A DNA stretch of 64,000 nt from Pilibacter termitis. GTDB taxonomy: Bacteria; Bacillota; Bacilli; Lactobacillales; Streptococcaceae. This document shows positions 1 to 64,000 of the stretch, piece by piece (the first letter of the stretch is position 1; the number at the start of each line of letters is the position of its first letter). The translations under genes and the position numbers were made by a program. Below the pieces are notes generated by a model. It saw nothing but the letters and a program-made list of their open reading frames with translations. It ran no database searches and was not told the origin of the DNA. The stretch spans positions 1 through 64,000 of the forward strand of contig NZ_FUXI01000009.1 of NCBI RefSeq assembly GCF_900167335.1, read 5' to 3'.

Positions 1-178
1 ATTTTCCAGAAAAAATACTTTCTACCAAGTAGACAAACAAGGTGTGATAAGGAATTCCTTTTTCCTTCTTCATATTAGACAAACGAGCAATCTTTTCAAA
101 TTCAAATCGCTGAAAACTTTTGGCAATTGAATGTTGAATAAATGACTTTTCTTGGTTGTTTCGTGTTATAATATTCAT
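1..178 (-). CDS. IS transposase N-terminus, cut by window edge
   Basis: An open minus-strand frame starts at ATG 178 and runs off the window at base 1; 59 codons are readable and there is no stop. An AAGGAG ribosome binding site lies about 11 nt upstream of the start. The protein begins MNIITRNNQEKSFIQH and later reads KGIPYHTLFVYLVESIFSGK. This N-terminal style resembles IS4-type DDE transposases of Lactobacillales. The catalytic DDE residues lie outside the window, so the family is an inference. No terminal inverted repeat could be assigned with confidence. Confidence 0.5.
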   Translation of the reverse strand, partial: MNIITRNNQEKSFIQHSIAKSFQRFEFEKIARLSNMKKEKGIPYHTLFVYLVESIFSGK

Positions 179-397
179 GGCATGAACACTCCTTGATCGT
201 TATGGTTTGGTACTTTAATTATATCAAGTTTTGAGTGTTTCATGCTTTTTTTATTCCCCTTGAATGTTGGTGAGGTAAGGGGAAACGTGGGGTTTTGGTG
301 TTTCAAGTTTTAGTTAATTATATTATAGAAAACGATATTAAGGTACTGCATCCATGGTTAATGAAGGCAAAGAAGAAATTGGAAAGGGTATTGTTAA

Positions 398-562
398 ATG
401 AAAAATGAAACAAGAGGTTCTCAACGATTGTCACCTTGTGAAAAATTTAGAATTATGGTAGAACACTTCCCAAACACTCAATGGATTGAGGCAACAACAG
501 TTGAACAAGTGAGACAGGCTTTGCAACGTTTGATTTCAACTGATGAGAATGAGGGCGATTAA
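398..562 (+). CDS. small hypothetical protein, 54 aa
   Basis: This ATG-to-TAA frame encodes a soluble charged protein (MKNETRGSQRLSPCEKF... ending TDENEGD). It is preceded by GGAAAGGG and followed by a strong terminator, which supports it being a real gene. Its ATG overlaps by ATGA with the stop of a 15-codon frame at 354-401. That frame may be the tail of a gene cut off by the neighbouring IS, or a leader peptide. I do not recognise the family. It has no membrane segment and no motif I can name. Confidence 0.35.
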   Translation: MKNETRGSQRLSPCEKFRIMVEHFPNTQWIEATTVEQVRQALQRLISTDENEGD

Positions 563-592
563 GAAATTTTTTCTACAAACAAAACGACTTAT

Positions 593-631
593 CAGAGATT
601 GAAAGGAAGTATTCTTTCAATCTCTGTTTTT
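593..631 (+). terminator. rho-independent terminator
   Basis: A perfect 13-bp stem (CAGAGATTGAAAG / CTTTCAATCTCTG) with an 8-nt loop is followed by a T tract. It lies 30 bases after the small ORF at 398-562 and isolates the glycan locus from the IS side. Confidence 0.85.
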
Positions 632-730
632 AGAGGTGGCCTTCACTTAGAACGAGCAGAACGTTTTCATAAAAACCACCATTTACAAAATACAAGCCAC
701 ATCTTCAAAAACAATTTTTTCTGTTATTGA

Positions 731-759
731 TTGAAAGCGGTAAAAATTAAGTATATAAT
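731..759 (+). promoter_or_regulatory. sigma-A promoter of the glycan locus
   Basis: TTGAAA (731-736) and TATAAT (754-759) are separated by exactly 17 bp. The gene that follows starts at 842 after an AGGAGG site. This is the strongest promoter in the first 4 kb and should drive the yesL-like/AraC-sensor/159-aa unit. Confidence 0.75.
732..745 (+). promoter_or_regulatory. cre site (CcpA operator) over the -35 box
   Basis: TGAAAGCGGTAAAA matches the cre consensus TGWAANCGNTNWCA at 13 of 14 positions. It overlaps the -35 hexamer, a position where CcpA/HPr-Ser-P binding would block RNA polymerase. This implies carbon catabolite repression of the regulator that controls the glycan genes. hprK, whose product makes HPr-Ser-P, is also in this window at 49117. 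Confidence 0.6.
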
Positions 760-841
760 GACAGTGACAAAAAATTAATTAATAAAATGATATTGATTCT
801 TTTTTTGGACGGGGGAATAAAAAAGATACAGGAGGCAAAAG

Positions 842-1480
842 ATGAATGATATTGCATCAAAAAGTCTAAGAGCAGGAGAGTATATTATTTTTGCACTCAA
901 ACTTCAAGTGTTTTGTGTGGTGGCGATGGTGCGATTTGGCATTGTTTTTGGGATTTTTCCAGCACTTGCAGCAGCCTTTGAGCGTTTCTTCGCTGTATTT
1001 GGCGACAAAGAAGAGGTAGACTTCCTAAAATTGAGTGACGTGGTCAATGATGCTAAAAAGCATTTTAAAAAAGCAAATATAATAGGTTTTCTCTCGTTTG
1101 CGATTATGCTTGTTTTAGCGATTGACATTAGAATTAATGGAAAAATAATTCAAAATACATATGTGCATATTTGCTTGATTGTATTGTTGCTTTTGTGTTT
1201 GTGTGTGAATTTTTATCTATTTCCAAGTCTTGTGCGGTATAGCTTGACGGTGAAAGATACATTTAAACAAGCATTTTTCCTAGTGCTTTGTAGTGTCCCG
1301 CAAACGATTGCGATTTTTATAGGATTAGCGATAGCTAGTTATTTGAGTGTTCTCTTTCCGCTACTCGCATTACTTCCAATCCCCGTTTTCTTCTTTTCGA
1401 TTGCCTATTTTAGTTTTCAAGCAATGAAAAGACTAGAGCGTATGAATGAGGAGGCAATGAATAGTGAAAAAGATGAGTAG
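842..1480 (+). CDS. YesL-like (DUF624) membrane protein
   Basis: This 212-aa protein has five or so hydrophobic segments. They lie at about residues 12-42, 80-98, 104-125, 140-165 and 170-190, and the C-terminus is charged. Length and pattern fit YesL/DUF624 proteins, which accompany YesM/YesN- or YtdP-type regulators and Lpl-type sugar importers in Bacillus. Their molecular role is poorly known. The start has an AGGAGG site 7 nt upstream. The end overlaps the next gene by 17 bases, so the two are translationally coupled. The cre-bearing promoter at 731 lies directly upstream. Confidence 0.8.
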   Translation: MNDIASKSLRAGEYIIFALKLQVFCVVAMVRFGIVFGIFPALAAAFERFFAVFGDKEEVDFLKLSDVVNDAKKHFKKANIIGFLSFAIMLVLAIDIRINGKIIQNTYVHICLIVLLLLCLCVNFYLFPSLVRYSLTVKDTFKQAFFLVLCSVPQTIAIFIGLAIASYLSVLFPLLALLPIPVFFFSIAYFSFQAMKRLERMNEEAMNSEKDE

Positions 1481-3665
1481 CATGAGAAATTTTTCTCAAA
1501 ATTTTACAGGTCGTGTAAGTAAAAAATTATTGCTAAGTTATCTATTTGTATTTTTGCTACCATTTGTTGTATTGTCTGTTTATTTATTTTTCTCGCTCAC
1601 TCTTTCTACGCAAAGAGAGTTTCAGTGGAGCAACAAAAAAATGATGGGGCAACTTTCTGCCAAGTTAGAGAGAAATTTTATTGAGCTTGGGGAAATTACG
1701 CTAGATATGGCAGTCAATGATGCGATAGAGAGACCACGAGATTACCCGAGCCCTGTTCAGACAAGTACCGAGCAAGAACTGCGTCGCTATGTCATGCTCT
1801 CACGAATTGTCGACAATATTTTTCTGTATTATACCGATTCTCCAACCATGTATTCGACAAGTGGGACAATGTCAGAGCAAGTCTTTCTTGCCACGAGAGC
1901 AGAATATGAAAAAATGTCAAAAACTGAGCTAAGGCGTGCGTTAAGCGAGAAAAAGCCTAGGCTTGTGACGGATAAAGACAACGCAGGCGATCATCTTTAT
2001 TACTTTGTGCCATTTGTATCAAGAGAAGGGCAAGTAGTCGGACGTGTTGTCTACGTTTTATCCATTAGCGAAATGAAACGAGTGATTGACACCGAGCTAT
2101 TGTCTAACGAGGAGGAACTTCTTTTCTTCGTGCAAAACAATTTGGCTTTTCAAGTGGGAGTAGAAGAAAACATTCCGCTGAAAGACTTATTTGAAAAAAG
2201 TGAAGTCAGAGTTGGCAATCGTGATTTTCTTGTTCATCAAGAGGAGATTATGCCAGATGTTTCTTTGTCGGCTATCGGATTGTTTGACAAAAGTAAGGCA
2301 CAGCAAATGGCAATTCCTGTTGTAGCTGGTTTCTTGATTGTGCTAGGAATGTTTTTGATTGTGAGTTTCGTTATTATTTTATTTGTCAGCTACAAACAAT
2401 ACCAGCCGATTTACCAGCTGAACAAAGTTTACCGAGAAATTTCTAAGCATGAAAACAAAGATGATGACATTCTCAATCGAGTGGGCGATTATTTGTTCCA
2501 AACGAAGTTGAATTTGGACGAACAAGTGCAAGAGGCGAGAAATTTCCAAACCATTCATTTCTTTGAACAGCTTTTACTCGGGCATTTTAACAGTGAAGAA
2601 GATATTACAAGAGAAATGAAACGTTTGTCTATTCCGTTGAAAAATAGTCATCATTATCTTGTCGGTGTGACAAATTCCAATTTGACGGACGATGATGAGG
2701 TCAATTTGAAAGTTAAAACCGTGTTGGTCAATCAGCTATTTGCTAAAAACGAGAATTATTCCGTTCACTATATCGAGTTGCCACAAAAAAGTTTGCTTGT
2801 GTTTTTATTCTCATTCAATCAATTTATTGAATCTGAGGAGCTTTTTGCGAATTATTTACAGGAAAATTTTGGGGCATATTTGCGTGAAAATATTGGGCTT
2901 GATTTGAATATTTCTTATGGTCATATTGAAAAATCACTCAAAGCGGTCAATTTGTCTTATTTTACCGCCTTGTCCAGAAAAGAAATCGAGCAGAAAGAAG
3001 AAAATTCGTTAGCGACTACGAAAAATGCGAATGAAACGTTCTTGCCGGTTGAAAAAACAGAAACGCTGTTGCAAGCAATCAAGCATGGTAGCGTGCATTT
3101 GGTAGAGAAAATTTTAGAAGAATTATTTGCACAAAGGGCGGACGTTTTGCCGAAAGAATTGCTGAAAAGCTATCAATTTTACGTTTTAAATGAATTGGTT
3201 CTCCTAGCTGAGACGAATCATTTGGTTCATTTGATTGAAGTGGCGAAGGTGTCTTTTTATCCAAGTAAAATCAAGGATGAAATTTTGAGATTTTCACTTA
3301 TTCTTTCACAAGAGTTTAGCAAAGTCAATCAGCAAACGGAAAAACAAGAAGAAAACAAGCTGTTGGATATGATTGAGAGCAATTATATGAATCCGATGTT
3401 TAGTTTAGACGAAATGGCGATGCACTTTGATGTTTCCTTGTCGAAAATGAGCCAAATGATAAAAGAAGAAACGGGCAATAATTTTAGTAAATACGTTCAA
3501 CAATTGCGGATTGACAAAGCCAAAGAGCTTTTGATAGCAACGAATAAGCCTGTCAAGGAAATTGTGCTAGATATTGGTTATTCCGATATTTCCAATTTTA
3601 CAAGGAAGTTTCGTGAAACAGTCGGACTTCCGCCGGGCGAGTTTAGAAAGGTAAACAAAGCATGA
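1464..3665 (+). CDS. membrane-bound AraC-type sensor/regulator (YtdP-like)
   Basis: This 733-aa protein has a TM helix at about 20-45 and an extracytoplasmic sensor region at about 46-285. A second TM helix lies at about 286-315, then a long cytoplasmic linker, then a C-terminal AraC helix-turn-helix pair at about 640-730. The last part includes the typical second-HTH text DIGYSDISNFTRKFRETVG. The start is GTG at 1464, chosen because GAGGAGG lies 10 nt upstream inside the previous gene. One-component sensors of this build control Lpl-type carbohydrate importers in Firmicutes. By inference it senses a glycan outside the cell and activates the downstream importer and glycosidase genes. Confidence 0.85.
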   Translation: MKKMSSMRNFSQNFTGRVSKKLLLSYLFVFLLPFVVLSVYLFFSLTLSTQREFQWSNKKMMGQLSAKLERNFIELGEITLDMAVNDAIERPRDYPSPVQTSTEQELRRYVMLSRIVDNIFLYYTDSPTMYSTSGTMSEQVFLATRAEYEKMSKTELRRALSEKKPRLVTDKDNAGDHLYYFVPFVSREGQVVGRVVYVLSISEMKRVIDTELLSNEEELLFFVQNNLAFQVGVEENIPLKDLFEKSEVRVGNRDFLVHQEEIMPDVSLSAIGLFDKSKAQQMAIPVVAGFLIVLGMFLIVSFVIILFVSYKQYQPIYQLNKVYREISKHENKDDDILNRVGDYLFQTKLNLDEQVQEARNFQTIHFFEQLLLGHFNSEEDITREMKRLSIPLKNSHHYLVGVTNSNLTDDDEVNLKVKTVLVNQLFAKNENYSVHYIELPQKSLLVFLFSFNQFIESEELFANYLQENFGAYLRENIGLDLNISYGHIEKSLKAVNLSYFTALSRKEIEQKEENSLATTKNANETFLPVEKTETLLQAIKHGSVHLVEKILEELFAQRADVLPKELLKSYQFYVLNELVLLAETNHLVHLIEVAKVSFYPSKIKDEILRFSLILSQEFSKVNQQTEKQEENKLLDMIESNYMNPMFSLDEMAMHFDVSLSKMSQMIKEETGNNFSKYVQQLRIDKAKELLIATNKPVKEIVLDIGYSDISNFTRKFRETVGLPPGEFRKVNKA

Positions 3666-4141
3666 GAAAAAAAATACTCATTCCTTTGCTTGCGTTGTCG
3701 CTTTTTGGTGTGGGAGGGATGATTTACCAATATGCCAACGAAGCAGACGAAGTTTACAAGCAAAAAAATAACACAACAGATAAAAAATTTGACACAGACG
3801 AACAAGCAGTCAAAAAACTTTACGAAGATAGTTTGAAATATAGCAATGAAAAAGACATTGACAACTATCTGGCGTGTATTGTTCCTAGAGGAAGAAAAAA
3901 TACGAAGAAAGAATTGACCAAAGCATTTAAGGAATATGATATAAAAAGCACGTTGCAATCGTTTGAGATTTTAAAACATGAGGGCGACCACATTCTAGCT
4001 GAAACAAAGCAAGAACAAGAAAATCTCGGGAAGAAAGAGTATAAAAAGCACATTGCAACGCTCAATGTGGCATTTATCAAAAATGACGGTGTTTGGCAAA
4101 TTGAGTTGACGACGGTTATTAAGACGAATTTTGTAGATTAA
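3662..4141 (+). CDS. membrane-anchored exported protein of unknown function, 159 aa
   Basis: The N-terminus is basic (MRKKK-like), followed by a hydrophobic segment at about 5-24. There is no lipobox cysteine, so it is a signal anchor or a signal peptide. The exported part is lysine- and glutamate-rich, about 130 residues, and may be an NTF2-like fold. The ATG overlaps the stop of the sensor gene (ATGA), which places it in the same operon. A terminator follows at once. It could be an accessory of the sensor, but that is inferred from position only. Confidence 0.7.
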   Translation: MRKKILIPLLALSLFGVGGMIYQYANEADEVYKQKNNTTDKKFDTDEQAVKKLYEDSLKYSNEKDIDNYLACIVPRGRKNTKKELTKAFKEYDIKSTLQSFEILKHEGDHILAETKQEQENLGKKEYKKHIATLNVAFIKNDGVWQIELTTVIKTNFVD

Positions 4142-4142
4142 G

Positions 4143-4166
4143 GAGAGGGCGACCTCTCTTTTTTTA
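4143..4166 (+). terminator. rho-independent terminator of the regulator operon
   Basis: GAGAGG-GCGA-CCTCTC is followed by seven T residues, starting two bases after the stop codon of the 159-aa gene. The msmX-like gene downstream therefore needs its own promoter. Confidence 0.9.
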
Positions 4167-4251
4167 TTTCAGGTACCTTTTAGAAACAAATATGTAACAT
4201 TTCAGAAACATTGAAATACCGCTTGTTTACCAAACAAAAAAATTTTACATA

Positions 4252-4272
4252 TGGAAAATAAAACGTTTTCCA
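4252..4272 (+). promoter_or_regulatory. palindromic operator upstream of the msmX-like gene
   Basis: A perfect 7-bp inverted repeat, TGGAAAA-N7-TTTTCCA, contains the inner palindrome AAAACGTTTT. It lies about 90 bases before the ATPase start. The central CG with flanking A/T runs is typical of LacI/CcpA-family operators. As a cre it scores only about 11 of 14, so a dedicated regulator is equally possible. No clean -35/-10 pair was found. TTGTTT at 4223 and the weak TACATA at 4246 are the best candidates. Confidence 0.45.
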
Positions 4273-4361
4273 CGCATAATAACACTTGCCAAAAGAAAAG
4301 CGGGTAGTTAGGTAATTCGGTATAAATTACTGCCTGTAAAAAAAGAAAAGGTGAGAAAAAT

Positions 4362-5474
4362 ATGGTAGAACTGAATCTAAAAAGTATCACAAAGCAGTAT
4401 GACAACAATCCACAGAAATCAGTTGATGATTTTAATCTTCATATCGAAGATAAAGAATTTATCGTTTTTGTCGGGCCGAGTGGTTGCGGGAAGTCAACAA
4501 CTCTTCGTATGATTGCAGGGCTTGAGGATATTACCTCAGGGGAACTATACATTGGTGAGGAAGTGGTCAACGATAAAGCACCAAAAGATAGAGATATTGC
4601 AATGGTTTTCCAAAACTACGCTTTATATCCACATATGACGGTTTATGACAATATGGGATTTGGGTTGAAATTGAGAAAATACCCAAAAGAAGAAATCAAG
4701 CAACGTGTAGAAGAGGCGGCTGAAATTTTAGGTTTGACCGAGTTTTTAAATAGAAAACCTGCCAATCTCTCAGGAGGTCAAAGACAGCGTGTGGCGATGG
4801 GACGTGCGATTGTGCGAGATGCGAAAGTATTCCTTATGGACGAGCCACTTTCCAATTTGGATGCGAAATTACGTGTGCAAATGCGAATTGAAATCGCTAA
4901 AATTCACAAGAGAATTGGTGCAACGACTATTTACGTGACACATGACCAGACGGAAGCGATGACATTAGCCGACCGCATTGTCATTATGAAAGAGGGAATT
5001 GTTCAGCAAATTGGTTCTCCGCAAGAAGTTTATAATCACCCAACCAATGTATTTGTAGCAGGATTTATCGGTAGCCCAGCGATGAACTTTATGCGAGTGG
5101 TTATTCAAGAAGACGGTACGATGGTCAATGAAAGTGGATTATCCGTTACCATTCCTCAAGGGAAATTTAGAGTATTGCAAGACGGAGGATATGTTGGCAA
5201 GGAAGTAATTTTTGGTATTCGTCCAGAAGACATTGCAACAGAATTGGTGGTTATTGAGGCAAACCCACTTTCACGTGTAAAAGGAGAAGTTATTGTAAGT
5301 GAATTGCTTGGAGCAGAAACGATGCTTTACGTGAGAATGAATGAGCAAACAGAAATGATTGCTAAAGTAGACGCAAGAGACTATCACACTCCGGGAGAAG
5401 TAGTAGAATTTGCATTCGACATGAACAAAGCACACTTCTTTGACGCAAAAACAGAACAAGCAATAACGGAATAA
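4362..5474 (+). CDS. msmX: MsmX/UgpC-type sugar ABC transporter ATPase
   Basis: This 370-aa protein has a complete ABC ATPase domain: Walker [10 protein letters not shown] at about 38-46, signature LSGGQRQR at about 135, Walker [13 protein letters not shown] and the switch histidine in [10 protein letters not shown]-terminal OB/TOBE regulatory domain covers about 240-370. MsmX-type ATPases energise several CUT1 importers of oligosaccharides. The nearby permease genes lack an ATPase of their own, so this one most likely powers them. The start has an AAAGGTGAG site. A repeat cluster follows the stop by one base. Confidence 0.9.
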
Positions 5475-5475
5475 C

Positions 5476-5857
5476 GAAAAGCGAAGAAGTGCGTTCAGGA
5501 GTTTGAGGCAGCGAGCCACGCCGTTTACTTACTCCTACACTTCGTTTCGCATACAGTCTTTCTAAGAATCAAAGATTCTTGAAAGACTAGCATCGAAACG
5601 CAAGTTTCGAGCGACACTGCGAACAGCCACCAAACTCCAGCACCTCAAAGCTAGACAAAGAAAAGCGAAGAGGGGCGTTCAGGAGTTTGCGACAGCGAAC
5701 CACGTCGTTTATTCACTCGAAACGCAAGTTTCGAGCGACGTTGTGAGCAGTCGCCCAACTCCTGCCCCACGTAGCTAGACAAAGAAAAGCGAAGAAGTGC
5801 GTTTTGAAGTCTGTGGACGTTGCGAGCAGCCACCAAACTTCAGCACTTCAAAGCTAA
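5476..5857 (+). repeat. nested-hairpin repeat cluster A (3 units)
   Basis: Units are 5476-5660 (long form with an extra arm), 5661-5784 (short form) and 5785-5857 (middle deleted, leaving one long hairpin). Each starts GAAAAGC and ends near TAGCTAGACAAAG. The first unit starts one base after the ATPase stop. The last runs straight into the ribosome binding site of the next gene. Unit 2 has an inner stem ACGTCG/CGACGT and an apical stem CTCGAAAC-GCAA-GTTTCGAG. See the findings for covariation. Confidence 0.9.
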
Positions 5858-5874
5858 AAAAAGGAGGGACTAAT

Positions 5875-6837
5875 TTGCTTAGTGTAGCAGATGTAACAGG
5901 GAGTAAATCTCCTAAAAAAATCAAAACAAAAAAGAAATTTTCAAGTAAACGATTGAAAAATAGTTGGCAATTATACATTTTTCTCTTGCCTGCATTCTTA
6001 TTCTTTCTAGTGTTTTGTTATGAGCCAATGTATGGTGTGATTATCGCTTGGAAAGATTATAATCCGTCTCTTGGGATACTTGGAAGTCCTTGGGTTGGTT
6101 GGAAGCATTTCATTGACTTCTTCCACTCCTATTTCTTCTGGGATTTGATTAAGAATACTTTAGGTATTAGTGTTTATTCATTAGTTGTAGGATTTCCATT
6201 GCCGATTATTTTGGCATTGAGTTTAAACGAATTAAAGGACGGCTTTGGGAAAAAATTTGCCCAAACAATCACTTATGCACCGAACTTTATTTCAGTTGTA
6301 GTTATTGTCGGAATGATTGTCGCATTTGCGAATCCTTCGACAGGGATGATTAATCACGTCATTGAATTTTTCGGAGGAAAACCGATTAATTTCATGGAAG
6401 ACCCGAAATGGTTCAAAACGCTTTATGTATTGAGTAACGTCTGGCAATCAACAGGTTGGAGTTCAGTGATTTACATGGCAGCTCTAAGTGGTGTAGATAT
6501 GCAGTTGCACGAGGCGGCAATGATTGACGGAGCAAGTCGTTTGCAACGTGCGTGGCATATTAACATTCCAACGATTATGCCAACGATTATCATTCTATTG
6601 ATTATGAGTATGGGGAATTTATTAAACGTAGGATTTGAGAAAATCATTCTTATGCAAAACCCATTAAACCAAGAGGCAAGTGACGTAATCTCAACATTCG
6701 TGTACCGAGCAGGTCTAGTAGGAGGACAATACTCCTTTGCCAGTGCAATAGGACTATTCAACTCCGTCATCAACTCCATTATCCTAATCGTCGTAAACGG
6801 GATAACAAAAAGATATAGTGAAAATAGTTTGTGGTAA
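5875..6837 (+). CDS. lplB: ABC sugar permease, LplB type
   Basis: This 320-aa, six-TM inner-membrane permease of a CUT1 importer carries the EAA loop (EAAMIDGASRLQRAWHINIP) that contacts the ATPase. The start is TTG 5875, chosen because AAGGAGG lies 7 nt upstream. A longer frame from ATG 5797 would translate repeat DNA and is rejected. It pairs with the permease at 7379 and the lipoprotein at 8377, and resembles Bacillus LplABC and pneumococcal NgtS-P1-P2. The substrate, short N-glycan-derived oligosaccharides, is inferred from the glycosidases downstream. Confidence 0.85.
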   Translation: MLSVADVTGSKSPKKIKTKKKFSSKRLKNSWQLYIFLLPAFLFFLVFCYEPMYGVIIAWKDYNPSLGILGSPWVGWKHFIDFFHSYFFWDLIKNTLGISVYSLVVGFPLPIILALSLNELKDGFGKKFAQTITYAPNFISVVVIVGMIVAFANPSTGMINHVIEFFGGKPINFMEDPKWFKTLYVLSNVWQSTGWSSVIYMAALSGVDMQLHEAAMIDGASRLQRAWHINIPTIMPTIIILLIMSMGNLLNVGFEKIILMQNPLNQEASDVISTFVYRAGLVGGQYSFASAIGLFNSVINSIILIVVNGITKRYSENSLW

Positions 6838-6888
6838 GAACATTGAGCGAAGTCGAAATGCAAAGCATTTCAGCGTAGCGAAATGTTC
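6838..6888 (+). repeat. family-2 structured element a
   Basis: The element starts at the base after the lplB stop codon. The outer stem is GAACATT/AATGTTC and the inner hairpin is GAAATGC-aaa-GCATTTC, with purine-rich linkers between them. The final GAAATGTTCTTG text recurs at about 7007-7018. Confidence 0.75.
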
Positions 6889-6897
6889 TTGTACAGA

Positions 6898-6964
6898 GAG
6901 AAATGAGTCTGCGGAGCAGACCAAAGCGATAGCTTTGCTTTGAACGAAGTTCAAAGTATTTCTC
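6898..6964 (+). repeat. family-2 cloverleaf element b
   Basis: The outer stem GAGAAAT/ATTTCTC encloses three perfect hairpins placed side by side: GTCTGC-gga-GCAGAC, CAAAGC-gata-GCTTTG and CTTTGAAC-gaa-GTTCAAAG. In 67 bases almost every base is paired, giving a four-way junction. Confidence 0.85.
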
Positions 6965-7025
6965 GATAAACAATACGGAAATTTTCATTGAAAACAAAAA
7001 ACGTGCGAAATGTTCTTGAGTAGAA

Positions 7026-7094
7026 GGGCATTAAGTTTGCGACAGCAAACCGAAACGCAAGTTTCGTTTGGTGCGAACGCACCAAATAATGCCC
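7026..7094 (+). repeat. family-2 cloverleaf element c
   Basis: The outer stem GGGCATTA/TAATGCCC encloses GTTTGC-gaca-GCAAAC, CGAAAC-gcaa-GTTTCG and TTTGGTGC-gaac-GCACCAAA. Only one base is unpaired between the arms. The second arm equals the apical hairpin of family-1 repeats. The first arm resembles the stem text of unit A2. The two families are therefore probably related. Confidence 0.85.
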
Positions 7095-7149
7095 GATGAG
7101 CAAGGCTAAAAATTACGGAAAAACTTGAAAATGCAGTTTGCAATTCAGA

Positions 7150-7371
7150 GATTTACTTCACGAAGTGATTTCACAGAAAAGACTTCGAGCGGGCTTTAGC
7201 TCGCTCATGACCCCGCTTGGCAGGAGCGATAGCGGAAGTCAAGTTTTAAGAAATCACAAAGTGATTTCGCAGAAAAGACTTTGAGCGGACGAAGTTCGCG
7301 AATGACCCTGCTTGGCAGGAGCGAAGCGGAAGTCAAGTTTCAAGAAATCCCGAAGGGATTTCGCAGAAAGG
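7150..7371 (+). repeat. family-2 tandem structured repeat d
   Basis: Two direct copies of a roughly 95-base unit are present (CAGAAAAGACTT...GGAAGTCAAGTTT). They alternate with short hairpins: CTTCAC-gaa-GTGA, GAAATCAC-aaa-GTGATTTC and GAAATCCC-gaa-GGGATTTC. The latter two differ in sequence but keep pairing. Each unit closes with GACTT.../AAGTC and contains the conserved text GCTTGGCAGGAGCGA. The array ends just before the AAAGGAG site of lplC. Confidence 0.75.
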
Positions 7372-7378
7372 AGAAAAA

Positions 7379-8287
7379 ATGAACACAAAAGCAATAAAAA
7401 TGTCAACAGGAGATAGAGTATTTGTTGGCTTTAACTATTTATTTGTTATCGCTGCAACATTAGTTGTACTTTATCCTTTGATTTATATTATTAGTGCCTC
7501 AGTAAGTGACCCTAGTACAGTGCAATCAGGAGAAATGTGGTTGTTACCAAAAGGTTTCACTTGGGAGGGGTATGAGAGAATTTTAGCCAATCAAGATATT
7601 TGGATGGGGTATAAAAATACGATTATTTATACCGTATTAGCAGTAATCATTAACTTAGCTGTTACCATTCCATGTGCTTATGCACTTTCCAGACCAGAAC
7701 TTTACGGGAAAAACTTTTTCGTCAAATTTATGATGATTACCATGTTTATCTCTGGAGGAATGATTCCAACGTATCTTTTGATTAAACAACTCGGAATGTT
7801 GAACAGCATTTGGGCGTTATTGATTCCAAGTGCAACAGGTGTCTACAATATCGTGGTAACACGTTCATTTTTCCAGACAACCATTCCACGAGAATTAGAG
7901 GAGGCGGCGATTGTTGACGGTTGTAGCGATTTTCGGATTTTCTTCCAAATCGTCTTGCCACTTTCCGCACCTATTCTTGCAGTTATCGCACTTTTCGTTG
8001 GTGTCGGACGTTGGAACGGGTTTATGGATGCGTTGATTTATTTGTCAGACAGAGCGAAATTCCCTTTGCAAATGATTTTGCGTGAGCTGTTGATTTTGCA
8101 AGATATGAGTTCTAATGCGACAGCATCCAATGCAAGTATTCAAGAAGTGCTAAACAGAAAACGTGAATTGGTCGGGATTATCAAATATGGAATTATGATT
8201 GTTTCCACCTTACCAATTATCGTAGTCTATCCATTCTTACAACGTTACTTTGTAAAAGGAATGTTAGTTGGTTCCTTGAAAGGATAA
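7379..8287 (+). CDS. lplC: ABC sugar permease, LplC/YtcP type
   Basis: This 302-aa, six-TM permease is the second membrane subunit of the importer. It has the EAA motif ELEEAAIVDGCSDFRIFFQI at about 175-195 and a C-terminus (YFVKGMLVGSLKG) typical of CUT1 permeases. The start ATG has AAAGGAG 5 nt upstream. It is separated from lplB by 540 bases of structured repeats. That is unusual for two subunits needed in equal amounts. Confidence 0.88.
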   Translation: MNTKAIKMSTGDRVFVGFNYLFVIAATLVVLYPLIYIISASVSDPSTVQSGEMWLLPKGFTWEGYERILANQDIWMGYKNTIIYTVLAVIINLAVTIPCAYALSRPELYGKNFFVKFMMITMFISGGMIPTYLLIKQLGMLNSIWALLIPSATGVYNIVVTRSFFQTTIPRELEEAAIVDGCSDFRIFFQIVLPLSAPILAVIALFVGVGRWNGFMDALIYLSDRAKFPLQMILRELLILQDMSSNATASNASIQEVLNRKRELVGIIKYGIMIVSTLPIIVVYPFLQRYFVKGMLVGSLKG

Positions 8288-8308
8288 GAAAAGTTATTAA
8301 AGTTATTA

Positions 8309-8357
8309 AGCTAATCTAATTAGCTATAAATAAAAAATAAGCTAGAGCAAAAGCTCT
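8309..8357 (+). other. two small hairpins between lplC and the binding protein
   Basis: AGCTAAT-cta-ATTAGCT (8309-8325) and AGAGC-aaaa-GCTCT (8344-8357) sit in the 89-base gap. They could stabilise the downstream mRNA or partly terminate transcription. That would raise the ratio of binding protein to permease or lower it. No promoter is evident. Confidence 0.4.
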
Positions 8358-8376
8358 TAGTGAGAGGAGAACCAAA

Positions 8377-10053
8377 ATGAAGAAATCAACTGTTGTATTG
8401 ACGTGTGGTGTAACATTGCTTACACTCGGGATGCTTACTGCTTGTGGCGGAGGCGACAAGAAAGAAACTGCTAAGTCAGATGTAAAAGTAGCAAAAGAAG
8501 GCTTCCCAATCGTAGACAAAAAATTGGAGCTTAGTATGTTTGCTCCAGCGAGTGGAAAAGGGACATTTGACAAAATGCCAATGATGAATGACTATGCGAA
8601 GAAAACGGATATTTCATTCAAATACACTACGCCACCTGCGTCAGATTTGTCAACAAAACTTAACCTAGCTTTTGCCTCAGGTGACCTTCCGGGTGTTGTT
8701 TATGCCTCAGGTGTTACCAAACCAATGGAAATCCAATATGGAGGATCCACTTTAGTTGCTTTGGAAAAATACATTGAAGATGGCTATGCACCAAACTTGA
8801 AGAAGATTTTGGATGAATTTCCAAATATCCGCAAATCAATCACTACACCAGATGGTCATATTTACTCATTGCCATTCTTAGGTGCGAAGTACAATACTGA
8901 GGATACAGATTTTGCACAAAAAGCAAATATCTCAAAAGGTAGTGTTTGGTACAACGGTCAATGGTTGAAAAAATTAGGATTGAGTGAGCCTAAGACTGTT
9001 GATGAATTTTACGATATGCTTGTGAAATTCCGTGATAATGACCCGAATGGAAATGGTAAAAAAGATGAAATTCCACTTACCACTTCAGCTGCGGACACAG
9101 ACAAACTTGCAAGCCTACGTCCTTGGATTATGAATGCCTTTGGTATTTCTTCACAATTGCAACAAGTGGACGACAATGGCAAAGTAACGGTCGGTGCGAC
9201 ACAAGAAAATTACCGTAAATATCTTGAGTTTATGGAAAAATTGTATAGCGAAAAATTACTTGACCAAGAAGTATTCTCTCAATCAGATGATCAAAAGAAA
9301 GCAAAAGGTGCTGAAAATCGTCTAGGTGCTTATACTGACTGGTTTAGCTATTTCACAAGTGGAAAAGCTCCAGATGTTTCAATTGAAGATCCTATGGCTT
9401 ATCCATTAAGCTCAGAAGCAAGTCCAAAAGCGTTTATGGACGTATCAGACAATATTACAACAGGTGCGTTTGCAGTATCAGATAAATGCCCAAGTCCAGA
9501 AGCGGCAGTTCGTTGGGTGGATTACTTCTACTCAAACGAAGGAAGTAAATTCCTAAATGCAGGACCAGAGGAAAAAGACGGTGGTTACTGGCATTGGGAT
9601 ACAAATGATAAAGGGGACAAAGTTCAAGTGTTCAACAAAGACGTTGACCCTACAAAATCAGAAGAACTTCGTGAAACAATCACGCCTGACTATGGACGTG
9701 TAGTACCAAAAGTATTGGCTGAAGCAGCGATTATCCTCAAAGATAAAAACGATCCAATCGTAAAAGATGCGTTTAGCAAATTCATTGATGAGCAAGCGAC
9801 AGAAAAAATTGGACCATTTGAAAAAGTGGGCTGGCCAACGCTTTATATGTCTAAAAAACAACAAGATGAACTAGGTTCATCACTTCAAGCTGATTTGCTT
9901 ACTTATATTCAACAAATGGAAGCAAAATTCATTTCTGGTAAAGAAAAATTAGATGATGCAAGCTGGAAAGAATACAATGACAAGCTAAATCAAATCGGTG
10001 TTGAAAAATACGCTAAAGTGTATCAAGCAGCATATGATGCTTGGAAAAAATAA
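8377..10053 (+). CDS. sugar-binding lipoprotein, LplA type
   Basis: This 558-aa protein has a signal peptide ending in the lipobox LTAC (Cys at about 24), then GGGDKKE and a large extracellular solute-binding domain. Its length fits LplA/NgtS-type proteins, which are longer than usual CUT1 binding proteins. It would capture oligosaccharides for the two permeases upstream. Lipidation needs Lgt, which is encoded at 50055. The start has an AGAGGAG site. A MITE fragment and a terminator follow. Confidence 0.9.
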   Translation: MKKSTVVLTCGVTLLTLGMLTACGGGDKKETAKSDVKVAKEGFPIVDKKLELSMFAPASGKGTFDKMPMMNDYAKKTDISFKYTTPPASDLSTKLNLAFASGDLPGVVYASGVTKPMEIQYGGSTLVALEKYIEDGYAPNLKKILDEFPNIRKSITTPDGHIYSLPFLGAKYNTEDTDFAQKANISKGSVWYNGQWLKKLGLSEPKTVDEFYDMLVKFRDNDPNGNGKKDEIPLTTSAADTDKLASLRPWIMNAFGISSQLQQVDDNGKVTVGATQENYRKYLEFMEKLYSEKLLDQEVFSQSDDQKKAKGAENRLGAYTDWFSYFTSGKAPDVSIEDPMAYPLSSEASPKAFMDVSDNITTGAFAVSDKCPSPEAAVRWVDYFYSNEGSKFLNAGPEEKDGGYWHWDTNDKGDKVQVFNKDVDPTKSEELRETITPDYGRVVPKVLAEAAIILKDKNDPIVKDAFSKFIDEQATEKIGPFEKVGWPTLYMSKKQQDELGSSLQADLLTYIQQMEAKFISGKEKLDDASWKEYNDKLNQIGVEKYAKVYQAAYDAWKK

Positions 10054-10060
10054 TGATTAA

Positions 10061-10114
10061 GGTACCTCTACAAACTATGTTTCATACCCAATTAGATAGT
10101 TTTTAGAGGTGCAC
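10061..10114. repeat. 54-bp deletion derivative of the GGTACCTC MITE
   Basis: GGTACCTCTACAAACT and the inverse AGTTTTTAGAGGTGCAC flank only about 20 bases. The longer copies at 41829 and 52407 share both ends and the ATTAGATAGTTTTT text. TTAA occurs on both sides and may be a target duplication. Confidence 0.65.
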
Positions 10115-10119
10115 GTTAA

Positions 10120-10152
10120 TTGGTGTTAATTTACCTCCTACATTAACACCAA
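10120..10152 (+). other. stem-loop with CCTCC loop
   Basis: A perfect 11-bp stem, TTGGTGTTAAT/ATTAACACCAA, has an 11-nt loop (TTACCTCCTAC). The loop is complementary to a ribosome binding site core. No T tract follows, so it is not a terminator. It may protect the 3' end of the importer mRNA. Confidence 0.5.
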
Positions 10153-10164
10153 CATCCGTTCACT

Positions 10165-10221
10165 AAGACATGAATATGAATGTAGTCATAGACCCACATG
10201 AGTATTCATGTCTTTCTTTTT
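10165..10221 (+). terminator. terminator after the importer operon
   Basis: A 12-bp perfect stem, AAGACATGAATA/TATTCATGTCTT, has a long 26-nt loop and is followed by TCTTTTT. The glycosidase genes beyond it need a separate promoter or read-through. In 10222-10318 I see only a weak TTGTTT...TATGCG pair. Confidence 0.75.
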
Positions 10222-10318
10222 ATGGAGGGCGTAGAGCAGGAAGAGGGAAAAGTTGTTTTTGTTTTTTCGTGCTATGCGTAATGACGCAGGATAAAAAAAG
10301 GATAAGGAGACCCAAAAC

Positions 10319-11659
10319 ATGAGTGATGAACATTTACATAATGTGATGGAGCAAACAATACGTCAAGATTATGTGACAGAGGAAGTAAAAAAATTCATGG
10401 AGGAAATCTCAACGATTGCTCAAAAGGAAAATCCAATGTGGGCAGAGATTTTCAATAATTGTTTCACGAATACGCTAGAAACTGTCTTGAAACCTCAAGA
10501 GGACGGCACGGTTTATGTACTGACAGGTGACATTCCAGCGATGTGGTTGCGAGATAGTGTTGCACAAGTGCGACCGTATTTGCCATTAGCGAATCGTGAT
10601 GAAAAAATCAAGCAAATGCTTGTAGGCGTGGTAAAACGTCAATTTGATTTTATCAATATTGACCCTTACGCCAATGCGTTCAATGAGACAGCGAACAATG
10701 CAGGACATATCCATGATATTACGGAGCGAAATGCGTGGATTTGGGAGAGAAAATATGAAATTGACTCTCTTTGCTATCCCATTCAACTTGCCTACTTGCT
10801 TTATTTGAATACAGGTGAAACAAGCCAATTTGACGAGAAATTTGTTAGTGGGATTGAGAAAGTGTTGTCTTTGTGGAAAGTAGAACAAGATCACGAAAAT
10901 TCTCCATATCAATTTTGGCGGAAAGATGCTTGGCGACCAGAAGACGGGTTGTCTCATGAGGGACGTGGACGTAAGACTGGAAAAACAGGCATGACATGGA
11001 GCGGGTTTAGACCGAGTGATGACTCATGCACGTATCATTATTTGGTGCCAAGTAATATGTTTGCAGTGGTGGTTTTAGAGTATATCCAAGATATTTTCTC
11101 TACGATATTGGACAATGAAAACATTGTAAAAACCGCAAAAACACTCCAGACGGAAATTCAAGAAGGCATTGAAAAATATGCAGTAGTGCAAAATAAATTT
11201 GGAAAAGAGATTTATGCGTATGAAGTAGACGGTTTGGGCAATTATGAAATCATGGATGACGCAAATATTCCAAGCCTTTTATCGAGTGCTTATCTTGGGT
11301 ATCATGAGATTGATGACATACGTTATCAATCGACTCGAGCGAGCATTTTATCGAAAGAAAACCGCTATTATTATACAGGCGACATTGCAAGCGGAATCGG
11401 TAGTTTCCATACACCAGAAAACTATATTTGGCATATGGCAATTGCAATGGAAGGGTTGACGACAAATGACAAAGCAGTCAAAAAAGAAAAGCTCAACCTC
11501 ATGGCGAATACAACAGCAGGAAAAAACTTAATGCACGAAGGATTTCACAAAGACGATGACAAATTTTACACTCGTGAATGGTTTAGTTGGCCGAATATGA
11601 TGTTTTGCGAGTTGTTAATGGATTATTTTGATATAAAAATTCAAACGAAAAAAGGATAA
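10319..11659 (+). CDS. GH125 exo-alpha-1,6-mannosidase
   Basis: This 446-aa protein has no signal peptide. GDIPAMWLRDSVAQVRPY, the Asn/Glu-rich AFNETANNAGH and HTPENYIWHMAIAMEG are hallmarks of family GH125 (formerly DUF1237). These metal-independent inverting enzymes remove alpha-1,6-mannose from N-glycan cores. It is the first of three consecutive mannosidase genes. The pneumococcal counterpart sits in the same kind of cluster. The start has an AAGGAG site. Confidence 0.92.
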   Translation: MSDEHLHNVMEQTIRQDYVTEEVKKFMEEISTIAQKENPMWAEIFNNCFTNTLETVLKPQEDGTVYVLTGDIPAMWLRDSVAQVRPYLPLANRDEKIKQMLVGVVKRQFDFINIDPYANAFNETANNAGHIHDITERNAWIWERKYEIDSLCYPIQLAYLLYLNTGETSQFDEKFVSGIEKVLSLWKVEQDHENSPYQFWRKDAWRPEDGLSHEGRGRKTGKTGMTWSGFRPSDDSCTYHYLVPSNMFAVVVLEYIQDIFSTILDNENIVKTAKTLQTEIQEGIEKYAVVQNKFGKEIYAYEVDGLGNYEIMDDANIPSLLSSAYLGYHEIDDIRYQSTRASILSKENRYYYTGDIASGIGSFHTPENYIWHMAIAMEGLTTNDKAVKKEKLNLMANTTAGKNLMHEGFHKDDDKFYTREWFSWPNMMFCELLMDYFDIKIQTKKG

Positions 11660-11670
11660 GGAAAGCAATA

Positions 11671-14346
11671 ATGAAGAAAAAAGTTTATATTATTTCGCAT
11701 AGTCATCTTGATAGAGAGTGGTATATGCCTTATGAGCAACATCATATGCGTGTTGTGGAGTTGTTTGATGAATTGATTCATTCATTTGAAACCGACCCGA
11801 GTTTTAAATATTTTCATTTGGACGGTCAAACCATTCCGCTAGATGATTATTTTGAAGTGAAACCTGAAAACCGTGGGAAAATTGAGCGTTTCATTCAAGA
11901 GGGGAGACTGAAAATAGGACCGTTTTATATTTTACAAGATGATTTTTTGATTTCATCAGAGTCCAATGTCCGTAATGCAATTATTGGCATGAAAGAAAGT
12001 AAAAAATACGGCAATCCTGTGAAATTGGGGTATTTCCCAGATACATTTGGCAATATGGGGCAAACACCGCAGATGATGCGAAAAATGGGTCTTGATGCTG
12101 CTGCATTTGGTCGTGGGGTAAAACCGACTGGATTGAACAATATGGTGGCGGATAGTTATTCTTCGCAGTATTCTGAGATGAATTGGAAAGGTCCTGACGA
12201 TAGTGAGATTTTCGGTTTGCTCTTTGCCAATTGGTATTCTAACGGGAACGAAATTCCAACAACGGAAAAAGAGGCAAGAGAATTTTGGGATCAAAAACTT
12301 GCAGACGCTGAGAAGTTTGCCTCTACCCGTCATTTGTTAATGATGAATGGTTGCGACCACCAACCGTTGCAAAAAGATGTTGGAAGTGCGATTGCTCTTG
12401 CCAATACGCTTTATCCAGAATATGAATTTGTTCATTCTCATTTTGAGGAATATTTGGAGGCTGTGAAAAGTGAGTTGCCTGAAAATCTGGCAACCGTGAC
12501 AGGAGAATTGACCAGTCAGGAAACGGAAGGCTGGTACACTTTAGCCAATACAGCAAGTAGTCGTGTGTATTTGAAACAGGAAAATGTGAAAACGCAAAGT
12601 TTCCTTGAAAATCAAGCGGAAGTAATTGCAACATTTGCAAGCGTAGCAGGCAGACAATATCCAGCAGAAGTATTAGAATATGCGTGGAAATATTTACTTC
12701 AAAATCACCCGCACGACAGCATTTGTGGCTGTTCCGTTGATGAAGTACATCGTGAGATGAGCATACGTTTTGCCAAATCAAGCGAGGTCGCCAAATATGT
12801 AATAGACGAGTCAATGACGGCACTTAGTGAAAAAATCGACACCTCTTGCTTTGAAAAAGGAGCAATTCCGTTTATTGTAGCCAATACATCAAATACTGCG
12901 AAAACAGGCGAAGTCGAAGTAACGCTTGAGATTGATAGAGTATTATTTAAAGAGGCATTTCCACGTGTCGCCTATGAAACGCTTGAAAACAAAGCAACAG
13001 GGCAATTTGTCGTGGTGGATAGCGAAAACAACATTCTTCCGAGTGAAGTTTGTGAGGTAAAAGTCGAATTTGGCTATGATTTGCCAAAAGACGCTTTCCG
13101 TGTTCCTTACATGAAAAAAGTGGCGAAAGTGAAAATTTATGTCAAAGAATTGCCAATGATGAGCGTTCACACGTTTGCGTTAAAAGAAGTGGAAAATTTG
13201 CCAGCAATCGACAAACAGTCAATGATTTTACCGAATAAACAAGGAATTGAAACCCCTCATTTGAAAGTTGAGATTGCACCTGACGGAAGTTTGAGTGTGG
13301 AAAATAAAAAAACAGGCAAAGTTTTGAGCAACTTATTGGTATTTGAAGATGTCGGCGACATTGGAAACGAATATATTTTCAAGCAATCAGAAGATTTCAC
13401 GGCTCTTTTATCCACAGATTTCCCACATGAAATCAGCGTAGAAAGAGATACAAATGAAGTGGCACAATTAAAATTAACACATAAAATGAATGTGCCAATT
13501 TCTGCTGAAGAATTGTTGCAAACAGAACGGGAAAAAGTGATAGATATTACCAATCGCAAGTCCAAACGTTCAGAAGTAATCAATGCGTTTACGCTTGAAA
13601 CGTTGATAACCGTCTACAAAGATAGCACACAAGTGCATTTTGAAACAAAGTTCAACAATCAGCACAAAGACCATAGACTTCGTGTGCTATTCCCGAGCGG
13701 AGTAGAAAGCACAACGCATTTTGCAGAAAGTATTTACGAAACCGTTGAGCGAGACAATCACGTAAGTAGCTACTGGAAAAATCCAAGCAATCCACAACAT
13801 CAGCATGGATTTGTCAATCTCCATGATGAGAAAAATGGTTTGACCATAGGAAATGTCGGGTTGAATGAATATGAGGTATTGCCTGATGAAAATGTTATTG
13901 CACTGACACTTCTTCGTTCGGTTGGTGAAATGGGTGACTGGGGCTATTTCCCGACACCAGAGGCACAATGTTTGGGCGAGATGACGGTGGAATATTCTTT
14001 AGAAATGCACGACAATGAGACCTATTATGAGAGTCTCTCACGTGCAGTTGCCCTAAAAACTCCAATGAATGTTAAGCAAACAACCATTCATCAAGGAAGT
14101 TTAGCAACGAACACTTCTTTTGTCACACAAAGCAACCCGCAATTTTTGATTACGTGTGTGAAAGAATCTCTTGATACAAAAGGGATTGTAGTGAGAGGAT
14201 ACAATTTGAGCAACAAGCGAGCAACTCATCTTGAGTTAAATGTGTTAGGCAAAACGGCTCAAGTGGTGAATTTGCTTGAGGAAACTATGGAAAATTGGAC
14301 AGGTATTTTGCAACCAGCAGAAATTTTGACAACGAAATGGAGTTAA
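11671..14346 (+). CDS. GH38 alpha-mannosidase
   Basis: This 891-aa cytoplasmic enzyme carries the GH38 zinc and catalytic motifs: HSHLDREW near the N-terminus (zinc ligands), GYFPDTFGNMGQ at about 113-124 with the nucleophile Asp, and NHPHDSICGC at about 348-357 (zinc His). The rest is the beta-rich C-terminal domain of the family. GH38 bacterial enzymes cleave alpha-1,3-mannose and related linkages. It lies 11 bases after GH125 and 3 bases before GH92, so the three are one operon for high-mannose or paucimannose glycans. Confidence 0.93.
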   Translation: MKKKVYIISHSHLDREWYMPYEQHHMRVVELFDELIHSFETDPSFKYFHLDGQTIPLDDYFEVKPENRGKIERFIQEGRLKIGPFYILQDDFLISSESNVRNAIIGMKESKKYGNPVKLGYFPDTFGNMGQTPQMMRKMGLDAAAFGRGVKPTGLNNMVADSYSSQYSEMNWKGPDDSEIFGLLFANWYSNGNEIPTTEKEAREFWDQKLADAEKFASTRHLLMMNGCDHQPLQKDVGSAIALANTLYPEYEFVHSHFEEYLEAVKSELPENLATVTGELTSQETEGWYTLANTASSRVYLKQENVKTQSFLENQAEVIATFASVAGRQYPAEVLEYAWKYLLQNHPHDSICGCSVDEVHREMSIRFAKSSEVAKYVIDESMTALSEKIDTSCFEKGAIPFIVANTSNTAKTGEVEVTLEIDRVLFKEAFPRVAYETLENKATGQFVVVDSENNILPSEVCEVKVEFGYDLPKDAFRVPYMKKVAKVKIYVKELPMMSVHTFALKEVENLPAIDKQSMILPNKQGIETPHLKVEIAPDGSLSVENKKTGKVLSNLLVFEDVGDIGNEYIFKQSEDFTALLSTDFPHEISVERDTNEVAQLKLTHKMNVPISAEELLQTEREKVIDITNRKSKRSEVINAFTLETLITVYKDSTQVHFETKFNNQHKDHRLRVLFPSGVESTTHFAESIYETVERDNHVSSYWKNPSNPQHQHGFVNLHDEKNGLTIGNVGLNEYEVLPDENVIALTLLRSVGEMGDWGYFPTPEAQCLGEMTVEYSLEMHDNETYYESLSRAVALKTPMNVKQTTIHQGSLATNTSFVTQSNPQFLITCVKESLDTKGIVVRGYNLSNKRATHLELNVLGKTAQVVNLLEETMENWTGILQPAEILTTKWS

Positions 14347-14349
14347 GAG

Positions 14350-16428
14350 ATGAGTGTTTCGATTGATACACGACATGGTTCGAGCAATACGGCGAGCCTT
14401 TCCAATGGAAATTGCCTACCTTTGACAAGCACACCGCACGCAATGAACTACTTTGCCCCGCAAACTTCTTCTTCACGTGGGGCGTGGTGGTTTCATCCTG
14501 AGGATGTCTCATTTGAGGGATTTCGGCTGACACATCAGCCGAGTCCTTGGGTGGGGGATTTTGGGTATTTGTTGTTGCAACCATTTTCTGGAAAAGTGAG
14601 CAATCCGTCTGTTTTCGGGGCGAGTAGTAGCTACGAGAGGACGAACTCTGTATTTTCTCCGCATGAATTGAGCGTTTTTCTCAATCGTTACGAGATTTCC
14701 GCTAGTCTTACACCGAGCAGATATGGTGCGAAATTGCGAATAAACTACGAGAGAAATGGTGCGGGAATGTTTCTTCATTTGACGGAAAATCATGCGTGGC
14801 GTGCAATAGATAATCACACGATTACAGGCTGGGTGAGTAATTTTGCAGAGTGTGAGGATAAAGAATTTAAAATGTATTTTGCTCTTTTCTTTCATGAAGC
14901 AATCCAAGAAACAACGAGTCATGCGTTATTTTTTGGCGACATAAAAACTCAAGAAGTAACGCTTGCGACCTCGTTTATTTCTGAAAAGCAAGTGCATTTA
15001 AATCTTCAGCGTGAGCTAGAAAAAAGCTATGAGGAAGTCAAAGAAAATGCGAAAGTGGAATGGGAAAATGTTTTCTCAAAAATCAAGATTACACACCATA
15101 ATCAAGAGGAAAAAAGTACATTTTATCATTGTCTTTACCGAGCGTTTTTATTTCCGACGAGATTTTATGAGCTAGATGAAAATTTTTCTGCTATTCATTA
15201 TCAAACGCATACAAAGGAAGTAAAAAAGGGTGTTTATTATACGAATAATGGCTTTTGGGATACGGCGAAAACTGTTTATCCATTGTATACGCTCATTGCT
15301 CAAGACACGCTTTCTGAAATGCTCGAAGGATTTTTGAATGTATATCGAGAGGTTGGCTATTTGCCGAAATGGCTTTCGCCAGATGAGCGAGGCATGATGC
15401 CGGGAATGGCGATTGATTCGGTGATTGCAGATTGTTTGACGAAAGGCATACGAATGGATTTAGCAGAAGAATTTTTGCAAGCAATGATTCATAGTGCGAA
15501 TGTAAAAAGTGGCGATGAACGTTTTGGTAGAGCGAATATCGAGGCATATAATCGTCTAGGATTTGTACCGAACTCGCAAACGGAGAGTGTTAATCAAACG
15601 CAGGATAACGCATATAGTGATTATTGTATCGCTCAAGTTGCCGAACTTCTTGGGAAAACGGAGATAGAGAGAAAATATCGCAAACTTTCCATTGGTTATC
15701 GCCAGTTGATTGATGAAAAAACGCATTTGTTGCGTGCGAAAGATGAAAACGGAAACTTTGTCCTCCCTTTTTCCACTTATGAATGGGGTGGGGCGTACAC
15801 CGAGGGGAGTGCGTGGCAAAATAGTTTTCTTGCGTTTCATGATATTGCAGGCTATATTGAGAGCATTGGTGGTGAGGAGAATTTTTCTAAATTGCTAAGC
15901 GATTTATGCAATCAATCCTCTTTTTTTGAAGTAGGGCATTATGGCTTTGAAATTCATGAGATGACTGAAATGGCAAGGCTCAATTTTGGGCAATTGGCTT
16001 TGAGCAATCAGCCAAGTTTTCATGTGCCGTATTTGTTTCATTATTGTCATCAGCCAGAAAAGACACAGATATTGGTCAGACAACTTTTGAAAAATGCTTT
16101 TTCAAGCGGAGAAGAGGCTTTTCCGGGCGATGAAGATAACGGGAGTATGTCGTGTTGGTATATTTTTTCATCGTTAGGTTTTTTCCCTGTTTGTTGTGGA
16201 AACAAAGAATATCAGCTAGGAATCCCATTATTTGATAAGGCAGAAGTTACTTTGTCAAATAATGAAACATTGCGTATCCAAACAACACCAAACGAAGTAC
16301 AACATCAGTTTGTTATAGGAAAAAGAAAAAATGGAAAGGAATACAAAGCAAACACTTTACAACACGACGAAGTGATGAAAGGCGGAACACTAGAGATTCA
16401 ACTAGGGATTCTACCAAATGAAAAATAG
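14350..16428 (+). CDS. GH92 alpha-1,2-mannosidase
   Basis: This 692-aa protein without a signal peptide has GH92 signature regions. These include YTNNGFWDTAKTVYPLYTL at about 297-315, the WLSPDERGMMPG region and GDEDNGSMSCWYIFSSLGFF near 598-617. GH92 enzymes are calcium-dependent inverting exo-mannosidases, mostly alpha-1,2. The stop TAG is followed immediately by a repeat cluster. The family's usual exported forms are longer, and the cytoplasmic location here fits import before hydrolysis. Confidence 0.92.
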   Translation: MSVSIDTRHGSSNTASLSNGNCLPLTSTPHAMNYFAPQTSSSRGAWWFHPEDVSFEGFRLTHQPSPWVGDFGYLLLQPFSGKVSNPSVFGASSSYERTNSVFSPHELSVFLNRYEISASLTPSRYGAKLRINYERNGAGMFLHLTENHAWRAIDNHTITGWVSNFAECEDKEFKMYFALFFHEAIQETTSHALFFGDIKTQEVTLATSFISEKQVHLNLQRELEKSYEEVKENAKVEWENVFSKIKITHHNQEEKSTFYHCLYRAFLFPTRFYELDENFSAIHYQTHTKEVKKGVYYTNNGFWDTAKTVYPLYTLIAQDTLSEMLEGFLNVYREVGYLPKWLSPDERGMMPGMAIDSVIADCLTKGIRMDLAEEFLQAMIHSANVKSGDERFGRANIEAYNRLGFVPNSQTESVNQTQDNAYSDYCIAQVAELLGKTEIERKYRKLSIGYRQLIDEKTHLLRAKDENGNFVLPFSTYEWGGAYTEGSAWQNSFLAFHDIAGYIESIGGEENFSKLLSDLCNQSSFFEVGHYGFEIHEMTEMARLNFGQLALSNQPSFHVPYLFHYCHQPEKTQILVRQLLKNAFSSGEEAFPGDEDNGSMSCWYIFSSLGFFPVCCGNKEYQLGIPLFDKAEVTLSNNETLRIQTTPNEVQHQFVIGKRKNGKEYKANTLQHDEVMKGGTLEIQLGILPNEK

Positions 16429-16922
16429 AAAAGCGTAGAAGTGCGGTAAGGAGTTTGCAACAGTGAGCCGTGCCGTTTATTTACTCGAAACGTAAGTTTC
16501 GAGCGGCACTGCGAACAGTTGCCAAACTCCTGCACTTCGTAGCTAGACAAAGAAAAGCGTAGAAGTGCGGTAAGGGGGTTGCAACAGTGAGCCACGTCGT
16601 TTATTTAATCGAAACGCAAGTTTCGATCGACGTTGCGAACAGTTGCCAAACTCCTGCACTTCGTAGCTAGACAAAGAAAAGCGTAGAAGTGCGGTAAGGG
16701 GGTTGCAACAGTGAGCCACGTCGTTTATTTAATCGAAACGCAAGTTTCGATCGACGTTGCGAACAGTTGCCAAACTCCTGCACTTCGTAGCTAGACAAAG
16801 AAAAGCGTAGAAGTGCGGTAAGGGGGTTGCAACAGTGAGCCACGTCGTTTATTTAATCGAAACGCAAGTTTCGATCGACGTTGCGAACAGTTGCCAAACT
16901 CCTGCACTTCGCAGCTAGACAA
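16429..16922 (+). repeat. nested-hairpin repeat cluster C (4 tandem units, period 124)
   Basis: Units start at 16429, 16553, 16677 and 16801. The last three are nearly identical and so were recently multiplied. Unit 1 differs in its inner stem (GTGCCG/CGGCAC against ACGTCG/CGACGT) and apical stem (CTCGAAAC against ATCGAAAC), and each keeps its pairing partner. The array begins directly at the GH92 stop and ends about 20 bases before the start of the kinase. Confidence 0.95.
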
Positions 16923-16941
16923 AAAATCGAGAGGTGAGAAA

Positions 16942-17817
16942 ATGCTTGTAGGTAGTATCGAAGCAGGAGGGACAAAATTTGTTTGTGCCGTAGGAAATGA
17001 AAATTTGGAAATTCTTGAACAAGCTCAATTTCCAACGACTACGCCAGAGGAGACACTCGCAAAAGTGATAGAGTTTTTCCAGAAACACAAAGTGGAGGCG
17101 ATTGGTATTGGCTCTTTTGGCCCGATTGAAATTCGGGAAAATCATGAAAAGTATGGTTATATTACGACGACACCAAAAAAATATTGGGGTGATACGGATA
17201 TATTAGGGAGTATTCAACAAGCACTGAACATTCCTTGTAGTTTTACGACAGATGTCAACTCAAGTGCCTATGGCGAGCTTGTTTTATCAGAAAAAAAGGT
17301 AAAAAGTCTCGTTTATTATACGATTGGCACAGGAATTGGTGGCGGTGCGATTCAAAATGGGGTGTTTATTGGAGGGAAATCTCATGCAGAAATGGGGCAT
17401 ATTTTCGTCAAACGTCATGCGAATGATTTGTCATTTTCTGGTGTGTGTCCGTTTCACAAAGATTGCCTTGAAGGTGTGGCGAGCGGCCCGACTATACAGG
17501 CGAGAAGTGGGATTCGTGGCGAAATTTTGGCAAAGGAAAATCCAACACATGAAGTATGGGATATTTTAAGCTACTATATCGCTCAAGCGGCAGTCAACGC
17601 AACGCTCAATTTAGCACCAGAGAAAATTATTTTCGGTGGTGGTGTTGTTTCACAAACTTTGCTAGAAAAGATAAAAGAACAATTTGTGGCACTTTTGAAC
17701 AACTATGTAGAAATAGATAACATTGAGGAATATCTTGTGTTACCAAGCATTGAAAATAACGGCAGTGCAACGATTGGCAACTTTGCATTAGCGATTGAAA
17801 AGAAACACAAACAATAA
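16942..17817 (+). CDS. ROK fructokinase/mannokinase (GmuE/ScrK-like)
   Basis: This 291-aa sugar kinase has the ATP-binding start GSIEAGGTKFVCAVG, the catalytic region IGTGIGGGAI and the zinc-type cluster GHIFV...CPFHKDCLEGVASGP. That cluster is typical of GmuE (YdhR)/ScrK enzymes, which phosphorylate fructose or mannose. Here mannose from the three mannosidases is the likely substrate. The start at 16942 has a GAGAGGTGAG site; the frame upstream of it lies in repeat DNA. Confidence 0.88.
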   Translation: MLVGSIEAGGTKFVCAVGNENLEILEQAQFPTTTPEETLAKVIEFFQKHKVEAIGIGSFGPIEIRENHEKYGYITTTPKKYWGDTDILGSIQQALNIPCSFTTDVNSSAYGELVLSEKKVKSLVYYTIGTGIGGGAIQNGVFIGGKSHAEMGHIFVKRHANDLSFSGVCPFHKDCLEGVASGPTIQARSGIRGEILAKENPTHEVWDILSYYIAQAAVNATLNLAPEKIIFGGGVVSQTLLEKIKEQFVALLNNYVEIDNIEEYLVLPSIENNGSATIGNFALAIEKKHKQ

Positions 17818-17891
17818 AGAAACACATATAGAAAAGTGCAAGAGAGCATTTTACAATAAAGGCTACAAGGAAAAGAAGGAGAGTATGCTAG

Positions 17892-19208
17892 ATGAGTGAA
17901 ATAAGAGAAGATATTGTCGAAAGTATAGATGCCGAAAATGAGGAGTATGGCGAGCTGGCGGACAATATAAAAGAAAAGCTCGAATGGTTTCAAGACCAAA
18001 AAATAGGGGTTATTTTCCATTGGGGTTTGTACGCAGAAGCTGGAATTGTAGAAAGCTGGCAATTATCCGAGGAGGACGATTGGGCAAGAAAGAAACCTTG
18101 GCGAGAAGATTTACAGCAATTACGCAATGATTATTGGGGGTTAAATAAAGTATTCAACCCAGTCAAATTTGACCCAGATGATTGGGCGGAAAAATGCAAA
18201 CAGGCAGGTTTTCGCTATGTAATTTTCTCAACGAAACATCATGACGGATTCAATATGTACGACACAAAGGAAAGCGACTATAAAATCACAAATGAGCCGT
18301 CGCCTTTCTGTCACAATCCTAAGGCAGATACATTTGGCGAAGTCATGAAGGCATTTCGTAAAGCCGGTTTAGGAACAGGAGCGTATTATTCTAAAGCAGA
18401 TTGGCATTGTCCTTATTATTGGGTGCCAAACGAACACGCCAAAGGTCGTCAAGCAAGCTATTCACCGAAAAAAAATCCAGAAATGTGGGCGAAATTTGAG
18501 CGATTTGTAAAAAATCAATTGCTTGAAATTTGTCGTGACTATGGCAATATTGACATTCTCTGGCTAGATGCTGGCTGGGTGAATATGCGTGAAGAAATGC
18601 TTGATATGCCTGATATTGTAGGCGAATTGCGTAAAACTCAACCAGATATGCTTGTCGTTGACCGCACGATTGGTGGTGAATTTGAAAACTATGTGACACC
18701 TGAGCGAAAAGTGCCAGATGTTGCACCGAAAAAGGTTTGGGAGAGTAATTTACCACTTGCGAAAAACTGGGGGTACGTGCCAAATGATATTTACAAACCA
18801 TTTGATGAATTGCTTGCGAGTATTTTGAAAATCATTAGCATGGGAGGCAATGTCATTTTAGGGGTAGGACCAAAGCCAGACGGGACACTTCCAGATGAGG
18901 CAGTTGCCATTATGGAAAAACTAGGAGAATTTCTCTCTACATTTGGTGAGGGAATTTATAACACCCGAGCGGCGAAGATTACGCAAGAAGAAGATTGGTA
19001 TTTTACAGAAAATGAAGAAGCAATCTTTGCTTTTGCACTTGCCAAAAAAGAAAGTGCAACACTATCATTAGAAAAACTGCAAAAACACTACGAAATAGGA
19101 GAAATCCTCAATCTTCGTACCAAGGAAAACGTAAAAATAGAAAACAATCAAGTCGTTGTAAATTTTGACGAAAAATTAGCAGTTGGCTTGAAAATAAATA
19201 AAAAATAA
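17892..19208 (+). CDS. GH29 alpha-L-fucosidase (first)
   Basis: This 438-aa cytoplasmic enzyme has the GH29 motifs GVIFHWGLY, STKHHDGFNMYDTKESDYK and the nucleophile Asp in DILWLDAGW. It would remove core or antenna fucose from imported glycans. It starts after AAGGAG with 10-nt spacing. It is only about 30% similar by eye to the second GH29 at 20238, so the two probably differ in linkage specificity. Confidence 0.92.
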   Translation: MSEIREDIVESIDAENEEYGELADNIKEKLEWFQDQKIGVIFHWGLYAEAGIVESWQLSEEDDWARKKPWREDLQQLRNDYWGLNKVFNPVKFDPDDWAEKCKQAGFRYVIFSTKHHDGFNMYDTKESDYKITNEPSPFCHNPKADTFGEVMKAFRKAGLGTGAYYSKADWHCPYYWVPNEHAKGRQASYSPKKNPEMWAKFERFVKNQLLEICRDYGNIDILWLDAGWVNMREEMLDMPDIVGELRKTQPDMLVVDRTIGGEFENYVTPERKVPDVAPKKVWESNLPLAKNWGYVPNDIYKPFDELLASILKIISMGGNVILGVGPKPDGTLPDEAVAIMEKLGEFLSTFGEGIYNTRAAKITQEEDWYFTENEEAIFAFALAKKESATLSLEKLQKHYEIGEILNLRTKENVKIENNQVVVNFDEKLAVGLKINKK

Positions 19209-19223
19209 CGAGGACAACAAAAA

Positions 19224-20234
19224 ATGAGCAAAAAAGAACTAGGAGTATTATTAGACTCTGGCAGAAAACATTGGAAAAAGGAAGAAATTCTTGCATTATT
19301 GGATTTAATTAAGGAAAAAGGGTTCAATACATTTCAATGGCATTTCTCTGATTTTTTAGGATTTCGAGTGAAATTGGATAGTTTCCCAGAAATTGCCTCA
19401 GACGACCATTTGTCAAAAGAAGAAATGAGAGAAATCATCACCTATGCTGAAAAATTAGGGATTGACATTGTGCCAGAATTTGACACACCGGGGCATTTAA
19501 CACCCATGTTAGCGAAATATCCAACATGGGGTGTGAAACAAATAGATGAAAATGGTGAAGTAAAGCATAGCGACACGGCTCTTGACATTACCAATCCAGA
19601 GGCTAAACAAGCGGTGTTTACAATTTTGGAGGAAATTTTGACATTGTTCCCAAACAGTACGCATTTTCACCTTGGGGCAGATGAATTTATTTGGTTTAGC
19701 AAAGTCCAAGAATTTCCAGATTTGATCAGCAGCTCTCAAGCGTTAGTAGGAGAAGTGGCAAGTGGTTTGGAGAGTTATGTTGCTTATACGAATGAACTGA
19801 TTGACTTTATGAATGAACGAGGGAAAACACCACGTGTATGGAATGACGGATTTTTCAGAAGTGATGTCGTAAGCAAAGTAGAGCTTTCTAAAAATGTTGA
19901 AATTTGCTATTGGACAAAGTGGGATGAGGCAATGGCGACACTGGATACATGGCTAGAAAAAGGCTATAAAATGCTTAATTACAATGACAATTATCTCTAT
20001 TATGTTCTAGGTGAACACTCAAGCTACACGTATCCGACAGCAGAAAAAGTGCGTGAGGGCTGGGAGGAGTACAAGTTTTCCGGAGAGCAAATGGTGCCAG
20101 ACGCACACAAACACCAACTTGTCGGCACCTATTTAGCCATTTGGTCAGATAAACCAGAGGCAAAAACACCGCAAGAAATTTTAGCAGATATATCGCCTGT
20201 TATGGAAGTGATGCGTGAGAAAGTAGAGGGGTAG
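19224..20234 (+). CDS. GH20 beta-N-acetylhexosaminidase
   Basis: This 336-aa protein is essentially a bare GH20 TIM barrel. It has FNTFQWHFSDFLGFR, EFDTPGHLTPML and the catalytic Asp-Glu pair in THFHLGADEF. It lacks a signal peptide and accessory domains, like the small cytoplasmic GH20 enzymes of streptococcal N-glycan loci. It removes terminal GlcNAc or GalNAc. It is 15 bases after one fucosidase and 3 bases before the other, so they form one operon. Confidence 0.9.
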   Translation: MSKKELGVLLDSGRKHWKKEEILALLDLIKEKGFNTFQWHFSDFLGFRVKLDSFPEIASDDHLSKEEMREIITYAEKLGIDIVPEFDTPGHLTPMLAKYPTWGVKQIDENGEVKHSDTALDITNPEAKQAVFTILEEILTLFPNSTHFHLGADEFIWFSKVQEFPDLISSSQALVGEVASGLESYVAYTNELIDFMNERGKTPRVWNDGFFRSDVVSKVELSKNVEICYWTKWDEAMATLDTWLEKGYKMLNYNDNYLYYVLGEHSSYTYPTAEKVREGWEEYKFSGEQMVPDAHKHQLVGTYLAIWSDKPEAKTPQEILADISPVMEVMREKVEG

Positions 20235-20237
20235 AAA

Positions 20238-21482
20238 ATGAACAAAGATTACATTCGTGTAAGAAATTTTGAAAAATTAGGTTTGGGTTTGTTTGTACAT
20301 TGGGGATTGTATTCCATTCTTTCACAAGGGGAATGGACAGAGCGTATTCATAAAATCCCAAAAGAAGAATACGAAAAATTAATTGAGCAATTCTCAGCAG
20401 AAGATTTTTCGGCAAAAGAATTGGTTCGCCTTGCCAAAAAAATGGGGGCAAAATACATTACGCTTACCACCAAGCACCACGAGGGTTTTTATCTCTACGA
20501 CACAAAAGGGTTTAGCGACTTTGACGTCATGCACAGCCCTGCTAAACGTGATTTGGTCAAAGAGTTTGTTGACGCTTGTCGTGAGGAAGACATTTTGCCG
20601 TTTTTCTACATGGCAACATTTGACTGGCACAGTGAATTATTTGAAGAAGATTTCAATGGCTTTTTAGACTATCTAAAAGATTCAGTTGAAATTTTGTGCA
20701 AAAATTATGGCGACATTGGCGGATTTTGGTTTGACGGGAACTGGAGTCGTTTGGATAGCGATTGGAAACTAGACGAGTTGTACAGCATGATTCGTTCATA
20801 CCAGCCAAACGCAATGATTATCAACAACACAGGATTGGATGACCGTGGAACGATTGTTCATCAAGAAGTTGATGCGGTAACTTTTGAAAAAGGAACACCA
20901 GAGACCGTCAAGCAAGTCAATAAAGATGAAAAATATATCGCAGGAGAAATTTGCACAACGCTCAATTATCACTGGGGTGTGGCACATCAAGATTTAGATT
21001 ACAAATCATTGCCAGAAATCCTCGAGTTAATGTGTTTTGCTAGACGAGTGGGAACGAATTTCTTGCTGAATATTTCTCCACTTGCAAGTGGTGCAATTCC
21101 CGTCATTTGTCAAGAATATATGAAAATGATTGGTCAATGGCTAGAAGTGTTTGGGGAAAGTTTTTACGAAACGGAAACAAGTGAGATTTACACAAAGTCA
21201 AACGAAAAAGATTTTGCCTTGGAAACAAGTGACAGCGTATATTTCTTCATGCACGATTTGCGTGTGATAGGAGATGAAAATGTTGTATTGCGAGGAGATG
21301 CCGTCAATCCACGCAGTTTCCTCCAAGTAAAACAGGAACTGAAAAATCTTCGTTGGCTAGATAATGAAGAAAAATTAACTTTCTCACAAGATGTCGCTAA
21401 AGGTTTGCTCACAATGGACGCAACAGGCTACCGCTACGGAGTAAACTGGGTCGTACGTGTAGCAAAAGCGGATAAAGTATAA
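20238..21482 (+). CDS. GH29 alpha-L-fucosidase (second)
   Basis: This 414-aa enzyme has GLGLFVHWGLYSIL, TTKHHEGFYLYDTKGF and the nucleophile Asp in GGFWFDGNW. There is no signal peptide. It overlaps functionally with the fucosidase at 17892, but the sequence differs enough to suggest another fucose linkage (for example alpha-1,3/1,4 against alpha-1,6), which cannot be decided here. Repeat cluster D begins four bases after its stop. Confidence 0.9.
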   Translation: MNKDYIRVRNFEKLGLGLFVHWGLYSILSQGEWTERIHKIPKEEYEKLIEQFSAEDFSAKELVRLAKKMGAKYITLTTKHHEGFYLYDTKGFSDFDVMHSPAKRDLVKEFVDACREEDILPFFYMATFDWHSELFEEDFNGFLDYLKDSVEILCKNYGDIGGFWFDGNWSRLDSDWKLDELYSMIRSYQPNAMIINNTGLDDRGTIVHQEVDAVTFEKGTPETVKQVNKDEKYIAGEICTTLNYHWGVAHQDLDYKSLPEILELMCFARRVGTNFLLNISPLASGAIPVICQEYMKMIGQWLEVFGESFYETETSEIYTKSNEKDFALETSDSVYFFMHDLRVIGDENVVLRGDAVNPRSFLQVKQELKNLRWLDNEEKLTFSQDVAKGLLTMDATGYRYGVNWVVRVAKADKV

Positions 21483-21486
21483 CAAA

Positions 21487-22101
21487 GAAAAGCTGAGAGG
21501 GGCGGTTTGAAGTCTGTGGCAGTGAGCCGTGCCGTTTACTTGCTGCTACACTTCGTTTCGCATACAGTCTTTCTAAGAATCAAAGATTCTTGAAAGACTA
21601 GCATCGAAACACAAGTTTCGAGCGGCACTGCGAACAGCCACCAGACTTCAGCCCCTTGTAGCTAGACAAAGAAAAGCTGAGAGGGGCGTTTAGGAGGTTG
21701 ACGTAGTGAGCCATGCCATTTACTTGCCTGAAGCAGATCTTCAGGTGGCATTGCGAACAACGTCCCACCTCCTGCCCCTTGTAGCTAGACAAAGAAAAGC
21801 AGAGAGGGGCGTTTTGAAGTCTGCAACAGTGAGCCACAGCATTTACTTGCTGGAAACGAAAGTTTCCAGTGCTGTTGCGATCAGTTGCCAGACTTCAGCC
21901 CCTTGTAGCTAGACAAAGAAAAGCAGAGAGGGGCGTTTTGAAGTCTGTGGCAGTGAGCCGTGCCGTTTACTTGCTGCTACACTTCGTTTCGCATACAGTC
22001 TTTCTAAGAATCAAAGATTCTTGAAAGACTAGCATCGAAACGAAAGTTTCGAGCGGCACTGCGAACAGGCACCAGACTTCAGCCCCTCATAGCTAGACAA
22101 A
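21487..22101 (+). repeat. nested-hairpin repeat cluster D (4 units)
   Basis: Units are 21487-21670 (long form), 21671-21793, 21794-21917 and 21918-22101 (long form). Inner stems are GTGCCG/CGGCAC, ATGCCA/TGGCAT, ACAGCA/TGCTGT and GTGCCG/CGGCAC. Apical stems in the short units are CCTGAAG/CTTCAGG and CTGGAAAC/GTTTCCAG. The last unit's TAGCTAGACAAA flows directly into the AGGAGG of the ABC gene at 22111. Confidence 0.95.
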
Positions 22102-22110
22102 GGAGGCAAT

Positions 22111-23835
22111 ATGAATAGTATTCATTGGATAGCTCAATATGCGAAAAAATATTTATCCATTATCCTTTTTGCTTTAGTATTGGTTTTTATCAATGCCGCA
22201 ACCATTGTCATTCAGCCAATGCTTAGTGGGAAAATTGTAGATGAAGTCATTGGTTTAGGGCAAGTGAATTTATTACTTCCTTTTCTTCTTATCATGCTCA
22301 TCGCAAGTATTACTCGCTCGTTTATTCGTTATAGTTATCAGGTTTTATTTGAGAAAATTGGACAAGATATTTTATTTGATTTGAGAAATGAAATGTATCG
22401 AAAAATGCAGTCGCTAGATTTTGACTTTTTCAATCACACTCGTGTGGGCGATATTATGGCACGCATGACGGGGGATACGGATGCAGTTCGGCATTTTCTT
22501 TCGTGGGTGAGTTATACGACAATTGAAAATGCTCTATGGTTTATCGTAGCAGTAATGGTGATGTTTTCGATTCATTGGCAATTAACGCTTTGTTTATTAC
22601 TTGTAACACCGTTCATTTACTTTTTGACTCGGAAAATGTCAAAAGAAGCTCAAAATGTCTTTTTCCAAATACGTGAGAGTTTCTCACGCATGAACTCTAT
22701 GGTCGAAGAAAATATTAGCGGTAACCGTGTCGTTCGTGCGTTTGCAAGAGAAGAATATGAAATACAAAAATTTATTTCGCACAATGAAGATTATAAAGAA
22801 AAAAATCTCGCCTCAGCAGATGTCTCAAGAAAATATTTGACATGGCTTGATTTGCTGGCAAGTAGCTTGACAGGAATTACACTTGTCGTAGGGGGATTAT
22901 TTGTACTCAATCATCAAATGACCTTAGGAGATTTGGTGATGTTCAATGGTTTTTTGTGGATGTTAAACGGACCTCTTCGTATGAGTGGCTGGCTGATAAA
23001 TGATATTGAACGTTTTAATGCGTCTACGATAAAAATTCGAGAGTTGTTAAACGCACAGTCAAGTATTCCAATTCACAAAGAGACAATGCCACATATCTCA
23101 GGAGATGTCGAATTTGCTCAGGTGAGTTTTTCATTTGCCGACACACCAGAAGTCAACGTGTTAACGGATATTTCATTTAAAGCGAAAAGTGGCGAAACCA
23201 TTGGGATTTTAGGCGAGACTGGTGCTGGGAAAAGTACACTAGTTCATTTGATAACAAGGTTTTATGATGCAACCCAAGGAAGAGTGTTAATAGACGGAAA
23301 AAATATCAAAGACTATCCAGTTCGATCGCTCAGGCAATACATTTCAATGGTCATGCAAGATGTATTTTTATTTTCTGATACGATTGAGTCCAATATCAAT
23401 TATGCAAGAGAAGATATGAATTACAGAGAAATGGAAGAATATGCACGCATTGCTGGGGCTCATCAGTTTATTAGCCGAATGCCAGAAGGGTATCAAACGG
23501 TTGTAGGTGAGCGTGGCGTGGGGCTTTCAGGCGGTCAAAAGCAAAGGATTTCACTTGCTCGTGCATTGGTCAAGGAAAGTCCGATACTCATATTAGATGA
23601 CACGACTTCCGCCGTGGATTTGGAAACAGAGATGAAAATTCAAGAGGAACTTTCAGCAATGGAATGGAAAAAAACTATTTTTATTATTTCACACAGAATT
23701 TCCTCGGTTAAACGAGCAGACCAAATTTTATTTTTGGAAAAAGGGCGTATCGCAGAAAGCGGGACACATGAAGAATTATTAGCAAAACGAGGACGTTATT
23801 ACCAAATGTATCAAAAACAAGTAGGTGGTGTGTAA
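22111..23835 (+). CDS. heterodimeric ABC exporter, subunit 1 (degenerate site)
   Basis: This 574-aa protein has six TM helices (about 1-300) and an ABC ATPase with Walker A GETGAGKST and signature LSGGQKQR. The Walker B ends LILDDTTS, so the catalytic Glu is replaced by Asp. That marks the non-canonical half of a heterodimeric exporter (YfiB/LmrC class). It overlaps the next gene by one base (TAATG-type junction), so the subunits are co-translated. An exporter in a glycan import locus is notable. Cargo is unknown. Confidence 0.85.
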   Translation: MNSIHWIAQYAKKYLSIILFALVLVFINAATIVIQPMLSGKIVDEVIGLGQVNLLLPFLLIMLIASITRSFIRYSYQVLFEKIGQDILFDLRNEMYRKMQSLDFDFFNHTRVGDIMARMTGDTDAVRHFLSWVSYTTIENALWFIVAVMVMFSIHWQLTLCLLLVTPFIYFLTRKMSKEAQNVFFQIRESFSRMNSMVEENISGNRVVRAFAREEYEIQKFISHNEDYKEKNLASADVSRKYLTWLDLLASSLTGITLVVGGLFVLNHQMTLGDLVMFNGFLWMLNGPLRMSGWLINDIERFNASTIKIRELLNAQSSIPIHKETMPHISGDVEFAQVSFSFADTPEVNVLTDISFKAKSGETIGILGETGAGKSTLVHLITRFYDATQGRVLIDGKNIKDYPVRSLRQYISMVMQDVFLFSDTIESNINYAREDMNYREMEEYARIAGAHQFISRMPEGYQTVVGERGVGLSGGQKQRISLARALVKESPILILDDTTSAVDLETEMKIQEELSAMEWKKTIFIISHRISSVKRADQILFLEKGRIAESGTHEELLAKRGRYYQMYQKQVGGV

Positions 23836-25619
23836 TGGCAAGAAATAAATTTGATGAGGATGAAACACTTGAAGTCCCTTTTCAATTTGAACATTATAAA
23901 CGAATGGGAACATTTCTTTATCCTTATAGAAAAAAGATGACGATTATTTTTCTTGTGATTGTTTTCGCTAATCTTTTAGGAATGTTGGCACCGTTTTTCA
24001 CTAAAATCGCCATTGACCAAGCGATACCGCAAGAAAATAGAGGGTTGTTGTTTTTCATCGGAGGCATTTATTTCCTCTCGCTGTTTGTTAGTGCCTTTTG
24101 CATGAGGTATCGGATTCGTGCGATTACAGAAGTCGGGCAAGATATTTTAAAAGATATGCGATTGAGCATTTTTACACATTTGCAACGATTGCCATTTTCT
24201 TATTTTGACAATCGTCCGCATGGAAAAATTCTCATTCGTGTCGTCAACTATATCAACACATTGAGTGATTTATTGAGCAATGGTTTTATCAATTTATTAT
24301 CAGATTGTTTAAATGTTGTATTAACGCTCGTTTTTATGTTTTTACTAGATGTTCGCTTGACCTTGTATAGTTTAGCATTTATGCCTGTATTGTTTGGGGT
24401 TACGCTTTTTATTACGAGAAAACAACGTCGTGCGTTTCAAGAACTCGGCAACAAACAATCCAACATGAACGCCTATATCCATGAAAGTATCACAGGAATT
24501 AAGGTGACTCAATCGTTTGTGCAAGAAAACTCAACGTATCAGACGTTTCAAAGAGTGAGCAATGACACAAAGAGGACATGGATGCGTGCGGTAAAAGTAA
24601 TGTTTTCACTTTGGCCTTGCGTGCAAAATGTTTCGGTGATTACAATTGTCTTGATTTATTTTGTAAGTTTGAAAAATATCGGTGTAAATATTTCCACAGG
24701 AACACTTATCGCCTTTTTAGCTTATATCAATAATTTCTGGAATCCAGTAATCAATATCGGAAATTTTTACAATTCACTTGTAACAGCAACAGCTTATATC
24801 GAGCGTATTTTTGAGACAATGGACGTTGTGCCAGAAATTCAAGAACACCTTGGTGCTACACCTTTTGGTGAAATCGAGGGGGATGTGAAATTTGAACACG
24901 TGGAGTTCCGTTATGAAGAAGGCGGAAAAAATATTTTAGATGATGTTACATTTCACATTCCAAAAGGTCAAAGTATTGCGTTAGTAGGGCCTACGGGAGC
25001 AGGGAAAACAACGATTATTAACTTGCTCAGTAGATTTTATGATGTCTCAAGTGGAGCGGTGAAAATTGATGATGTAGACGTTCGCATGGCGACACTTCAC
25101 TCCTTGCGTTCGCAAATGGGGGTAATGCTCCAAGACACGTTTGTTTTTTCAGGAACGATTATGGAAAATATTCGCTACGGCAAACTAGATGCGACAGATG
25201 AAGAAGTGTATCAAGCGGCGAAAACTGTTTGTGCAGACGATTTTATTTCCGAGCTAAAAAATGGTTATCAGACGGTTGTCGAAGAAAGAGGGAGTACACT
25301 TTCAGCAGGGCAGCGGCAACTGCTTTCATTTGCAAGAGTGTTACTCGCAAATCCTAGAATCTTGATTTTAGATGAGGCAACGTCAAGTATTGACACGAAA
25401 ACGGAAGAGGCACTGCAACAAGGATTGAAAAATCTACTCAAAGGTCGCACCTCGTTTATGATAGCTCACCGGCTATCAACGATAAAAAATAGTCATCAAA
25501 TTTTCTATGTAGAAAATGGTAAAATAGTAGAAAAAGGTACGCACGAACAATTAATGGAACAAAAAGGAAAATACTATCGACTTTATCAAGCTCAGTATGA
25601 GTTTATGAAAAAAGTGTAG
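23835..25619 (+). CDS. heterodimeric ABC exporter, subunit 2 (canonical site)
   Basis: This 594-aa protein has an N-terminal cytoplasmic extension, six TM helices and an ATPase with Walker A GPTGAGKTT and Walker B ILILDEATSSID. The catalytic Glu is present. Its signature is LSAGQRQL, slightly off the usual LSGGQ. It complements subunit 1 in the split-site manner known for YfiB/YfiC and LmrC/LmrD pairs. The glycosidase at 25657 starts 37 bases later, so it is likely co-transcribed. Confidence 0.85.
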   Translation: MARNKFDEDETLEVPFQFEHYKRMGTFLYPYRKKMTIIFLVIVFANLLGMLAPFFTKIAIDQAIPQENRGLLFFIGGIYFLSLFVSAFCMRYRIRAITEVGQDILKDMRLSIFTHLQRLPFSYFDNRPHGKILIRVVNYINTLSDLLSNGFINLLSDCLNVVLTLVFMFLLDVRLTLYSLAFMPVLFGVTLFITRKQRRAFQELGNKQSNMNAYIHESITGIKVTQSFVQENSTYQTFQRVSNDTKRTWMRAVKVMFSLWPCVQNVSVITIVLIYFVSLKNIGVNISTGTLIAFLAYINNFWNPVINIGNFYNSLVTATAYIERIFETMDVVPEIQEHLGATPFGEIEGDVKFEHVEFRYEEGGKNILDDVTFHIPKGQSIALVGPTGAGKTTIINLLSRFYDVSSGAVKIDDVDVRMATLHSLRSQMGVMLQDTFVFSGTIMENIRYGKLDATDEEVYQAAKTVCADDFISELKNGYQTVVEERGSTLSAGQRQLLSFARVLLANPRILILDEATSSIDTKTEEALQQGLKNLLKGRTSFMIAHRLSTIKNSHQIFYVENGKIVEKGTHEQLMEQKGKYYRLYQAQYEFMKKV

Positions 25620-25656
25620 GGTAGCCTACAAGTACAAATCAGAAATGGAGAAAATC

Positions 25657-27033
25657 ATGAAACAATTTCCAAAAAATTTTTTATGGGGAGCGGCAACGAG
25701 TGCCCCACAATCTGAAGGAGCTGCCCTAATCGACGGGAAAAGTGCAACAACTTGGGACAAATGGTTTGAAATGGAACCAGAGCGTTTCAATAGCAATCAA
25801 GGTCCACAAGTGACAAGTGATGTTTATCACCAATACAAAGACGAAGTCAAACGTATGAAAGCAATCAATATGAATTCGTATCGTACGTCGATTTCATGGG
25901 CGAGATTGTTGCCAGACGGCAAAAATTTAAATGAAAAAGCAGTAAAGTTTTATCGAGATTATTTTACCGAACTAAAAGAAAACGGTGTGGAGCCAATCAT
26001 CAACTTGTTCCATTTTGATATGCCTTGGTGGCTAATGGAGCGTGGTGGCTGGGAAGTGCGTGAGGCAGTGGAGGCATTTGCGTTTTATGCGAAAACAGCT
26101 TTCGAGCAATTCGGCGACATTGTGAAAAAATGGTCGACATTCAACGAGCCAATGGTGCATATCGAGTGTGGATATTTGGGAGACGCTCATTATCCTAGGA
26201 AAAATGATTTCAAACTTGCCGTTCAAGTAGGCTACCACACGCTTATGGCACATACACGTGCAGTAGAAGAATTTCGCAAATTAGCAATTAAAAACGGAGA
26301 AATCGGGATTATTTTAAACGTTTCGCCAGCTTACGCCAGAAGTGAGAGTAAAGAGGACGTTGAAGCGAAAGAATGTGCGGACAGTCTGTATATTTTTAGT
26401 TTCTTAGACCCTGTTGCACTTGGAAAATTTCCAGAAAAACTGGTATCATTGTTAAAAGAAAACAATTTATTACCTCAAATGGAGGAGCGTGACAAGCAGT
26501 TGATTGCAGAAAATACGGTTGACTTTCTAGGAATGAATTACTATCAACCATTTCGTGTGAAAGCTCCTGTTCAAACGCATACACCTGCCATTCGTCCAAA
26601 CGACTTTTTCTCAGGCTATGATATGCCGGGGAAACGAATGAACGAGTATCGTGGCTGGGAAATTTATCCAGAGGCACTTTATGATGTGGCGATGATGATG
26701 AAAAACAAATATCACAACATTCCTTGGTACGTTTCAGAAAATGGTATGGGTGTTGCCGAAGAAGAACGTTTTGCTGATGAAAATGGTGAAATTCAAGATG
26801 ATTACCGCATTGATTTTATGAAAGAGCATTTAGAACAACTGCACAAAGGGATTCAAGACGGCAGTAATTGTTTTGGTTATCACACGTGGACGTTTGCAGA
26901 TTGCTGGAGCTGGCTCAATGGTTACCGCAATCGTTATGGTTTTTACCGAGTGGATATTGAAAATGATTGCAAGCGAACAATCAAAAAAAGCGGACATTGG
27001 TACAAAAAATTAATAGAAAAGAATGGATTTTAA
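25657..27033 (+). CDS. GH1 beta-glycosidase
   Basis: This 458-aa protein has the GH1 barrel signatures PKNFLWGAATSAPQSEG, acid/base Glu in WSTFNEPMVH and nucleophile Glu in YVSENGMGV. The C-terminal loop reads CWSWLNGYRNRYGFY. It lacks the Ser/Lys phosphate grip of 6-phospho-beta-glucosidases, so a free beta-glycoside is more likely. I chose ATG 25657 because GGAGAA precedes it; an ATG 12 bases upstream has no site. In context it may attack beta-linked mannose, glucose or galactose of the glycan core. Confidence 0.85.
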   Translation: MKQFPKNFLWGAATSAPQSEGAALIDGKSATTWDKWFEMEPERFNSNQGPQVTSDVYHQYKDEVKRMKAINMNSYRTSISWARLLPDGKNLNEKAVKFYRDYFTELKENGVEPIINLFHFDMPWWLMERGGWEVREAVEAFAFYAKTAFEQFGDIVKKWSTFNEPMVHIECGYLGDAHYPRKNDFKLAVQVGYHTLMAHTRAVEEFRKLAIKNGEIGIILNVSPAYARSESKEDVEAKECADSLYIFSFLDPVALGKFPEKLVSLLKENNLLPQMEERDKQLIAENTVDFLGMNYYQPFRVKAPVQTHTPAIRPNDFFSGYDMPGKRMNEYRGWEIYPEALYDVAMMMKNKYHNIPWYVSENGMGVAEEERFADENGEIQDDYRIDFMKEHLEQLHKGIQDGSNCFGYHTWTFADCWSWLNGYRNRYGFYRVDIENDCKRTIKKSGHWYKKLIEKNGF

Positions 27034-27891
27034 ATGAAACATATAGGAGCAATTGACGTTGGTGGGACAACGATAAAATATGGTGTGTGGACGGGTGAGC
27101 AACTTGTCGCAAAAGGAAATGTGCCAACACCAGACACGTTGGAAAGTTTTTATCAAAGTCTATCTACAATCGTAGAGAAAATGAAAGAGCAGTATTCTAT
27201 TGCTGCTCTTGGACTTTGCTTGCCGTCTGTTGTCAATAAAAAAACAGGATTTGCTGAGGGAATTTCTGTGTTGCCTTATCTTCATGGGTTCAATCTTCAC
27301 AAGGAACTAGAAAAACGTCTCGGTTTACCTATTTCCATGGAAAATGATGCCAATTGTGCCGCTCTTTGTGAACTGCAATTTGGTGTGGCGAAGGGAATGA
27401 AAAATGTATTATTTTTGATTTTAGGCACAGGTGTTGGCGGGACGGTGTTTTTAGACGGAAAACTTCAAAACGGTCAGCATTTGTTTGGCGGAGAATTTGG
27501 TTTTTTCCTTATGGAAAATGGACAACCTTTTTACGAAGTAGGCACAGCAATTGGCATGGCAAAACGTTACAATATGCGGAAAAGCACTCATTTGACAGGG
27601 GAAGAAGTATTTCAGCGTGCGTTTGAAGGAGATGAGGTAGCTATTGAGGAAAGTGATGTTTTCTTCACAAGCGTTGCGAAAGTGTTATTTAATCTTCAAT
27701 ATGCGTTTGATCCCGAGCTAATCGTATTAGGCGGCGGGGTTTCTCAAGCGAAATTTCTTCTATCAGAGCTTGACAAACGAATGGAGAGTATCATGGAAAC
27801 GGTCACCATTGCACCATTTAAACCACGTCTTGACGTTTGTCAATTCAAAAACGACGCCAATTTACTTGGGGCAATCAGTGATTTTTTATAA
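27034..27891 (+). CDS. ROK family sugar kinase 1
   Basis: This 285-aa protein begins directly after the GH1 stop. It has AIDVGGTTIKYGVW (ATP phosphate loop), ENDANCAALCELQFG and the ILGTGVGGTVFLDG catalytic region. The CxCGxxGCxE zinc cluster of NagC-type ROK proteins is absent, and so is the helix-turn-helix, so it is a kinase and not a repressor. It is closely similar to the next gene and clearly a tandem duplicate. It probably phosphorylates the sugar freed by GH1 or a HexNAc. Confidence 0.85.
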   Translation: MKHIGAIDVGGTTIKYGVWTGEQLVAKGNVPTPDTLESFYQSLSTIVEKMKEQYSIAALGLCLPSVVNKKTGFAEGISVLPYLHGFNLHKELEKRLGLPISMENDANCAALCELQFGVAKGMKNVLFLILGTGVGGTVFLDGKLQNGQHLFGGEFGFFLMENGQPFYEVGTAIGMAKRYNMRKSTHLTGEEVFQRAFEGDEVAIEESDVFFTSVAKVLFNLQYAFDPELIVLGGGVSQAKFLLSELDKRMESIMETVTIAPFKPRLDVCQFKNDANLLGAISDFL

Positions 27892-27917
27892 TTGCAAAAA
27901 GAAACGAGGAATGAACA

Positions 27918-28799
27918 TTGAAAAAAATAGCCTGTATTGATGTAGGTGGTACAAGTATTAAATATGCCGTATTCCAAAACGGACAATTATTTGAAAACGG
28001 AAGTTTTCCGACCCCGCAAACACTCGAAGAATACTATGAAAAGTTGTGCGAAGTAGTCGAAGAAATGAAAAAAGTTCACGGCATTGTTGGTGTGGCGATG
28101 AGTTCTCCTGGTGCAGTCAATAAAGAAAATGGTGTCATTGAAGGAGCAAGTGCCTTGCCATATATCCATGATTTTGATATTCACAGCGTGCTGAGTGACA
28201 AATTCGCTCTTCCATTGACGATTGAAAATGATGCCAATTGTGCTGCTTTGGCCGAGGTTAAATATGGTGTGGCGAAAAATCACCAAAACGTCCTTTTCAT
28301 CGTTCTTGGTACAGGTGTCGGAGGGAGCGTGATTGTTGACGGAAAAATTCACCACGGAAAACATTTATTTGGCGGAGAATTTGGCTTTATGCTCATGAGT
28401 GAAAACGAAACGTTCTCCTCACTTGGTACAGCGGTAAATATGGCAAGTCGCTACAACAAACGCATGAAAACCAACCTCTCAGGAAAAGAAGTGTTTGAGC
28501 GTGCATTTTCAGGAGACGTTATTGCTCAAGAAGAAGCAGAAGTGCTATTTTCAAATGTAGCCAAAGGAATCTTCAATCTCCAATACGCTTTTGACCCTGA
28601 GCTAGTCGTGTTAGGCGGCGGCATTTCCCAAGCAGAATTTCTCCTGCCAGAAATCGACAAACGAATGGACGAAATCATGAAAAAAGTAACAATCGCTCCA
28701 TTTAAACCAAAAGTTGTCAAATGTCATTTCTTAAATGATGCAAATTTAATCGGTGCAGCGAGTGATTTCTTGGCAGAATATGGAAATCTTTGTGATTGA
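27918..28799 (+). CDS. ROK family sugar kinase 2
   Basis: This 293-aa paralogue of the kinase at 27034 shares the same motifs (CIDVGGTSIKYAVF, ENDANCAALAEVKYGVAK, VLGTGVGGSVIVDG). The start is TTG at 27918, preceded by GAGGA. The ATG at 27911 is out of frame. Two kinases side by side suggest different sugars, for example mannose and GlcNAc. It is the last gene of the locus and is closed by a strong terminator. Confidence 0.85.
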   Translation: MKKIACIDVGGTSIKYAVFQNGQLFENGSFPTPQTLEEYYEKLCEVVEEMKKVHGIVGVAMSSPGAVNKENGVIEGASALPYIHDFDIHSVLSDKFALPLTIENDANCAALAEVKYGVAKNHQNVLFIVLGTGVGGSVIVDGKIHHGKHLFGGEFGFMLMSENETFSSLGTAVNMASRYNKRMKTNLSGKEVFERAFSGDVIAQEEAEVLFSNVAKGIFNLQYAFDPELVVLGGGISQAEFLLPEIDKRMDEIMKKVTIAPFKPKVVKCHFLNDANLIGAASDFLAEYGNLCD

Positions 28800-28805
28800 A
28801 TAGGT

Positions 28806-28845
28806 AAAAACGCATGAACCCTATTTTTGAGTTCATGCGTTTTTA
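28806..28845 (+). terminator. terminator of the glycan locus
   Basis: A perfect 14-bp stem, AAAAACGCATGAAC/GTTCATGCGTTTTT, is followed by A/T. It starts six bases after the last kinase gene. The symmetric A and T runs allow use from both strands, so the minus-strand TetR transcript may also end here. Confidence 0.9.
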
Positions 28846-28846
28846 T

Positions 28847-29385
28847 GAGTGCTGAAATCTGGTGGCTGTTCGCAACAGCACTGGAAACTGCGTTTCCAGC
28901 AAGTAAATGTTGTGGTTCACTGTTGCAGACTTCAAACCGCCCCTCTTTGCTTTTCTTTGTCTAGCTGCGAAGTGCTGAGGTCTGGTGGCTGTTCGCAGTG
29001 CCGCTCGAAACTTTAGTTTCGATGCTAGTCTTTCAAGAATCTTTGATTCTTAGAAAGACTGTATGCGAAACGAAGTGTAGTAGCAAGTAAACGGCACGGC
29101 TCACTGTTGCAGACTTCAAACCGCCCCACTTCGCTTTTCTTTGTCTAGCTGCGAGTGGCAGGAGTTTGGTCGCTGTTCGCAATGCCACCTGAAGCCCTGC
29201 TTCAGGCAAGTAAATGGCATGGCTCACTGCGACAAACTCCAAACCGCCCCTCTTTGCTTTTCTTTGTCTAGCTACGAGGGGCTGAAGTCTGGCAACTGTT
29301 CGCAACAGCACTGGAAACTGCGTTTCCAGCAAGTAAATGCTGTGGCTCACTGTTGCAGACTTCAAACCGCCCCTCTTCGCTTTTC
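28847..29385 (-). repeat. nested-hairpin repeat cluster E (4 units, minus orientation)
   Basis: Read on the minus strand the units are 29385-29263, 29262-29140, 29139-28956 (long form) and 28955-28847 (partly degraded). The first starts at the base after the TetR stop codon, so orientation follows the TetR gene, not the glycan operon. Stem variants include TCGC/GCGA with CCTGAAG/CTTCAGG (second unit) and CAAC/GTTG with CTGGAAAC/GTTTCCAG (first). Confidence 0.93.
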
Positions 29386-29955
29386 TTATGAAATGCAAAC
29401 GGGGTTTGGGTTTGCTAGGATAATTTTAATTACATCATTCATCATGTCAATTAGTTCCCCTTTTGTCGGTTTGTAAATGCCAGACGTTGTTAGTGTTGCA
29501 AGTCCTACTACGATAATCCATGTGCGAATGTGTAAGGCATCAATGTGTTGCTCGTCAATTCCTTTTCCTCGTGGGTGGTTTTTGATATAGGTACGATAAT
29601 GGTAAAAACTTTTCTCGAAAAGTAAATTTCCTGCACCGTTTTCCTCAATATACAACGCACGGAAAAGTTGCGGATTGGCATTTGCAAATTTGATACAGTT
29701 TAACGCAATGTCAATCAGCGGGTCACCTGTGATTTTTCTTGGAAAGACTTCGTCGAAAAGATACGTGAACAAGTCGTCCAAAACTGTGAAACGAAGTTCT
29801 TCCATGTTTTTGAACTCAAGATAAATCGGTTGCGTTGAAATGCCCATGTATTTTGCAATACTTCGTGCGGTGAAATTTGAAAATCCTTCTTTTTCGACAA
29901 TTTCTGTTGCAGCTTTTAAAATTTGTTCTCGTGTGTATACTTTTTTTCGTACCAT
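29386..29955 (-). CDS. TetR-family transcriptional regulator
   Basis: This 189-aa protein has an N-terminal helix-turn-helix: YTREQILKAATEIVEKEGFS, then FTARSIAKYMGISTQPIYLE at about 25-50. A divergent ligand-binding C-domain follows. I chose the start at 29955 because GGAGGGG lies 5 nt before it; a longer frame to 30030 lacks a site. It diverges from the giant surface protein gene at 30332, with a 376-base gap between them, and could regulate that gene, itself or the exporter. The ligand is unknown. Confidence 0.88.
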   Translation of the reverse strand: MVRKKVYTREQILKAATEIVEKEGFSNFTARSIAKYMGISTQPIYLEFKNMEELRFTVLDDLFTYLFDEVFPRKITGDPLIDIALNCIKFANANPQLFRALYIEENGAGNLLFEKSFYHYRTYIKNHPRGKGIDEQHIDALHIRTWIIVVGLATLTTSGIYKPTKGELIDMMNDVIKIILANPNPVCIS

Positions 29956-30331
29956 ATTTTCCCCTCCATTACCCGAAAATTTTGTTATTCTCTGATTTAT
30001 GATTTGCCTATGTAGACGTTTCATTTTCATTTATTCATATTCTATCATGTTTTTTTATGCTTGTCATTTGTTTCTTAGATACATTTGTATTAAATCTACG
30101 AAAAACATTATAAAAATATACCTACCTTTTAATAAAATTTTAAGAGCAAATATTTAATCTAAATAAGTGAGTATGTTAAAATAATATGTGAGAAATGGAT
30201 TTAAATTCAATTTTTACAGCGGTTTCAACTCGTTTTTTCTAGGGAAATAGAGAAAGGTTTTTTTCTTTAAAAACATCATTTATTGAAAGGTGTTTAGAAA
30301 TGCCTGTAAGTTTGAAGTAGAGGTGAATGGA
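29956..30331. promoter_or_regulatory. divergent intergenic region between tetR and the adhesin gene
   Basis: AT-rich, no ORF. For the plus strand, TTAATC (30154-30159) and TAAAAT (30177-30182) are 17 bp apart, which is a weak promoter candidate. I saw no convincing TetR-type palindrome. The adhesin start is preceded by TAGAGGTG. Confidence 0.35.
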
Positions 30332-33300
30332 ATGAATCGTACAAAAATCAAAAGAACAGAACCAGAATACAAAAAACGCTTTGTTTTAAAAAAGGTCAAA
30401 AAGCGTTGGGTTGTAACGGGATTAATTTTTGGGACAGTTGTGCCGAGCATGACGTTTATTGTGAAAATGGCGAATGCCGAGGATAATGATGTGGAGAATG
30501 TCACAAATGGCACCTCCTTATTTACCGACCCGCTCAAGAATTATGCCAAACCAAAAACGAATGCGTTAGGAATGATGCCGTTACTTACGAGTTTGACAAG
30601 TATTGAAAATGTTACAGATGCAGATGACTCAAATGGAACGAATGTAGGTCATGTAAAAAGCTATAAAAATGTAGATTTTCAATCGCAATTTACTTTATCT
30701 GGGGATAATGTCGGTACAGATCATAATGCCAATGCACAATATTTTCAACAACTCTACAACTCTACGAACACGGCTGCAATTTTAACACCGTCTTATATGG
30801 TGACTAATACCCCGACTAATAGAGCAAATCACTCGGGAGCGGTAGCATTCAATAAGCAAGTGGATATGACAAAAGATTGGTCAATGAATTTTGACTTTGA
30901 TTTGACAGGGTTAAACCATGGTACGACTGGGGTTGGTAATGGTACTTATATTCAAGGTGATTTTATCGGTTTAGTTCTCTCTCCTGCCTCTCCTTCTCAA
31001 TTAGGTTCTCTTGGGAGTGCGAGCGTCAAAAATTATGGCGGTGGTAGTTTAGGACTTTTAGGCAATGCGAACACGCTTTCGTTCGGTTTGGATTTTTATA
31101 ATAATAACGGGGATTCTAAAATGCCAAGTGGGTACAATGGTGACCCAAGCATTGCCAAGCCTTCCGGCGGTTTACTAAGCAAAGCTGACGGAAATCAATA
31201 CCTTGGTTTTCGTCAAACAGATGCAAACGGCAATTTACTCGCCTTCAACAACTTCCCGTCAGGAACAACGGTTACAGCAGGGGAATTGATTACTTCTATC
31301 AATGGGAATGTGGGGGCAACGGATAATCATAATAACTGGTTGCAAAACGATTATAACCAGCCACAGCTTGTCGCAAATGCAGTTGCTACTTGGACTGCCA
31401 GCACGAATACTTTATCCATTCAGATGAATGGCAAAACGTATAGTTACCAAAATCTAAATCTAGGCACGACCTCACTCTCTGTTGGGGTCATGGCAAGTGA
31501 CGGGGACGCATATACGCAAAAAGGAGCAACGCTTAATACTTTTAATTTAACACTTGGTACAGGAAAAACGGAAGTTGAATACCTCAATCAAAACGATATT
31601 GAACTTCGCAAGTCGACAGATTTCATCGCCAATACAGGAGACAAAATCGGGATTGCAGGTTTTGATGAAAATGGTGTAACGACAGCGACTCGTGATGTGG
31701 ATTACCAAGCACCAGCATTTCAAGGGTATCACTTGGCAAAAGCGACACCTGTTGAAGTGACGAGTGATACAATCAATGCAAATGGCACTGTTCTTGTTGG
31801 AAACACAATGACTTTGACGTATCAAGGCGACCAACAAAAAGCGACCTTGACGACACCAACAACGACAACGAATGGAGCACCTACTCCTGTCACCATTCCA
31901 AGTGGCGACCAAAATCTTCTAGGGTTTACAGGAGATGAGATTGAATTTGCGACCACTGATAGTGATTTGGCACAAGCAGGCTATACTTATACTGTTACAG
32001 CTCCTGACGGGCAAGTTTACAGCACATTGTCACAGGCTTTATCTGCTAATCCATATGATGACACAACGACATTTAGCACTTATGATACAAATGGAGTGGC
32101 AACGTACAATACAGACAGTACCCCACAAAATTTTGTTGTCAATTATACAGCGAAAAATGTAACTGTAAGCTACGGAATAATCAACCCAGACGGGTCAGTT
32201 GACACAAGTAAAACAAGTGAACTTGCAACGAACGACACACTCACACCTGCTCAGTTAACCATTGGGCAAAGTTTGACTTCGGCTTTGGCAGGAAATATCG
32301 GGACAAATCCTGACAGCGTGACTTCAACTTTCCAAAGTCAAAACATTCTTCCAAACGGTTATCATTTAACAGGAAATGTCTATTGGACAAAAGACGGCGG
32401 CACAACAAAAACCTCTCTTCCAACGAATGCTTTAACGGTGAATGATGTAGACACAAATTACCAAGGGGAAATTCTTTTTGAAGTGGCAAAAGATTTCCAA
32501 GAGGCAAATGTAACACTTAACTATAAAAATAACGCAGTACCAAGTAAAACGTTGACCCAGACAGGTGTGACGGGGGATAATTTTCTCTTTGACTTATCCA
32601 ATGTCATAGCTAGTGGCTACCATATGATTGGTGCAACGGATGCAAACAACAATGCTATGACCGTTCCATTTGGCTCAATTTCTGGCGTATTTGACAGCAC
32701 AAACAATTTGCGAACGCAAACAGATAGCTCTCCGCAAAATTATGTTATACAAGTAGACCCTGACATTCAGCAATTGAATGTGCGTTATAATTTCCCAGCA
32801 GGGCATGACTTGTCAAGTAGCCTAATAAACGAGCAAAAAATGCAAGTAGGGACCACAGGGAATACGTTTAGTGATATAAATATTCCAGTAATTGCAGGTT
32901 ATACTGCAACAATTACTTACCCAGACGGCTCTAAGCAAACAGACAATGTGATTAAAGGTATTACCGCAGACAATACAAGCAACGGGACAAGCCAAATTGA
33001 CAACGCACCGCAAAATGTAGTCGTGAATTACACTGCAAATGCGAGAAAAGTGACGGTGAATTATCACTATAACTCAAGTACGACAACGGATACGTTCACA
33101 CAGTCAAGTACAAATGTGCCTTACACGACAGACGGCACGTATGATGCAGTTGCGATTAACCAAATCAACGGCTACACCTCTTATGTATCGGTCAACGGCA
33201 GTACCCCTCAAGCTATGACAAGTGTATCAAGTGGAAGTTTTGACTCAAGTGATGTTGTGATAGATGTAACATACACACCTTGGCAAGCTACGGTAAATTA

Positions 33301-36300
33301 TTATACGCAACAGGTTGACAGTAGTGGAAATGCGATTGGAGCAATGACGAAGTTTATTAGTCAAACAGAATATGAACAATATAATTTCTACACATTTGCT
33401 GGGTTGACTTCGGCAGACCAAACGACGAAGTTGCAAGGAATCGCCATTCTTCCAAATGGTTATCACGTAGTCTCAGCTTATTGGAGTAACAAACCAGACG
33501 GTACAACGCAAGATATGACCCCTCCTTATCAGAAAAATTGGACGTGGGATGATATGACCAATACTGCCACAGGAGAATATTCTGCATCGATTGTTTACCA
33601 GTACACAAAAGATATTCAACAGGCGAATATCACGGTGACAGGAGCACCAAGTGGAAAAGGGGTCACCAACGGTCAAAATACGCTTGACGGCATGAATGGT
33701 AGTTCTTACACAGGCGTTACAGGTGGCACGCAAGTAGTCAGCGTACCGCAAATTAACGGCTATATCGCAAAAGTAACAGATACAAACAACAACGAAGTAA
33801 GTCTTAACAATAATCAATTTACGATTACTTATGACAATACAAATAACGGTGTCAACACAACAGATGCCACACCGCAAAATTACACGATTACCTACACGGC
33901 AAGAAGTGCCTCTGTTTTGGTGAATTATAACTATGCTACAAACGCAACAACCAACGTACTCGCAAGTTCATCTGTTGACACGACAGCGTTCACCGCACCA
34001 AGTTTGCCAAATAGCCTAGAGATTCAAACGCAAACAAATGGCACGTATTCGTTGAATGTGCCGAATGTGAATGGTTATACATGGACGATTACTGATAGCA
34101 ACGGCAATAGTTACACCAGTAGCAATCTGCCAAGTTCGTTTACAAGTGACGGTACGAATATTACTTATACCATTACTTACACACCAGAAAATGCTACGCA
34201 CGTTATTCATTATTATGAGGCGACGTATGACAATAGTGGCAATTACACCTTTACCACCAATACGGTAGCCAATATGCCTGCTCAAACATTTTCTGGAGCA
34301 GTCGGTGAGATTCAGTCATTTGCCGTGACAACTAGCAATATCTCTGTGCCAAATGGTTGGACACTTGACCCAATGAAAGCCTCTCTCAGTGCTTTGACAG
34401 GAGACAATGACAATTTAAACGGAGGCGACAGTGCCAAACGTTTGACCTTTACTCCGGGAGTAGTAGAGTATGCGATTTATCTCGCACGTGATATTCAAAG
34501 TGTCCAAGTGCAATTTGTCAACGATCCAAACAGTAGTAGTACTTTCTTCCAAGACGGACGAACAGGAGAAAATTATACGGTAGACACGAGCAAATATGCA
34601 AGAAGTGGCTATGATTATACGATTACAGATCCAAATGGAAATGTAGTGACAAGCATTACAGGAGTATATGATGACACAAACAATAACAATGCGACTAGCC
34701 CAATTTTGAACAATGGAGCAGGAGATATTAGTCCACAAGTTTATAAAGTCACTTATACCCCACAAACGCAACAAGCGATTTTGAAAACAGATAGCACAGA
34801 CCCTGCAAATAGTGGCGGAAAACTTTACCAAACAGCAAGTGGTGCAACAGGAAGTGATATTTCATTTGCGAATAGTGATGCAGACTTCATTCGCCAAGGG
34901 TATAACTACAATGTCACGGTGAGTTATCAAAATAGTAATGGCGATGTCATATCAAGCAACTATCCAACGCTTGCACAAGCTCTAGCGGCAAATGCAAAAT
35001 ACAATAATGACAACGTGCCAGCAGGTCAAACAGATAGCAATCCGCAAGTCTTTACGGTAAGCTATACGGCAAGCAGTCAAACAGCCATTTTGAAAACGGA
35101 TAGTAGCGACCCAACAGGAGCGAAAACTGTTGATACGAAAACAGGTTTGACAGGACAAGGGATTTCATTCTTGAAAACAGATAGCGATCTTGTGCGTGCT
35201 GGGTATTCTTATACAGTGAAAAGCCCGAATGGCACGAGTTATCCAACCTTGTCGGCAGCTCTTTTAGCTGACGGTGTGTATGACAATACAGATAATGGAA
35301 ACAATACGACAGATAGCTCGCCACAGCTCTTTACGGTAAGTTATACAGCCAATCCATTGACGGTAAATATCGAATACGTCTATGGTCAACCGAAAAACAC
35401 CACGGTGCCAATAGGTGACTTTGGCTCACAAAGTGTTCCAACGAAAGCAACAGGTGTAACAAACGGTACAACGTACACGACAGATATAAATAATACTGCG
35501 ACCAATATTTCTACACCAATCACTGTGCCAACGATTAGTGGCTATACGCCAAACGTAACGAGTGTGACACCGAAATTTACCGTAGATGACCAAGGAAACC
35601 CAACAGAGCCTACGATTACCGTAACGTACACGGCAAGTCCTGACACGGCAACGATTGATTATGTAGATGATAATGGCAACTCTCTTGTTGCTTATATTGG
35701 CAACAACCCAACGAGTACGAATGGTTATACGGACGGAGTGATTTTAAGCAATGCACCAAGTATTTCTGGTTATACACTGACAGGATATGAGTATAATGGA
35801 GTCAAATTTACAGGAACAACAGACTTGGATAAAGCAGTCTATACAGCAGGGGCTGACACCATTCAGTTTATCTACAAAGCAACACAGCAAGTAGTCAACA
35901 TCAACTACCTGTATAGCGACTCTGATAATTCACCGAAAAATGGTGTAATTCCAAGTGGCGATTTTGGTAGTCAAAGTGTCGTAACACAAGCTCAAGGTGA
36001 TACCAACACAACAGGAACAGTCGTTACGGTGCCAACGATTGAAGGATATACTGCAAGCGAAACAACTGTAACACCAGATTATCACATCGACAGCAACGGA
36101 GATTTGATCACACCTGAGATAAATGTCGTCTACACGGCAAATAGTCAAAATGCGAAGATTTCTTACAAAGTACCAACGTTTGATAGTAACGGTGTTCCAG
36201 ATATGAACAACTTAGTTGATGCAACTTCTGCACAAACAGGAGGTGCACCAACGACTGCAGTCGGAGTAACCGACCAAACGATTGGAGTCGTTGCACCAAC

Positions 36301-39300
36301 TATTGCAGGATATGACATCTACGCACAAACCGTAAACGGCACCCCTCAAGATATTAGTACAGCAACATTTACTGCACCAGACAATGCTGATGACGTGCTA
36401 GAAGTGATTTATGTGCCAAAACAACAAGTGGTGAATGTGCATTATGTTTACCAATTGCCTGCAAATTACACAGGTACTTATAACGGTGTTGCGTTGACTG
36501 CTTCGGACAATGGTAGACAAGTAGACGGTCTCGGTGTTCAACAAGTGGTGTCGTACAGTGACAGTATTCCAACTCCTGCACCTCTTCCAAGTGCTGTTGA
36601 AAACGGCTGGCAAGTAAGCCCAGCAACGCAAAAAATTGATTGGACAGTTGACCAAAACGGCAATCTGAAGAAAACAGATTACGTCTACTACATTTCGCCA
36701 CAAACGAATACCGTAAATATCCAGTATCTCGCACAAGACGGGTTTGACTTGATGAAATTAATCACAACGAACCCAATTCTTACGCAACAAGTAGAAACAG
36801 GAAGTACGTTTACAAATAGCGGAGCAATTCATATACCGGGGTATAGCTATGTGAATTACACCTATAATGGTGCAACAAACACAGCAACACCGCCAAACCC
36901 TATGCCTTACGTGGCAGGAGCAGATGTATTAAACATTAATTACACACCAAATGCACAGACAGTGGAAGTAGATTATATCTATGACCCTAATAGTGCCTCA
37001 AGTAAAGCAGGGCAAGTGGCAGCGTCAAGTGAAACGCAGACGAAAGTGTCAAATGCTACTGGAGATGTAATAAACGTCCCAACAATTAACGGCTACACAC
37101 CAAATGTAACAAGTGTAACCCCAAGTTTTGCCATTAAGTCAGACGGGACATTGGTTACACCAAAAATAACCGTAACGTATACGGCAAACCAAAACAATGT
37201 GGCAACCATTTCTTATGTAGATGACAAGGGCAATCCATTACAAAAAATGGCAACTGTGCCAGTTTCACTAACCGCAAGTGGTACAACCGACCAAGCCATT
37301 CAAACAAGTGGCGAAGTAACAATACCGGGATACACATTCGACCACATTGAATTTTATAACGCCTCAAGCAAAACCACGGAAAATCCTGCGACAACAGCAG
37401 ATTTGATTTTCAGCGGTGCAGGAGCTAGTATGGCGGACAATGTGAAGTATGTGTACAAGGCAGACCCACAAACAGTCAAAGTACATTACTTGTACTCTGG
37501 TGGTGGAAAAGACGGTCAAGATGCGTATCCAGAACTTGATTTGCCGGGAATAAGCAACCAAGCAGCAACCAATACCCCTGCTTTAGCAGAACCAGTAGGG
37601 TATCAACTTGTCAAAACAGGGCTTGATGCAACCAATAGTCAGCCTGTGGTTTGGACGGTTATCAATGGTCAACTTGTGACACCAGACATTTATTTCTACT
37701 ATCAAGCAAATGTAACCAAAGCAACGGTTGACTATGGTACGACTGCAACAGGTACAGATTTAGATGCTTATGTACCAACAGGTACAATTACAGGTGAAGT
37801 CAAAGGGCAAACGGACGCACCTATTCAGGCAAGTGGGGCAGTGGGGATTAATGGTTATACCTTTAAAGAAATGTTGGTCAACGGCACAAGTGTGGCGACA
37901 ACAACCGCTGCTGCAAACAGTGTTGTTGCACCATTTACACCAAATGGAACGGTATCAAGCGAAACCAATATCCACTACGTTTATGATGCCAATCCGCAAA
38001 AAGTAGTGGTGAAGTTTGTTGATGAAAATGGGAATGCAATTGTAGACAATACAGGTGTTGCAATAAGTGATGTAACCCTAACAGGTGCGACCAACCAAAC
38101 GATTGACTACTCAAGCATTACCAAAAATTACACAGGCTACACGATTGACACGGACGGTATGACGACTACCACGAACTATGACGCAAATGACAACATCGAC
38201 CAAGTGGTCTATATGATTTACAAACCAGTCGCTCAAAAAGTAAACGTGGAATTTGTTGATAAAAATGGCATTGTCATACCAAACACGACAACGCAAACTT
38301 TGACAGGTGTAAGTAATGGCTTGATTGACTACTCTTCGATAAGTACAACTGTTGCGGGTTATACGCTTGTTACGGACGGACGAAATCAAACGCCAAACTA
38401 CGACACAGACCCAAGCGTTGACCAAACGGTTCAGCTTGTTTACCAAGCCAACCAACAGCAAGTAGTGGTGAATTTTAAAGTCAGCCGTGACGGAGGAGCA
38501 ACTTGGAGCAACCTAGCAAACCCTGCGACACTTTCAGGAGATTCTAATAGTGTAATTGATTATTCTAAATTGCAAAGTGCGTATTCTGGGTATAAGTTAA
38601 TTAATAACAGCCAACAAACGAGCACGACCAACTTTGATACAAAAGACGGTGTAAATCAGACGGTTACACTCTACTATGCCCCACTGGAGCAAGTGGCGAT
38701 TTTACAAACAGATGAGACTGACCCAAGTGGCAAGCAAGTCATTGCAAGCACAACAGGAGGCTATTCATTTGGTCAACTCAGTTTTGCAACTGGTACAGAT
38801 ACTTTACTCGCACGTAAAGGTTTCACGTATAAAGTTTACGGTCCAGACGGTACTTGGTATGACAGTTTCCAAGCGGCAATTGCAGCAAATGCAAATTATG
38901 ACGGCACACCAAGTAATCTCAATGCGATTACGACAACCATTCCGCCAGTCAAAAGATTTGCACGCAGTGTAACGCCAAATAACCCAACGATTGACCCGAG
39001 CAATCCGACAGCTTATCAAGGAGACGATTCGCCACAAGTATTTACGGCAAGCTACACTCCAATGGCAGAAAGCATGATCGTAGAAACAACCAACGACCCA
39101 GCAGGAAACAAGGTATATCAAGCGGTAAGTGGTGTGACAGGAGTGGACGAAAATGGAAATCCAATTCCGTCAAGTTCACCAGCTTACCAAAGTGATATGA
39201 CACTTTCACAAGTGCCAAACGTAAGTGGTTTTTACAATCTAAATGTCGTAGACACTCAAGCACAGACGACATCGTCAGGTTTGCCAAACTTAGCAAGAGC

Positions 39301-41455
39301 GGGCTACACCTATGTCGTAGAAGCTCCAGACGGCAACGAATATTCAACATTGCAAGCAGCAGCAAATGCTGTACACGTCTTTGACAACGACCCAAGTACA
39401 GCACAAGGGTTTAAAGTCAAATACATTGCACAATTGCAAACGGCTATTTTGGAAACAGACACCACAGATCCAAAAGGAGCAAAAATACTTGAAACTACGC
39501 AAGGAGCAAGCGACAGCAACATTTCATTCGGTGCAGATGATACGAATTTGAAACGCACAGGCTATGCTTACAAAGTCACAACACCAGACGGCAAAGAATA
39601 TACCAGCCTCAAAGAAGCGGTAGATAATTATTCCTTATATGACCACACCGCTATTGCAACGAGCGGAGCAAACGCAGGAATTGATACGAACCCGCAAAAA
39701 TTTGTCGTAAGCTACACAGCTCTTGAACAAACAGTCAATTTGATAACAAAAGACGACCCAACAGGCGACAAAACAATTGAGAGCGTAACAGGCGACAGCG
39801 ACACAAAAATCACGCTAACCAAAACGGACAACGATTTGAAACGCACAGGCTACACGTACCAAGTCCAAGCTCCAGACGGCAAAGATTACGCAACATTATC
39901 AGCCGCCTTAAAAGCGAACCCTGACTACGACCACAACGATTTGACGAACGGAGTAGATAGCTCGCCACAAAACTTTATTGTCACGTACACCGCAGTGAAA
40001 CAAACCGCCAACTTACTCGTTGACGGACAAACGAAAGAAACAACGACAGGCGACAGTAATTCAGCGATTCGTTTTAAAACAACGGATAAAGACTTGGAAA
40101 AAACAGGCTACACCTACAAAGTGAAAGCTCCAGATAATCAAGTGTATGCCACACTATCCGAAGCCCTCCAAGCCAATCCTAAGTACGACAATAACGATTT
40201 GACGAACGGACAAGATAACGCACCGCAAAACTTCGAGGTGACGTACACAGCGGTGAAACAGACGGCAAACTTGATTGTAAACGGACAAATCAAGGAAACG
40301 GTGGAGGGTGAAAGTGATACGGCAATTCATTTTGCGACGACGGATAAAGAGTTGGCAATCGCAGGCTACATTTATCACGTCACAGCCCCAGACGGCAAAA
40401 CGTATCCGAGTTTGTCGACAGCTTTACAGGCAAACCCGAATTATGACCACAACGATTTAGTAAATGGTCAAGACACTATCCCGCAAGACTTTACTGTCAC
40501 TTACACGGCAAGTGAGCAAATTGCGAATTTGATTGTTGACGGACAAACGAAAGAAATTGTCACAGGTAGCACAGGTGCAAACATTCAATTTGCGACAACG
40601 GACAACGACTTGCACAAATCAGGTTACACTTATACAGTGACGGCACCAGACGGCAAAGATTACAGCACGTTGTCCGAGGCTTTACAAGCCAATCCAAATT
40701 ATGACGACAGTGTGTTGAACAATGGTGTAGACGATATGCCACAAGACTTTATCGTTCGCTATACGGCGGTGAAACAGACGGTTTATGTGGTAACGAAAAA
40801 CGCACCAAATGGTGATAAAACGCTCGAAACGCTAGAGGGTGACAGCGACAGCATCTTCTCGCTAAGCACAACAGATGAACAGCTCAAACAAACAGGTTAC
40901 ACCTATAAAGTTGTTGCACCAAATGGCAAAGAGTACAGCACGTTATCCGCAGCAGAGAAAGAAAACAACGTGTTTGACCACAACGATTTAACCAATGGAG
41001 TAGACAGTTCGCCACAGCAATTTACTATTGTTTACACGAAAACTTCCACGACCGATCCGGGAGATAGTAACACGGGTAATAGTGGAAATGCTGGCAATAC
41101 CGGAGACGATACAGGGAATAGTGGAAATACGGGTAACAGTGGCGACAACTCGAACGGAGATAACGGTACAGGAAATAGTGACGACACTGGGAACACCACC
41201 AGTAGCACCAATGGAAATAACGGCAACACAAACGCTGACGGTAGTCAAAGCTATTCAAATAACTCAAGCAACAATAGCACAAATGCTTCAAGCAATTCTA
41301 CCGACCAGAACGATTCATCTGTTGCCAGCAAGAAAAAACTTGCCAACCTCGGTGAAAAAATCGAAAATCTCGGCGTTATCGGAGCCATTCTCTCCACAAT
41401 TTCAATCGCAGGAATCCTCGGATTGAAAAAACGGAAAGACAAACCAGAGGAATAA
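30332..41455 (+). CDS. giant lectin/MucBP-repeat surface protein
   Basis: About 3707 aa. I chose ATG 30332 because AGAGGTG lies 6 nt upstream; a GTG at 30290 has none. The N-terminus has a basic region and a hydrophobic stretch (KKRWVVTGLIFGTVVPSMTF), resembling the long KxYKxGKxW-type signal peptides of giant adhesins. Residues about 105-410 look like a bacterial L-type lectin domain. About 420-3100 is a long series of MucBP-like modules (patterns such as VNVHYVY, ATIDYVDDNGN, ITVTYTA). About 3130-3570 holds five near-identical repeats of about 86 aa. A Gly/Asn/Ser/Asp linker follows. The C-terminus has a hydrophobic helix and KKRKDK tail, but the sorting motif reads LANLGE rather than LPxTG. 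Likely role: binding mucin or host glycans. Confidence 0.88.
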   Translation: MNRTKIKRTEPEYKKRFVLKKVKKRWVVTGLIFGTVVPSMTFIVKMANAEDNDVENVTNGTSLFTDPLKNYAKPKTNALGMMPLLTSLTSIENVTDADDSNGTNVGHVKSYKNVDFQSQFTLSGDNVGTDHNANAQYFQQLYNSTNTAAILTPSYMVTNTPTNRANHSGAVAFNKQVDMTKDWSMNFDFDLTGLNHGTTGVGNGTYIQGDFIGLVLSPASPSQLGSLGSASVKNYGGGSLGLLGNANTLSFGLDFYNNNGDSKMPSGYNGDPSIAKPSGGLLSKADGNQYLGFRQTDANGNLLAFNNFPSGTTVTAGELITSINGNVGATDNHNNWLQNDYNQPQLVANAVATWTASTNTLSIQMNGKTYSYQNLNLGTTSLSVGVMASDGDAYTQKGATLNTFNLTLGTGKTEVEYLNQNDIELRKSTDFIANTGDKIGIAGFDENGVTTATRDVDYQAPAFQGYHLAKATPVEVTSDTINANGTVLVGNTMTLTYQGDQQKATLTTPTTTTNGAPTPVTIPSGDQNLLGFTGDEIEFATTDSDLAQAGYTYTVTAPDGQVYSTLSQALSANPYDDTTTFSTYDTNGVATYNTDSTPQNFVVNYTAKNVTVSYGIINPDGSVDTSKTSELATNDTLTPAQLTIGQSLTSALAGNIGTNPDSVTSTFQSQNILPNGYHLTGNVYWTKDGGTTKTSLPTNALTVNDVDTNYQGEILFEVAKDFQEANVTLNYKNNAVPSKTLTQTGVTGDNFLFDLSNVIASGYHMIGATDANNNAMTVPFGSISGVFDSTNNLRTQTDSSPQNYVIQVDPDIQQLNVRYNFPAGHDLSSSLINEQKMQVGTTGNTFSDINIPVIAGYTATITYPDGSKQTDNVIKGITADNTSNGTSQIDNAPQNVVVNYTANARKVTVNYHYNSSTTTDTFTQSSTNVPYTTDGTYDAVAINQINGYTSYVSVNGSTPQAMTSVSSGSFDSSDVVIDVTYTPWQATVNYYTQQVDSSGNAIGAMTKFISQTEYEQYNFYTFAGLTSADQTTKLQGIAILPNGYHVVSAYWSNKPDGTTQDMTPPYQKNWTWDDMTNTATGEYSASIVYQYTKDIQQANITVTGAPSGKGVTNGQNTLDGMNGSSYTGVTGGTQVVSVPQINGYIAKVTDTNNNEVSLNNNQFTITYDNTNNGVNTTDATPQNYTITYTARSASVLVNYNYATNATTNVLASSSVDTTAFTAPSLPNSLEIQTQTNGTYSLNVPNVNGYTWTITDSNGNSYTSSNLPSSFTSDGTNITYTITYTPENATHVIHYYEATYDNSGNYTFTTNTVANMPAQTFSGAVGEIQSFAVTTSNISVPNGWTLDPMKASLSALTGDNDNLNGGDSAKRLTFTPGVVEYAIYLARDIQSVQVQFVNDPNSSSTFFQDGRTGENYTVDTSKYARSGYDYTITDPNGNVVTSITGVYDDTNNNNATSPILNNGAGDISPQVYKVTYTPQTQQAILKTDSTDPANSGGKLYQTASGATGSDISFANSDADFIRQGYNYNVTVSYQNSNGDVISSNYPTLAQALAANAKYNNDNVPAGQTDSNPQVFTVSYTASSQTAILKTDSSDPTGAKTVDTKTGLTGQGISFLKTDSDLVRAGYSYTVKSPNGTSYPTLSAALLADGVYDNTDNGNNTTDSSPQLFTVSYTANPLTVNIEYVYGQPKNTTVPIGDFGSQSVPTKATGVTNGTTYTTDINNTATNISTPITVPTISGYTPNVTSVTPKFTVDDQGNPTEPTITVTYTASPDTATIDYVDDNGNSLVAYIGNNPTSTNGYTDGVILSNAPSISGYTLTGYEYNGVKFTGTTDLDKAVYTAGADTIQFIYKATQQVVNINYLYSDSDNSPKNGVIPSGDFGSQSVVTQAQGDTNTTGTVVTVPTIEGYTASETTVTPDYHIDSNGDLITPEINVVYTANSQNAKISYKVPTFDSNGVPDMNNLVDATSAQTGGAPTTAVGVTDQTIGVVAPTIAGYDIYAQTVNGTPQDISTATFTAPDNADDVLEVIYVPKQQVVNVHYVYQLPANYTGTYNGVALTASDNGRQVDGLGVQQVVSYSDSIPTPAPLPSAVENGWQVSPATQKIDWTVDQNGNLKKTDYVYYISPQTNTVNIQYLAQDGFDLMKLITTNPILTQQVETGSTFTNSGAIHIPGYSYVNYTYNGATNTATPPNPMPYVAGADVLNINYTPNAQTVEVDYIYDPNSASSKAGQVAASSETQTKVSNATGDVINVPTINGYTPNVTSVTPSFAIKSDGTLVTPKITVTYTANQNNVATISYVDDKGNPLQKMATVPVSLTASGTTDQAIQTSGEVTIPGYTFDHIEFYNASSKTTENPATTADLIFSGAGASMADNVKYVYKADPQTVKVHYLYSGGGKDGQDAYPELDLPGISNQAATNTPALAEPVGYQLVKTGLDATNSQPVVWTVINGQLVTPDIYFYYQANVTKATVDYGTTATGTDLDAYVPTGTITGEVKGQTDAPIQASGAVGINGYTFKEMLVNGTSVATTTAAANSVVAPFTPNGTVSSETNIHYVYDANPQKVVVKFVDENGNAIVDNTGVAISDVTLTGATNQTIDYSSITKNYTGYTIDTDGMTTTTNYDANDNIDQVVYMIYKPVAQKVNVEFVDKNGIVIPNTTTQTLTGVSNGLIDYSSISTTVAGYTLVTDGRNQTPNYDTDPSVDQTVQLVYQANQQQVVVNFKVSRDGGATWSNLANPATLSGDSNSVIDYSKLQSAYSGYKLINNSQQTSTTNFDTKDGVNQTVTLYYAPLEQVAILQTDETDPSGKQVIASTTGGYSFGQLSFATGTDTLLARKGFTYKVYGPDGTWYDSFQAAIAANANYDGTPSNLNAITTTIPPVKRFARSVTPNNPTIDPSNPTAYQGDDSPQVFTASYTPMAESMIVETTNDPAGNKVYQAVSGVTGVDENGNPIPSSSPAYQSDMTLSQVPNVSGFYNLNVVDTQAQTTSSGLPNLARAGYTYVVEAPDGNEYSTLQAAANAVHVFDNDPSTAQGFKVKYIAQLQTAILETDTTDPKGAKILETTQGASDSNISFGADDTNLKRTGYAYKVTTPDGKEYTSLKEAVDNYSLYDHTAIATSGANAGIDTNPQKFVVSYTALEQTVNLITKDDPTGDKTIESVTGDSDTKITLTKTDNDLKRTGYTYQVQAPDGKDYATLSAALKANPDYDHNDLTNGVDSSPQNFIVTYTAVKQTANLLVDGQTKETTTGDSNSAIRFKTTDKDLEKTGYTYKVKAPDNQVYATLSEALQANPKYDNNDLTNGQDNAPQNFEVTYTAVKQTANLIVNGQIKETVEGESDTAIHFATTDKELAIAGYIYHVTAPDGKTYPSLSTALQANPNYDHNDLVNGQDTIPQDFTVTYTASEQIANLIVDGQTKEIVTGSTGANIQFATTDNDLHKSGYTYTVTAPDGKDYSTLSEALQANPNYDDSVLNNGVDDMPQDFIVRYTAVKQTVYVVTKNAPNGDKTLETLEGDSDSIFSLSTTDEQLKQTGYTYKVVAPNGKEYSTLSAAEKENNVFDHNDLTNGVDSSPQQFTIVYTKTSTTDPGDSNTGNSGNAGNTGDDTGNSGNTGNSGDNSNGDNGTGNSDDTGNTTSSTNGNNGNTNADGSQSYSNNSSNNSTNASSNSTDQNDSSVASKKKLANLGEKIENLGVIGAILSTISIAGILGLKKRKDKPEE
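39720..41040 (+). repeat. five tandem in-frame repeats of about 260 bp in the adhesin gene
   Basis: Each copy encodes about 86 residues built on ANL-VDGQTKE, TTDxDLxxTGYTY, APDGKxY, LSxALQANPxYD and NDLxNGxD. Older, more diverged copies lie upstream. Such arrays change copy number by recombination and set stalk length. Confidence 0.8.
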
Positions 41456-41700
41456 GAAAAGCGAGAGGGGCGTTTTGAAGTCTGTGGCAGTGAGCCACAG
41501 CATTTACTTGCTGGAAACGCAGTTTCCAGTGCTGTTGCGAACAGTTGCCAGACTTCAGCCCCTTGTAGCTAGACAAAGAAAAGCTACGAGGGGCGTTTAG
41601 GAGTTTGTCGTAGTGAGCCATGCCATTTACTTGCCTGAAGCAGAGTTTCAGGTGGCATTGCGAACAGCGACTAAACTCCTGCCCCTCACAGCTAGACAAA
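41456..41700 (+). repeat. nested-hairpin repeat cluster F (2 units)
   Basis: Units are 41456-41577 and 41578-41700. The first begins at the base after the adhesin stop codon. Inner stems are ACAGCA/TGCTGT and ATGCCA/TGGCAT. Apical stems are CTGGAAAC/GTTTCCAG and CCTGAA/TTCAGG. There is no terminator between the adhesin and this array, so it would be the mRNA 3' end. Confidence 0.93.
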
Positions 41701-41828
41701 AGGAATGAGAGAACTTGCTTTGGTGGGTTCTCTTGTTATCTTTTTTGAGAGGACTAGATGCACATTATGTGAAAGAACTTATTTTTTGTGTGTAGAGTAT
41801 ATTTTTGATAGAAGTGAAATTATGATAT

Positions 41829-42008
41829 GGGTACCTCTAAAAACTCCGTTTAATCCAAAATTAGATAGTTTTTCGAAATTGACGAAAGCTATGTGGTTTA
41901 TAGAAAAGCGAAGAAGTGCGTTAAGGAGTTTGAACAAGGTTGAGGAGATTGACGAATAAAATTGGAAAACTAGCAATTTTGGGTAAATGTGAGTTTTTAG
42001 AGGTGCCC
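41829..42008 (+). mobile_element. MITE with GGGTACCTCTAAAAACTC ends
   Basis: Terminal inverted repeats are GGGTACCTCTAAAAACTC and GAGTTTTTAGAGGTGCCC, 180 bp in all, with no transposase. ATAT flanks both sides and may be a target duplication. The interior matches the copy at 52407 except for an extra 35 bases at 41903-41937 that equal the first part of a family-1 hairpin repeat. The 84-codon frame at 41705-41959 across it is not believable as a gene. Confidence 0.75.
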
Positions 42009-42015
42009 ATATACT

Positions 42016-42039
42016 TATAATTCAGAGAAAACGTTTTAA
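42016..42039 (+). promoter_or_regulatory. -10 box and cre-like site before the OLD/UvrD operon
   Basis: TATAAT at 42016-42021 lies just outside the MITE end, with no good -35 box. AGAAAACGTTTTAA at 42026-42039 matches the cre consensus at 12 of 14. If used, it would act as a roadblock downstream of the -10. Confidence 0.35.
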
Positions 42040-42092
42040 GGGAAATGTCTACTGAACAAAAAAATAAAAGAGATTAAACGAGGTGAATTATA

Positions 42093-43664
42093 ATGATAAA
42101 GAAAATAGTGATTAAGAATTATAAACAGTTTTCAGATTTTGAAGTGGATTGCAACCCTAATAGGAATATTTTTATTGGCGAAAACGGAGCAGGGAAAAGC
42201 TCGTTACTTCAAGCGATTAGTTTAGTGCTGAGTGGAAGTTATGCTCAAATTGAAAAAAGCGGTTTGATGAACCTTTTCAACTCAAAAACAATTGAGCGGT
42301 TTTTAAAGAATGGAAATGGAGACTTGCCAGAACTACTCATAGAATTATATTTTGATGATAGTATTCCTGAAATAAGGGATAACTTTAGGCTTGAAGGAAA
42401 ACATAATTCTGTGAAACTACCTAATAAGTTTGGAATCAATCTGAGAATATTTCCAAATAATGAATTGATTAGTGATATTACTGAGTCATTGAAAAATAGT
42501 GACAGAAAGATATTTCCTTTTGAGTTTTATAAGGTTGAATTTAGTACTTTTGCTGGTGAGCTTTACAATAGTTATAATAAGCCGTTTAAATTTAATTTTT
42601 CACTTGTAGACACTAGTTCAATAGATACTAAATTTGAGATACGAAAAAGAATTGATGAAATTTATAATGATAGTGTCTTGCCAGAAAATCGAGCAAAAAT
42701 CAATAATGAATTTAGAAAGCAAACGGATGAATTTATTAATAAAATAATAAATGATAGATTGATGGAGGAAAAAGATTATCGAATTGCTATCGATAATTAT
42801 TCAGAACAATCATTCAGAGAAAAAATTACTGCACTAAAATCAGATGTTGATATTAAAAATTTTGGGCAAGGAGAGAAAGTCTTGCTGAGTATAGAAAATT
42901 CTTATATTAGAAGAAATGATAAGACGAAAGTAATCTTAATTGAGGAACCTGAAAATCATCTGAGTTTTTCTAATATGCATTTATTGCTTGACTCTATCGA
43001 AAAAGAGAAAGATATTCAGACGTTTATTAGTACGCATTCAAATATGATTGCATCTAGACTAGAGATTGCTAATTGTATTTTTCTTCATAATGGTATTGGA
43101 CTCAGCTTGAAAGAGTTAGATTTGGAAACTGTGAAATTTTTCCAAAGATCTACAAATCAACATATACTAAATTTCATTCTTGGGAATAAGTCTATCCTTG
43201 TGGAAGGAAATGCTGAATATATACTGGTAAATAAGTTTTACGAATTAAAGACAGGAGTTAGCCCAAATGATGATGGAGTTCATATTCTGTCTGTAGATGG
43301 TCTTAGCTTTGAAAGATATTTAAGAGTAGCCCAGAAACTTACTGGTAAAAAAGTGGCGGTGATTACAGATAATGATGGTGATTATCAAAAAAACATAGTT
43401 GACAAATATGATAACTATAATTCTGACAAGAATATTGGTATTTTTTTCGATAAGGATAATCAAAATAATACTTTTGAGGTCTGTTTGTATAATTTAAATG
43501 ATAGTATGATTGACCAATCTGATTTAACAAGAAGTACCAGTAAACTTGAGTATATGTTGAACAATAAAGCAGAGTCTGCTTTAAGAATGCTAGATATAAT
43601 AGATAGTAACTTTAATATTCCAAGTTATATTTCGGAGGCAATTGAATGGATAAGAAAAGATTGA
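42093..43664 (+). CDS. OLD-family ATPase-nuclease (Gabija GajA-like)
   Basis: This 523-aa protein has an N-terminal ABC-type ATPase (Walker A GENGAGKSS at about 29-37; Walker B VILIEEPENHLS at about 281-292; THSNMI switch). The C-terminal Toprim domain has the Glu in SILVEGNAEYIL and the Asp pair in AVITDNDGD at about 425-433. This is the class 2 OLD build, which partners with a UvrD-like helicase as in Gabija anti-phage defence. It overlaps the helicase gene by 19 bases. The region is markedly more AT-rich than the flanking genes, which suggests transfer. It is slightly shorter than the reference GajA (about 578 aa, from memory). Confidence 0.7.
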   Translation: MIKKIVIKNYKQFSDFEVDCNPNRNIFIGENGAGKSSLLQAISLVLSGSYAQIEKSGLMNLFNSKTIERFLKNGNGDLPELLIELYFDDSIPEIRDNFRLEGKHNSVKLPNKFGINLRIFPNNELISDITESLKNSDRKIFPFEFYKVEFSTFAGELYNSYNKPFKFNFSLVDTSSIDTKFEIRKRIDEIYNDSVLPENRAKINNEFRKQTDEFINKIINDRLMEEKDYRIAIDNYSEQSFREKITALKSDVDIKNFGQGEKVLLSIENSYIRRNDKTKVILIEEPENHLSFSNMHLLLDSIEKEKDIQTFISTHSNMIASRLEIANCIFLHNGIGLSLKELDLETVKFFQRSTNQHILNFILGNKSILVEGNAEYILVNKFYELKTGVSPNDDGVHILSVDGLSFERYLRVAQKLTGKKVAVITDNDGDYQKNIVDKYDNYNSDKNIGIFFDKDNQNNTFEVCLYNLNDSMIDQSDLTRSTSKLEYMLNNKAESALRMLDIIDSNFNIPSYISEAIEWIRKD

Positions 43665-44650
43665 TACACGCAGTTGCAGGAAGTGGGAAAACTAAGACTA
43701 TTATTGATGATTTAGATATTGATAAAAGAAATCTTATAATAACTTATACAACCACTAATCAAGAGGAAATTCGTAAAAGGGTAATCAATAAATATGGCCA
43801 GCTACCTGAACGCACATATATTTTTGGTTTCTTTGAATTTCTTTATAAATTTTGTCTTGTCCCATATTATGACCAGAGATTTTTAGGCATTGATTTTAAT
43901 TATAAACCTAAAAATAATTTTGACAAGAATTTTTTTAATCAACAGAGAGTTATTCATTTTCGTCTATCAAATTTTTTAATTAACAAATCTGATATTGATT
44001 TCCTTGGAAGAATTGATTATTTTTTTGATTGTGTTTATATAGATGAAGTTCAAGATTTTGAAAGTTATGATTTTGATTGGATAAAAAGCTTATCAAATTT
44101 AAACGCTAAAGTTTGGTTGCTTGGTGATTTTTATCAAAAAACGTATTCAACCTCACGGGATGGAAATAAAGGTTCTGGTATTCATAAAGATAGAGCAAAA
44201 TGGCTAAAAGAATTAGAGTCTTTTGAATTAGATGAGACAAGTTTAATGGAATCATATAGATGTCCAGCAAATATATGTGATTTCGTTAGAGAAAAAATGA
44301 AGATACAAATTTTCCATCATGATGAAAATACTATACAATCAACTGTTAAATTCATAGATAATCAAACAGAAATTGATTGTATTATGTCTGATGATAAAAT
44401 AAAGAAATTGTTTTATCAGAAATCTTATAATTATAATTGTAATGGTCAGAACTGGGGAGACAGCAAAGGAGGGGAATTTTCTGATGTTTGTGTGATTTTA
44501 AATCCTAAGACATTGGATTGTTTTAAGAAAGAACACCTTTCTGACCTTGTCCCTCAGACAAAAAATAAATTTTATGTAGCATGTACGAGGACGAAAGGAA
44601 ATTTATATTTTATTTCTGAAGAATCAATTAATGAATATAAAAAGGAATAG
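43646..44650 (+). CDS. short UvrD-type SF1 helicase (Gabija GajB-like)
   Basis: This 334-aa protein has ordered SF1 motifs: AVAGSGKT at about 9-16, TYTTTNQEEI, YIDEVQDFE at about 130-138, WLLGDFYQK, SYRCP and YVACTRTKGNLYF near the C-terminus. It is shorter than GajB (about 490 aa) and seems to lack large 1B/2B insertions, so it may be a minimal helicase or nucleotide sensor. ATG 43646 has GGAGG 8 nt upstream within the nuclease gene. Pair and overlap indicate one operon acting in phage defence. Confidence 0.65.
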   Translation: MDKKRLIHAVAGSGKTKTIIDDLDIDKRNLIITYTTTNQEEIRKRVINKYGQLPERTYIFGFFEFLYKFCLVPYYDQRFLGIDFNYKPKNNFDKNFFNQQRVIHFRLSNFLINKSDIDFLGRIDYFFDCVYIDEVQDFESYDFDWIKSLSNLNAKVWLLGDFYQKTYSTSRDGNKGSGIHKDRAKWLKELESFELDETSLMESYRCPANICDFVREKMKIQIFHHDENTIQSTVKFIDNQTEIDCIMSDDKIKKLFYQKSYNYNCNGQNWGDSKGGEFSDVCVILNPKTLDCFKKEHLSDLVPQTKNKFYVACTRTKGNLYFISEESINEYKKE

Positions 44651-44870
44651 AACTGCTAAATAATAAAGAGGAAAAGTGTGTATAAAGAAGTTGGGATACT
44701 CCCCATTCCCTAATCTTTCCCAAAAAATAACCCTTAACCATTTCATTTTCAGAAAACCTGTGCTAAAATAGTACGACTAGACTATAAGTAAAAAAATTTA
44801 TTTTATACTAGATACGGATACGCTACATAAAAAAGTAGTGAACACTTAGATTACAAGGAGAACATTCAAA
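44651..44870 (+). other. intergenic region upstream of typA
   Basis: No ORF. A possible typA promoter is TTCATT (44742-44747), 16 bp, TAAAAT (44764-44769). No clear terminator for the defence operon was seen. Confidence 0.35.
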
Positions 44871-46718
44871 GTGACAAATTTTAGAAAAGACATTCGCAAT
44901 GTTGCGATTATCGCCCACGTTGACCACGGAAAAACGACACTCGTAGATGAACTATTGAAACAATCGGATACACTAGATAGCCATACACAGCTTGCAGAGC
45001 GTGCAATGGACTCTAATGCCCTTGAAAAAGAGCGTGGGATTACGATTTTGGCGAAAAACACTGCCGTTTCTTACAAAGGAACACGTATCAATATCATGGA
45101 TACACCAGGACACGCTGACTTTGGTGGCGAAGTAGAACGCATTATGAAAATGGTTGACGGTGTAGTTTTGGTTGTTGACGCATACGAAGGCACCATGCCA
45201 CAAACTCGTTTTGTATTGAAAAAAGCCTTAGAACAAGACTTAATTCCAATTGTCGTAGTGAACAAAATTGACAAACCGTCTGCTCGTCCAGAAGAAGTAG
45301 TCGATGAAGTATTAGAGCTTTTCATTGAGCTTGGAGCTGATGACGACCAACTTGAGTTCCCAGTTGTTTACGCAAGTGCCATTAACGGAACAAGTTCATT
45401 ATCTGACAATCCAGCAGACCAACAGCCGACAATGGAGCCGATTTTTGAGTCAATCTTGGAACACATTCCAGCACCAGTTGACAACAGCGAGGAACCATTG
45501 CAATTCCAAGTTTCACTATTGGACTATAACGACTATGTAGGACGTATCGGGATTGGACGTGTATTCCGCGGGACAATCAAAGTAGGCGACCAAGTAACAC
45601 TTTCTAAACTAGACGGCACGACAAAAAATTTCCGTGTAACGAAATTGTTTGGTTTCTTCGGACTTCAACGTCAAGAAATCCAAGAGGCAAAAGCAGGAGA
45701 TTTGATTGCTGTCAGTGGTATGGAAGACATCTTTGTCGGTGAAACAGTGACACCAACAGATGCTGTTGAGCCACTTCCAGTCTTACACATTGACGAGCCT
45801 ACGCTTCAAATGACATTCCTTGTCAACAACTCGCCTTTTGCAGGACGTGAAGGAAAATGGATTACTGCACGAAAAGTAGAAGAACGCCTAATGGCAGAAC
45901 TTCAAACAGACGTTTCCTTGCGTGTAGAAGAAACAGACTCACCAGACCGTTGGACTGTCTCTGGTCGTGGGGAATTGCACTTGTCTATATTGATTGAAAC
46001 AATGCGACGTGAAGGATACGAACTTCAAGTATCACGTCCAGAAGTTATCGAGCGTGAGATTGACGGAGTAAAATGCGAACCATTTGAACGTGTGCAAATT
46101 GACACACCAGAAGAATATCAAGGGAGCATTATCCAAGCCTTGTCAGAACGTAAAGGTGAAATGTTAGACATGACTTCGACAGGGAACGGACAAATGCGTT
46201 TAATTTTCCTAGTGCCAGCTCGTGGGCTGATTGGTTTCACAACAGACTTTATGTCAATGACACGTGGCTATGGAATTATGAACCACACATTTGACCAATA
46301 TATGCCAATGATTCAAGGAAATATCGGTGGACGTCACCACGGTGCGTTAGTGTCAATTGATACAGGAAAAGCAACGACATATTCTATCATGTCAATCGAA
46401 GAACGTGGGACAGTCTTTGTCAACCCGGGTACTGAAGTGTACGAGGGAATGATTGTCGGTGAAAACTCACGTGACAACGATTTGACGGTGAACATCACCA
46501 AAGCAAAACAAATGACCAACGTGCGTAGTGCAACAAAAGACCAAACTTCAGTTATTAAAACGCCAAAAATCCTTACACTTGAAGAAAGTTTGGAATTTAT
46601 GGCAGACGATGAATATTTGGAAGTAACACCAGAATCTATTCGCTTGCGTAAACAAATCTTAAACAAAGGCGAACGTGAAAAAGCAGCAAAACGTGCGAAA
46701 AAAGTCGCTGAAAGCTAA
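44871..46718 (+). CDS. typA: ribosome-associated GTPase TypA/BipA
   Basis: This 615-aa translational GTPase has G1 AHVDHGKTTL, ERGITI, DTPGHADFGGEVER and NKID. EF-G-like domains III and V and the BipA-specific C-terminal domain follow. It assists ribosome assembly and translation at low temperature or stress. Start is GTG 44871 with AAGGAG 10 nt upstream. Full family length. The gene is monocistronic, with its own terminator. Confidence 0.97.
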   Translation: MTNFRKDIRNVAIIAHVDHGKTTLVDELLKQSDTLDSHTQLAERAMDSNALEKERGITILAKNTAVSYKGTRINIMDTPGHADFGGEVERIMKMVDGVVLVVDAYEGTMPQTRFVLKKALEQDLIPIVVVNKIDKPSARPEEVVDEVLELFIELGADDDQLEFPVVYASAINGTSSLSDNPADQQPTMEPIFESILEHIPAPVDNSEEPLQFQVSLLDYNDYVGRIGIGRVFRGTIKVGDQVTLSKLDGTTKNFRVTKLFGFFGLQRQEIQEAKAGDLIAVSGMEDIFVGETVTPTDAVEPLPVLHIDEPTLQMTFLVNNSPFAGREGKWITARKVEERLMAELQTDVSLRVEETDSPDRWTVSGRGELHLSILIETMRREGYELQVSRPEVIEREIDGVKCEPFERVQIDTPEEYQGSIIQALSERKGEMLDMTSTGNGQMRLIFLVPARGLIGFTTDFMSMTRGYGIMNHTFDQYMPMIQGNIGGRHHGALVSIDTGKATTYSIMSIEERGTVFVNPGTEVYEGMIVGENSRDNDLTVNITKAKQMTNVRSATKDQTSVIKTPKILTLEESLEFMADDEYLEVTPESIRLRKQILNKGEREKAAKRAKKVAES

Positions 46719-46728
46719 TCTTACAAAT

Positions 46729-46764
46729 CAAAACCTACGAATTTTTGTAATTTGTAGGTTTTTT
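46729..46764 (+). terminator. typA terminator
   Basis: AAAACCTACGAA / TTTGTAGGTTTT hairpin followed by a T run, 11 bases after the stop codon. Confidence 0.85.
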
Positions 46765-46894
46765 AGTTCTTTAGTCGGTCAAAAAATCAGACTTTAGCAC
46801 CATAGATTTTTTATCGGAAAGGGTGCATAATACAGTATATAGGAAAGAACACGCTAGAAAATCTAGCAACAACAAGTTATCGGAGGTTATTACC

Positions 46895-48115
46895 ATGAAC
46901 GAGAAAGATAGAATTTTAGAGTTAGTTAAAAAAGGAATTATCTCAACAGAAGAAGGGATTGGCTTATTAGAAAAATTGGCAGATAAAGAGAAAAAAAGTA
47001 ACGTGATTCCTTTAGAGACAAAAGAAGAACCACAAGCCGATTTGAAACTCATTCCTGAATTAAAAGAGGAAAAAACAGACTCGCAAGAAGAGTCATCAGA
47101 AACAGCGAAAGAAAACGAAGAAAATGACTGGGAAACGCAATTTCAGTCAGCATTTGGTCAAGCGAAAGAAACACTGAAAGATGCGGGTGAGCAAATCAAA
47201 CCGTATGCGAAAAATATCGGTGGCGTATTGGCAGATGCGTTTACAACAGTGAAAACTACTTTACGTGAGAACGTAGACTGGAAAGAAATCAATGTCAAAG
47301 TGCCAAAAGTAGCCACAACGAGTTTTTCACATAAATTTGAGTACCTAGACAATAAAGCTACGATTATTGATGTTCAAAATACAAATGGTGCAATTGTGCT
47401 AAAACGAGGAGAAAATGACACGCTTGCCATTTACGCAGATATTAAAATGTACGGTTCAATCGAAGGGGATGCACTTGAAAATTTCCTAAGTCGCAGCGAC
47501 ATCTCCGTTTCAGATGAAAAAATCGTCTTGAACATTCCAAGTAAGAGAATACGTGCAGATTTGACATTGGAGTTGCCAGAGCGTTTGTACGACCACATTT
47601 CGCTCAAAACGCTGAATGGTAGCGTAGAAATAGGCAATATCGAGGCAAGTGATATTTATGTCAATTCAACCAATGGAAAAATCATTGTCGCACCAGAAAA
47701 AGCGAGTATGGTAGAAGTAAAAGGCGTAAATGGTGATGTTTTTGTAAAAGATGCCATTTTGCTTGATACACTGATTAATACGGTCAATGGAGACGTGAGT
47801 GTTACCGCAGCAACGAATGCAGTAGCAGTTACCCTTGTCAATGGCGATATGCGTTTGACTTTGAAAAATGATACATTGACCAAAGTAGCACTCTCAAACG
47901 TTAACGGCACGATAAAAACGGCATTTCCAAAAGGAAGTGGCTTAGACGGAAAAGCCAGCACCGTATTTGGAAGAATTTACCGCAAACTAGAAGACGTGCA
48001 TACAATTAACGAACAAGCAAAATCAGTTCAATTACAACGAAACGGCGAAAATGTGGTAAAATTTGATGTAAGAACAACCACAGGAAGTATTTACCTAAAA
48101 GATGCAGAAGAATAA
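46895..48115 (+). CDS. YvlB-like DUF4097 protein
   Basis: This 406-aa protein has an N-terminal short helical region (MNEKDRILELVKKGIISTEE, SHOCT-like), an acidic linker and then a beta-helix-like DUF4097 domain with repeated NG turns (VNGDV, LNGSV, VNGTI). I chose ATG 46895 because CGGAGG lies 8 nt before it; the upstream frame lacks a site. YvlB, PspC and YvlD genes form an envelope-stress cluster under LiaR-type control in related bacteria. That regulation is not proven here. A weak CATAAT lies at 46826. Confidence 0.85.
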   Translation: MNEKDRILELVKKGIISTEEGIGLLEKLADKEKKSNVIPLETKEEPQADLKLIPELKEEKTDSQEESSETAKENEENDWETQFQSAFGQAKETLKDAGEQIKPYAKNIGGVLADAFTTVKTTLRENVDWKEINVKVPKVATTSFSHKFEYLDNKATIIDVQNTNGAIVLKRGENDTLAIYADIKMYGSIEGDALENFLSRSDISVSDEKIVLNIPSKRIRADLTLELPERLYDHISLKTLNGSVEIGNIEASDIYVNSTNGKIIVAPEKASMVEVKGVNGDVFVKDAILLDTLINTVNGDVSVTAATNAVAVTLVNGDMRLTLKNDTLTKVALSNVNGTIKTAFPKGSGLDGKASTVFGRIYRKLEDVHTINEQAKSVQLQRNGENVVKFDVRTTTGSIYLKDAEE

Positions 48116-48174
48116 GGAAGGGGAAACACACCCTTTCTTACATAACTAAATTAAACTGAGAGAAGTGAAAGAAA

Positions 48175-48483
48175 ATGAAAAAGAAATTAACCAAATCAAG
48201 TAATGACATTGTTCTAACAGGTACACTTGGAGGAATTGCAGAATATCTTGGAGTTGATGCAACAATTTTGAGGATTGTCTATGTAATCATAATGGTTTGT
48301 GGCATAGGGTCTCCTATATTGCTCTATATTGCACTTGTAGCGATTATCCCGCAATCTCCTCAAAAGAGAAGTAGTTATGGCTTTGACAATCCTTATTACA
48401 AAGCGAACAACGTGAAACGCCCTAGAAAAGATGTAACCAATTCTGCACCAAAAGCAAAGGATGACGACTGGAGTGATTTTTAA
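48175..48483 (+). CDS. PspC domain protein
   Basis: This 102-aa protein has KSSNDIVLTGTLGGIAEYLG, the classic PspC start, then one or two TM helices at about 30-62 and a basic/acidic tail. PspC proteins sense or protect membrane integrity. It lies between the yvlB- and yvlD-like genes and abuts the latter. Confidence 0.9.
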   Translation: MKKKLTKSSNDIVLTGTLGGIAEYLGVDATILRIVYVIIMVCGIGSPILLYIALVAIIPQSPQKRSSYGFDNPYYKANNVKRPRKDVTNSAPKAKDDDWSDF

Positions 48484-48855
48484 ATGGGATTTTTTACAAG
48501 ATTGATTACGACATCACTTGTTTTTCTTGGCTATGCCCAATTTTTTCCGAATATGTTTCACCTATCAGGGCTTGGCGTTGCTGTTTTAGCAGCTCTTGTC
48601 CTATCAATCTTAAACGCATTAGTCAAGCCGATTTTGACGATTTTCAGCTTACCACTTTTGCTGATAACCTTCGGATTGTTTAGCTTTGTGATAAATGCGA
48701 TTATCTTACAACTGACAAGTTTCATTATTGGAGATTCTTCCTTTGGCTTTTCAAACTTCGGCTCTAGTCTTTTGCTTGCAGTTGTCTTGACAATTGTATA
48801 TTCTGTTGTAAATGATTATTTTGAGCGTAGAAAAAATTTGGAAAACATAAGATAA
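48484..48855 (+). CDS. YvlD-like (phage holin family 4) membrane protein
   Basis: This 123-aa protein has four TM helices covering most of its length and a short basic tail (ERRKNLENIR). It starts at the base after the pspC stop codon. In Bacillus, YvlD is the last gene of the yvlABCD stress operon. The name holin reflects fold similarity and not lysis. The terminator overlaps its stop codon. Confidence 0.85.
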   Translation: MGFFTRLITTSLVFLGYAQFFPNMFHLSGLGVAVLAALVLSILNALVKPILTIFSLPLLLITFGLFSFVINAIILQLTSFIIGDSSFGFSNFGSSLLLAVVLTIVYSVVNDYFERRKNLENIR

Positions 48856-48877
48856 ACCGCAAAAAATGCGGTTTTTT
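48854..48877 (+). terminator. terminator after yvlD-like gene
   Basis: AAACCGCA-aaaa-TGCGGTTTTTT. The T tract merges with the end of hairpin repeat G. Confidence 0.85.
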
Positions 48878-49001
48878 CTTTGTCTATCTACGAGGGGCTG
48901 AAGTTTGGCAACTGTTCGCAATGTCGATCGCAACTAACGTTGCGATTAAATAAACGACATAGCTCACTGTTGCAAACTTCAAACCGCCCCTCTCGCTTTT
49001 C
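48878..49001 (-). repeat. nested-hairpin repeat G (single unit, minus orientation)
   Basis: Read on the minus strand it starts GAAAAGCG at 49001 and ends TAGATAGACAAAG. Its apical stem ATCGCAAC-gtta-GTTGCGAT and inner stem ATGTCG/CGACAT are unique in the window, yet fully paired. It is the only unit that runs against both flanking genes. Confidence 0.93.
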
Positions 49002-49116
49002 TTTTTACGAGTCTCCGTATGACAAACGAGAAAAAGAAAAATCAATCATGGTAGAGAAAACATTCATACTCTGTTAAAATAAGAGAAGAAATTGAATGAT
49101 AAAAAAGGAGCGAGTT

Positions 49117-50055
49117 ATGAGCGAATTTGTAAAGGTAAGAGAACTTGTTGAGGGATTGGATTTAGAGATACTCTCAGGCAGTGATGAGGCACTTGAGAAA
49201 AAAATTGAAACAAGTGATATTTCACGTCCCGGCTTGGAATTGACGGGCTATTTCAGCTATTATTCACATGACCGAGTGCAGTTATTAGGGAAGAAAGAGA
49301 TTTCTTTCACAGAAAAAATGTTGCCAGAAGAATTACTAGGAGTCATGCGTAAAATTTGTCACGAGGACACGCCAGCAATAGTGATTTCACGCTCGCTTGA
49401 CTTTGCACCAGAAATTTTGCAAGTTGCACAAGAAATGGATATTGCACTTTTACGTTCAAAAGTTGCTACTTCAAGATTATTAGGTGGGATTTCAAGTTTT
49501 CTTGATGAAAAATTAGCAGCAAGAACTTCTGTTCACGGTGTGCTAATGGACGTTTATGGTCTAGGTGTGTTGATTCAAGGGGATTCTGGGATCGGAAAAA
49601 GTGAAACAGGTCTTGAGTTAATCAAGCGTGGTCATCGTTTGATTGCAGACGACAGAGTAGACGTTTATCAAAAAGATGAATTGACTGTTATCGGAGAGCC
49701 GCCAAAAATTTTAGAGCATTTGCTTGAAATTCGTGGGGTGGGCATTATTGATGTGATGAATCTTTTCGGAGCAAGTGCAGTGCGTGGTTCTATGCAAGTG
49801 CAACTAGCGATTTATTTGGAAATGTTCACGCCAGATAAGAAATTTGACCGCCTAGGAAGTGGAACGCAAACTGTTGAAATCGCCAATGTTGATGTGCCAC
49901 AAATCCGTATTCCTGTTAAAACAGGACGGAATTTGTCCATTATTATTGAGGCGGCAGCGATGAATTATCGTGCAAAAAGTATGGGATATGATGCAACAAA
50001 AGCATTTGAAGAACGCTTGAGCAATTTAATACAAGAAAATTCGGGGGAAGTGTGA
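49117..50055 (+). CDS. hprK: HPr kinase/phosphorylase
   Basis: This 312-aa bifunctional enzyme phosphorylates HPr on Ser46 and removes the phosphate, setting CcpA-dependent catabolite repression. It has Walker A GDSGIGKS at about 152-159 and the family signature [18 protein letters not shown] chose ATG 49117 because AAGGAG lies 6 nt upstream. It is followed by lgt with overlapping TGATG, the usual Lactobacillales arrangement. It links functionally to the cre at 732. Confidence 0.97.
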
Positions 50056-50876
50056 TGTTTTTAGCAAAAATTGACCCTATCGCCATTCGTCTGTTTGGAC
50101 TTGAAATTCATTGGTATGCGATTTGTGTTGTGCTAGGCATGACAATTGGTGTATTAATTGCCAGCAAAGAGGCTGCACGTCTTGGGTGGAATAGTGAGCT
50201 TGTGGTTGATTTCATGATTTACGCCATGCCACTTGGGATTATTGGAGCAAGGATTTATTATGTTTTGTTCCAACTTCCATATTATACGTCACATCCAGAG
50301 GAGATTTTTGCTTTTTGGAATGGTGGTTTAGCGATTTATGGCGGACTGATTACTGGGCTTTTGGTGCTTTATATTTTCAGCAAACGACATAATTTTTCCA
50401 TATGGGCATTTCTGGATATTATTGCACCAAGTGTAATGATAGGGCAAGCCATTGGTCGTTGGGGCAATTTTTTCAATCAAGAAGCATATGGTCCGACAGT
50501 TTCTAAGGAATTTTTGACTAGCACTCTTCATCTGCCAAACGTGATTGTAGACGGTATGTATATAGACGGTTTTTACCGTCAACCCACTTTTTTGTATGAA
50601 TCTATTTGGTGTTTTATCGGTTTTTTCATCTTACAACGTCTTCGACAAAAACGACAGTTTTTCAAAACAGGGCAAGTATTTCTTGCGTATATTATTTGGT
50701 ACACATTTGAGCGAATGCTCGTTGAGGGATTGAGAACGGATAGCTTGATGATTTTAGGTGTTGTGCGTGTTTCACAAGCACTCAGCATTTTGCTCTTTAT
50801 CACAGCCATAGCCCTATTGATTGTACGTGGAAAAAGAGAAGGGATTTCTTATTATGGATGTAAAAACACAAAGTGA
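50055..50876 (+). CDS. lgt: prolipoprotein diacylglyceryl transferase
   Basis: This 273-aa, seven-TM enzyme transfers diacylglycerol from phosphatidylglycerol to the lipobox cysteine of prolipoproteins. It carries the signature GRWGNFFNQEAYG and the catalytic-region His/Arg motifs. The ATG at 50055 overlaps the hprK stop; a GTG three bases earlier is possible. Clients in this window include the sugar-binding lipoprotein (8377) and the lipoprotein at 53500. Confidence 0.96.
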   Translation: MFLAKIDPIAIRLFGLEIHWYAICVVLGMTIGVLIASKEAARLGWNSELVVDFMIYAMPLGIIGARIYYVLFQLPYYTSHPEEIFAFWNGGLAIYGGLITGLLVLYIFSKRHNFSIWAFLDIIAPSVMIGQAIGRWGNFFNQEAYGPTVSKEFLTSTLHLPNVIVDGMYIDGFYRQPTFLYESIWCFIGFFILQRLRQKRQFFKTGQVFLAYIIWYTFERMLVEGLRTDSLMILGVVRVSQALSILLFITAIALLIVRGKREGISYYGCKNTK

Positions 50877-50889
50877 GGAAATTTGAAAA

Positions 50890-51531
50890 ATGAATTTAAC
50901 TAGCTATCTTCAATATGGAGCAACTTCTATTTCAAATGTGTTATTCGATGAAGGCTACAAACTTACGCTAACAAGTGATGAAATTTTGTTTGTTTTCTAC
51001 CTTTTACGAGAGCAACAAGACGGTAATTTCATGCCAGATTTGAGTGAAATTGCCAAAAAAATGAGCAAAGATGATAAAGCGGTGGGTGCGATTTTGAATA
51101 GTCTTTATCTAAAAAAAATGCTCACATTATCTAAGAAAAAACTAGCCAACGGCGAGGAAATGGAAAGTTTTGACATCACACCGTTATACGAAAAATTATC
51201 CGTTTTACTCGAAAGTAGCAAAAAAGAAACGCTTGGTTTGAAGGAAATCAAGGAAAAATTTGAGGAAAGTTTTGCAAGATTGCTCAACCCATTCGAGCTT
51301 GAAACCATTCAAGAATGGGTGGAAGTCGACAAATTTGACCAAGAAGTTATTTTACTAGCACTCAAAGAAGCCGTTTTGCACAATGCAAAAAATATGAGCT
51401 ATATTGAACGCATTTTAGTAAACTGGTCAACCAAAGGATTGACAAGCAAGGAAATGGTTTTACAAGACCAAAAAGAATGGAAGCTCAAGCAAAGACAATT
51501 AGAGGCACAGCGTGAGTTTGGAGGGAAATAA
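50890..51531 (+). CDS. dnaD: DnaD-domain replication initiation protein
   Basis: This 213-aa protein has an N-terminal winged-helix region (about 1-100) and a C-terminal DnaD/DnaB2 domain containing EEWVEVDKF-like and YIERILVNWSTKGL text. It takes part in primosome assembly. It abuts nth with no gap, the usual dnaD-nth pair. The start has GAGGAAA. Confidence 0.92.
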   Translation: MNLTSYLQYGATSISNVLFDEGYKLTLTSDEILFVFYLLREQQDGNFMPDLSEIAKKMSKDDKAVGAILNSLYLKKMLTLSKKKLANGEEMESFDITPLYEKLSVLLESSKKETLGLKEIKEKFEESFARLLNPFELETIQEWVEVDKFDQEVILLALKEAVLHNAKNMSYIERILVNWSTKGLTSKEMVLQDQKEWKLKQRQLEAQREFGGK

Positions 51532-52188
51532 ATGCCGTTATTATCCAAAGAAAAAACCATGCAGGCACTTCATTTGATGAGTGAAATGTTCCCAGACGCA
51601 AAAGGTGAACTGTACGCAAACAATCCATTTGAATTACTTGTAGCAGTCACTCTTTCTGCCCAAACAACAGATGTTGCAGTTAATAAAGTAACCCCCGCAC
51701 TTTTTGAAGCGTACCCGACACCAGAAAAGTTAGCCACCGCTGATGTTGAGGACATTATGGAGAAAATCAAAACGATAGGTCTTTACCGCAACAAAGCAAA
51801 AAACATCAAAGCTGCAGCCAAATATTTGGTAGAGGAGTTCAACGGTGAAGTGCCAAAAACACACGAAGAACTGGAACGCTTAGCAGGTGTAGGCAGGAAA
51901 ACAGCCAATGTCGTGCTAGGAGATGCTTACGGTATTCCAAGTATCGCAGTTGACACTCACGTTGAACGCATTTCAAAACGGTTGAGAATTGCCAAGCAAA
52001 ACGCAAATGTAGTCGAAGTTGAAGAAACATTGATGAAAAAAATCCCAAAAAATCTATGGGTGAAAGCACATCACACAATGATTTTATTTGGTCGCTATCA
52101 TTGTCTTGCTCGTACCCCAAATTGTGCAGAATGTACGCTCATAGAACTTTGTGGAGAAGGAAAGAAACGAATGAGTGAGAAGAAATAA
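51532..52188 (+). CDS. nth: endonuclease III
   Basis: This 218-aa base excision repair glycosylase/AP lyase has helix-hairpin-helix LAGVGRKTANVVLG with the catalytic Lys, and the catalytic Asp in IAVDTHVERIS. The C-terminal 4Fe-4S ligands are CLARTPNCAECTLIELC (C-x6-C-x2-C-x5-C). Full length. The operon ends at the terminator downstream. Confidence 0.97.
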   Translation: MPLLSKEKTMQALHLMSEMFPDAKGELYANNPFELLVAVTLSAQTTDVAVNKVTPALFEAYPTPEKLATADVEDIMEKIKTIGLYRNKAKNIKAAAKYLVEEFNGEVPKTHEELERLAGVGRKTANVVLGDAYGIPSIAVDTHVERISKRLRIAKQNANVVEVEETLMKKIPKNLWVKAHHTMILFGRYHCLARTPNCAECTLIELCGEGKKRMSEKK

Positions 52189-52201
52189 AAAAATAATCCA
52201 A

Positions 52202-52246
52202 AAAAACAGATTGCCATACTTTGATATGCAACAATCTGTTTTTTTA
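52202..52246 (+). terminator. terminator of dnaD-nth
   Basis: AAACAGATTG/CAATCTGTTT stem with an 18-nt loop and a long T run. Confidence 0.88.
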
Positions 52247-52266
52247 CTATCGCCCCATGAAACCGC

Positions 52267-52295
52267 TTGATTTTCTGTCTGTTTTATTTTAAAAT
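52267..52295 (+). promoter_or_regulatory. promoter of type I toxin copy 1
   Basis: TTGATT and TAAAAT are 17 bp apart, identical to the promoter of copy 2 at 52813. Confidence 0.7.
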
Positions 52296-52358
52296 CGAAC
52301 CATGGAACGAAAGTATTAAAGGACGGTAGCTTAGTACAATCTGAAAGGGGTGGTGCCT

Positions 52359-52445
52359 ATGGGAAATTTCTCAAGCACTCAGATCCTAACGAAAGGAAAA
52401 GCTAACGGGTACAGAAAAAAACTCAAACTTATCCCAAATTGCTAG
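52359..52445 (+). CDS. toxin leader ORF, copy 1 (rewritten by MITE)
   Basis: Starts MGNFSSTQIL after GAAAGGGG, like copy 2. After codon 16 it runs into the MITE and stops at 52445, so it no longer overlaps the toxin start. It is probably not functional. Confidence 0.4.
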   Translation: MGNFSSTQILTKGKANGYRKKLKLIPNC

Positions 52446-52561
52446 TTTTCCGTTTTTCTTCGTCAATCTCCTCAGCCTATGAACCACATAGCCTTCGTCG
52501 ATTTTCTCGAAAAACGAAAAACTAGCTAATTTGGTATTAAGCGGAGTTTTTAGAGGTACCC
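52407..52561 (-). mobile_element. MITE inserted between toxin leader and toxin gene
   Basis: A 155-bp element with ends GGGTACAGAAAAAAACTC and GAGTTTTTAGAGGTACCC, in opposite orientation to the copy at 41829. The second toxin locus (52946-52957) is a natural empty site: GGAAAAGCAAAC continues directly into TATGATG. The filled site has an extra TAC, consistent with a 3-bp target duplication (AAC/TAC, imperfect). Confidence 0.8.
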
Positions 52562-52565
52562 TACT

Positions 52566-52673
52566 ATGATGACAACAGCTGAAGCTCTGCAACTCATGCT
52601 CGCATTTGGAGCGTTTGTTGTGGCGTTGCTTAGCTTTGTCGTTGCTCTTATTGATCGCAATAAGAAGCAATAA
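52566..52673 (+). CDS. holin-like type I toxin, copy 1
   Basis: This 35-aa peptide (MMTTAEALQLMLAFGAFVVA then LLSFVVALIDRNKKQ) has one hydrophobic helix and a basic tail. This is the pattern of the putative holin-like toxin (Hol_Tox) family of Firmicutes. The protein equals copy 2. The MITE separates it from its original ribosome binding site. AGAGGT in the MITE end, 8 nt before the ATG, could serve instead. Confidence 0.75.
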   Translation: MMTTAEALQLMLAFGAFVVALLSFVVALIDRNKKQ

Positions 52674-52758
52674 AAAAATAGACCGTCTTACTTTGGCTGG
52701 TAAACGGTCTATTTTTTAGACAAATACAAGCTACCGATTCTTTAAATCGGTCGTTCCT
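52672..52758 (-). ncRNA. putative antisense antitoxin RNA, copy 1
   Basis: On the minus strand TATAAT lies at 52770-52765, but the -35 is poor (TTAATT). The RNA would hold the hairpin ACCGATT/AATCGGT and end at the AATAGACCGT/ACGGTCTATT hairpin. That hairpin has T tracts on both strands and is shared with the toxin mRNA as a bidirectional terminator. The arrangement resembles Fst-type loci. RNA ends are estimates. Confidence 0.5.
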
Positions 52759-52812
52759 ACTTTTATTATATACTGAATCTCAAAAAAATTAAGCACTTCC
52801 CAATGAAACCGC

Positions 52813-52841
52813 TTGATTTTCTGTCTGTTTTATTTTAAAAT
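52813..52841 (+). promoter_or_regulatory. promoter of type I toxin copy 2
   Basis: TTGATT-N17-TAAAAT. About 110 bases of leader follow, identical to copy 1. Confidence 0.7.
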
Positions 52842-52904
52842 CGAACCATGGAACGAAAGTATTAAAGGACGGTAGCTTAGTACAATCTGAAAGGGGTGGT
52901 GCCT

Positions 52905-52970
52905 ATGGGAAATTTCTCAAGCACTCAGATCCTAATGAAAGGAAAAGCAAACTATGATGACAACAGCTGA
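52905..52970 (+). CDS. leader ORF overlapping toxin copy 2
   Basis: This 21-codon frame (MGNFSSTQILMKGKANYDDN, then S and stop) starts after GAAAGGGG and ends 17 bases inside the toxin frame. Its translation would pass over the toxin ribosome binding site and start, so it could couple or restrain toxin synthesis. Whether the peptide itself matters is unknown. Confidence 0.5.
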   Translation: MGNFSSTQILMKGKANYDDNS

Positions 52971-53061
52971 AGCTCTGCAACTCATGCTCGCATTTGGAGC
53001 ATTTGTTGTAGCGTTGCTTAGCTTTGTCGTTGCTCTTATTGATCGCAATAAGAAGCAATAA
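52954..53061 (+). CDS. holin-like type I toxin, copy 2
   Basis: This 35-aa single-helix membrane toxin is identical in protein to copy 1, with only silent changes. GAAAGG precedes the tandem ATGATG start. It has an intact leader, promoter and antisense partner, so this is the likely working copy of a type I toxin-antitoxin module. High expression would depolarise the membrane, by family knowledge. Confidence 0.82.
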   Translation: MMTTAEALQLMLAFGAFVVALLSFVVALIDRNKKQ

Positions 53062-53146
53062 AAATAGACCGTCTTACTTTAGCAGGTAACGGTCTATTTT
53101 TTAGACTTAAAAACAAGCTACCGATTCTTTAAATCGGTCGTTCCTT
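53062..53146 (-). ncRNA. putative antisense antitoxin RNA, copy 2
   Basis: A strong minus-strand promoter, TTGACT (53180-53175), 16 bp, TATAAT (53158-53153), should start RNA near 53146. The RNA contains ACCGATT/AATCGGT and ends at AATAGACCGT/ACGGTCTATT, overlapping the 3' end of the toxin mRNA. Ends are estimated from sequence. Confidence 0.65.
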
Positions 53147-53181
53147 ACTTTTATTATATACCGAATGTGGAAGAAGTCAAC

Positions 53182-53499
53182 TATAAAAAGTTAGATTTCT
53201 TTTTTATTTTCTCATATGGCGATGTCTATATTTCCCGTTGATTTTTTCTGTGTAAAATCATTCAGTTTTTTATAATTTCTAGAAATTTATAAATGGAAAC
53301 GCTTTATTTGTTCTTTTTTTTGAAATAGAGGAAAAAATAGTGTGTGTTTTTAACTTAGGGTTTATGATTGTATATGAACCTGTAAGATAGGCAAGTTATC
53401 TAGTGTAATTTGTCTATGGACTAAGTGATGTTCAAATTGCCAAGGAAGACTAGAGATTTTTGGACAAATAAAATAAATCAAGAGGAGAAAATAAGGGGA
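53182..53499 (+). promoter_or_regulatory. upstream region of the lipoprotein gene with cre-like site
   Basis: AT-rich, no believable ORF. TATAAT at 53271-53276 has no good -35. TGGAAACGCTTTAT at 53294-53307 resembles a cre (mismatches only at the last two consensus positions besides the tolerated G). The lipoprotein start is preceded by AAGAGGAG and AAGGGG. Confidence 0.35.
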
Positions 53500-54216
53500 A
53501 TGACTCGATTAAACAATACTACTCGTCTTGGAGCTGTCGTGTTGGGCGTGATGATGCTTTTTTCACTTTCTGCCTGTGGTGGAGAGAAAAAAAGTGAAGA
53601 TACAGCAAAAAGTGAGCAGAAAACAGAAAAGGCAACGGACTACTTAGGAGAAGCAGAGGTTTCGGAGTACAAGGGTGAGAAAATTACATGGGGGTTACCG
53701 ACTTTAGAGGGTACCCAAAGCAATTATCAAGATAAGTTTTCTCAATTTGTTTACGCTAGAATGGTGAACTCTTCGACAAAAGAAGTAACCAAGCATGGCA
53801 CGAAATATGATGAAATCGTCGCAAAAATGGGGGAGCCTGAAGAAAAGCAGGCAGATGATTTCGTAAGTCCTAAAGGCTTTGTAGCCGTCTGGGGCGATGG
53901 ATATACAAAGGTTAAAATTTATTTTGATGACAACGGAGAAACGGATATTATGATGCAGTATGCTGATTATCCAAAAGATCATTGGAGCAAAAATAAATGG
54001 CTGACCGATTTTGACAAGAGTGTCAAACTAGTACAAGAAGGAAAGGGTGGGACAAAAAGCGAGGAGCTAATCAAAAAATTCGGCAAGGCAAGTAGTGGCA
54101 AACTTGAAAATGGCGAAGGAACGCTTATCTGGGTGAATGACAAACTCAAGTGTGCGATAAGGATCGGATTTTTAGAAGATCATGCACAAAATATCGAAGT
54201 AGGGCAACTAGGATAA
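53500..54216 (+). CDS. lipoprotein with two SmpA-like motifs (DUF3862-like)
   Basis: This 238-aa protein has a signal peptide with lipobox LSAC at about 26-29, then a charged linker. Two weakly similar segments follow, YDEIVAKMGEPEE and SEELIKKFGKAS, each the start of an SmpA/BLIP-like fold typical of DUF3862 lipoproteins. It lies 100 bases before the WxL surface protein and may be co-transcribed. Function unknown. ATG 53500 was chosen over the longer frame at 53425, which has no site. Confidence 0.75.
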   Translation: MTRLNNTTRLGAVVLGVMMLFSLSACGGEKKSEDTAKSEQKTEKATDYLGEAEVSEYKGEKITWGLPTLEGTQSNYQDKFSQFVYARMVNSSTKEVTKHGTKYDEIVAKMGEPEEKQADDFVSPKGFVAVWGDGYTKVKIYFDDNGETDIMMQYADYPKDHWSKNKWLTDFDKSVKLVQEGKGGTKSEELIKKFGKASSGKLENGEGTLIWVNDKLKCAIRIGFLEDHAQNIEVGQLG

Positions 54217-54318
54217 GTAATATATAATAGAAAAAATAGTTGTTAGAAAGTGGGGCTGGAAATGAGGAAAAAATTGATACATCAAAGGAAATTAAAGTTT
54301 TTAAAAAAAGAGAGAGGC

Positions 54319-57300
54319 ATGAAAAATAAAATATTACTGCCAATATCTCTGCTATTAACATTTGCACTTTTTTTCATAGTGCGAACTGATAACGTAGAGG
54401 CGGCATTTGAAATTAAGTATAGTGAACAGACAGAAAGTGTACTGTCTAATCGTGGTAAAGTTGGTACTACTGAGGCATTTGGAGGTTCGACCTATGATTC
54501 CTACTATTTAAAGATGCTTATGTATAGTTTTGATAAATTGCCTACCTCAGATAGTAGTAAGAGAAGAGCGGATATTAGTCGTGGTAGTGCGGGAAGTACT
54601 ATTTACATGAATTATCTATATAAGAGTACGGAACCCATCCAGATAGAATTAAGATTGGATGAGCAAAATTCTAGAGAAAACACTGATAATGGTAGTAGTA
54701 GTTATCGTACTACAACAGGGAAATACAAAGTGTGGCGAACGCTTCCTAATACTAACGATGTGTGGACAAAAATCGAAATTCCCATTGACTTCCATGATTT
54801 TGAAATATCAGCAGGAAGACCATACCAATTTCCTTTTAGAGTAACAGCAAAATATGGTGGACCAGGGCAAATTGATGTTTTACGTGTAAAATTGACTGGC
54901 TTAACGAGTAATACAACATCTACTAAATCAACGCGTATAGGTGTTTTTGACAGAACTGACAATACTATGGAACGATCTTCCAATAGAGAATTGAAGTTCA
55001 TGCATTTAGGGAAAGCTAATAGTAATTTTGGAATTGAGGTGGATTATGAAGTAAGGGATAAACAAACGCTTAATCCTAAAATTCCAGTTCGTATAGTTTT
55101 ACCGGAGCACTTGACTGCTAGTCAGAATAACAATGTTATATGGGGGAATACTTTCACTTTCTCTCCAGAAGCCTTGTATTATGATCAAGATCCTAATATG
55201 GATAATGCTTCACAGTATGATAGAGAGAGGTATTTAAAATCAGCAAACCTTTTTAAAACTCAGTTTGAAATTGAACGAACTTTGAAAGGAAATCAAACGG
55301 GGACTAAATTTGAGAACGAATCGTGGAATGAACTTTCGTATAGAATGGTGCCCGGCACTCTAAAATCATGGTTATATGACGGCTTGGGACGAAGACTTGA
55401 AACGGATTATACAGTCGAAGGAGCTGGCGGGAGTTTGACGACCCAGACAATGGCGAACGTTGATGTTAATGGTTATGCGGAAGCGATGCGGTGGGAAACG
55501 ATTGCTGGGAAAGATGGTAGTCGTAGTTCACAAATTAATTTCTCTTTTAAAACAAATGCAAACGTGCAACTAGTTGGAGAATTAACGGGTGACCCAATTC
55601 CTGGTGTTGAATTTGAAGCATTTTTGGATTCAGATGGTTTTTATTCATGTGGAAAATTTACAACAGGGGCAGACGGGAAGTTTTCGATTCCTCAAGACCG
55701 AGGATTACAACTAAATGGCTTGGTGTACTTTGAAATGAAAACAAGTTTATCAGGTTACGCTCCGTTCCCTAATATGGTGTCAGGTTATACTACTAATGGT
55801 AGTACCATTGTTTTAAAATTGAAAGAAACATCTGCAAATGTAAAGATAAATCCATTAACGGATGACCAAACGAGCAACAGCTCACTTTTTGCAGACGGTT
55901 CAGTACTTCCAGGAGCCTCACTTCGAGCATTCCGTTCAAGTGATAATACAGCGACATGGAATCAGATTATGGCAGCTAAACAGTTTAATACGAATACTTG
56001 GCAAACACCAAATGTCAACCCTCGTTTTAAATCTGGTGAAATTGTTAGAGTGGATATTACAGCTACACCGTCTGGTGTATCAGGAGCGGGGACGAGTGTT
56101 TCGACAGTTGTAAAAGACGTTACCGCACCAACAGCGACGAAACTCCAGTACCACCTCTACCGTCCAGACCAAGTGCCAACCAATCTGCTGTATGCTTTGA
56201 CCAATATCCGAGATGAATTTAACATCAAAGATAGCAATCAAAACTTTACTGCTAGGTGGGTTAACCCGATAGATGAGACGAACTTGAAAACTGCGGTAGG
56301 GACAGCTCTTGACGGCACAGTTTTACCATTTGACGTAGTGCTTGCCGACGAAGCAGGGAATGAGCGAACGATTTCCACTGAGTTAATGGTGCATAATATA
56401 CCACTTACTCAAATGATTCCTAGCATTGAGCTACAAACCGACCAAATGCAAACATGGAACATGGATCAGCTCAAACAAGAAATCGTCACACGTGCGAACC
56501 CTGTGATAAAAGTGTATATTAACGGTCAGGAAAAAATCGTTGACAACAAATATATCGAATTTGACAATATGGACGGACTTGACCCAATGTCACTAGACAA
56601 AGGTGGTTCCCCACGTGGTTCTTACAAACCAACAGCTCACATTAAAGGGAGCAATATCGGAACGAGTATGGACATTCCACTTCAATTTGACGTATTCGTT
56701 AAAAATATGTTTGCCGACATTCTCGTAAAATTTGAAGATAAAAACGGTCAAACACTCGAGCCTACGGTTCGCTTGACAGAGCAAATTGGTTCTACCGTTG
56801 ACCTTAGTACGAAGCAAGCAGTACATGATGCGGTCAACAAAATCATTGCTCGCCACTACTACTTGCCAGTCCACCCTGCAAATGAAACAGCAGTTGTGGT
56901 AACAGGTACAGGTGCAATCGTAACTTACGTGTTCGAGGGAACACTGCAAATTCTCTCTTCACCAACGACGATTGACTTCGGTACAAGCGAATTACCAAGT
57001 ACGAACAAGAAGATAGATGCACAAAGTTATGATAAGGTGCTAGACATTTGGGACAACCGTCACAACCGTAGTTCATGGAAATTGACGTTTGAACTATTGC
57101 AACCATTCGAGGACAGCAACAACAAGATTTACCCTTGGAGTTTGCACTATGTCAATACAAGCAACCAAGACATCACCATTAGCCCTGCAACAGGTAGTGT
57201 TCTACTTCACAGCGAAAGTAACCTCGCTAGTAGCAACAAAAACAACTGGCGACTATCAGATGATTGGACGAACAAAAAAGGATTCTACCTTGATGTTCCG

Positions 57301-57369
57301 CAAAAATCAACCAGCCAGACTGGAGGCTACCAAGCAGTAGTTGAATGGCGACTTGTCGATGGCCCTTAA
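54319..57369 (+). CDS. WxL-domain surface protein
   Basis: About 1016 aa from ATG 54319 (ATG 54262 or GTG 54250 are alternatives). The signal peptide MKNKILLPISLLLTFALFFI ends near DNVEAA. The middle is beta-rich with Ig/Cna-B-like parts (VQLVGELTGDPIPGVEFEAF) and bacterial adhesin-like repeats. The last 140 residues form a WxL domain: TTIDFGTSELPS, SSWKLTFELLQP and final VVEWRLVDGP. WxL proteins bind peptidoglycan non-covalently in Enterococcaceae and relatives. A strong terminator follows. Confidence 0.82.
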   Translation: MKNKILLPISLLLTFALFFIVRTDNVEAAFEIKYSEQTESVLSNRGKVGTTEAFGGSTYDSYYLKMLMYSFDKLPTSDSSKRRADISRGSAGSTIYMNYLYKSTEPIQIELRLDEQNSRENTDNGSSSYRTTTGKYKVWRTLPNTNDVWTKIEIPIDFHDFEISAGRPYQFPFRVTAKYGGPGQIDVLRVKLTGLTSNTTSTKSTRIGVFDRTDNTMERSSNRELKFMHLGKANSNFGIEVDYEVRDKQTLNPKIPVRIVLPEHLTASQNNNVIWGNTFTFSPEALYYDQDPNMDNASQYDRERYLKSANLFKTQFEIERTLKGNQTGTKFENESWNELSYRMVPGTLKSWLYDGLGRRLETDYTVEGAGGSLTTQTMANVDVNGYAEAMRWETIAGKDGSRSSQINFSFKTNANVQLVGELTGDPIPGVEFEAFLDSDGFYSCGKFTTGADGKFSIPQDRGLQLNGLVYFEMKTSLSGYAPFPNMVSGYTTNGSTIVLKLKETSANVKINPLTDDQTSNSSLFADGSVLPGASLRAFRSSDNTATWNQIMAAKQFNTNTWQTPNVNPRFKSGEIVRVDITATPSGVSGAGTSVSTVVKDVTAPTATKLQYHLYRPDQVPTNLLYALTNIRDEFNIKDSNQNFTARWVNPIDETNLKTAVGTALDGTVLPFDVVLADEAGNERTISTELMVHNIPLTQMIPSIELQTDQMQTWNMDQLKQEIVTRANPVIKVYINGQEKIVDNKYIEFDNMDGLDPMSLDKGGSPRGSYKPTAHIKGSNIGTSMDIPLQFDVFVKNMFADILVKFEDKNGQTLEPTVRLTEQIGSTVDLSTKQAVHDAVNKIIARHYYLPVHPANETAVVVTGTGAIVTYVFEGTLQILSSPTTIDFGTSELPSTNKKIDAQSYDKVLDIWDNRHNRSSWKLTFELLQPFEDSNNKIYPWSLHYVNTSNQDITISPATGSVLLHSESNLASSNKNNWRLSDDWTNKKGFYLDVPQKSTSQTGGYQAVVEWRLVDGP

Positions 57370-57376
57370 AATTTTG

Positions 57377-57405
57377 AGACACCCGTTTGGGTGTCTTTTT
57401 TTTTT
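57377..57405 (+). terminator. terminator of the WxL gene
   Basis: AGACACCC-gttt-GGGTGTCT followed by about nine T residues, 8 bases after the stop codon. Confidence 0.92.
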
Positions 57406-57491
57406 GGGGGGATATTTTTGCCTTTCTTTTTTTTATTTTTTTCAGTCAACATAAAAAGACAACTCCATTTTTGAAATTGTCTTTTCTTTCG

Positions 57492-57794
57492 TTATTCTGC
57501 GATTAAATGCTCAAACCAATTTTCGTGTTGATGAAAAATCCGAGCGATAAAAACTGTTTCTTTAAAATCAATATAAAAAATTAAATATCTCCACTGTATC
57601 TTTTTCCTAAATGGTTCTCTATCTGGAATTAAGGGAGTTAATCAAGGATTTGTTGTTATTTTTTCAAAGGCGGCATCAATTTCATGTTCAAATCTACGAA
57701 CAACTTGATTAGACTTTGTTTGGTGGTATAAAAAATCTTTTAAATGCTCTAAATCTTCCGTTGCCTCTGAAGAGATAATTAACTACTTACTCAT
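57492..57794 (-). pseudogene. broken ParE/RelE-type toxin gene
   Basis: The minus-strand frame from ATG 57794 reads MSK, TAG, LIISSEATEDLEHLKDFLYH ..., then TGA after FEKITTNP. It continues LTPLIPDREPFRKKIQWRYL and ends HENWFEHLIAE. Two nonsense codons interrupt an otherwise well-kept ParE/RelE fold (typical IFYI...VFIARIFH end). The ATG overlaps the stop of the antitoxin gene, so the pair was once an operon. The toxin is probably inactive. Readthrough or late sequencing error are the alternatives. Confidence 0.8.
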
Positions 57795-58005
57795 ATTCTT
57801 TCCCCCACAACTTATCTCGTACATCTTCCCACTTGCTAACATTTCCATTGATTAAGGAAATTAAAGGTTTCTGTAATTCTTGCGATAAACGCAATTCAGC
57901 TTTTAAACGCTTGTTTTCTTGCTCCATTGAATCATACTCTTTTTTTGAAAGGACAACAATTTCTCTATCTTGAATATTTCCGTCTAATCTAATTGCTTGT
58001 GGCAT
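57787..58005 (-). CDS. antitoxin of the broken ParE-type module
   Basis: This 72-aa protein (MPQAIRLDGNIQDREIVVLS ... WEDVRDKLWGKEYE) has a short N-terminal DNA-binding-like strand and a coiled helical C-half. It is homologous to the orphan at 59815. Start at 58005 has AAAGGGG 8 nt upstream. The toxin gene downstream is nonsense-mutated, so this antitoxin may now only repress its promoter or neutralise related toxins. Confidence 0.65.
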   Translation of the reverse strand: MPQAIRLDGNIQDREIVVLSKKEYDSMEQENKRLKAELRLSQELQKPLISLINGNVSKWEDVRDKLWGKEYE

Positions 58006-58039
58006 GATAAACACCCCTTTCTTATCTTTTTCTACCTTG

Positions 58040-58068
58040 ATTATAACATGGTTTTGATGATATTTTAA
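58040..58068 (-). promoter_or_regulatory. TA-module promoter, copy 1
   Basis: TTAAAA-N17-TATAAT on the minus strand, inside a stretch of about 60 bases nearly identical to 58885-58913 and 59667-59695. Confidence 0.6.
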
Positions 58069-58139
58069 TCAGGAGAAGCGAGAAAAAACAACTCCAATTT
58101 TGAAATTGTCTTTTCTTTCGTTATTCTAATTAAGCTATT

Positions 58140-58538
58140 TTAGTTGTTTTCATCAAGTTCGCTATTTAATATTCTTTTTGCTTTCAGTAGAAATTCTTCG
58201 TAAGTAGGCAACCAAATTTTTATAGTGTACCATTCGTCCTCATAGTCAATTACACCGTAAGCATGAGCTAAATCATTTCTATTCAAACGAATAGAATTAA
58301 AATTGACTTCATCTGAAAATCTACTCTTAAAGTCATCTGATAATTTTGATTGTGTTAGTTCTTGTATTTGAAACAATGGCATATCTAAAGCATAACGAAA
58401 AGCATAATCACTTTCATATAATTTCATATCACCTTTGAATCGTTCAATCATTTCACTAATCTCAGAGATATAACGCAACATAGTATTTATTACTTCTACA
58501 TCATTGTCAAAATCCCAATACAATTTTCTATTTCTCAT
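58140..58538 (-). CDS. hepT: HepT-like HEPN toxin, copy 1
   Basis: This 132-aa all-helical protein has the HEPN active-site motif RX4HXY (RNDLAHAY at about 88-95). In HepT/MntA systems the HEPN toxin is an RNase silenced by MntA, which AMPylates the motif tyrosine. It overlaps the mntA gene upstream by 11 bases. It is distinct in sequence from the second HepT at 58967. Confidence 0.85.
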   Translation of the reverse strand: MRNRKLYWDFDNDVEVINTMLRYISEISEMIERFKGDMKLYESDYAFRYALDMPLFQIQELTQSKLSDDFKSRFSDEVNFNSIRLNRNDLAHAYGVIDYEDEWYTIKIWLPTYEEFLLKAKRILNSELDENN

Positions 58539-58848
58539 AAATCAACACCTTATCATGTTCAACACGACCTATAAATAATGGTAAATGTTCTCTGTTTTTT
58601 TCATGATTTAAACTTTCTAAAGTAATAATATCCGTTTCAAGACCAAGAGTTTTTTCTAATTCCTCTTGAAACTCATACTTCACAAAACCTATCACTTTTG
58701 AGCCTTTTTTCTGATATAAAATATCAACATCACTTTCACTATCTGCTTGCCCTTTTGCATAAGAACCAAAAATATATATTTTTGGAACTTCATATTTTTC
58801 CGCAATAGGTCTTACTTTTTCCTTAATTTCCTCTATTGTATAAACCAT
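58528..58848 (-). CDS. mntA: MntA nucleotidyltransferase antitoxin, copy 1
   Basis: This 106-aa minimal nucleotidyltransferase has the GSX10DXD motif (GSYAKGQADSESDVD). It would AMPylate HepT. The N-terminus MVYTIEEIKEKV is the same as in copy 2. The promoter copy 58885-58913 lies upstream. Confidence 0.88.
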   Translation of the reverse strand: MVYTIEEIKEKVRPIAEKYEVPKIYIFGSYAKGQADSESDVDILYQKKGSKVIGFVKYEFQEELEKTLGLETDIITLESLNHEKNREHLPLFIGRVEHDKVLIYEK

Positions 58849-58884
58849 GATTTTTCACTTCCTTTGCTTTTAGTTCTTACCTTG

Positions 58885-58913
58885 ATTATAACATGGTTTT
58901 GATGATATTTTAA
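58885..58913 (-). promoter_or_regulatory. TA-module promoter, copy 2
   Basis: TTAAAA-N17-TATAAT on the minus strand, driving mntA/hepT copy 1. The flanking bases match the other two copies. Confidence 0.6.
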
Positions 58914-58966
58914 GCAGGAGAAGCGAGAAAAAACAACTTCATTTTTGAAATTGTTTTTTCCGTTAA

Positions 58967-59338
58967 TTATTCTTCTAATTCTTTCCTTACAATAAAATAT
59001 AAATTTTCGATTAATACGGGAATGTCATTTTTTACTATTTCCATAACTTCTGCTTTATTTATTTTACCATAAGCATGATAAGCTAAATTTCTAAAATTCT
59101 TAACTTCTTTCCAAGGAATACAACTGGAATATTTTTCTTTTATTTTAGATGATAATTTCTGCTCATCTAGTTGTTCTCCAATTTGTCCTATATTCATTAC
59201 TAAACTATCCAAAACCATTTCATCATCAAGAGGAATATTATAACGTAAAGCAGTATTCAATCGTTCCTCTACCTTTTCAGCATAGTAAATCATTTCACGC
59301 AAATAGAGTATATCTGTTTCTTTGCTTTCATTCTTCAT
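58967..59338 (-). CDS. hepT: HepT-like HEPN toxin, copy 2
   Basis: This 123-aa helical protein has RX4HXY (RNLAYHAY) near residue 95. I chose the start at 59338 (MKNESKETDI) because it gives the same 11-base overlap with mntA as in copy 1; a longer frame to 59362 is possible. It is a cognate partner of the MntA at 59328. Confidence 0.85.
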   Translation of the reverse strand: MKNESKETDILYLREMIYYAEKVEERLNTALRYNIPLDDEMVLDSLVMNIGQIGEQLDEQKLSSKIKEKYSSCIPWKEVKNFRNLAYHAYGKINKAEVMEIVKNDIPVLIENLYFIVRKELEE

Positions 59339-59630
59339 AAACAATAACCTTTTCTCTTTCAAAATCTTCTTTTATTTTTCTTCCAATAGGAGAACTCATT
59401 GTATTCATTTGTTCTTCGCTTAGGACATCATTTTCTAAATGAAATGTTTCTTGTAAATCAATAGAGATAGGTATCATTCTTTTTAAATTTCCTACTACAA
59501 CAAAATCTAAATCACTTGAATCTGTTGCAGTACCACGTGCATAAGAACCAAATAAATACATTTCTTTTACATGATATTTTTTAGCAATAGGTTTTACTTT
59601 TTCTTTGATTTCCTCTATCGTATAAACCAT
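59328..59630 (-). CDS. mntA: MntA nucleotidyltransferase antitoxin, copy 2
   Basis: This 100-aa protein has GSX10DXD (GSYARGTATDSSDLD) and the N-terminus MVYTIEEIKEKVKPIAKKYH. It is highly similar to copy 1 in the first 25 residues and more diverged later, as expected for antitoxins tuned to different HepT partners. Confidence 0.88.
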   Translation of the reverse strand: MVYTIEEIKEKVKPIAKKYHVKEMYLFGSYARGTATDSSDLDFVVVGNLKRMIPISIDLQETFHLENDVLSEEQMNTMSSPIGRKIKEDFEREKVIVYEE

Positions 59631-59666
59631 GATTTTTCACTTCCTTTGCTTTTCGTTCTTACCTTG

Positions 59667-59695
59667 ATTATAACATGGTTTTGATCATATTTTTA
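59667..59695 (-). promoter_or_regulatory. TA-module promoter, copy 3
   Basis: TAAAAA-N17-TATAAT on the minus strand upstream of mntA copy 2, same 60-base context as the other two copies. Confidence 0.55.
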
Positions 59696-59814
59696 GCAGG
59701 AGAAACACCGTAATTATAATTTTTTCCGTCAAGTAATTGTAAATCTCTAGCTCTATTACAAGCCCAATTCCCAGCTTCCTCATAAGTATTGAATATTTTA
59801 TAGTTGCTTACTAC
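59668..59814 (-). pseudogene. coding-like fragment behind the orphan antitoxin
   Basis: Directly after the TGA of the orphan antitoxin, and in the same frame, 48 codons stay open: YKIFNTYEEAGNWACNRARD then LQLLDGKNYNYGVSPAKN. It has no start codon. The composition looks protein-coding. It may be the 3' part of a replaced gene. Its end runs into promoter copy 3. I do not recognise it. Confidence 0.35.
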
Positions 59815-60057
59815 TCAGTAGTTTACTTCCATTTTCCCCCACAACTCTTTTTTAGCTTCTTCCCACAAACGTCCTTCCCCGTTTGCTGTTGAAAAGATTC
59901 CTTTTTGCATCTCTTGATAGTATCTAATTTTTGCTTTATTTCTGCTATTTTCCTTTTTCAACCTCTCAATTTCTCTTTGCAAATCATCATATTCCTGTTT
60001 ACTCAATAGAAACACTTCTTTTTCTTTAAAATCATCTAATCGAATCGCTTGTGCCAT
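59815..60057 (-). CDS. orphan antitoxin-like protein
   Basis: This 80-aa protein (MAQAIRLDDFKEKEVFLLSK ... EEAKKELWGKMEVNY) is a homologue of the antitoxin at 57787 with a stronger coiled coil. Start has AGAGGT 7 nt upstream. No ParE-type toxin follows, so it is an orphan or a solitary regulator. Confidence 0.6.
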   Translation of the reverse strand: MAQAIRLDDFKEKEVFLLSKQEYDDLQREIERLKKENSRNKAKIRYYQEMQKGIFSTANGEGRLWEEAKKELWGKMEVNY

Positions 60058-60149
60058 GATGAGTACCTCTTTCTGTTTTTCCTCTATCCAAATTATATCA
60101 TGCCTCAGTCTAATTGTGTAATAAAGGAAAGATTACATGAGCAAAATAT

Positions 60150-60181
60150 TTTACTTACAAAAAGTAAGGTGATAAGATAAT
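60150..60181 (+). promoter_or_regulatory. nitroreductase promoter with YodB-like operator
   Basis: TACT-N7-AGTA (60152-60166) is the exact spacing of the YodB/CatR-type MarR/DUF24 operator known for quinone- and diamide-responsive nitroreductases. It overlaps TTTACT (60150-60155), which stands 17 bp from TAAGAT (60173-60178). Thiol- or quinone-induced derepression is inferred. Confidence 0.5.
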
Positions 60182-60223
60182 AAATGTAGAAATAATAAAG
60201 AATAGATTCTAGGAGGACATATC

Positions 60224-60841
60224 ATGTCAGAAAACACATTTTTAAATTCATTAGCAAAACGTCGCTCTGTTTACGCAATCGGACGTAATACAGATGTTTC
60301 AGAAGAAGTAATGGCTGAAACAATTCAGCAGGCGGTGAAACTTTCTCCGTCAGCGTTCAATTCACAAACTTCTCGTGCGTTGATTTTGTTTGGAGATGCT
60401 AATCAAAAATTGTGGGCAATCGTCAAAGCTGAATTGAAAGCGGAAATGGATCGTCAAGGTGTGCCAGAAGAGGCTTGGAACAATACAGAAGCGAAGTTGA
60501 ATAGCTTTGCAGCAGGTGTTGGAACGGCATTGATGTTTGAAGATGTGGATATTGTGAAAAATCTCCAAAATCAATTTCCACTCTATGCAGACAACTTCCC
60601 AATCTGGAGCGAGCAGTCAACAGGAATTGCAACGGTAAACGCATGGGTGGCACTTAGCGAACTTGGACTTGGTGCGAATTTGCAACATTACAACCCAGTC
60701 ATTGACGAGGCAGTTGCAAAAGAATGGAATTTGCCAAGCCAATGGAAATTGCGTGGTCAATTAGTCTTTGGTAGTGTGGAAACACCTGCTGGAGAAAAAG
60801 AATTTATGAATGATGCTGACCGCTTTAAAGTGGTGAAATAA
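60224..60841 (+). CDS. nitroreductase family protein
   Basis: This 205-aa FMN-dependent oxidoreductase has KRRSVYAIGRN at about 13-23 and KLSPSAFNSQTSRALIL. A C-terminal ALSELGLGANLQHYNP segment contacts the flavin. It resembles the HBN1/Frm2-like fatty-acid-associated and YdgI/YodC groups. It reduces nitro compounds or quinones with NAD(P)H. Start has AGGAGG. The upstream YodB-type operator suggests a role in electrophile stress. Confidence 0.9.
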   Translation: MSENTFLNSLAKRRSVYAIGRNTDVSEEVMAETIQQAVKLSPSAFNSQTSRALILFGDANQKLWAIVKAELKAEMDRQGVPEEAWNNTEAKLNSFAAGVGTALMFEDVDIVKNLQNQFPLYADNFPIWSEQSTGIATVNAWVALSELGLGANLQHYNPVIDEAVAKEWNLPSQWKLRGQLVFGSVETPAGEKEFMNDADRFKVVK

Positions 60842-60850
60842 TATAAAATT

Positions 60851-60882
60851 CCCCCGAAATCTTTTTTCCGGGGGTGTTTTTT
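60851..60882. terminator. terminator between convergent genes
   Basis: CCCCCG...CGGGGG stem with a TGTTTTTTT tail on the plus strand. It ends at the stop codon of the minus-strand Mga-like gene. Confidence 0.75.
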
Positions 60883-62372
60883 TAAAGTTCTTGTGGTGTC
60901 AAATAGGTCTGTTGCAAATATTGATAAAGGAACATTAACTCATTATGTCCGTATTCAATATCCCAGTAGAACAATTTCACACCGGGGAAATCTTGTAGAA
61001 TACTTGTTGTACTTGAAATGACCAAATCGTATTGATGAACATTTTCAGGTGCAAAATCTTCAATTTCAACGAAATTAAGAGATTTTAAGAACATTTTCAA
61101 GCGTTGTAAAAGAATTTGGTTGCGTTCAAGTGCAATTCCGACACGAATGACAGGAGATTTTCCTTGTTCGTAGTAATACGGCAACAAAAGATTCGTATAG
61201 CGACGAATCAAAGATTCTTTTGAGTTTTTAAATCGAGAGTACGTGTTAGAAGTAAACAATTTATCGAAGAAATCTTTTACTTTTGCGTGCAACTCTCTAT
61301 GTGCGTCAGTAGTAGGATAAAGAGAGGTTCCTAATACTTCAAAGTCAGGAATACTTGAATTTAGCACATAATACGTGAAGCTAATATTGATAAAGTTTGC
61401 CATTAATAAATCTTCTGTTTCACGATCTAAATTGGTGAATAGATTTTCATTGACATAATACATAAATTTATCATTCATAATAGAGAGTGGATGATCTGAA
61501 TGACGATTGCGGAAATCACGAATCGTTTGTTGCATATCCTCAGAATCCTTTTCACTATAATAAGGAATGAAATGTGTCAAGAATAAGAAGAAATGCGTTT
61601 CGGCAAGGCGGAATTTATCATCTAAACCGTCCATTTTTTTCAACAATACATTTTCATAGTAAGGATTGTTGTCGAAAAACGTTTTCCATTCTTTGTAATC
61701 TTTGACAAACTTCCCTTTTTTCACACGACTAGCGAAAATAGCGAAGAGATAGAACATTTCTTTTTTACCCAAATAATTGTTGCTCATACGCAAAACGTTT
61801 GGGTATTCTTTCATGATGTTTTCGACTTCCTCTTTCGAGATTTTGAAAGGCCAAGCAATATCACGCACGCCAATCCAGTATAAGTAGAATAAAGTCAAAC
61901 GGATAAGCGTTTCGTCACCTACAATATCCAAAGGCGTGTAAGTAAATCTAATTCTATACTTTCTCAAAAATTTAGAGATAGCTGATAACTTACGTGAAAC
62001 GGTAGAACGTGAAATATCATGTTTCAGACAGAAGTCATCAACAGTCATTTCTTCTCCATTCAAAATTTCCTGAATGAATAAAAATGGCACACTTCGTTGC
62101 AATAAGAAATAACGGTACTCGTCAATCCCTACGTCCAAATGGAATAAATTAATTTTTCCATTTCTTTCTAGCACCTTTTCATGCTCTGGATTGATTTGTT
62201 TCAAGTCCTCGTCAATGTCTGTTAAAAGTCCAACCATTTGCTGATAATTCAATCCATGAAGATCTGCGAAGAAATGTACTTGATAAATTCCTTCGGCATG
62301 GATGAACAGCGAACGATAGATGTGGAAGCGAGACATTGTCGGGTTGTCAAACATTAGTTGATCAAATAGCAT
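60882..62372 (-). CDS. Mga/AtxA-type transcriptional regulator
   Basis: This 496-aa protein has an N-terminal HTH_Mga-type segment and a second helix-turn-helix (MTVDDFCLKHDISRSTVSRK at about 109-128). PRD-like helical domains (about 170-390) and an EIIB-like C-terminal domain (about 400-496, VIRVGIALERN ... DLVISST) follow. Such regulators link carbohydrate PTS status to surface protein or virulence genes in Gram-positive cocci. AGGAGG precedes the start, and a degraded hairpin repeat runs into it. Targets are unknown; the two surface protein genes here are candidates. Confidence 0.82.
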   Translation of the reverse strand: MLFDQLMFDNPTMSRFHIYRSLFIHAEGIYQVHFFADLHGLNYQQMVGLLTDIDEDLKQINPEHEKVLERNGKINLFHLDVGIDEYRYFLLQRSVPFLFIQEILNGEEMTVDDFCLKHDISRSTVSRKLSAISKFLRKYRIRFTYTPLDIVGDETLIRLTLFYLYWIGVRDIAWPFKISKEEVENIMKEYPNVLRMSNNYLGKKEMFYLFAIFASRVKKGKFVKDYKEWKTFFDNNPYYENVLLKKMDGLDDKFRLAETHFFLFLTHFIPYYSEKDSEDMQQTIRDFRNRHSDHPLSIMNDKFMYYVNENLFTNLDRETEDLLMANFINISFTYYVLNSSIPDFEVLGTSLYPTTDAHRELHAKVKDFFDKLFTSNTYSRFKNSKESLIRRYTNLLLPYYYEQGKSPVIRVGIALERNQILLQRLKMFLKSLNFVEIEDFAPENVHQYDLVISSTTSILQDFPGVKLFYWDIEYGHNELMFLYQYLQQTYLTPQEL

Positions 62373-62385
62373 AATTGTCCTCCTT

Positions 62386-62472
62386 TTGTCTAGCTACGAG
62401 GAACTGAAGTGTAGTAGCAAGTAAACGACACGGCTTACTACCCTAGATTCATAATGCCCCTCTTCGCTTTTT
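62386..62472 (-). repeat. nested-hairpin repeat H (degraded)
   Basis: On the minus strand it keeps the GCGAAGAGGGGC head and the TAGCTAGACAAA tail, but the middle stems are eroded or deleted. Its tail ends just before the AGGAGG of the Mga-like gene, the same placement as in clusters A and D. Confidence 0.7.
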
Positions 62473-62483
62473 TTTTCACACTC

Positions 62484-62508
62484 GTGAGTAAAACTCACTA
62501 TTTTTTTT
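62484..62508 (+). terminator. terminator-like hairpin without an obvious gene
   Basis: GTGAGT-aaa-ACTCAC followed by TATTTTTTTT on the plus strand. No plus-strand gene lies before it, so it may stop antisense transcription into the brnQ leader. Confidence 0.45.
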
Positions 62509-63039
62509 ACTTTTTTGTAAGATAAAAAGAAAAGCTTCACCCTCTCACCTCTATATTATAAGCAAACAATTTTAGAATTGCACGACTTTTCTAGCCGTTT
62601 TTTTAAAAAAATACAAAAAAATTGAAGAAGGAACTAAAAAATGTAAATAAATCAATAATAAACGTTTGATTTCAGGTCTTTCCTAAAAACTACGTTTAAG
62701 ACAAAAAATATAATATTTCAAAGGAAATATATGGGAAATATTGAAAACTGACTTTTTTATTGAAAAGAATGATTTTTCATTATTTTTCTCGATTTGGAAA
62801 GAAATCGTAGGTTTTCCTTGAAAGTTCATAAAAAAATCGGCATAATAACAAATAGTGAAAAAGTGGCGGAAAGAACTTTATTGATTATCGAAGATGATAT
62901 AATTTGCTGGAGACTGTTGAGAATGTGGAGGTGTGAAAGAACAGAAGAGAGCATTTTTCATTAAAGTAGAAGGAATGTAAGTTTGGGAAATAGGAAGAGA
63001 TTCTATTGGAAGTGCGATTGAGAAAGGGATTATAAAATT
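62509..63039 (+). other. AT-rich intergenic region before brnQ
   Basis: No believable ORF. CCTAAAAACTACGTTTAA near 62691 resembles an eroded MITE end. TATAAT at 62898-62903 has only a weak -35 (ACTTTA). No T-box core was found, although branched-chain amino acid genes often carry one. Confidence 0.4.
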
Positions 63040-64000
63040 ATGGATAACAAATTAAAACTAAAAGAAACAATTTTTATAGGAAGTATGCTTTTCGGCTTGT
63101 TTTTTGGAGCGGGGAATTTGATTTTTCCTGTGAATATGGGACAAAATGCGGGAAGTAGTGTAGGGCTTGCAAATATTGGGTTTATTCTTACGGCGGTAGG
63201 ATTGCCGTTTTTAGGTGTGCTTGCTATGGGTGTGACAGGTGTTGGTGGTGTGCATGAGCTTGCAAGCAAGGTGGATAGAAGATATGCGGGTGTGTTTACA
63301 GCATTACTTTATCTATCTATTAGTATTTTCTTTGCTGCACCAAGACTTGCGACAACGTCATTTACGATTGGTGTTGCACCATTTGTTTCTAAAAATAATC
63401 AGCAAGTAGCGTTGGCAATTTTTTCATTTGTTTTTTACACACTAGCGTGGTTGCTTGCGAGAAATTCGGCAAAAATTTTGGTTGTTGTAGGGAAATTTTT
63501 AAATCCAATTTTTTTGATTTTATTGAGTAGTTTACTTGTAATGGTCTTTTTAAAACCGCTTGGTGTCCTAAATGGTGTAAAGGTGCAACCAAACTACGAG
63601 CTTTCGCCATTTTTTGAGGGCTTTAAAGCAGGGTACAATACGCTAGATGCTCTTGCGGCACTTGCATTTGGGATTGTGGTCATTTCTACTATACGACAAT
63701 TAGGAGTGAAAACAAAAACCGCTGTTGCAAAAGAAGTGCTGAAGAGTGGGATTGTCGTGATTATTTTGATGAGTGTCATTTACACTGCACTGACTTATGC
63801 AGGAGTGCTAAGTCTTGGGAAATTTTCATTGAGTGAAAATGGAGGAATTGCTCTTGCCGAGCTTGCGAATTACTATTTAGGACTTCCGGGGGCGATTTTG
63901 CTTGCATTTATCGTTACAATAGCGTGTTTGAAAACGGCAGTTGGGTTGATTACGGCTTTTTCTGAGGCAACGGAGGAAATGCTCCCAAGTGTTTCTTATA
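63040..64000 (+). CDS. brnQ: branched-chain amino acid transporter BrnQ, 3' part outside the window
   Basis: The open frame from ATG 63040 (AAAGGG upstream) runs off the window after 320 codons. It starts MDNKLKLKETIFIGSMLFGL and continues FFGAGNLIFPVNMGQNAG, the hallmark of LIVCS-family Na+ or H+ symporters for Leu, Ile and Val. At least eight TM helices are visible. The family length is about 440 aa, so about 120 residues are missing. Confidence 0.92.
   Translation, partial: MDNKLKLKETIFIGSMLFGLFFGAGNLIFPVNMGQNAGSSVGLANIGFILTAVGLPFLGVLAMGVTGVGGVHELASKVDRRYAGVFTALLYLSISIFFAAPRLATTSFTIGVAPFVSKNNQQVALAIFSFVFYTLAWLLARNSAKILVVVGKFLNPIFLILLSSLLVMVFLKPLGVLNGVKVQPNYELSPFFEGFKAGYNTLDALAALAFGIVVISTIRQLGVKTKTAVAKEVLKSGIVVIILMSVIYTALTYAGVLSLGKFSLSENGGIALAELANYYLGLPGAILLAFIVTIACLKTAVGLITAFSEATEEMLPSVSY

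What the first reader, a model, noticed from the sequence alone, without database searches (positions are those of the whole stretch)
6838..7371. 540 bases of compact cloverleaf elements between two importer permease genes
The gap between lplB and lplC is nearly all stems. Elements b (6898-6964) and c (7026-7094) are each an outer stem enclosing three abutting perfect hairpins, with one or two unpaired bases at the junction. Loops are short and mostly of G...A type (gga, gata, gaa, gaca, gcaa). The gap starts right at the lplB stop and ends at the lplC ribosome binding site. Subunits needed 1:1 are thus separated by a barrier that could alter expression ratio. Four-way junctions of this tightness are rare in leaders.
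Basis: seen in the sequence. Interest (0 to 1): 0.75.

Follow-up and report, generated by a model that had tools for sequence, protein, structure and literature searches.

The report
Folded repeats spliced between operon genes
The long gap between two sugar-transporter genes is filled with copies of short, strongly folded repeat elements that occur at many places in this genome, usually right after a gene's stop codon, and whose folded shape has been kept while the letters changed; they probably act as structured spacers in the messenger RNA.

Summary
The 541-nt lplB-lplC gap folds far better than shuffles (z -8.2), and b and c are true four-way junctions. They are not a lone leader. b, with the hairpin a before it, is one copy of a repeat; c is a second tandem copy that lost most of its hairpin; the 3' 215 nt are 95-nt units of another repeat family; the gap before lplB holds a third (124-nt) family. 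The three families have about 16, 40 and more than 120 copies in this draft genome. Stems are kept through compensatory changes (21 of 50 and 25 of 40 pairs). No Rfam family matches. In relatives with close LplB the gap is 11-33 nt, so the block was inserted. Repeats start right after stop codons and run sense to both neighbouring genes (28:2 and 17:0). Covariance models find the cloverleaf family in three other genera and the 124-nt family in two more.

Best reading: a new set of non-autonomous structured interspersed repeats, resembling EFAR or BOX, inserted between stop codon and ribosome-binding site and co-transcribed as a structured intercistronic spacer. An effect on the LplB:LplC ratio is plausible but untested. 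How they move is unknown: no Y1 transposase or reverse transcriptase was found.

The parts
5876..6837 (+). lplB (permease gene) upstream of the gap; stop TAA at 6835-6837
   Evidence: TTG start read from ribosome-binding site GGAGGGACTAATTTG; conserved C-terminus in relatives
6838..6888 (+). element a, copy 1: hairpin with conserved internal loops (GCGAAGTC ... AGCGTAGCGA), starting at the lplB stop codon
   Evidence: z -5.7; copies
6889..6973 (+). element b: four-way junction (outer stem plus three hairpins; core 6898-6964) with extra basal stem TTGT/ACAA
   Evidence: z -5.2; covariation
6974..7002 (+). unstructured linker
7003..7018 (+). remnant of element a of the second tandem copy (GCGAAATGTTCTTG repeats 6878-6891)
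   Evidence: (family D11)
7018..7104 (+). element c: second, diverged copy of the four-way junction (core 7026-7094); every stem differs from b by paired changes
   Evidence: z -7.2; R1 hit 6984-7103
7105..7151 (+). linker
7152..7365 (+). 95-nt repeat family: units at about 7155-7249 and 7250-7343, plus a half unit (hairpin 7344-7362)
   Evidence: (D3, D5, D8), about 40 significant copies in the genome, sense orientation 17:0
7366..7378 (+). lplC ribosome-binding site GAAAGGAGAAAAA, predicted accessible
7379..8287 (+). lplC (permease gene) downstream of the gap
5477..5858 (+). array of the third (124-nt) family filling the gap between the ABC ATPase gene and lplB: units 5477-5655, 5661-5779, 5785-5858
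   Evidence: (R2), genome copies
16429..16919 (+). 124-nt family array (4 units), same genome feature elsewhere in the window
21488..22097 (+). 124-nt family array (4 units)
28833..29384 (-). 124-nt family array (4 units), sense to the TetR-type gene 29386-30030 (-) and starting at its stop codon
41457..41696 (+). 124-nt family array (2 units) directly after the stop of the 3721-aa gene
48883..49000 (-). single 124-nt unit, antisense to both neighbours (an exception)

Best explanation
The gap is a mosaic of dispersed, non-autonomous, strongly structured repeats that entered between the lplB stop codon and the lplC ribosome-binding site and were then duplicated in tandem: one hairpin-plus-four-way-junction repeat (a+b), a second diverged copy of it (c), and 2.3 units of a 95-nt repeat. 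Shown here: the recurrence, the insertion relative to relatives, the compensatory changes, and the start at the stop codon in sense orientation. Inferred: the repeats are co-transcribed as an intercistronic segment; base pairing is maintained because the single strand that folds (most simply the mRNA) must stay compact; and in the mRNA the hairpins act, as REP does in malE-malF, as a barrier to exonucleases and a spacer between cistrons, without terminating transcription and leaving the lplC ribosome-binding site free. A change in the LplB:LplC ratio would then be a side effect of the insertion rather than its purpose.
For: Recurrence: R1 (a + cloverleaf) finds about 16 convincing copies in the genome, the 95-nt unit about 40, the 124-nt unit 138 BLAST hits, 124 distinct full-length units and at least 93 R2 hits, the scoring limit. 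Covariation: a+b family 97.1% of cells paired, 21 of 50 pairs with double changes (shuffles 8.5), 0/500, and slid controls at most 4 pairs; 124-nt family 97.3% paired, 25 of 40 pairs, 135 double-changed cells against 39. Insertion: gap 11-15 nt in eight readable relatives and 15 and 33 nt in two genomes of the same family; rpsL-rpsG is 439 nt with two tandem copies here but 33 nt in the same-genus genome; rpsG-fusA in one other genus shows an element-free (G006, 134 nt) and a filled (G015, 312 nt) site. Position and strand: arrays begin right after stop codons; both flanking genes sense 28 vs antisense 2 (124-nt) and 17 vs 0 (95-nt). Sense RNA folds better in 28/29, 99/124 and 19/21 copies; G-U pairs exceed A-C 16:2, 65:29, 44:6. 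No promoter-like site and no + strand terminator-like site in the gap; presence inside the str operon argues against strong termination.
Against: No expression data. Outside this genome the sense bias is weak (about 13 sense to 7 antisense; all three hits in G010 and half of those with two clear co-directional neighbours in G018/G019 are antisense), although mostly the same strand still folds better, so the mRNA cannot be the only reason for the structure. The 28/29 figure and the G-U excess are partly favoured by models built on that strand. No transposase, target duplication or terminal inverted repeat was identified, so mobility is inferred from empty and filled sites only.
Confidence: 0.68

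Rival explanations
1. The repeats are selfish elements whose folded single strand is a DNA intermediate read by a transposase of the HUH kind or another enzyme (as for IS200/IS605, REP or attC sites); their presence in mRNA is tolerated and has no selected role.
For: The same strand folds better even where the element lies antisense to its neighbours in other genera. Loops are enriched for GNA/GNNA (24 of 66 distinct hairpin loops), a type known to be unusually stable in DNA (own knowledge). Sequence-conserved internal loops and a TTTATTNACT bulge across genera look like protein recognition sites.
Against: No Y1_Tnp in this genome or in G006 and G015, which also carry the elements. No reverse transcriptase in this genome. 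No GTAG-type flanking tag was established. The strong sense bias in this genome is not explained by it alone.
Confidence: 0.3
2. A dedicated cis-regulatory RNA of the lpl operon (riboswitch, leader or attenuator) that sets permease stoichiometry.
For: Very strong fold exactly between two subunits needed together.
Against: Same elements occur in unrelated operons such as rpsL-rpsG and before a parA-like gene; absent from the lpl gap of relatives; no Rfam match even at lax thresholds; no terminator-like site on the + strand.
Confidence: 0.04
3. Rho-independent terminators or a transcription barrier that ends the transcript after lplB.
For: Strong GC-rich hairpins directly after a stop codon.
Against: No U-tract after any + strand hairpin in the gap; copies sit inside operons that must be read through, e.g. 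between rpsL and rpsG.
Confidence: 0.06
4. A chance or assembly artefact: AT-rich spacer that happens to fold, or misassembled repeats.
For: Draft genome in 59 contigs; repeats can collapse in assembly.
Against: 0 of 100 shuffles fold as well; double changes in 21 of 50 pairs; homologous structures in other genera.
Confidence: 0.02

Closest known systems
EFAR / Efa-1 elements of Enterococcus faecalis
   Same: Intergenic, about 163 bp, tens of copies, folding as a pair of adjacent stem-loop structures (Efa-1: 163 nt, 65 copies, double hairpin; PMC2267715); EFAR is classed among MITE-like repeats (PMC3733652). That Efa-1 and EFAR are the same family, the mosaic assembly from many sequence types and the empty sites among strains are from memory, not verified here.
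   Different: Here the second structure is a four-way junction; families run in tandem arrays with fixed periods (95, 124, 174, 196 nt); strict sense orientation after stop codons in this genome. No sequence relation could be tested, as no EFAR sequence was at hand.
BOX elements of Streptococcus pneumoniae and S. suis
   Same: Modular, tandemly expandable, structured, intergenic, up to 637 bp, transcribed in several cases (PMC3049150).
   Different: BOX, RUP and SPRITE follow the coding bias only (about 61% on the leading strand) and are over-represented between convergent genes; here most arrays lie between co-directional genes and are sense 28:2. BOX has terminal inverted repeats and target duplications; none was seen here.
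REP / BIME elements of enterobacteria
   Same: Dispersed hairpin repeats in tandem mosaics in operons; the structure between malE and malF shields the upstream message of an ABC transporter operon (PMC5927463).
   Different: REPs are 20-40 bp single hairpins with a GTAG or CGTC tag and often a RAYT transposase (PMC3733652); here units are 95-196 nt multi-helix structures and no Y1 transposase is in the genome.
bcr1 (Bacillus cereus group) and other structured MITEs
   Same: Repeats of about 150 bp with a predicted RNA fold and inferred mobility (listed in PMC2267715).
   Different: No terminal inverted repeats or target duplications identified here.

Membership tests
EFAR / Efa-1 | Sequence homology to E. 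faecalis EFAR | not testable with these tools
   No EFAR sequence was available; the paper describing it is not held. R1 found nothing in 395 sampled genomes of the order (strict filters) other than this one, but which species were sampled is not stated.
EFAR / Efa-1 | About 165-bp unit made of two adjacent independent stem-loop structures | tested here: met
   Hairpin a (51 nt) plus cloverleaf b (85 nt), tandem period 174 or 196 nt; compared with the Efa-1 description in PMC2267715.
EFAR / Efa-1 | Insertion into a pre-existing stem-loop target, parts of which remain (from memory) | tested here: inconclusive
   G006 against G015 at rpsG-fusA: element lies between stop codon and an intact terminator-like hairpin; no remnant stem seen.
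BOX (pneumococcus) | boxA-boxB(n)-boxC modular order with terminal inverted repeats and target duplications | tested here: not met
   Modules and periods differ; no terminal inverted repeat or duplication seen at lplB-lplC against relatives. box sequences themselves were not compared.
BOX (pneumococcus) | Structured, tandemly expandable intergenic repeat | tested here: met
REP/BIME with RAYT | RAYT/Y1 transposase in the same genome | tested here: not met
   PF01797 absent from the window's genome.
REP/BIME with RAYT | 20-40 bp palindrome with unpaired GTAG or CGTC at one end | tested here: not met
   Units are 95-196 nt multi-helix structures; GTAG occurs only inside the internal loop of element a and varies to GGAG or GAAG in other genera.
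Known Rfam RNA family | Match to a covariance model | tested here: not met
   No match in the gap at gathering scores; at lax E-values only sub-threshold microRNA- or lncRNA-type matches near the gap (e.g. mir-233, 32.1 of 67 bits, in the upstream array).
Group II intron or retroelement derivative | Reverse transcriptase in the genome | tested here: not met
   PF00078 absent from this genome.

The most novel reading that the evidence does not exclude
The repeats are a clade-wide class of structured elements built from shared recognition motifs (GCGAA/GUAGC internal loops, tandem GA, a UUUAUUNACU bulge) that a host protein or RNase binds, so that dozens of operons in this bacterium carry the same removable RNA modules that set the relative amounts of neighbouring cistrons, spread by an unknown strand-specific insertion route.
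Probability: 0.18. Interest if true: 0.78.

Novelty: new variant of a known kind. Interest (0 to 1): 0.52.

Why it matters
Small structured repeats are common, but these have unusually clear structure conservation (double changes in about half of all pairs), a four-way-junction shape not described for such repeats in the papers read here, near-exclusive sense orientation directly after stop codons, and relatives in several genera. That makes two open questions testable in one organism: how repeats without a visible transposase spread with strand preference, and whether inserted RNA modules re-tune operon stoichiometry genome-wide. They also warn annotators: the arrays are easily mistaken for riboswitches, leaders or short genes.

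Tried and rejected
Riboswitch or leader: rejected by recurrence in unrelated operons, by short gaps in relatives and by lack of Rfam matches. tRNA-like cloverleaf: ARAGORN finds none. Terminator: no + strand terminator-like site in the gap. RAYT/IS200-type mobilisation: no Y1_Tnp in the genome. Retro-type mobilisation: no RVT_1 in the genome. Plasmid or phage origin: no match to phages; plasmids give only a degenerate 54-nt end of the 95-nt unit in Lactococcus; no match to the element-a motif in viral contigs. A literature search for EFAR gave only indirect mentions. Array-level test of local duplication: 95-nt units resemble their array neighbours (0.93 against 0.81), but 124-nt units barely do (nearest unit in the same array for 38 of 102), so whole arrays or modules must also be exchanged between loci.

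Full report
What was checked. The gap runs from the lplB stop to the lplC ribosome-binding site. As + strand RNA it folds at -184.6 kcal/mol, z -8.2, with none of 100 shuffles as good. Hairpin a (6838-6888), cloverleaf b (6889-6973) and cloverleaf c (7018-7104) each beat all 200 of their shuffles (z -5.7, -5.2, -7.2). The stated cores 6898-6964 and 7026-7094 are exact. The 3' part, 7152-7365, is different: about 2.3 units of a 95-nt tandem repeat, more weakly folded (z -3.5 and -2.9).

It recurs. A search of the window's own draft genome (2.79 Mb, 59 contigs) with a+b gave 15 matches, some in tandem: three copies at 174-nt period on contig 47 and two at 196-nt period between rpsL and rpsG on contig 41. 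Element c proved to be a second copy of a+b whose hairpin a is cut to its 3' end: GCGAAATGTTCTTG occurs at 6878 and 7005, and c aligns with b over the whole junction. The 95-nt unit has about 40 significant places in the genome. The gap in front of lplB is filled by a third family with a 124-nt period, with 138 BLAST places, 124 distinct full-length units among the sequence I held and at least 93 covariance-model hits, the limit scored. Further places of this family lie in the window at 16.4, 21.5, 28.8, 41.5, 48.9 and 62.4 kb.

Pairing is maintained. On nine copies of a+b, 97.1% of cells form standard pairs, 21 of 50 pairs show changes on both sides (8.5 expected from shuffles, 0 of 500 reach it) and versions slid by one to three columns give at most 4. 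The 124-nt family, once phased correctly, is one long interrupted hairpin, AAAAGC-GAA-GAGGGGC ... GCCCCTC-GTA-GC, with an 8-nt bulge TTTATTTA; 25 of 40 pairs show double changes and 135 cells are double-changed (39 expected). Alternative stems, for example GGAGTTTG/CAAACTCC against AAGTCTG/CAGACTT, or CCCCTC/GAGGGG against CACTTC/GAAGTG, change on both arms together. Elements of both families share internal-loop words (GC-GAA ... GTA-GC; GA opposite GA).

Which strand. In the 124-nt and 95-nt families, found by sequence alone, the sense strand folds better in 99 of 124 and 19 of 21 units; in the cloverleaf family in 28 of 29, though there the model favours that strand. G-U pairs outnumber A-C pairs 65:29, 44:6 and 16:2, which points to a single strand rather than a cruciform; the structures counted were drawn on that strand, so this is supporting evidence only.

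Where they sit. In this genome arrays start directly after a stop codon and often end at the next gene's ribosome-binding site. With both neighbours called, 28 arrays of the 124-nt family are sense to both genes and 2 antisense to both; 6 lie between divergent and 2 between convergent genes; for the 95-nt family it is 17 to 0. Cloverleaf copies of this genome with two clear co-directional neighbours are all sense. These counts come from the best-scoring loci, not a complete census, and some loci carry two families.

Insertion. In eight relatives whose lplC start can be read, the lplB-lplC gap is 11-15 nt, and two further Streptococcaceae contigs show the lplC start equally close; in two genomes of the same family with close LplB it is 15 and 33 nt. 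At rpsL-rpsG this genome has 439 nt with two tandem copies and the other genome of its genus 33 nt. At rpsG-fusA in genus g6, G006 has a plain 134-nt spacer, while G015 has the same spacer with an element added right after the stop codon. So elements come and go at these sites. No terminal inverted repeat or target duplication was found.

Spread. The cloverleaf model hits G006, G015, G022 (g6), G007 (g7) and G010 (g10) at E down to 4e-17 and none of the other 34 relatives searched; a scan of 395 genomes of the order with stricter filters found only this one. The 124-nt model hits G018 (g2) and G019 (g3). In those copies stems differ but signature letters persist: element a keeps GCGRARTCGRAA ... 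TTTCAGYGKAG-like strands (both halves in 12 of 17), and the 124-type keeps TTTATTNACT or a one-letter variant in 7 of 7. Orientation outside this genome is mixed, including three of three antisense in G010, so a role in the neighbours' mRNA cannot be the whole reason for the fold.

How it most likely works. Shown: dispersed repeats, inserted after stop codons, folded and under pairing constraint. Inferred: co-transcription, because no promoter-like site and no + strand terminator-like site lie in the gap, the lplC ribosome-binding site stays open and copies sit inside the str operon. In the mRNA such stems would be expected to slow exonucleases and separate the decay of the two cistrons, as the malE-malF structure does in the E. 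coli maltose transporter operon (PMC5927463). Since LplB and LplC are needed in equal amounts, I expect the insertion to be tolerated rather than selected here. The alternative, that the fold serves a single-stranded DNA step of transposition, is a serious rival: GNA/GNNA loops are frequent (24 of 66) and the folding strand is mostly kept where elements are antisense. But no Y1 transposase or reverse transcriptase is present in this genome.

Known relatives. No Rfam family fits. The closest described class is EFAR/Efa-1 of E. faecalis (163 nt, double hairpin, intergenic; PMC2267715, PMC3733652). BOX elements are similar in being modular and expandable, but follow only the coding bias of the genome and prefer convergent gaps (PMC3049150). 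Sequence membership in EFAR could not be tested. I therefore file this as a new variant of structured interspersed repeats, ordinary in kind but unusual in its four-way junctions, its orientation bias and the clarity of its covariation.

Noticed in passing
window 48883-49000 (-): A single well-preserved 124-nt unit antisense to both neighbouring genes, an exception to the otherwise near-exclusive sense orientation.
   Followed up: partly
window 5477-5655, 21488-21666, 21919-22097, 28960-29138: Some 124-nt units carry an extra arm of about 60 nt (containing AAGAATCAAAGATTCTT) next to the conserved TTTATTTA bulge, making them 179 nt long; they often stand at or near an end of an array.
   Followed up: partly
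window 52826-53027 (+): Only Rfam hit of the window: rli28 sRNA (Listeria) at 53.8 bits; identical hairpins at 52646/53034 and 52733/53120 suggest a tandem duplication of the sRNA.
   Followed up: no
window 10319-22111: Glycan-use cluster around the lpl transporter: mannosidase-like genes, a GH92-like gene, two alpha-fucosidase-like genes, a ROK kinase and a beta-hexosaminidase-like gene (names judged from sequence only).
   Followed up: no
window 30290-41455 (+): A 3721-aa repetitive surface protein gene with many MucBP-like repeats, followed directly by a two-unit 124-nt array.
   Followed up: no
L189:1501-1553 (Lactococcus lactis plasmid p275A, NZ_CP016699.1): A degenerate copy of the end of the 95-nt unit sits directly before an aldose epimerase start codon; eleven Lactococcus plasmids carry it, hinting at transfer of a gene together with its upstream repeat remnant.
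   Followed up: partly
L182 (G010, rpsG-fusA gap): A cloverleaf-like element with a hairpin resembling the reverse complement of element a follows the rpsG stop, so related elements occur in both module orders or orientations in that genus.
   Followed up: partly
L171 (G011, after an lplB-like gene): A 153-nt structured gap with other short palindromes follows an lplB-like gene in a different genus; it may be yet another repeat family.
   Followed up: no
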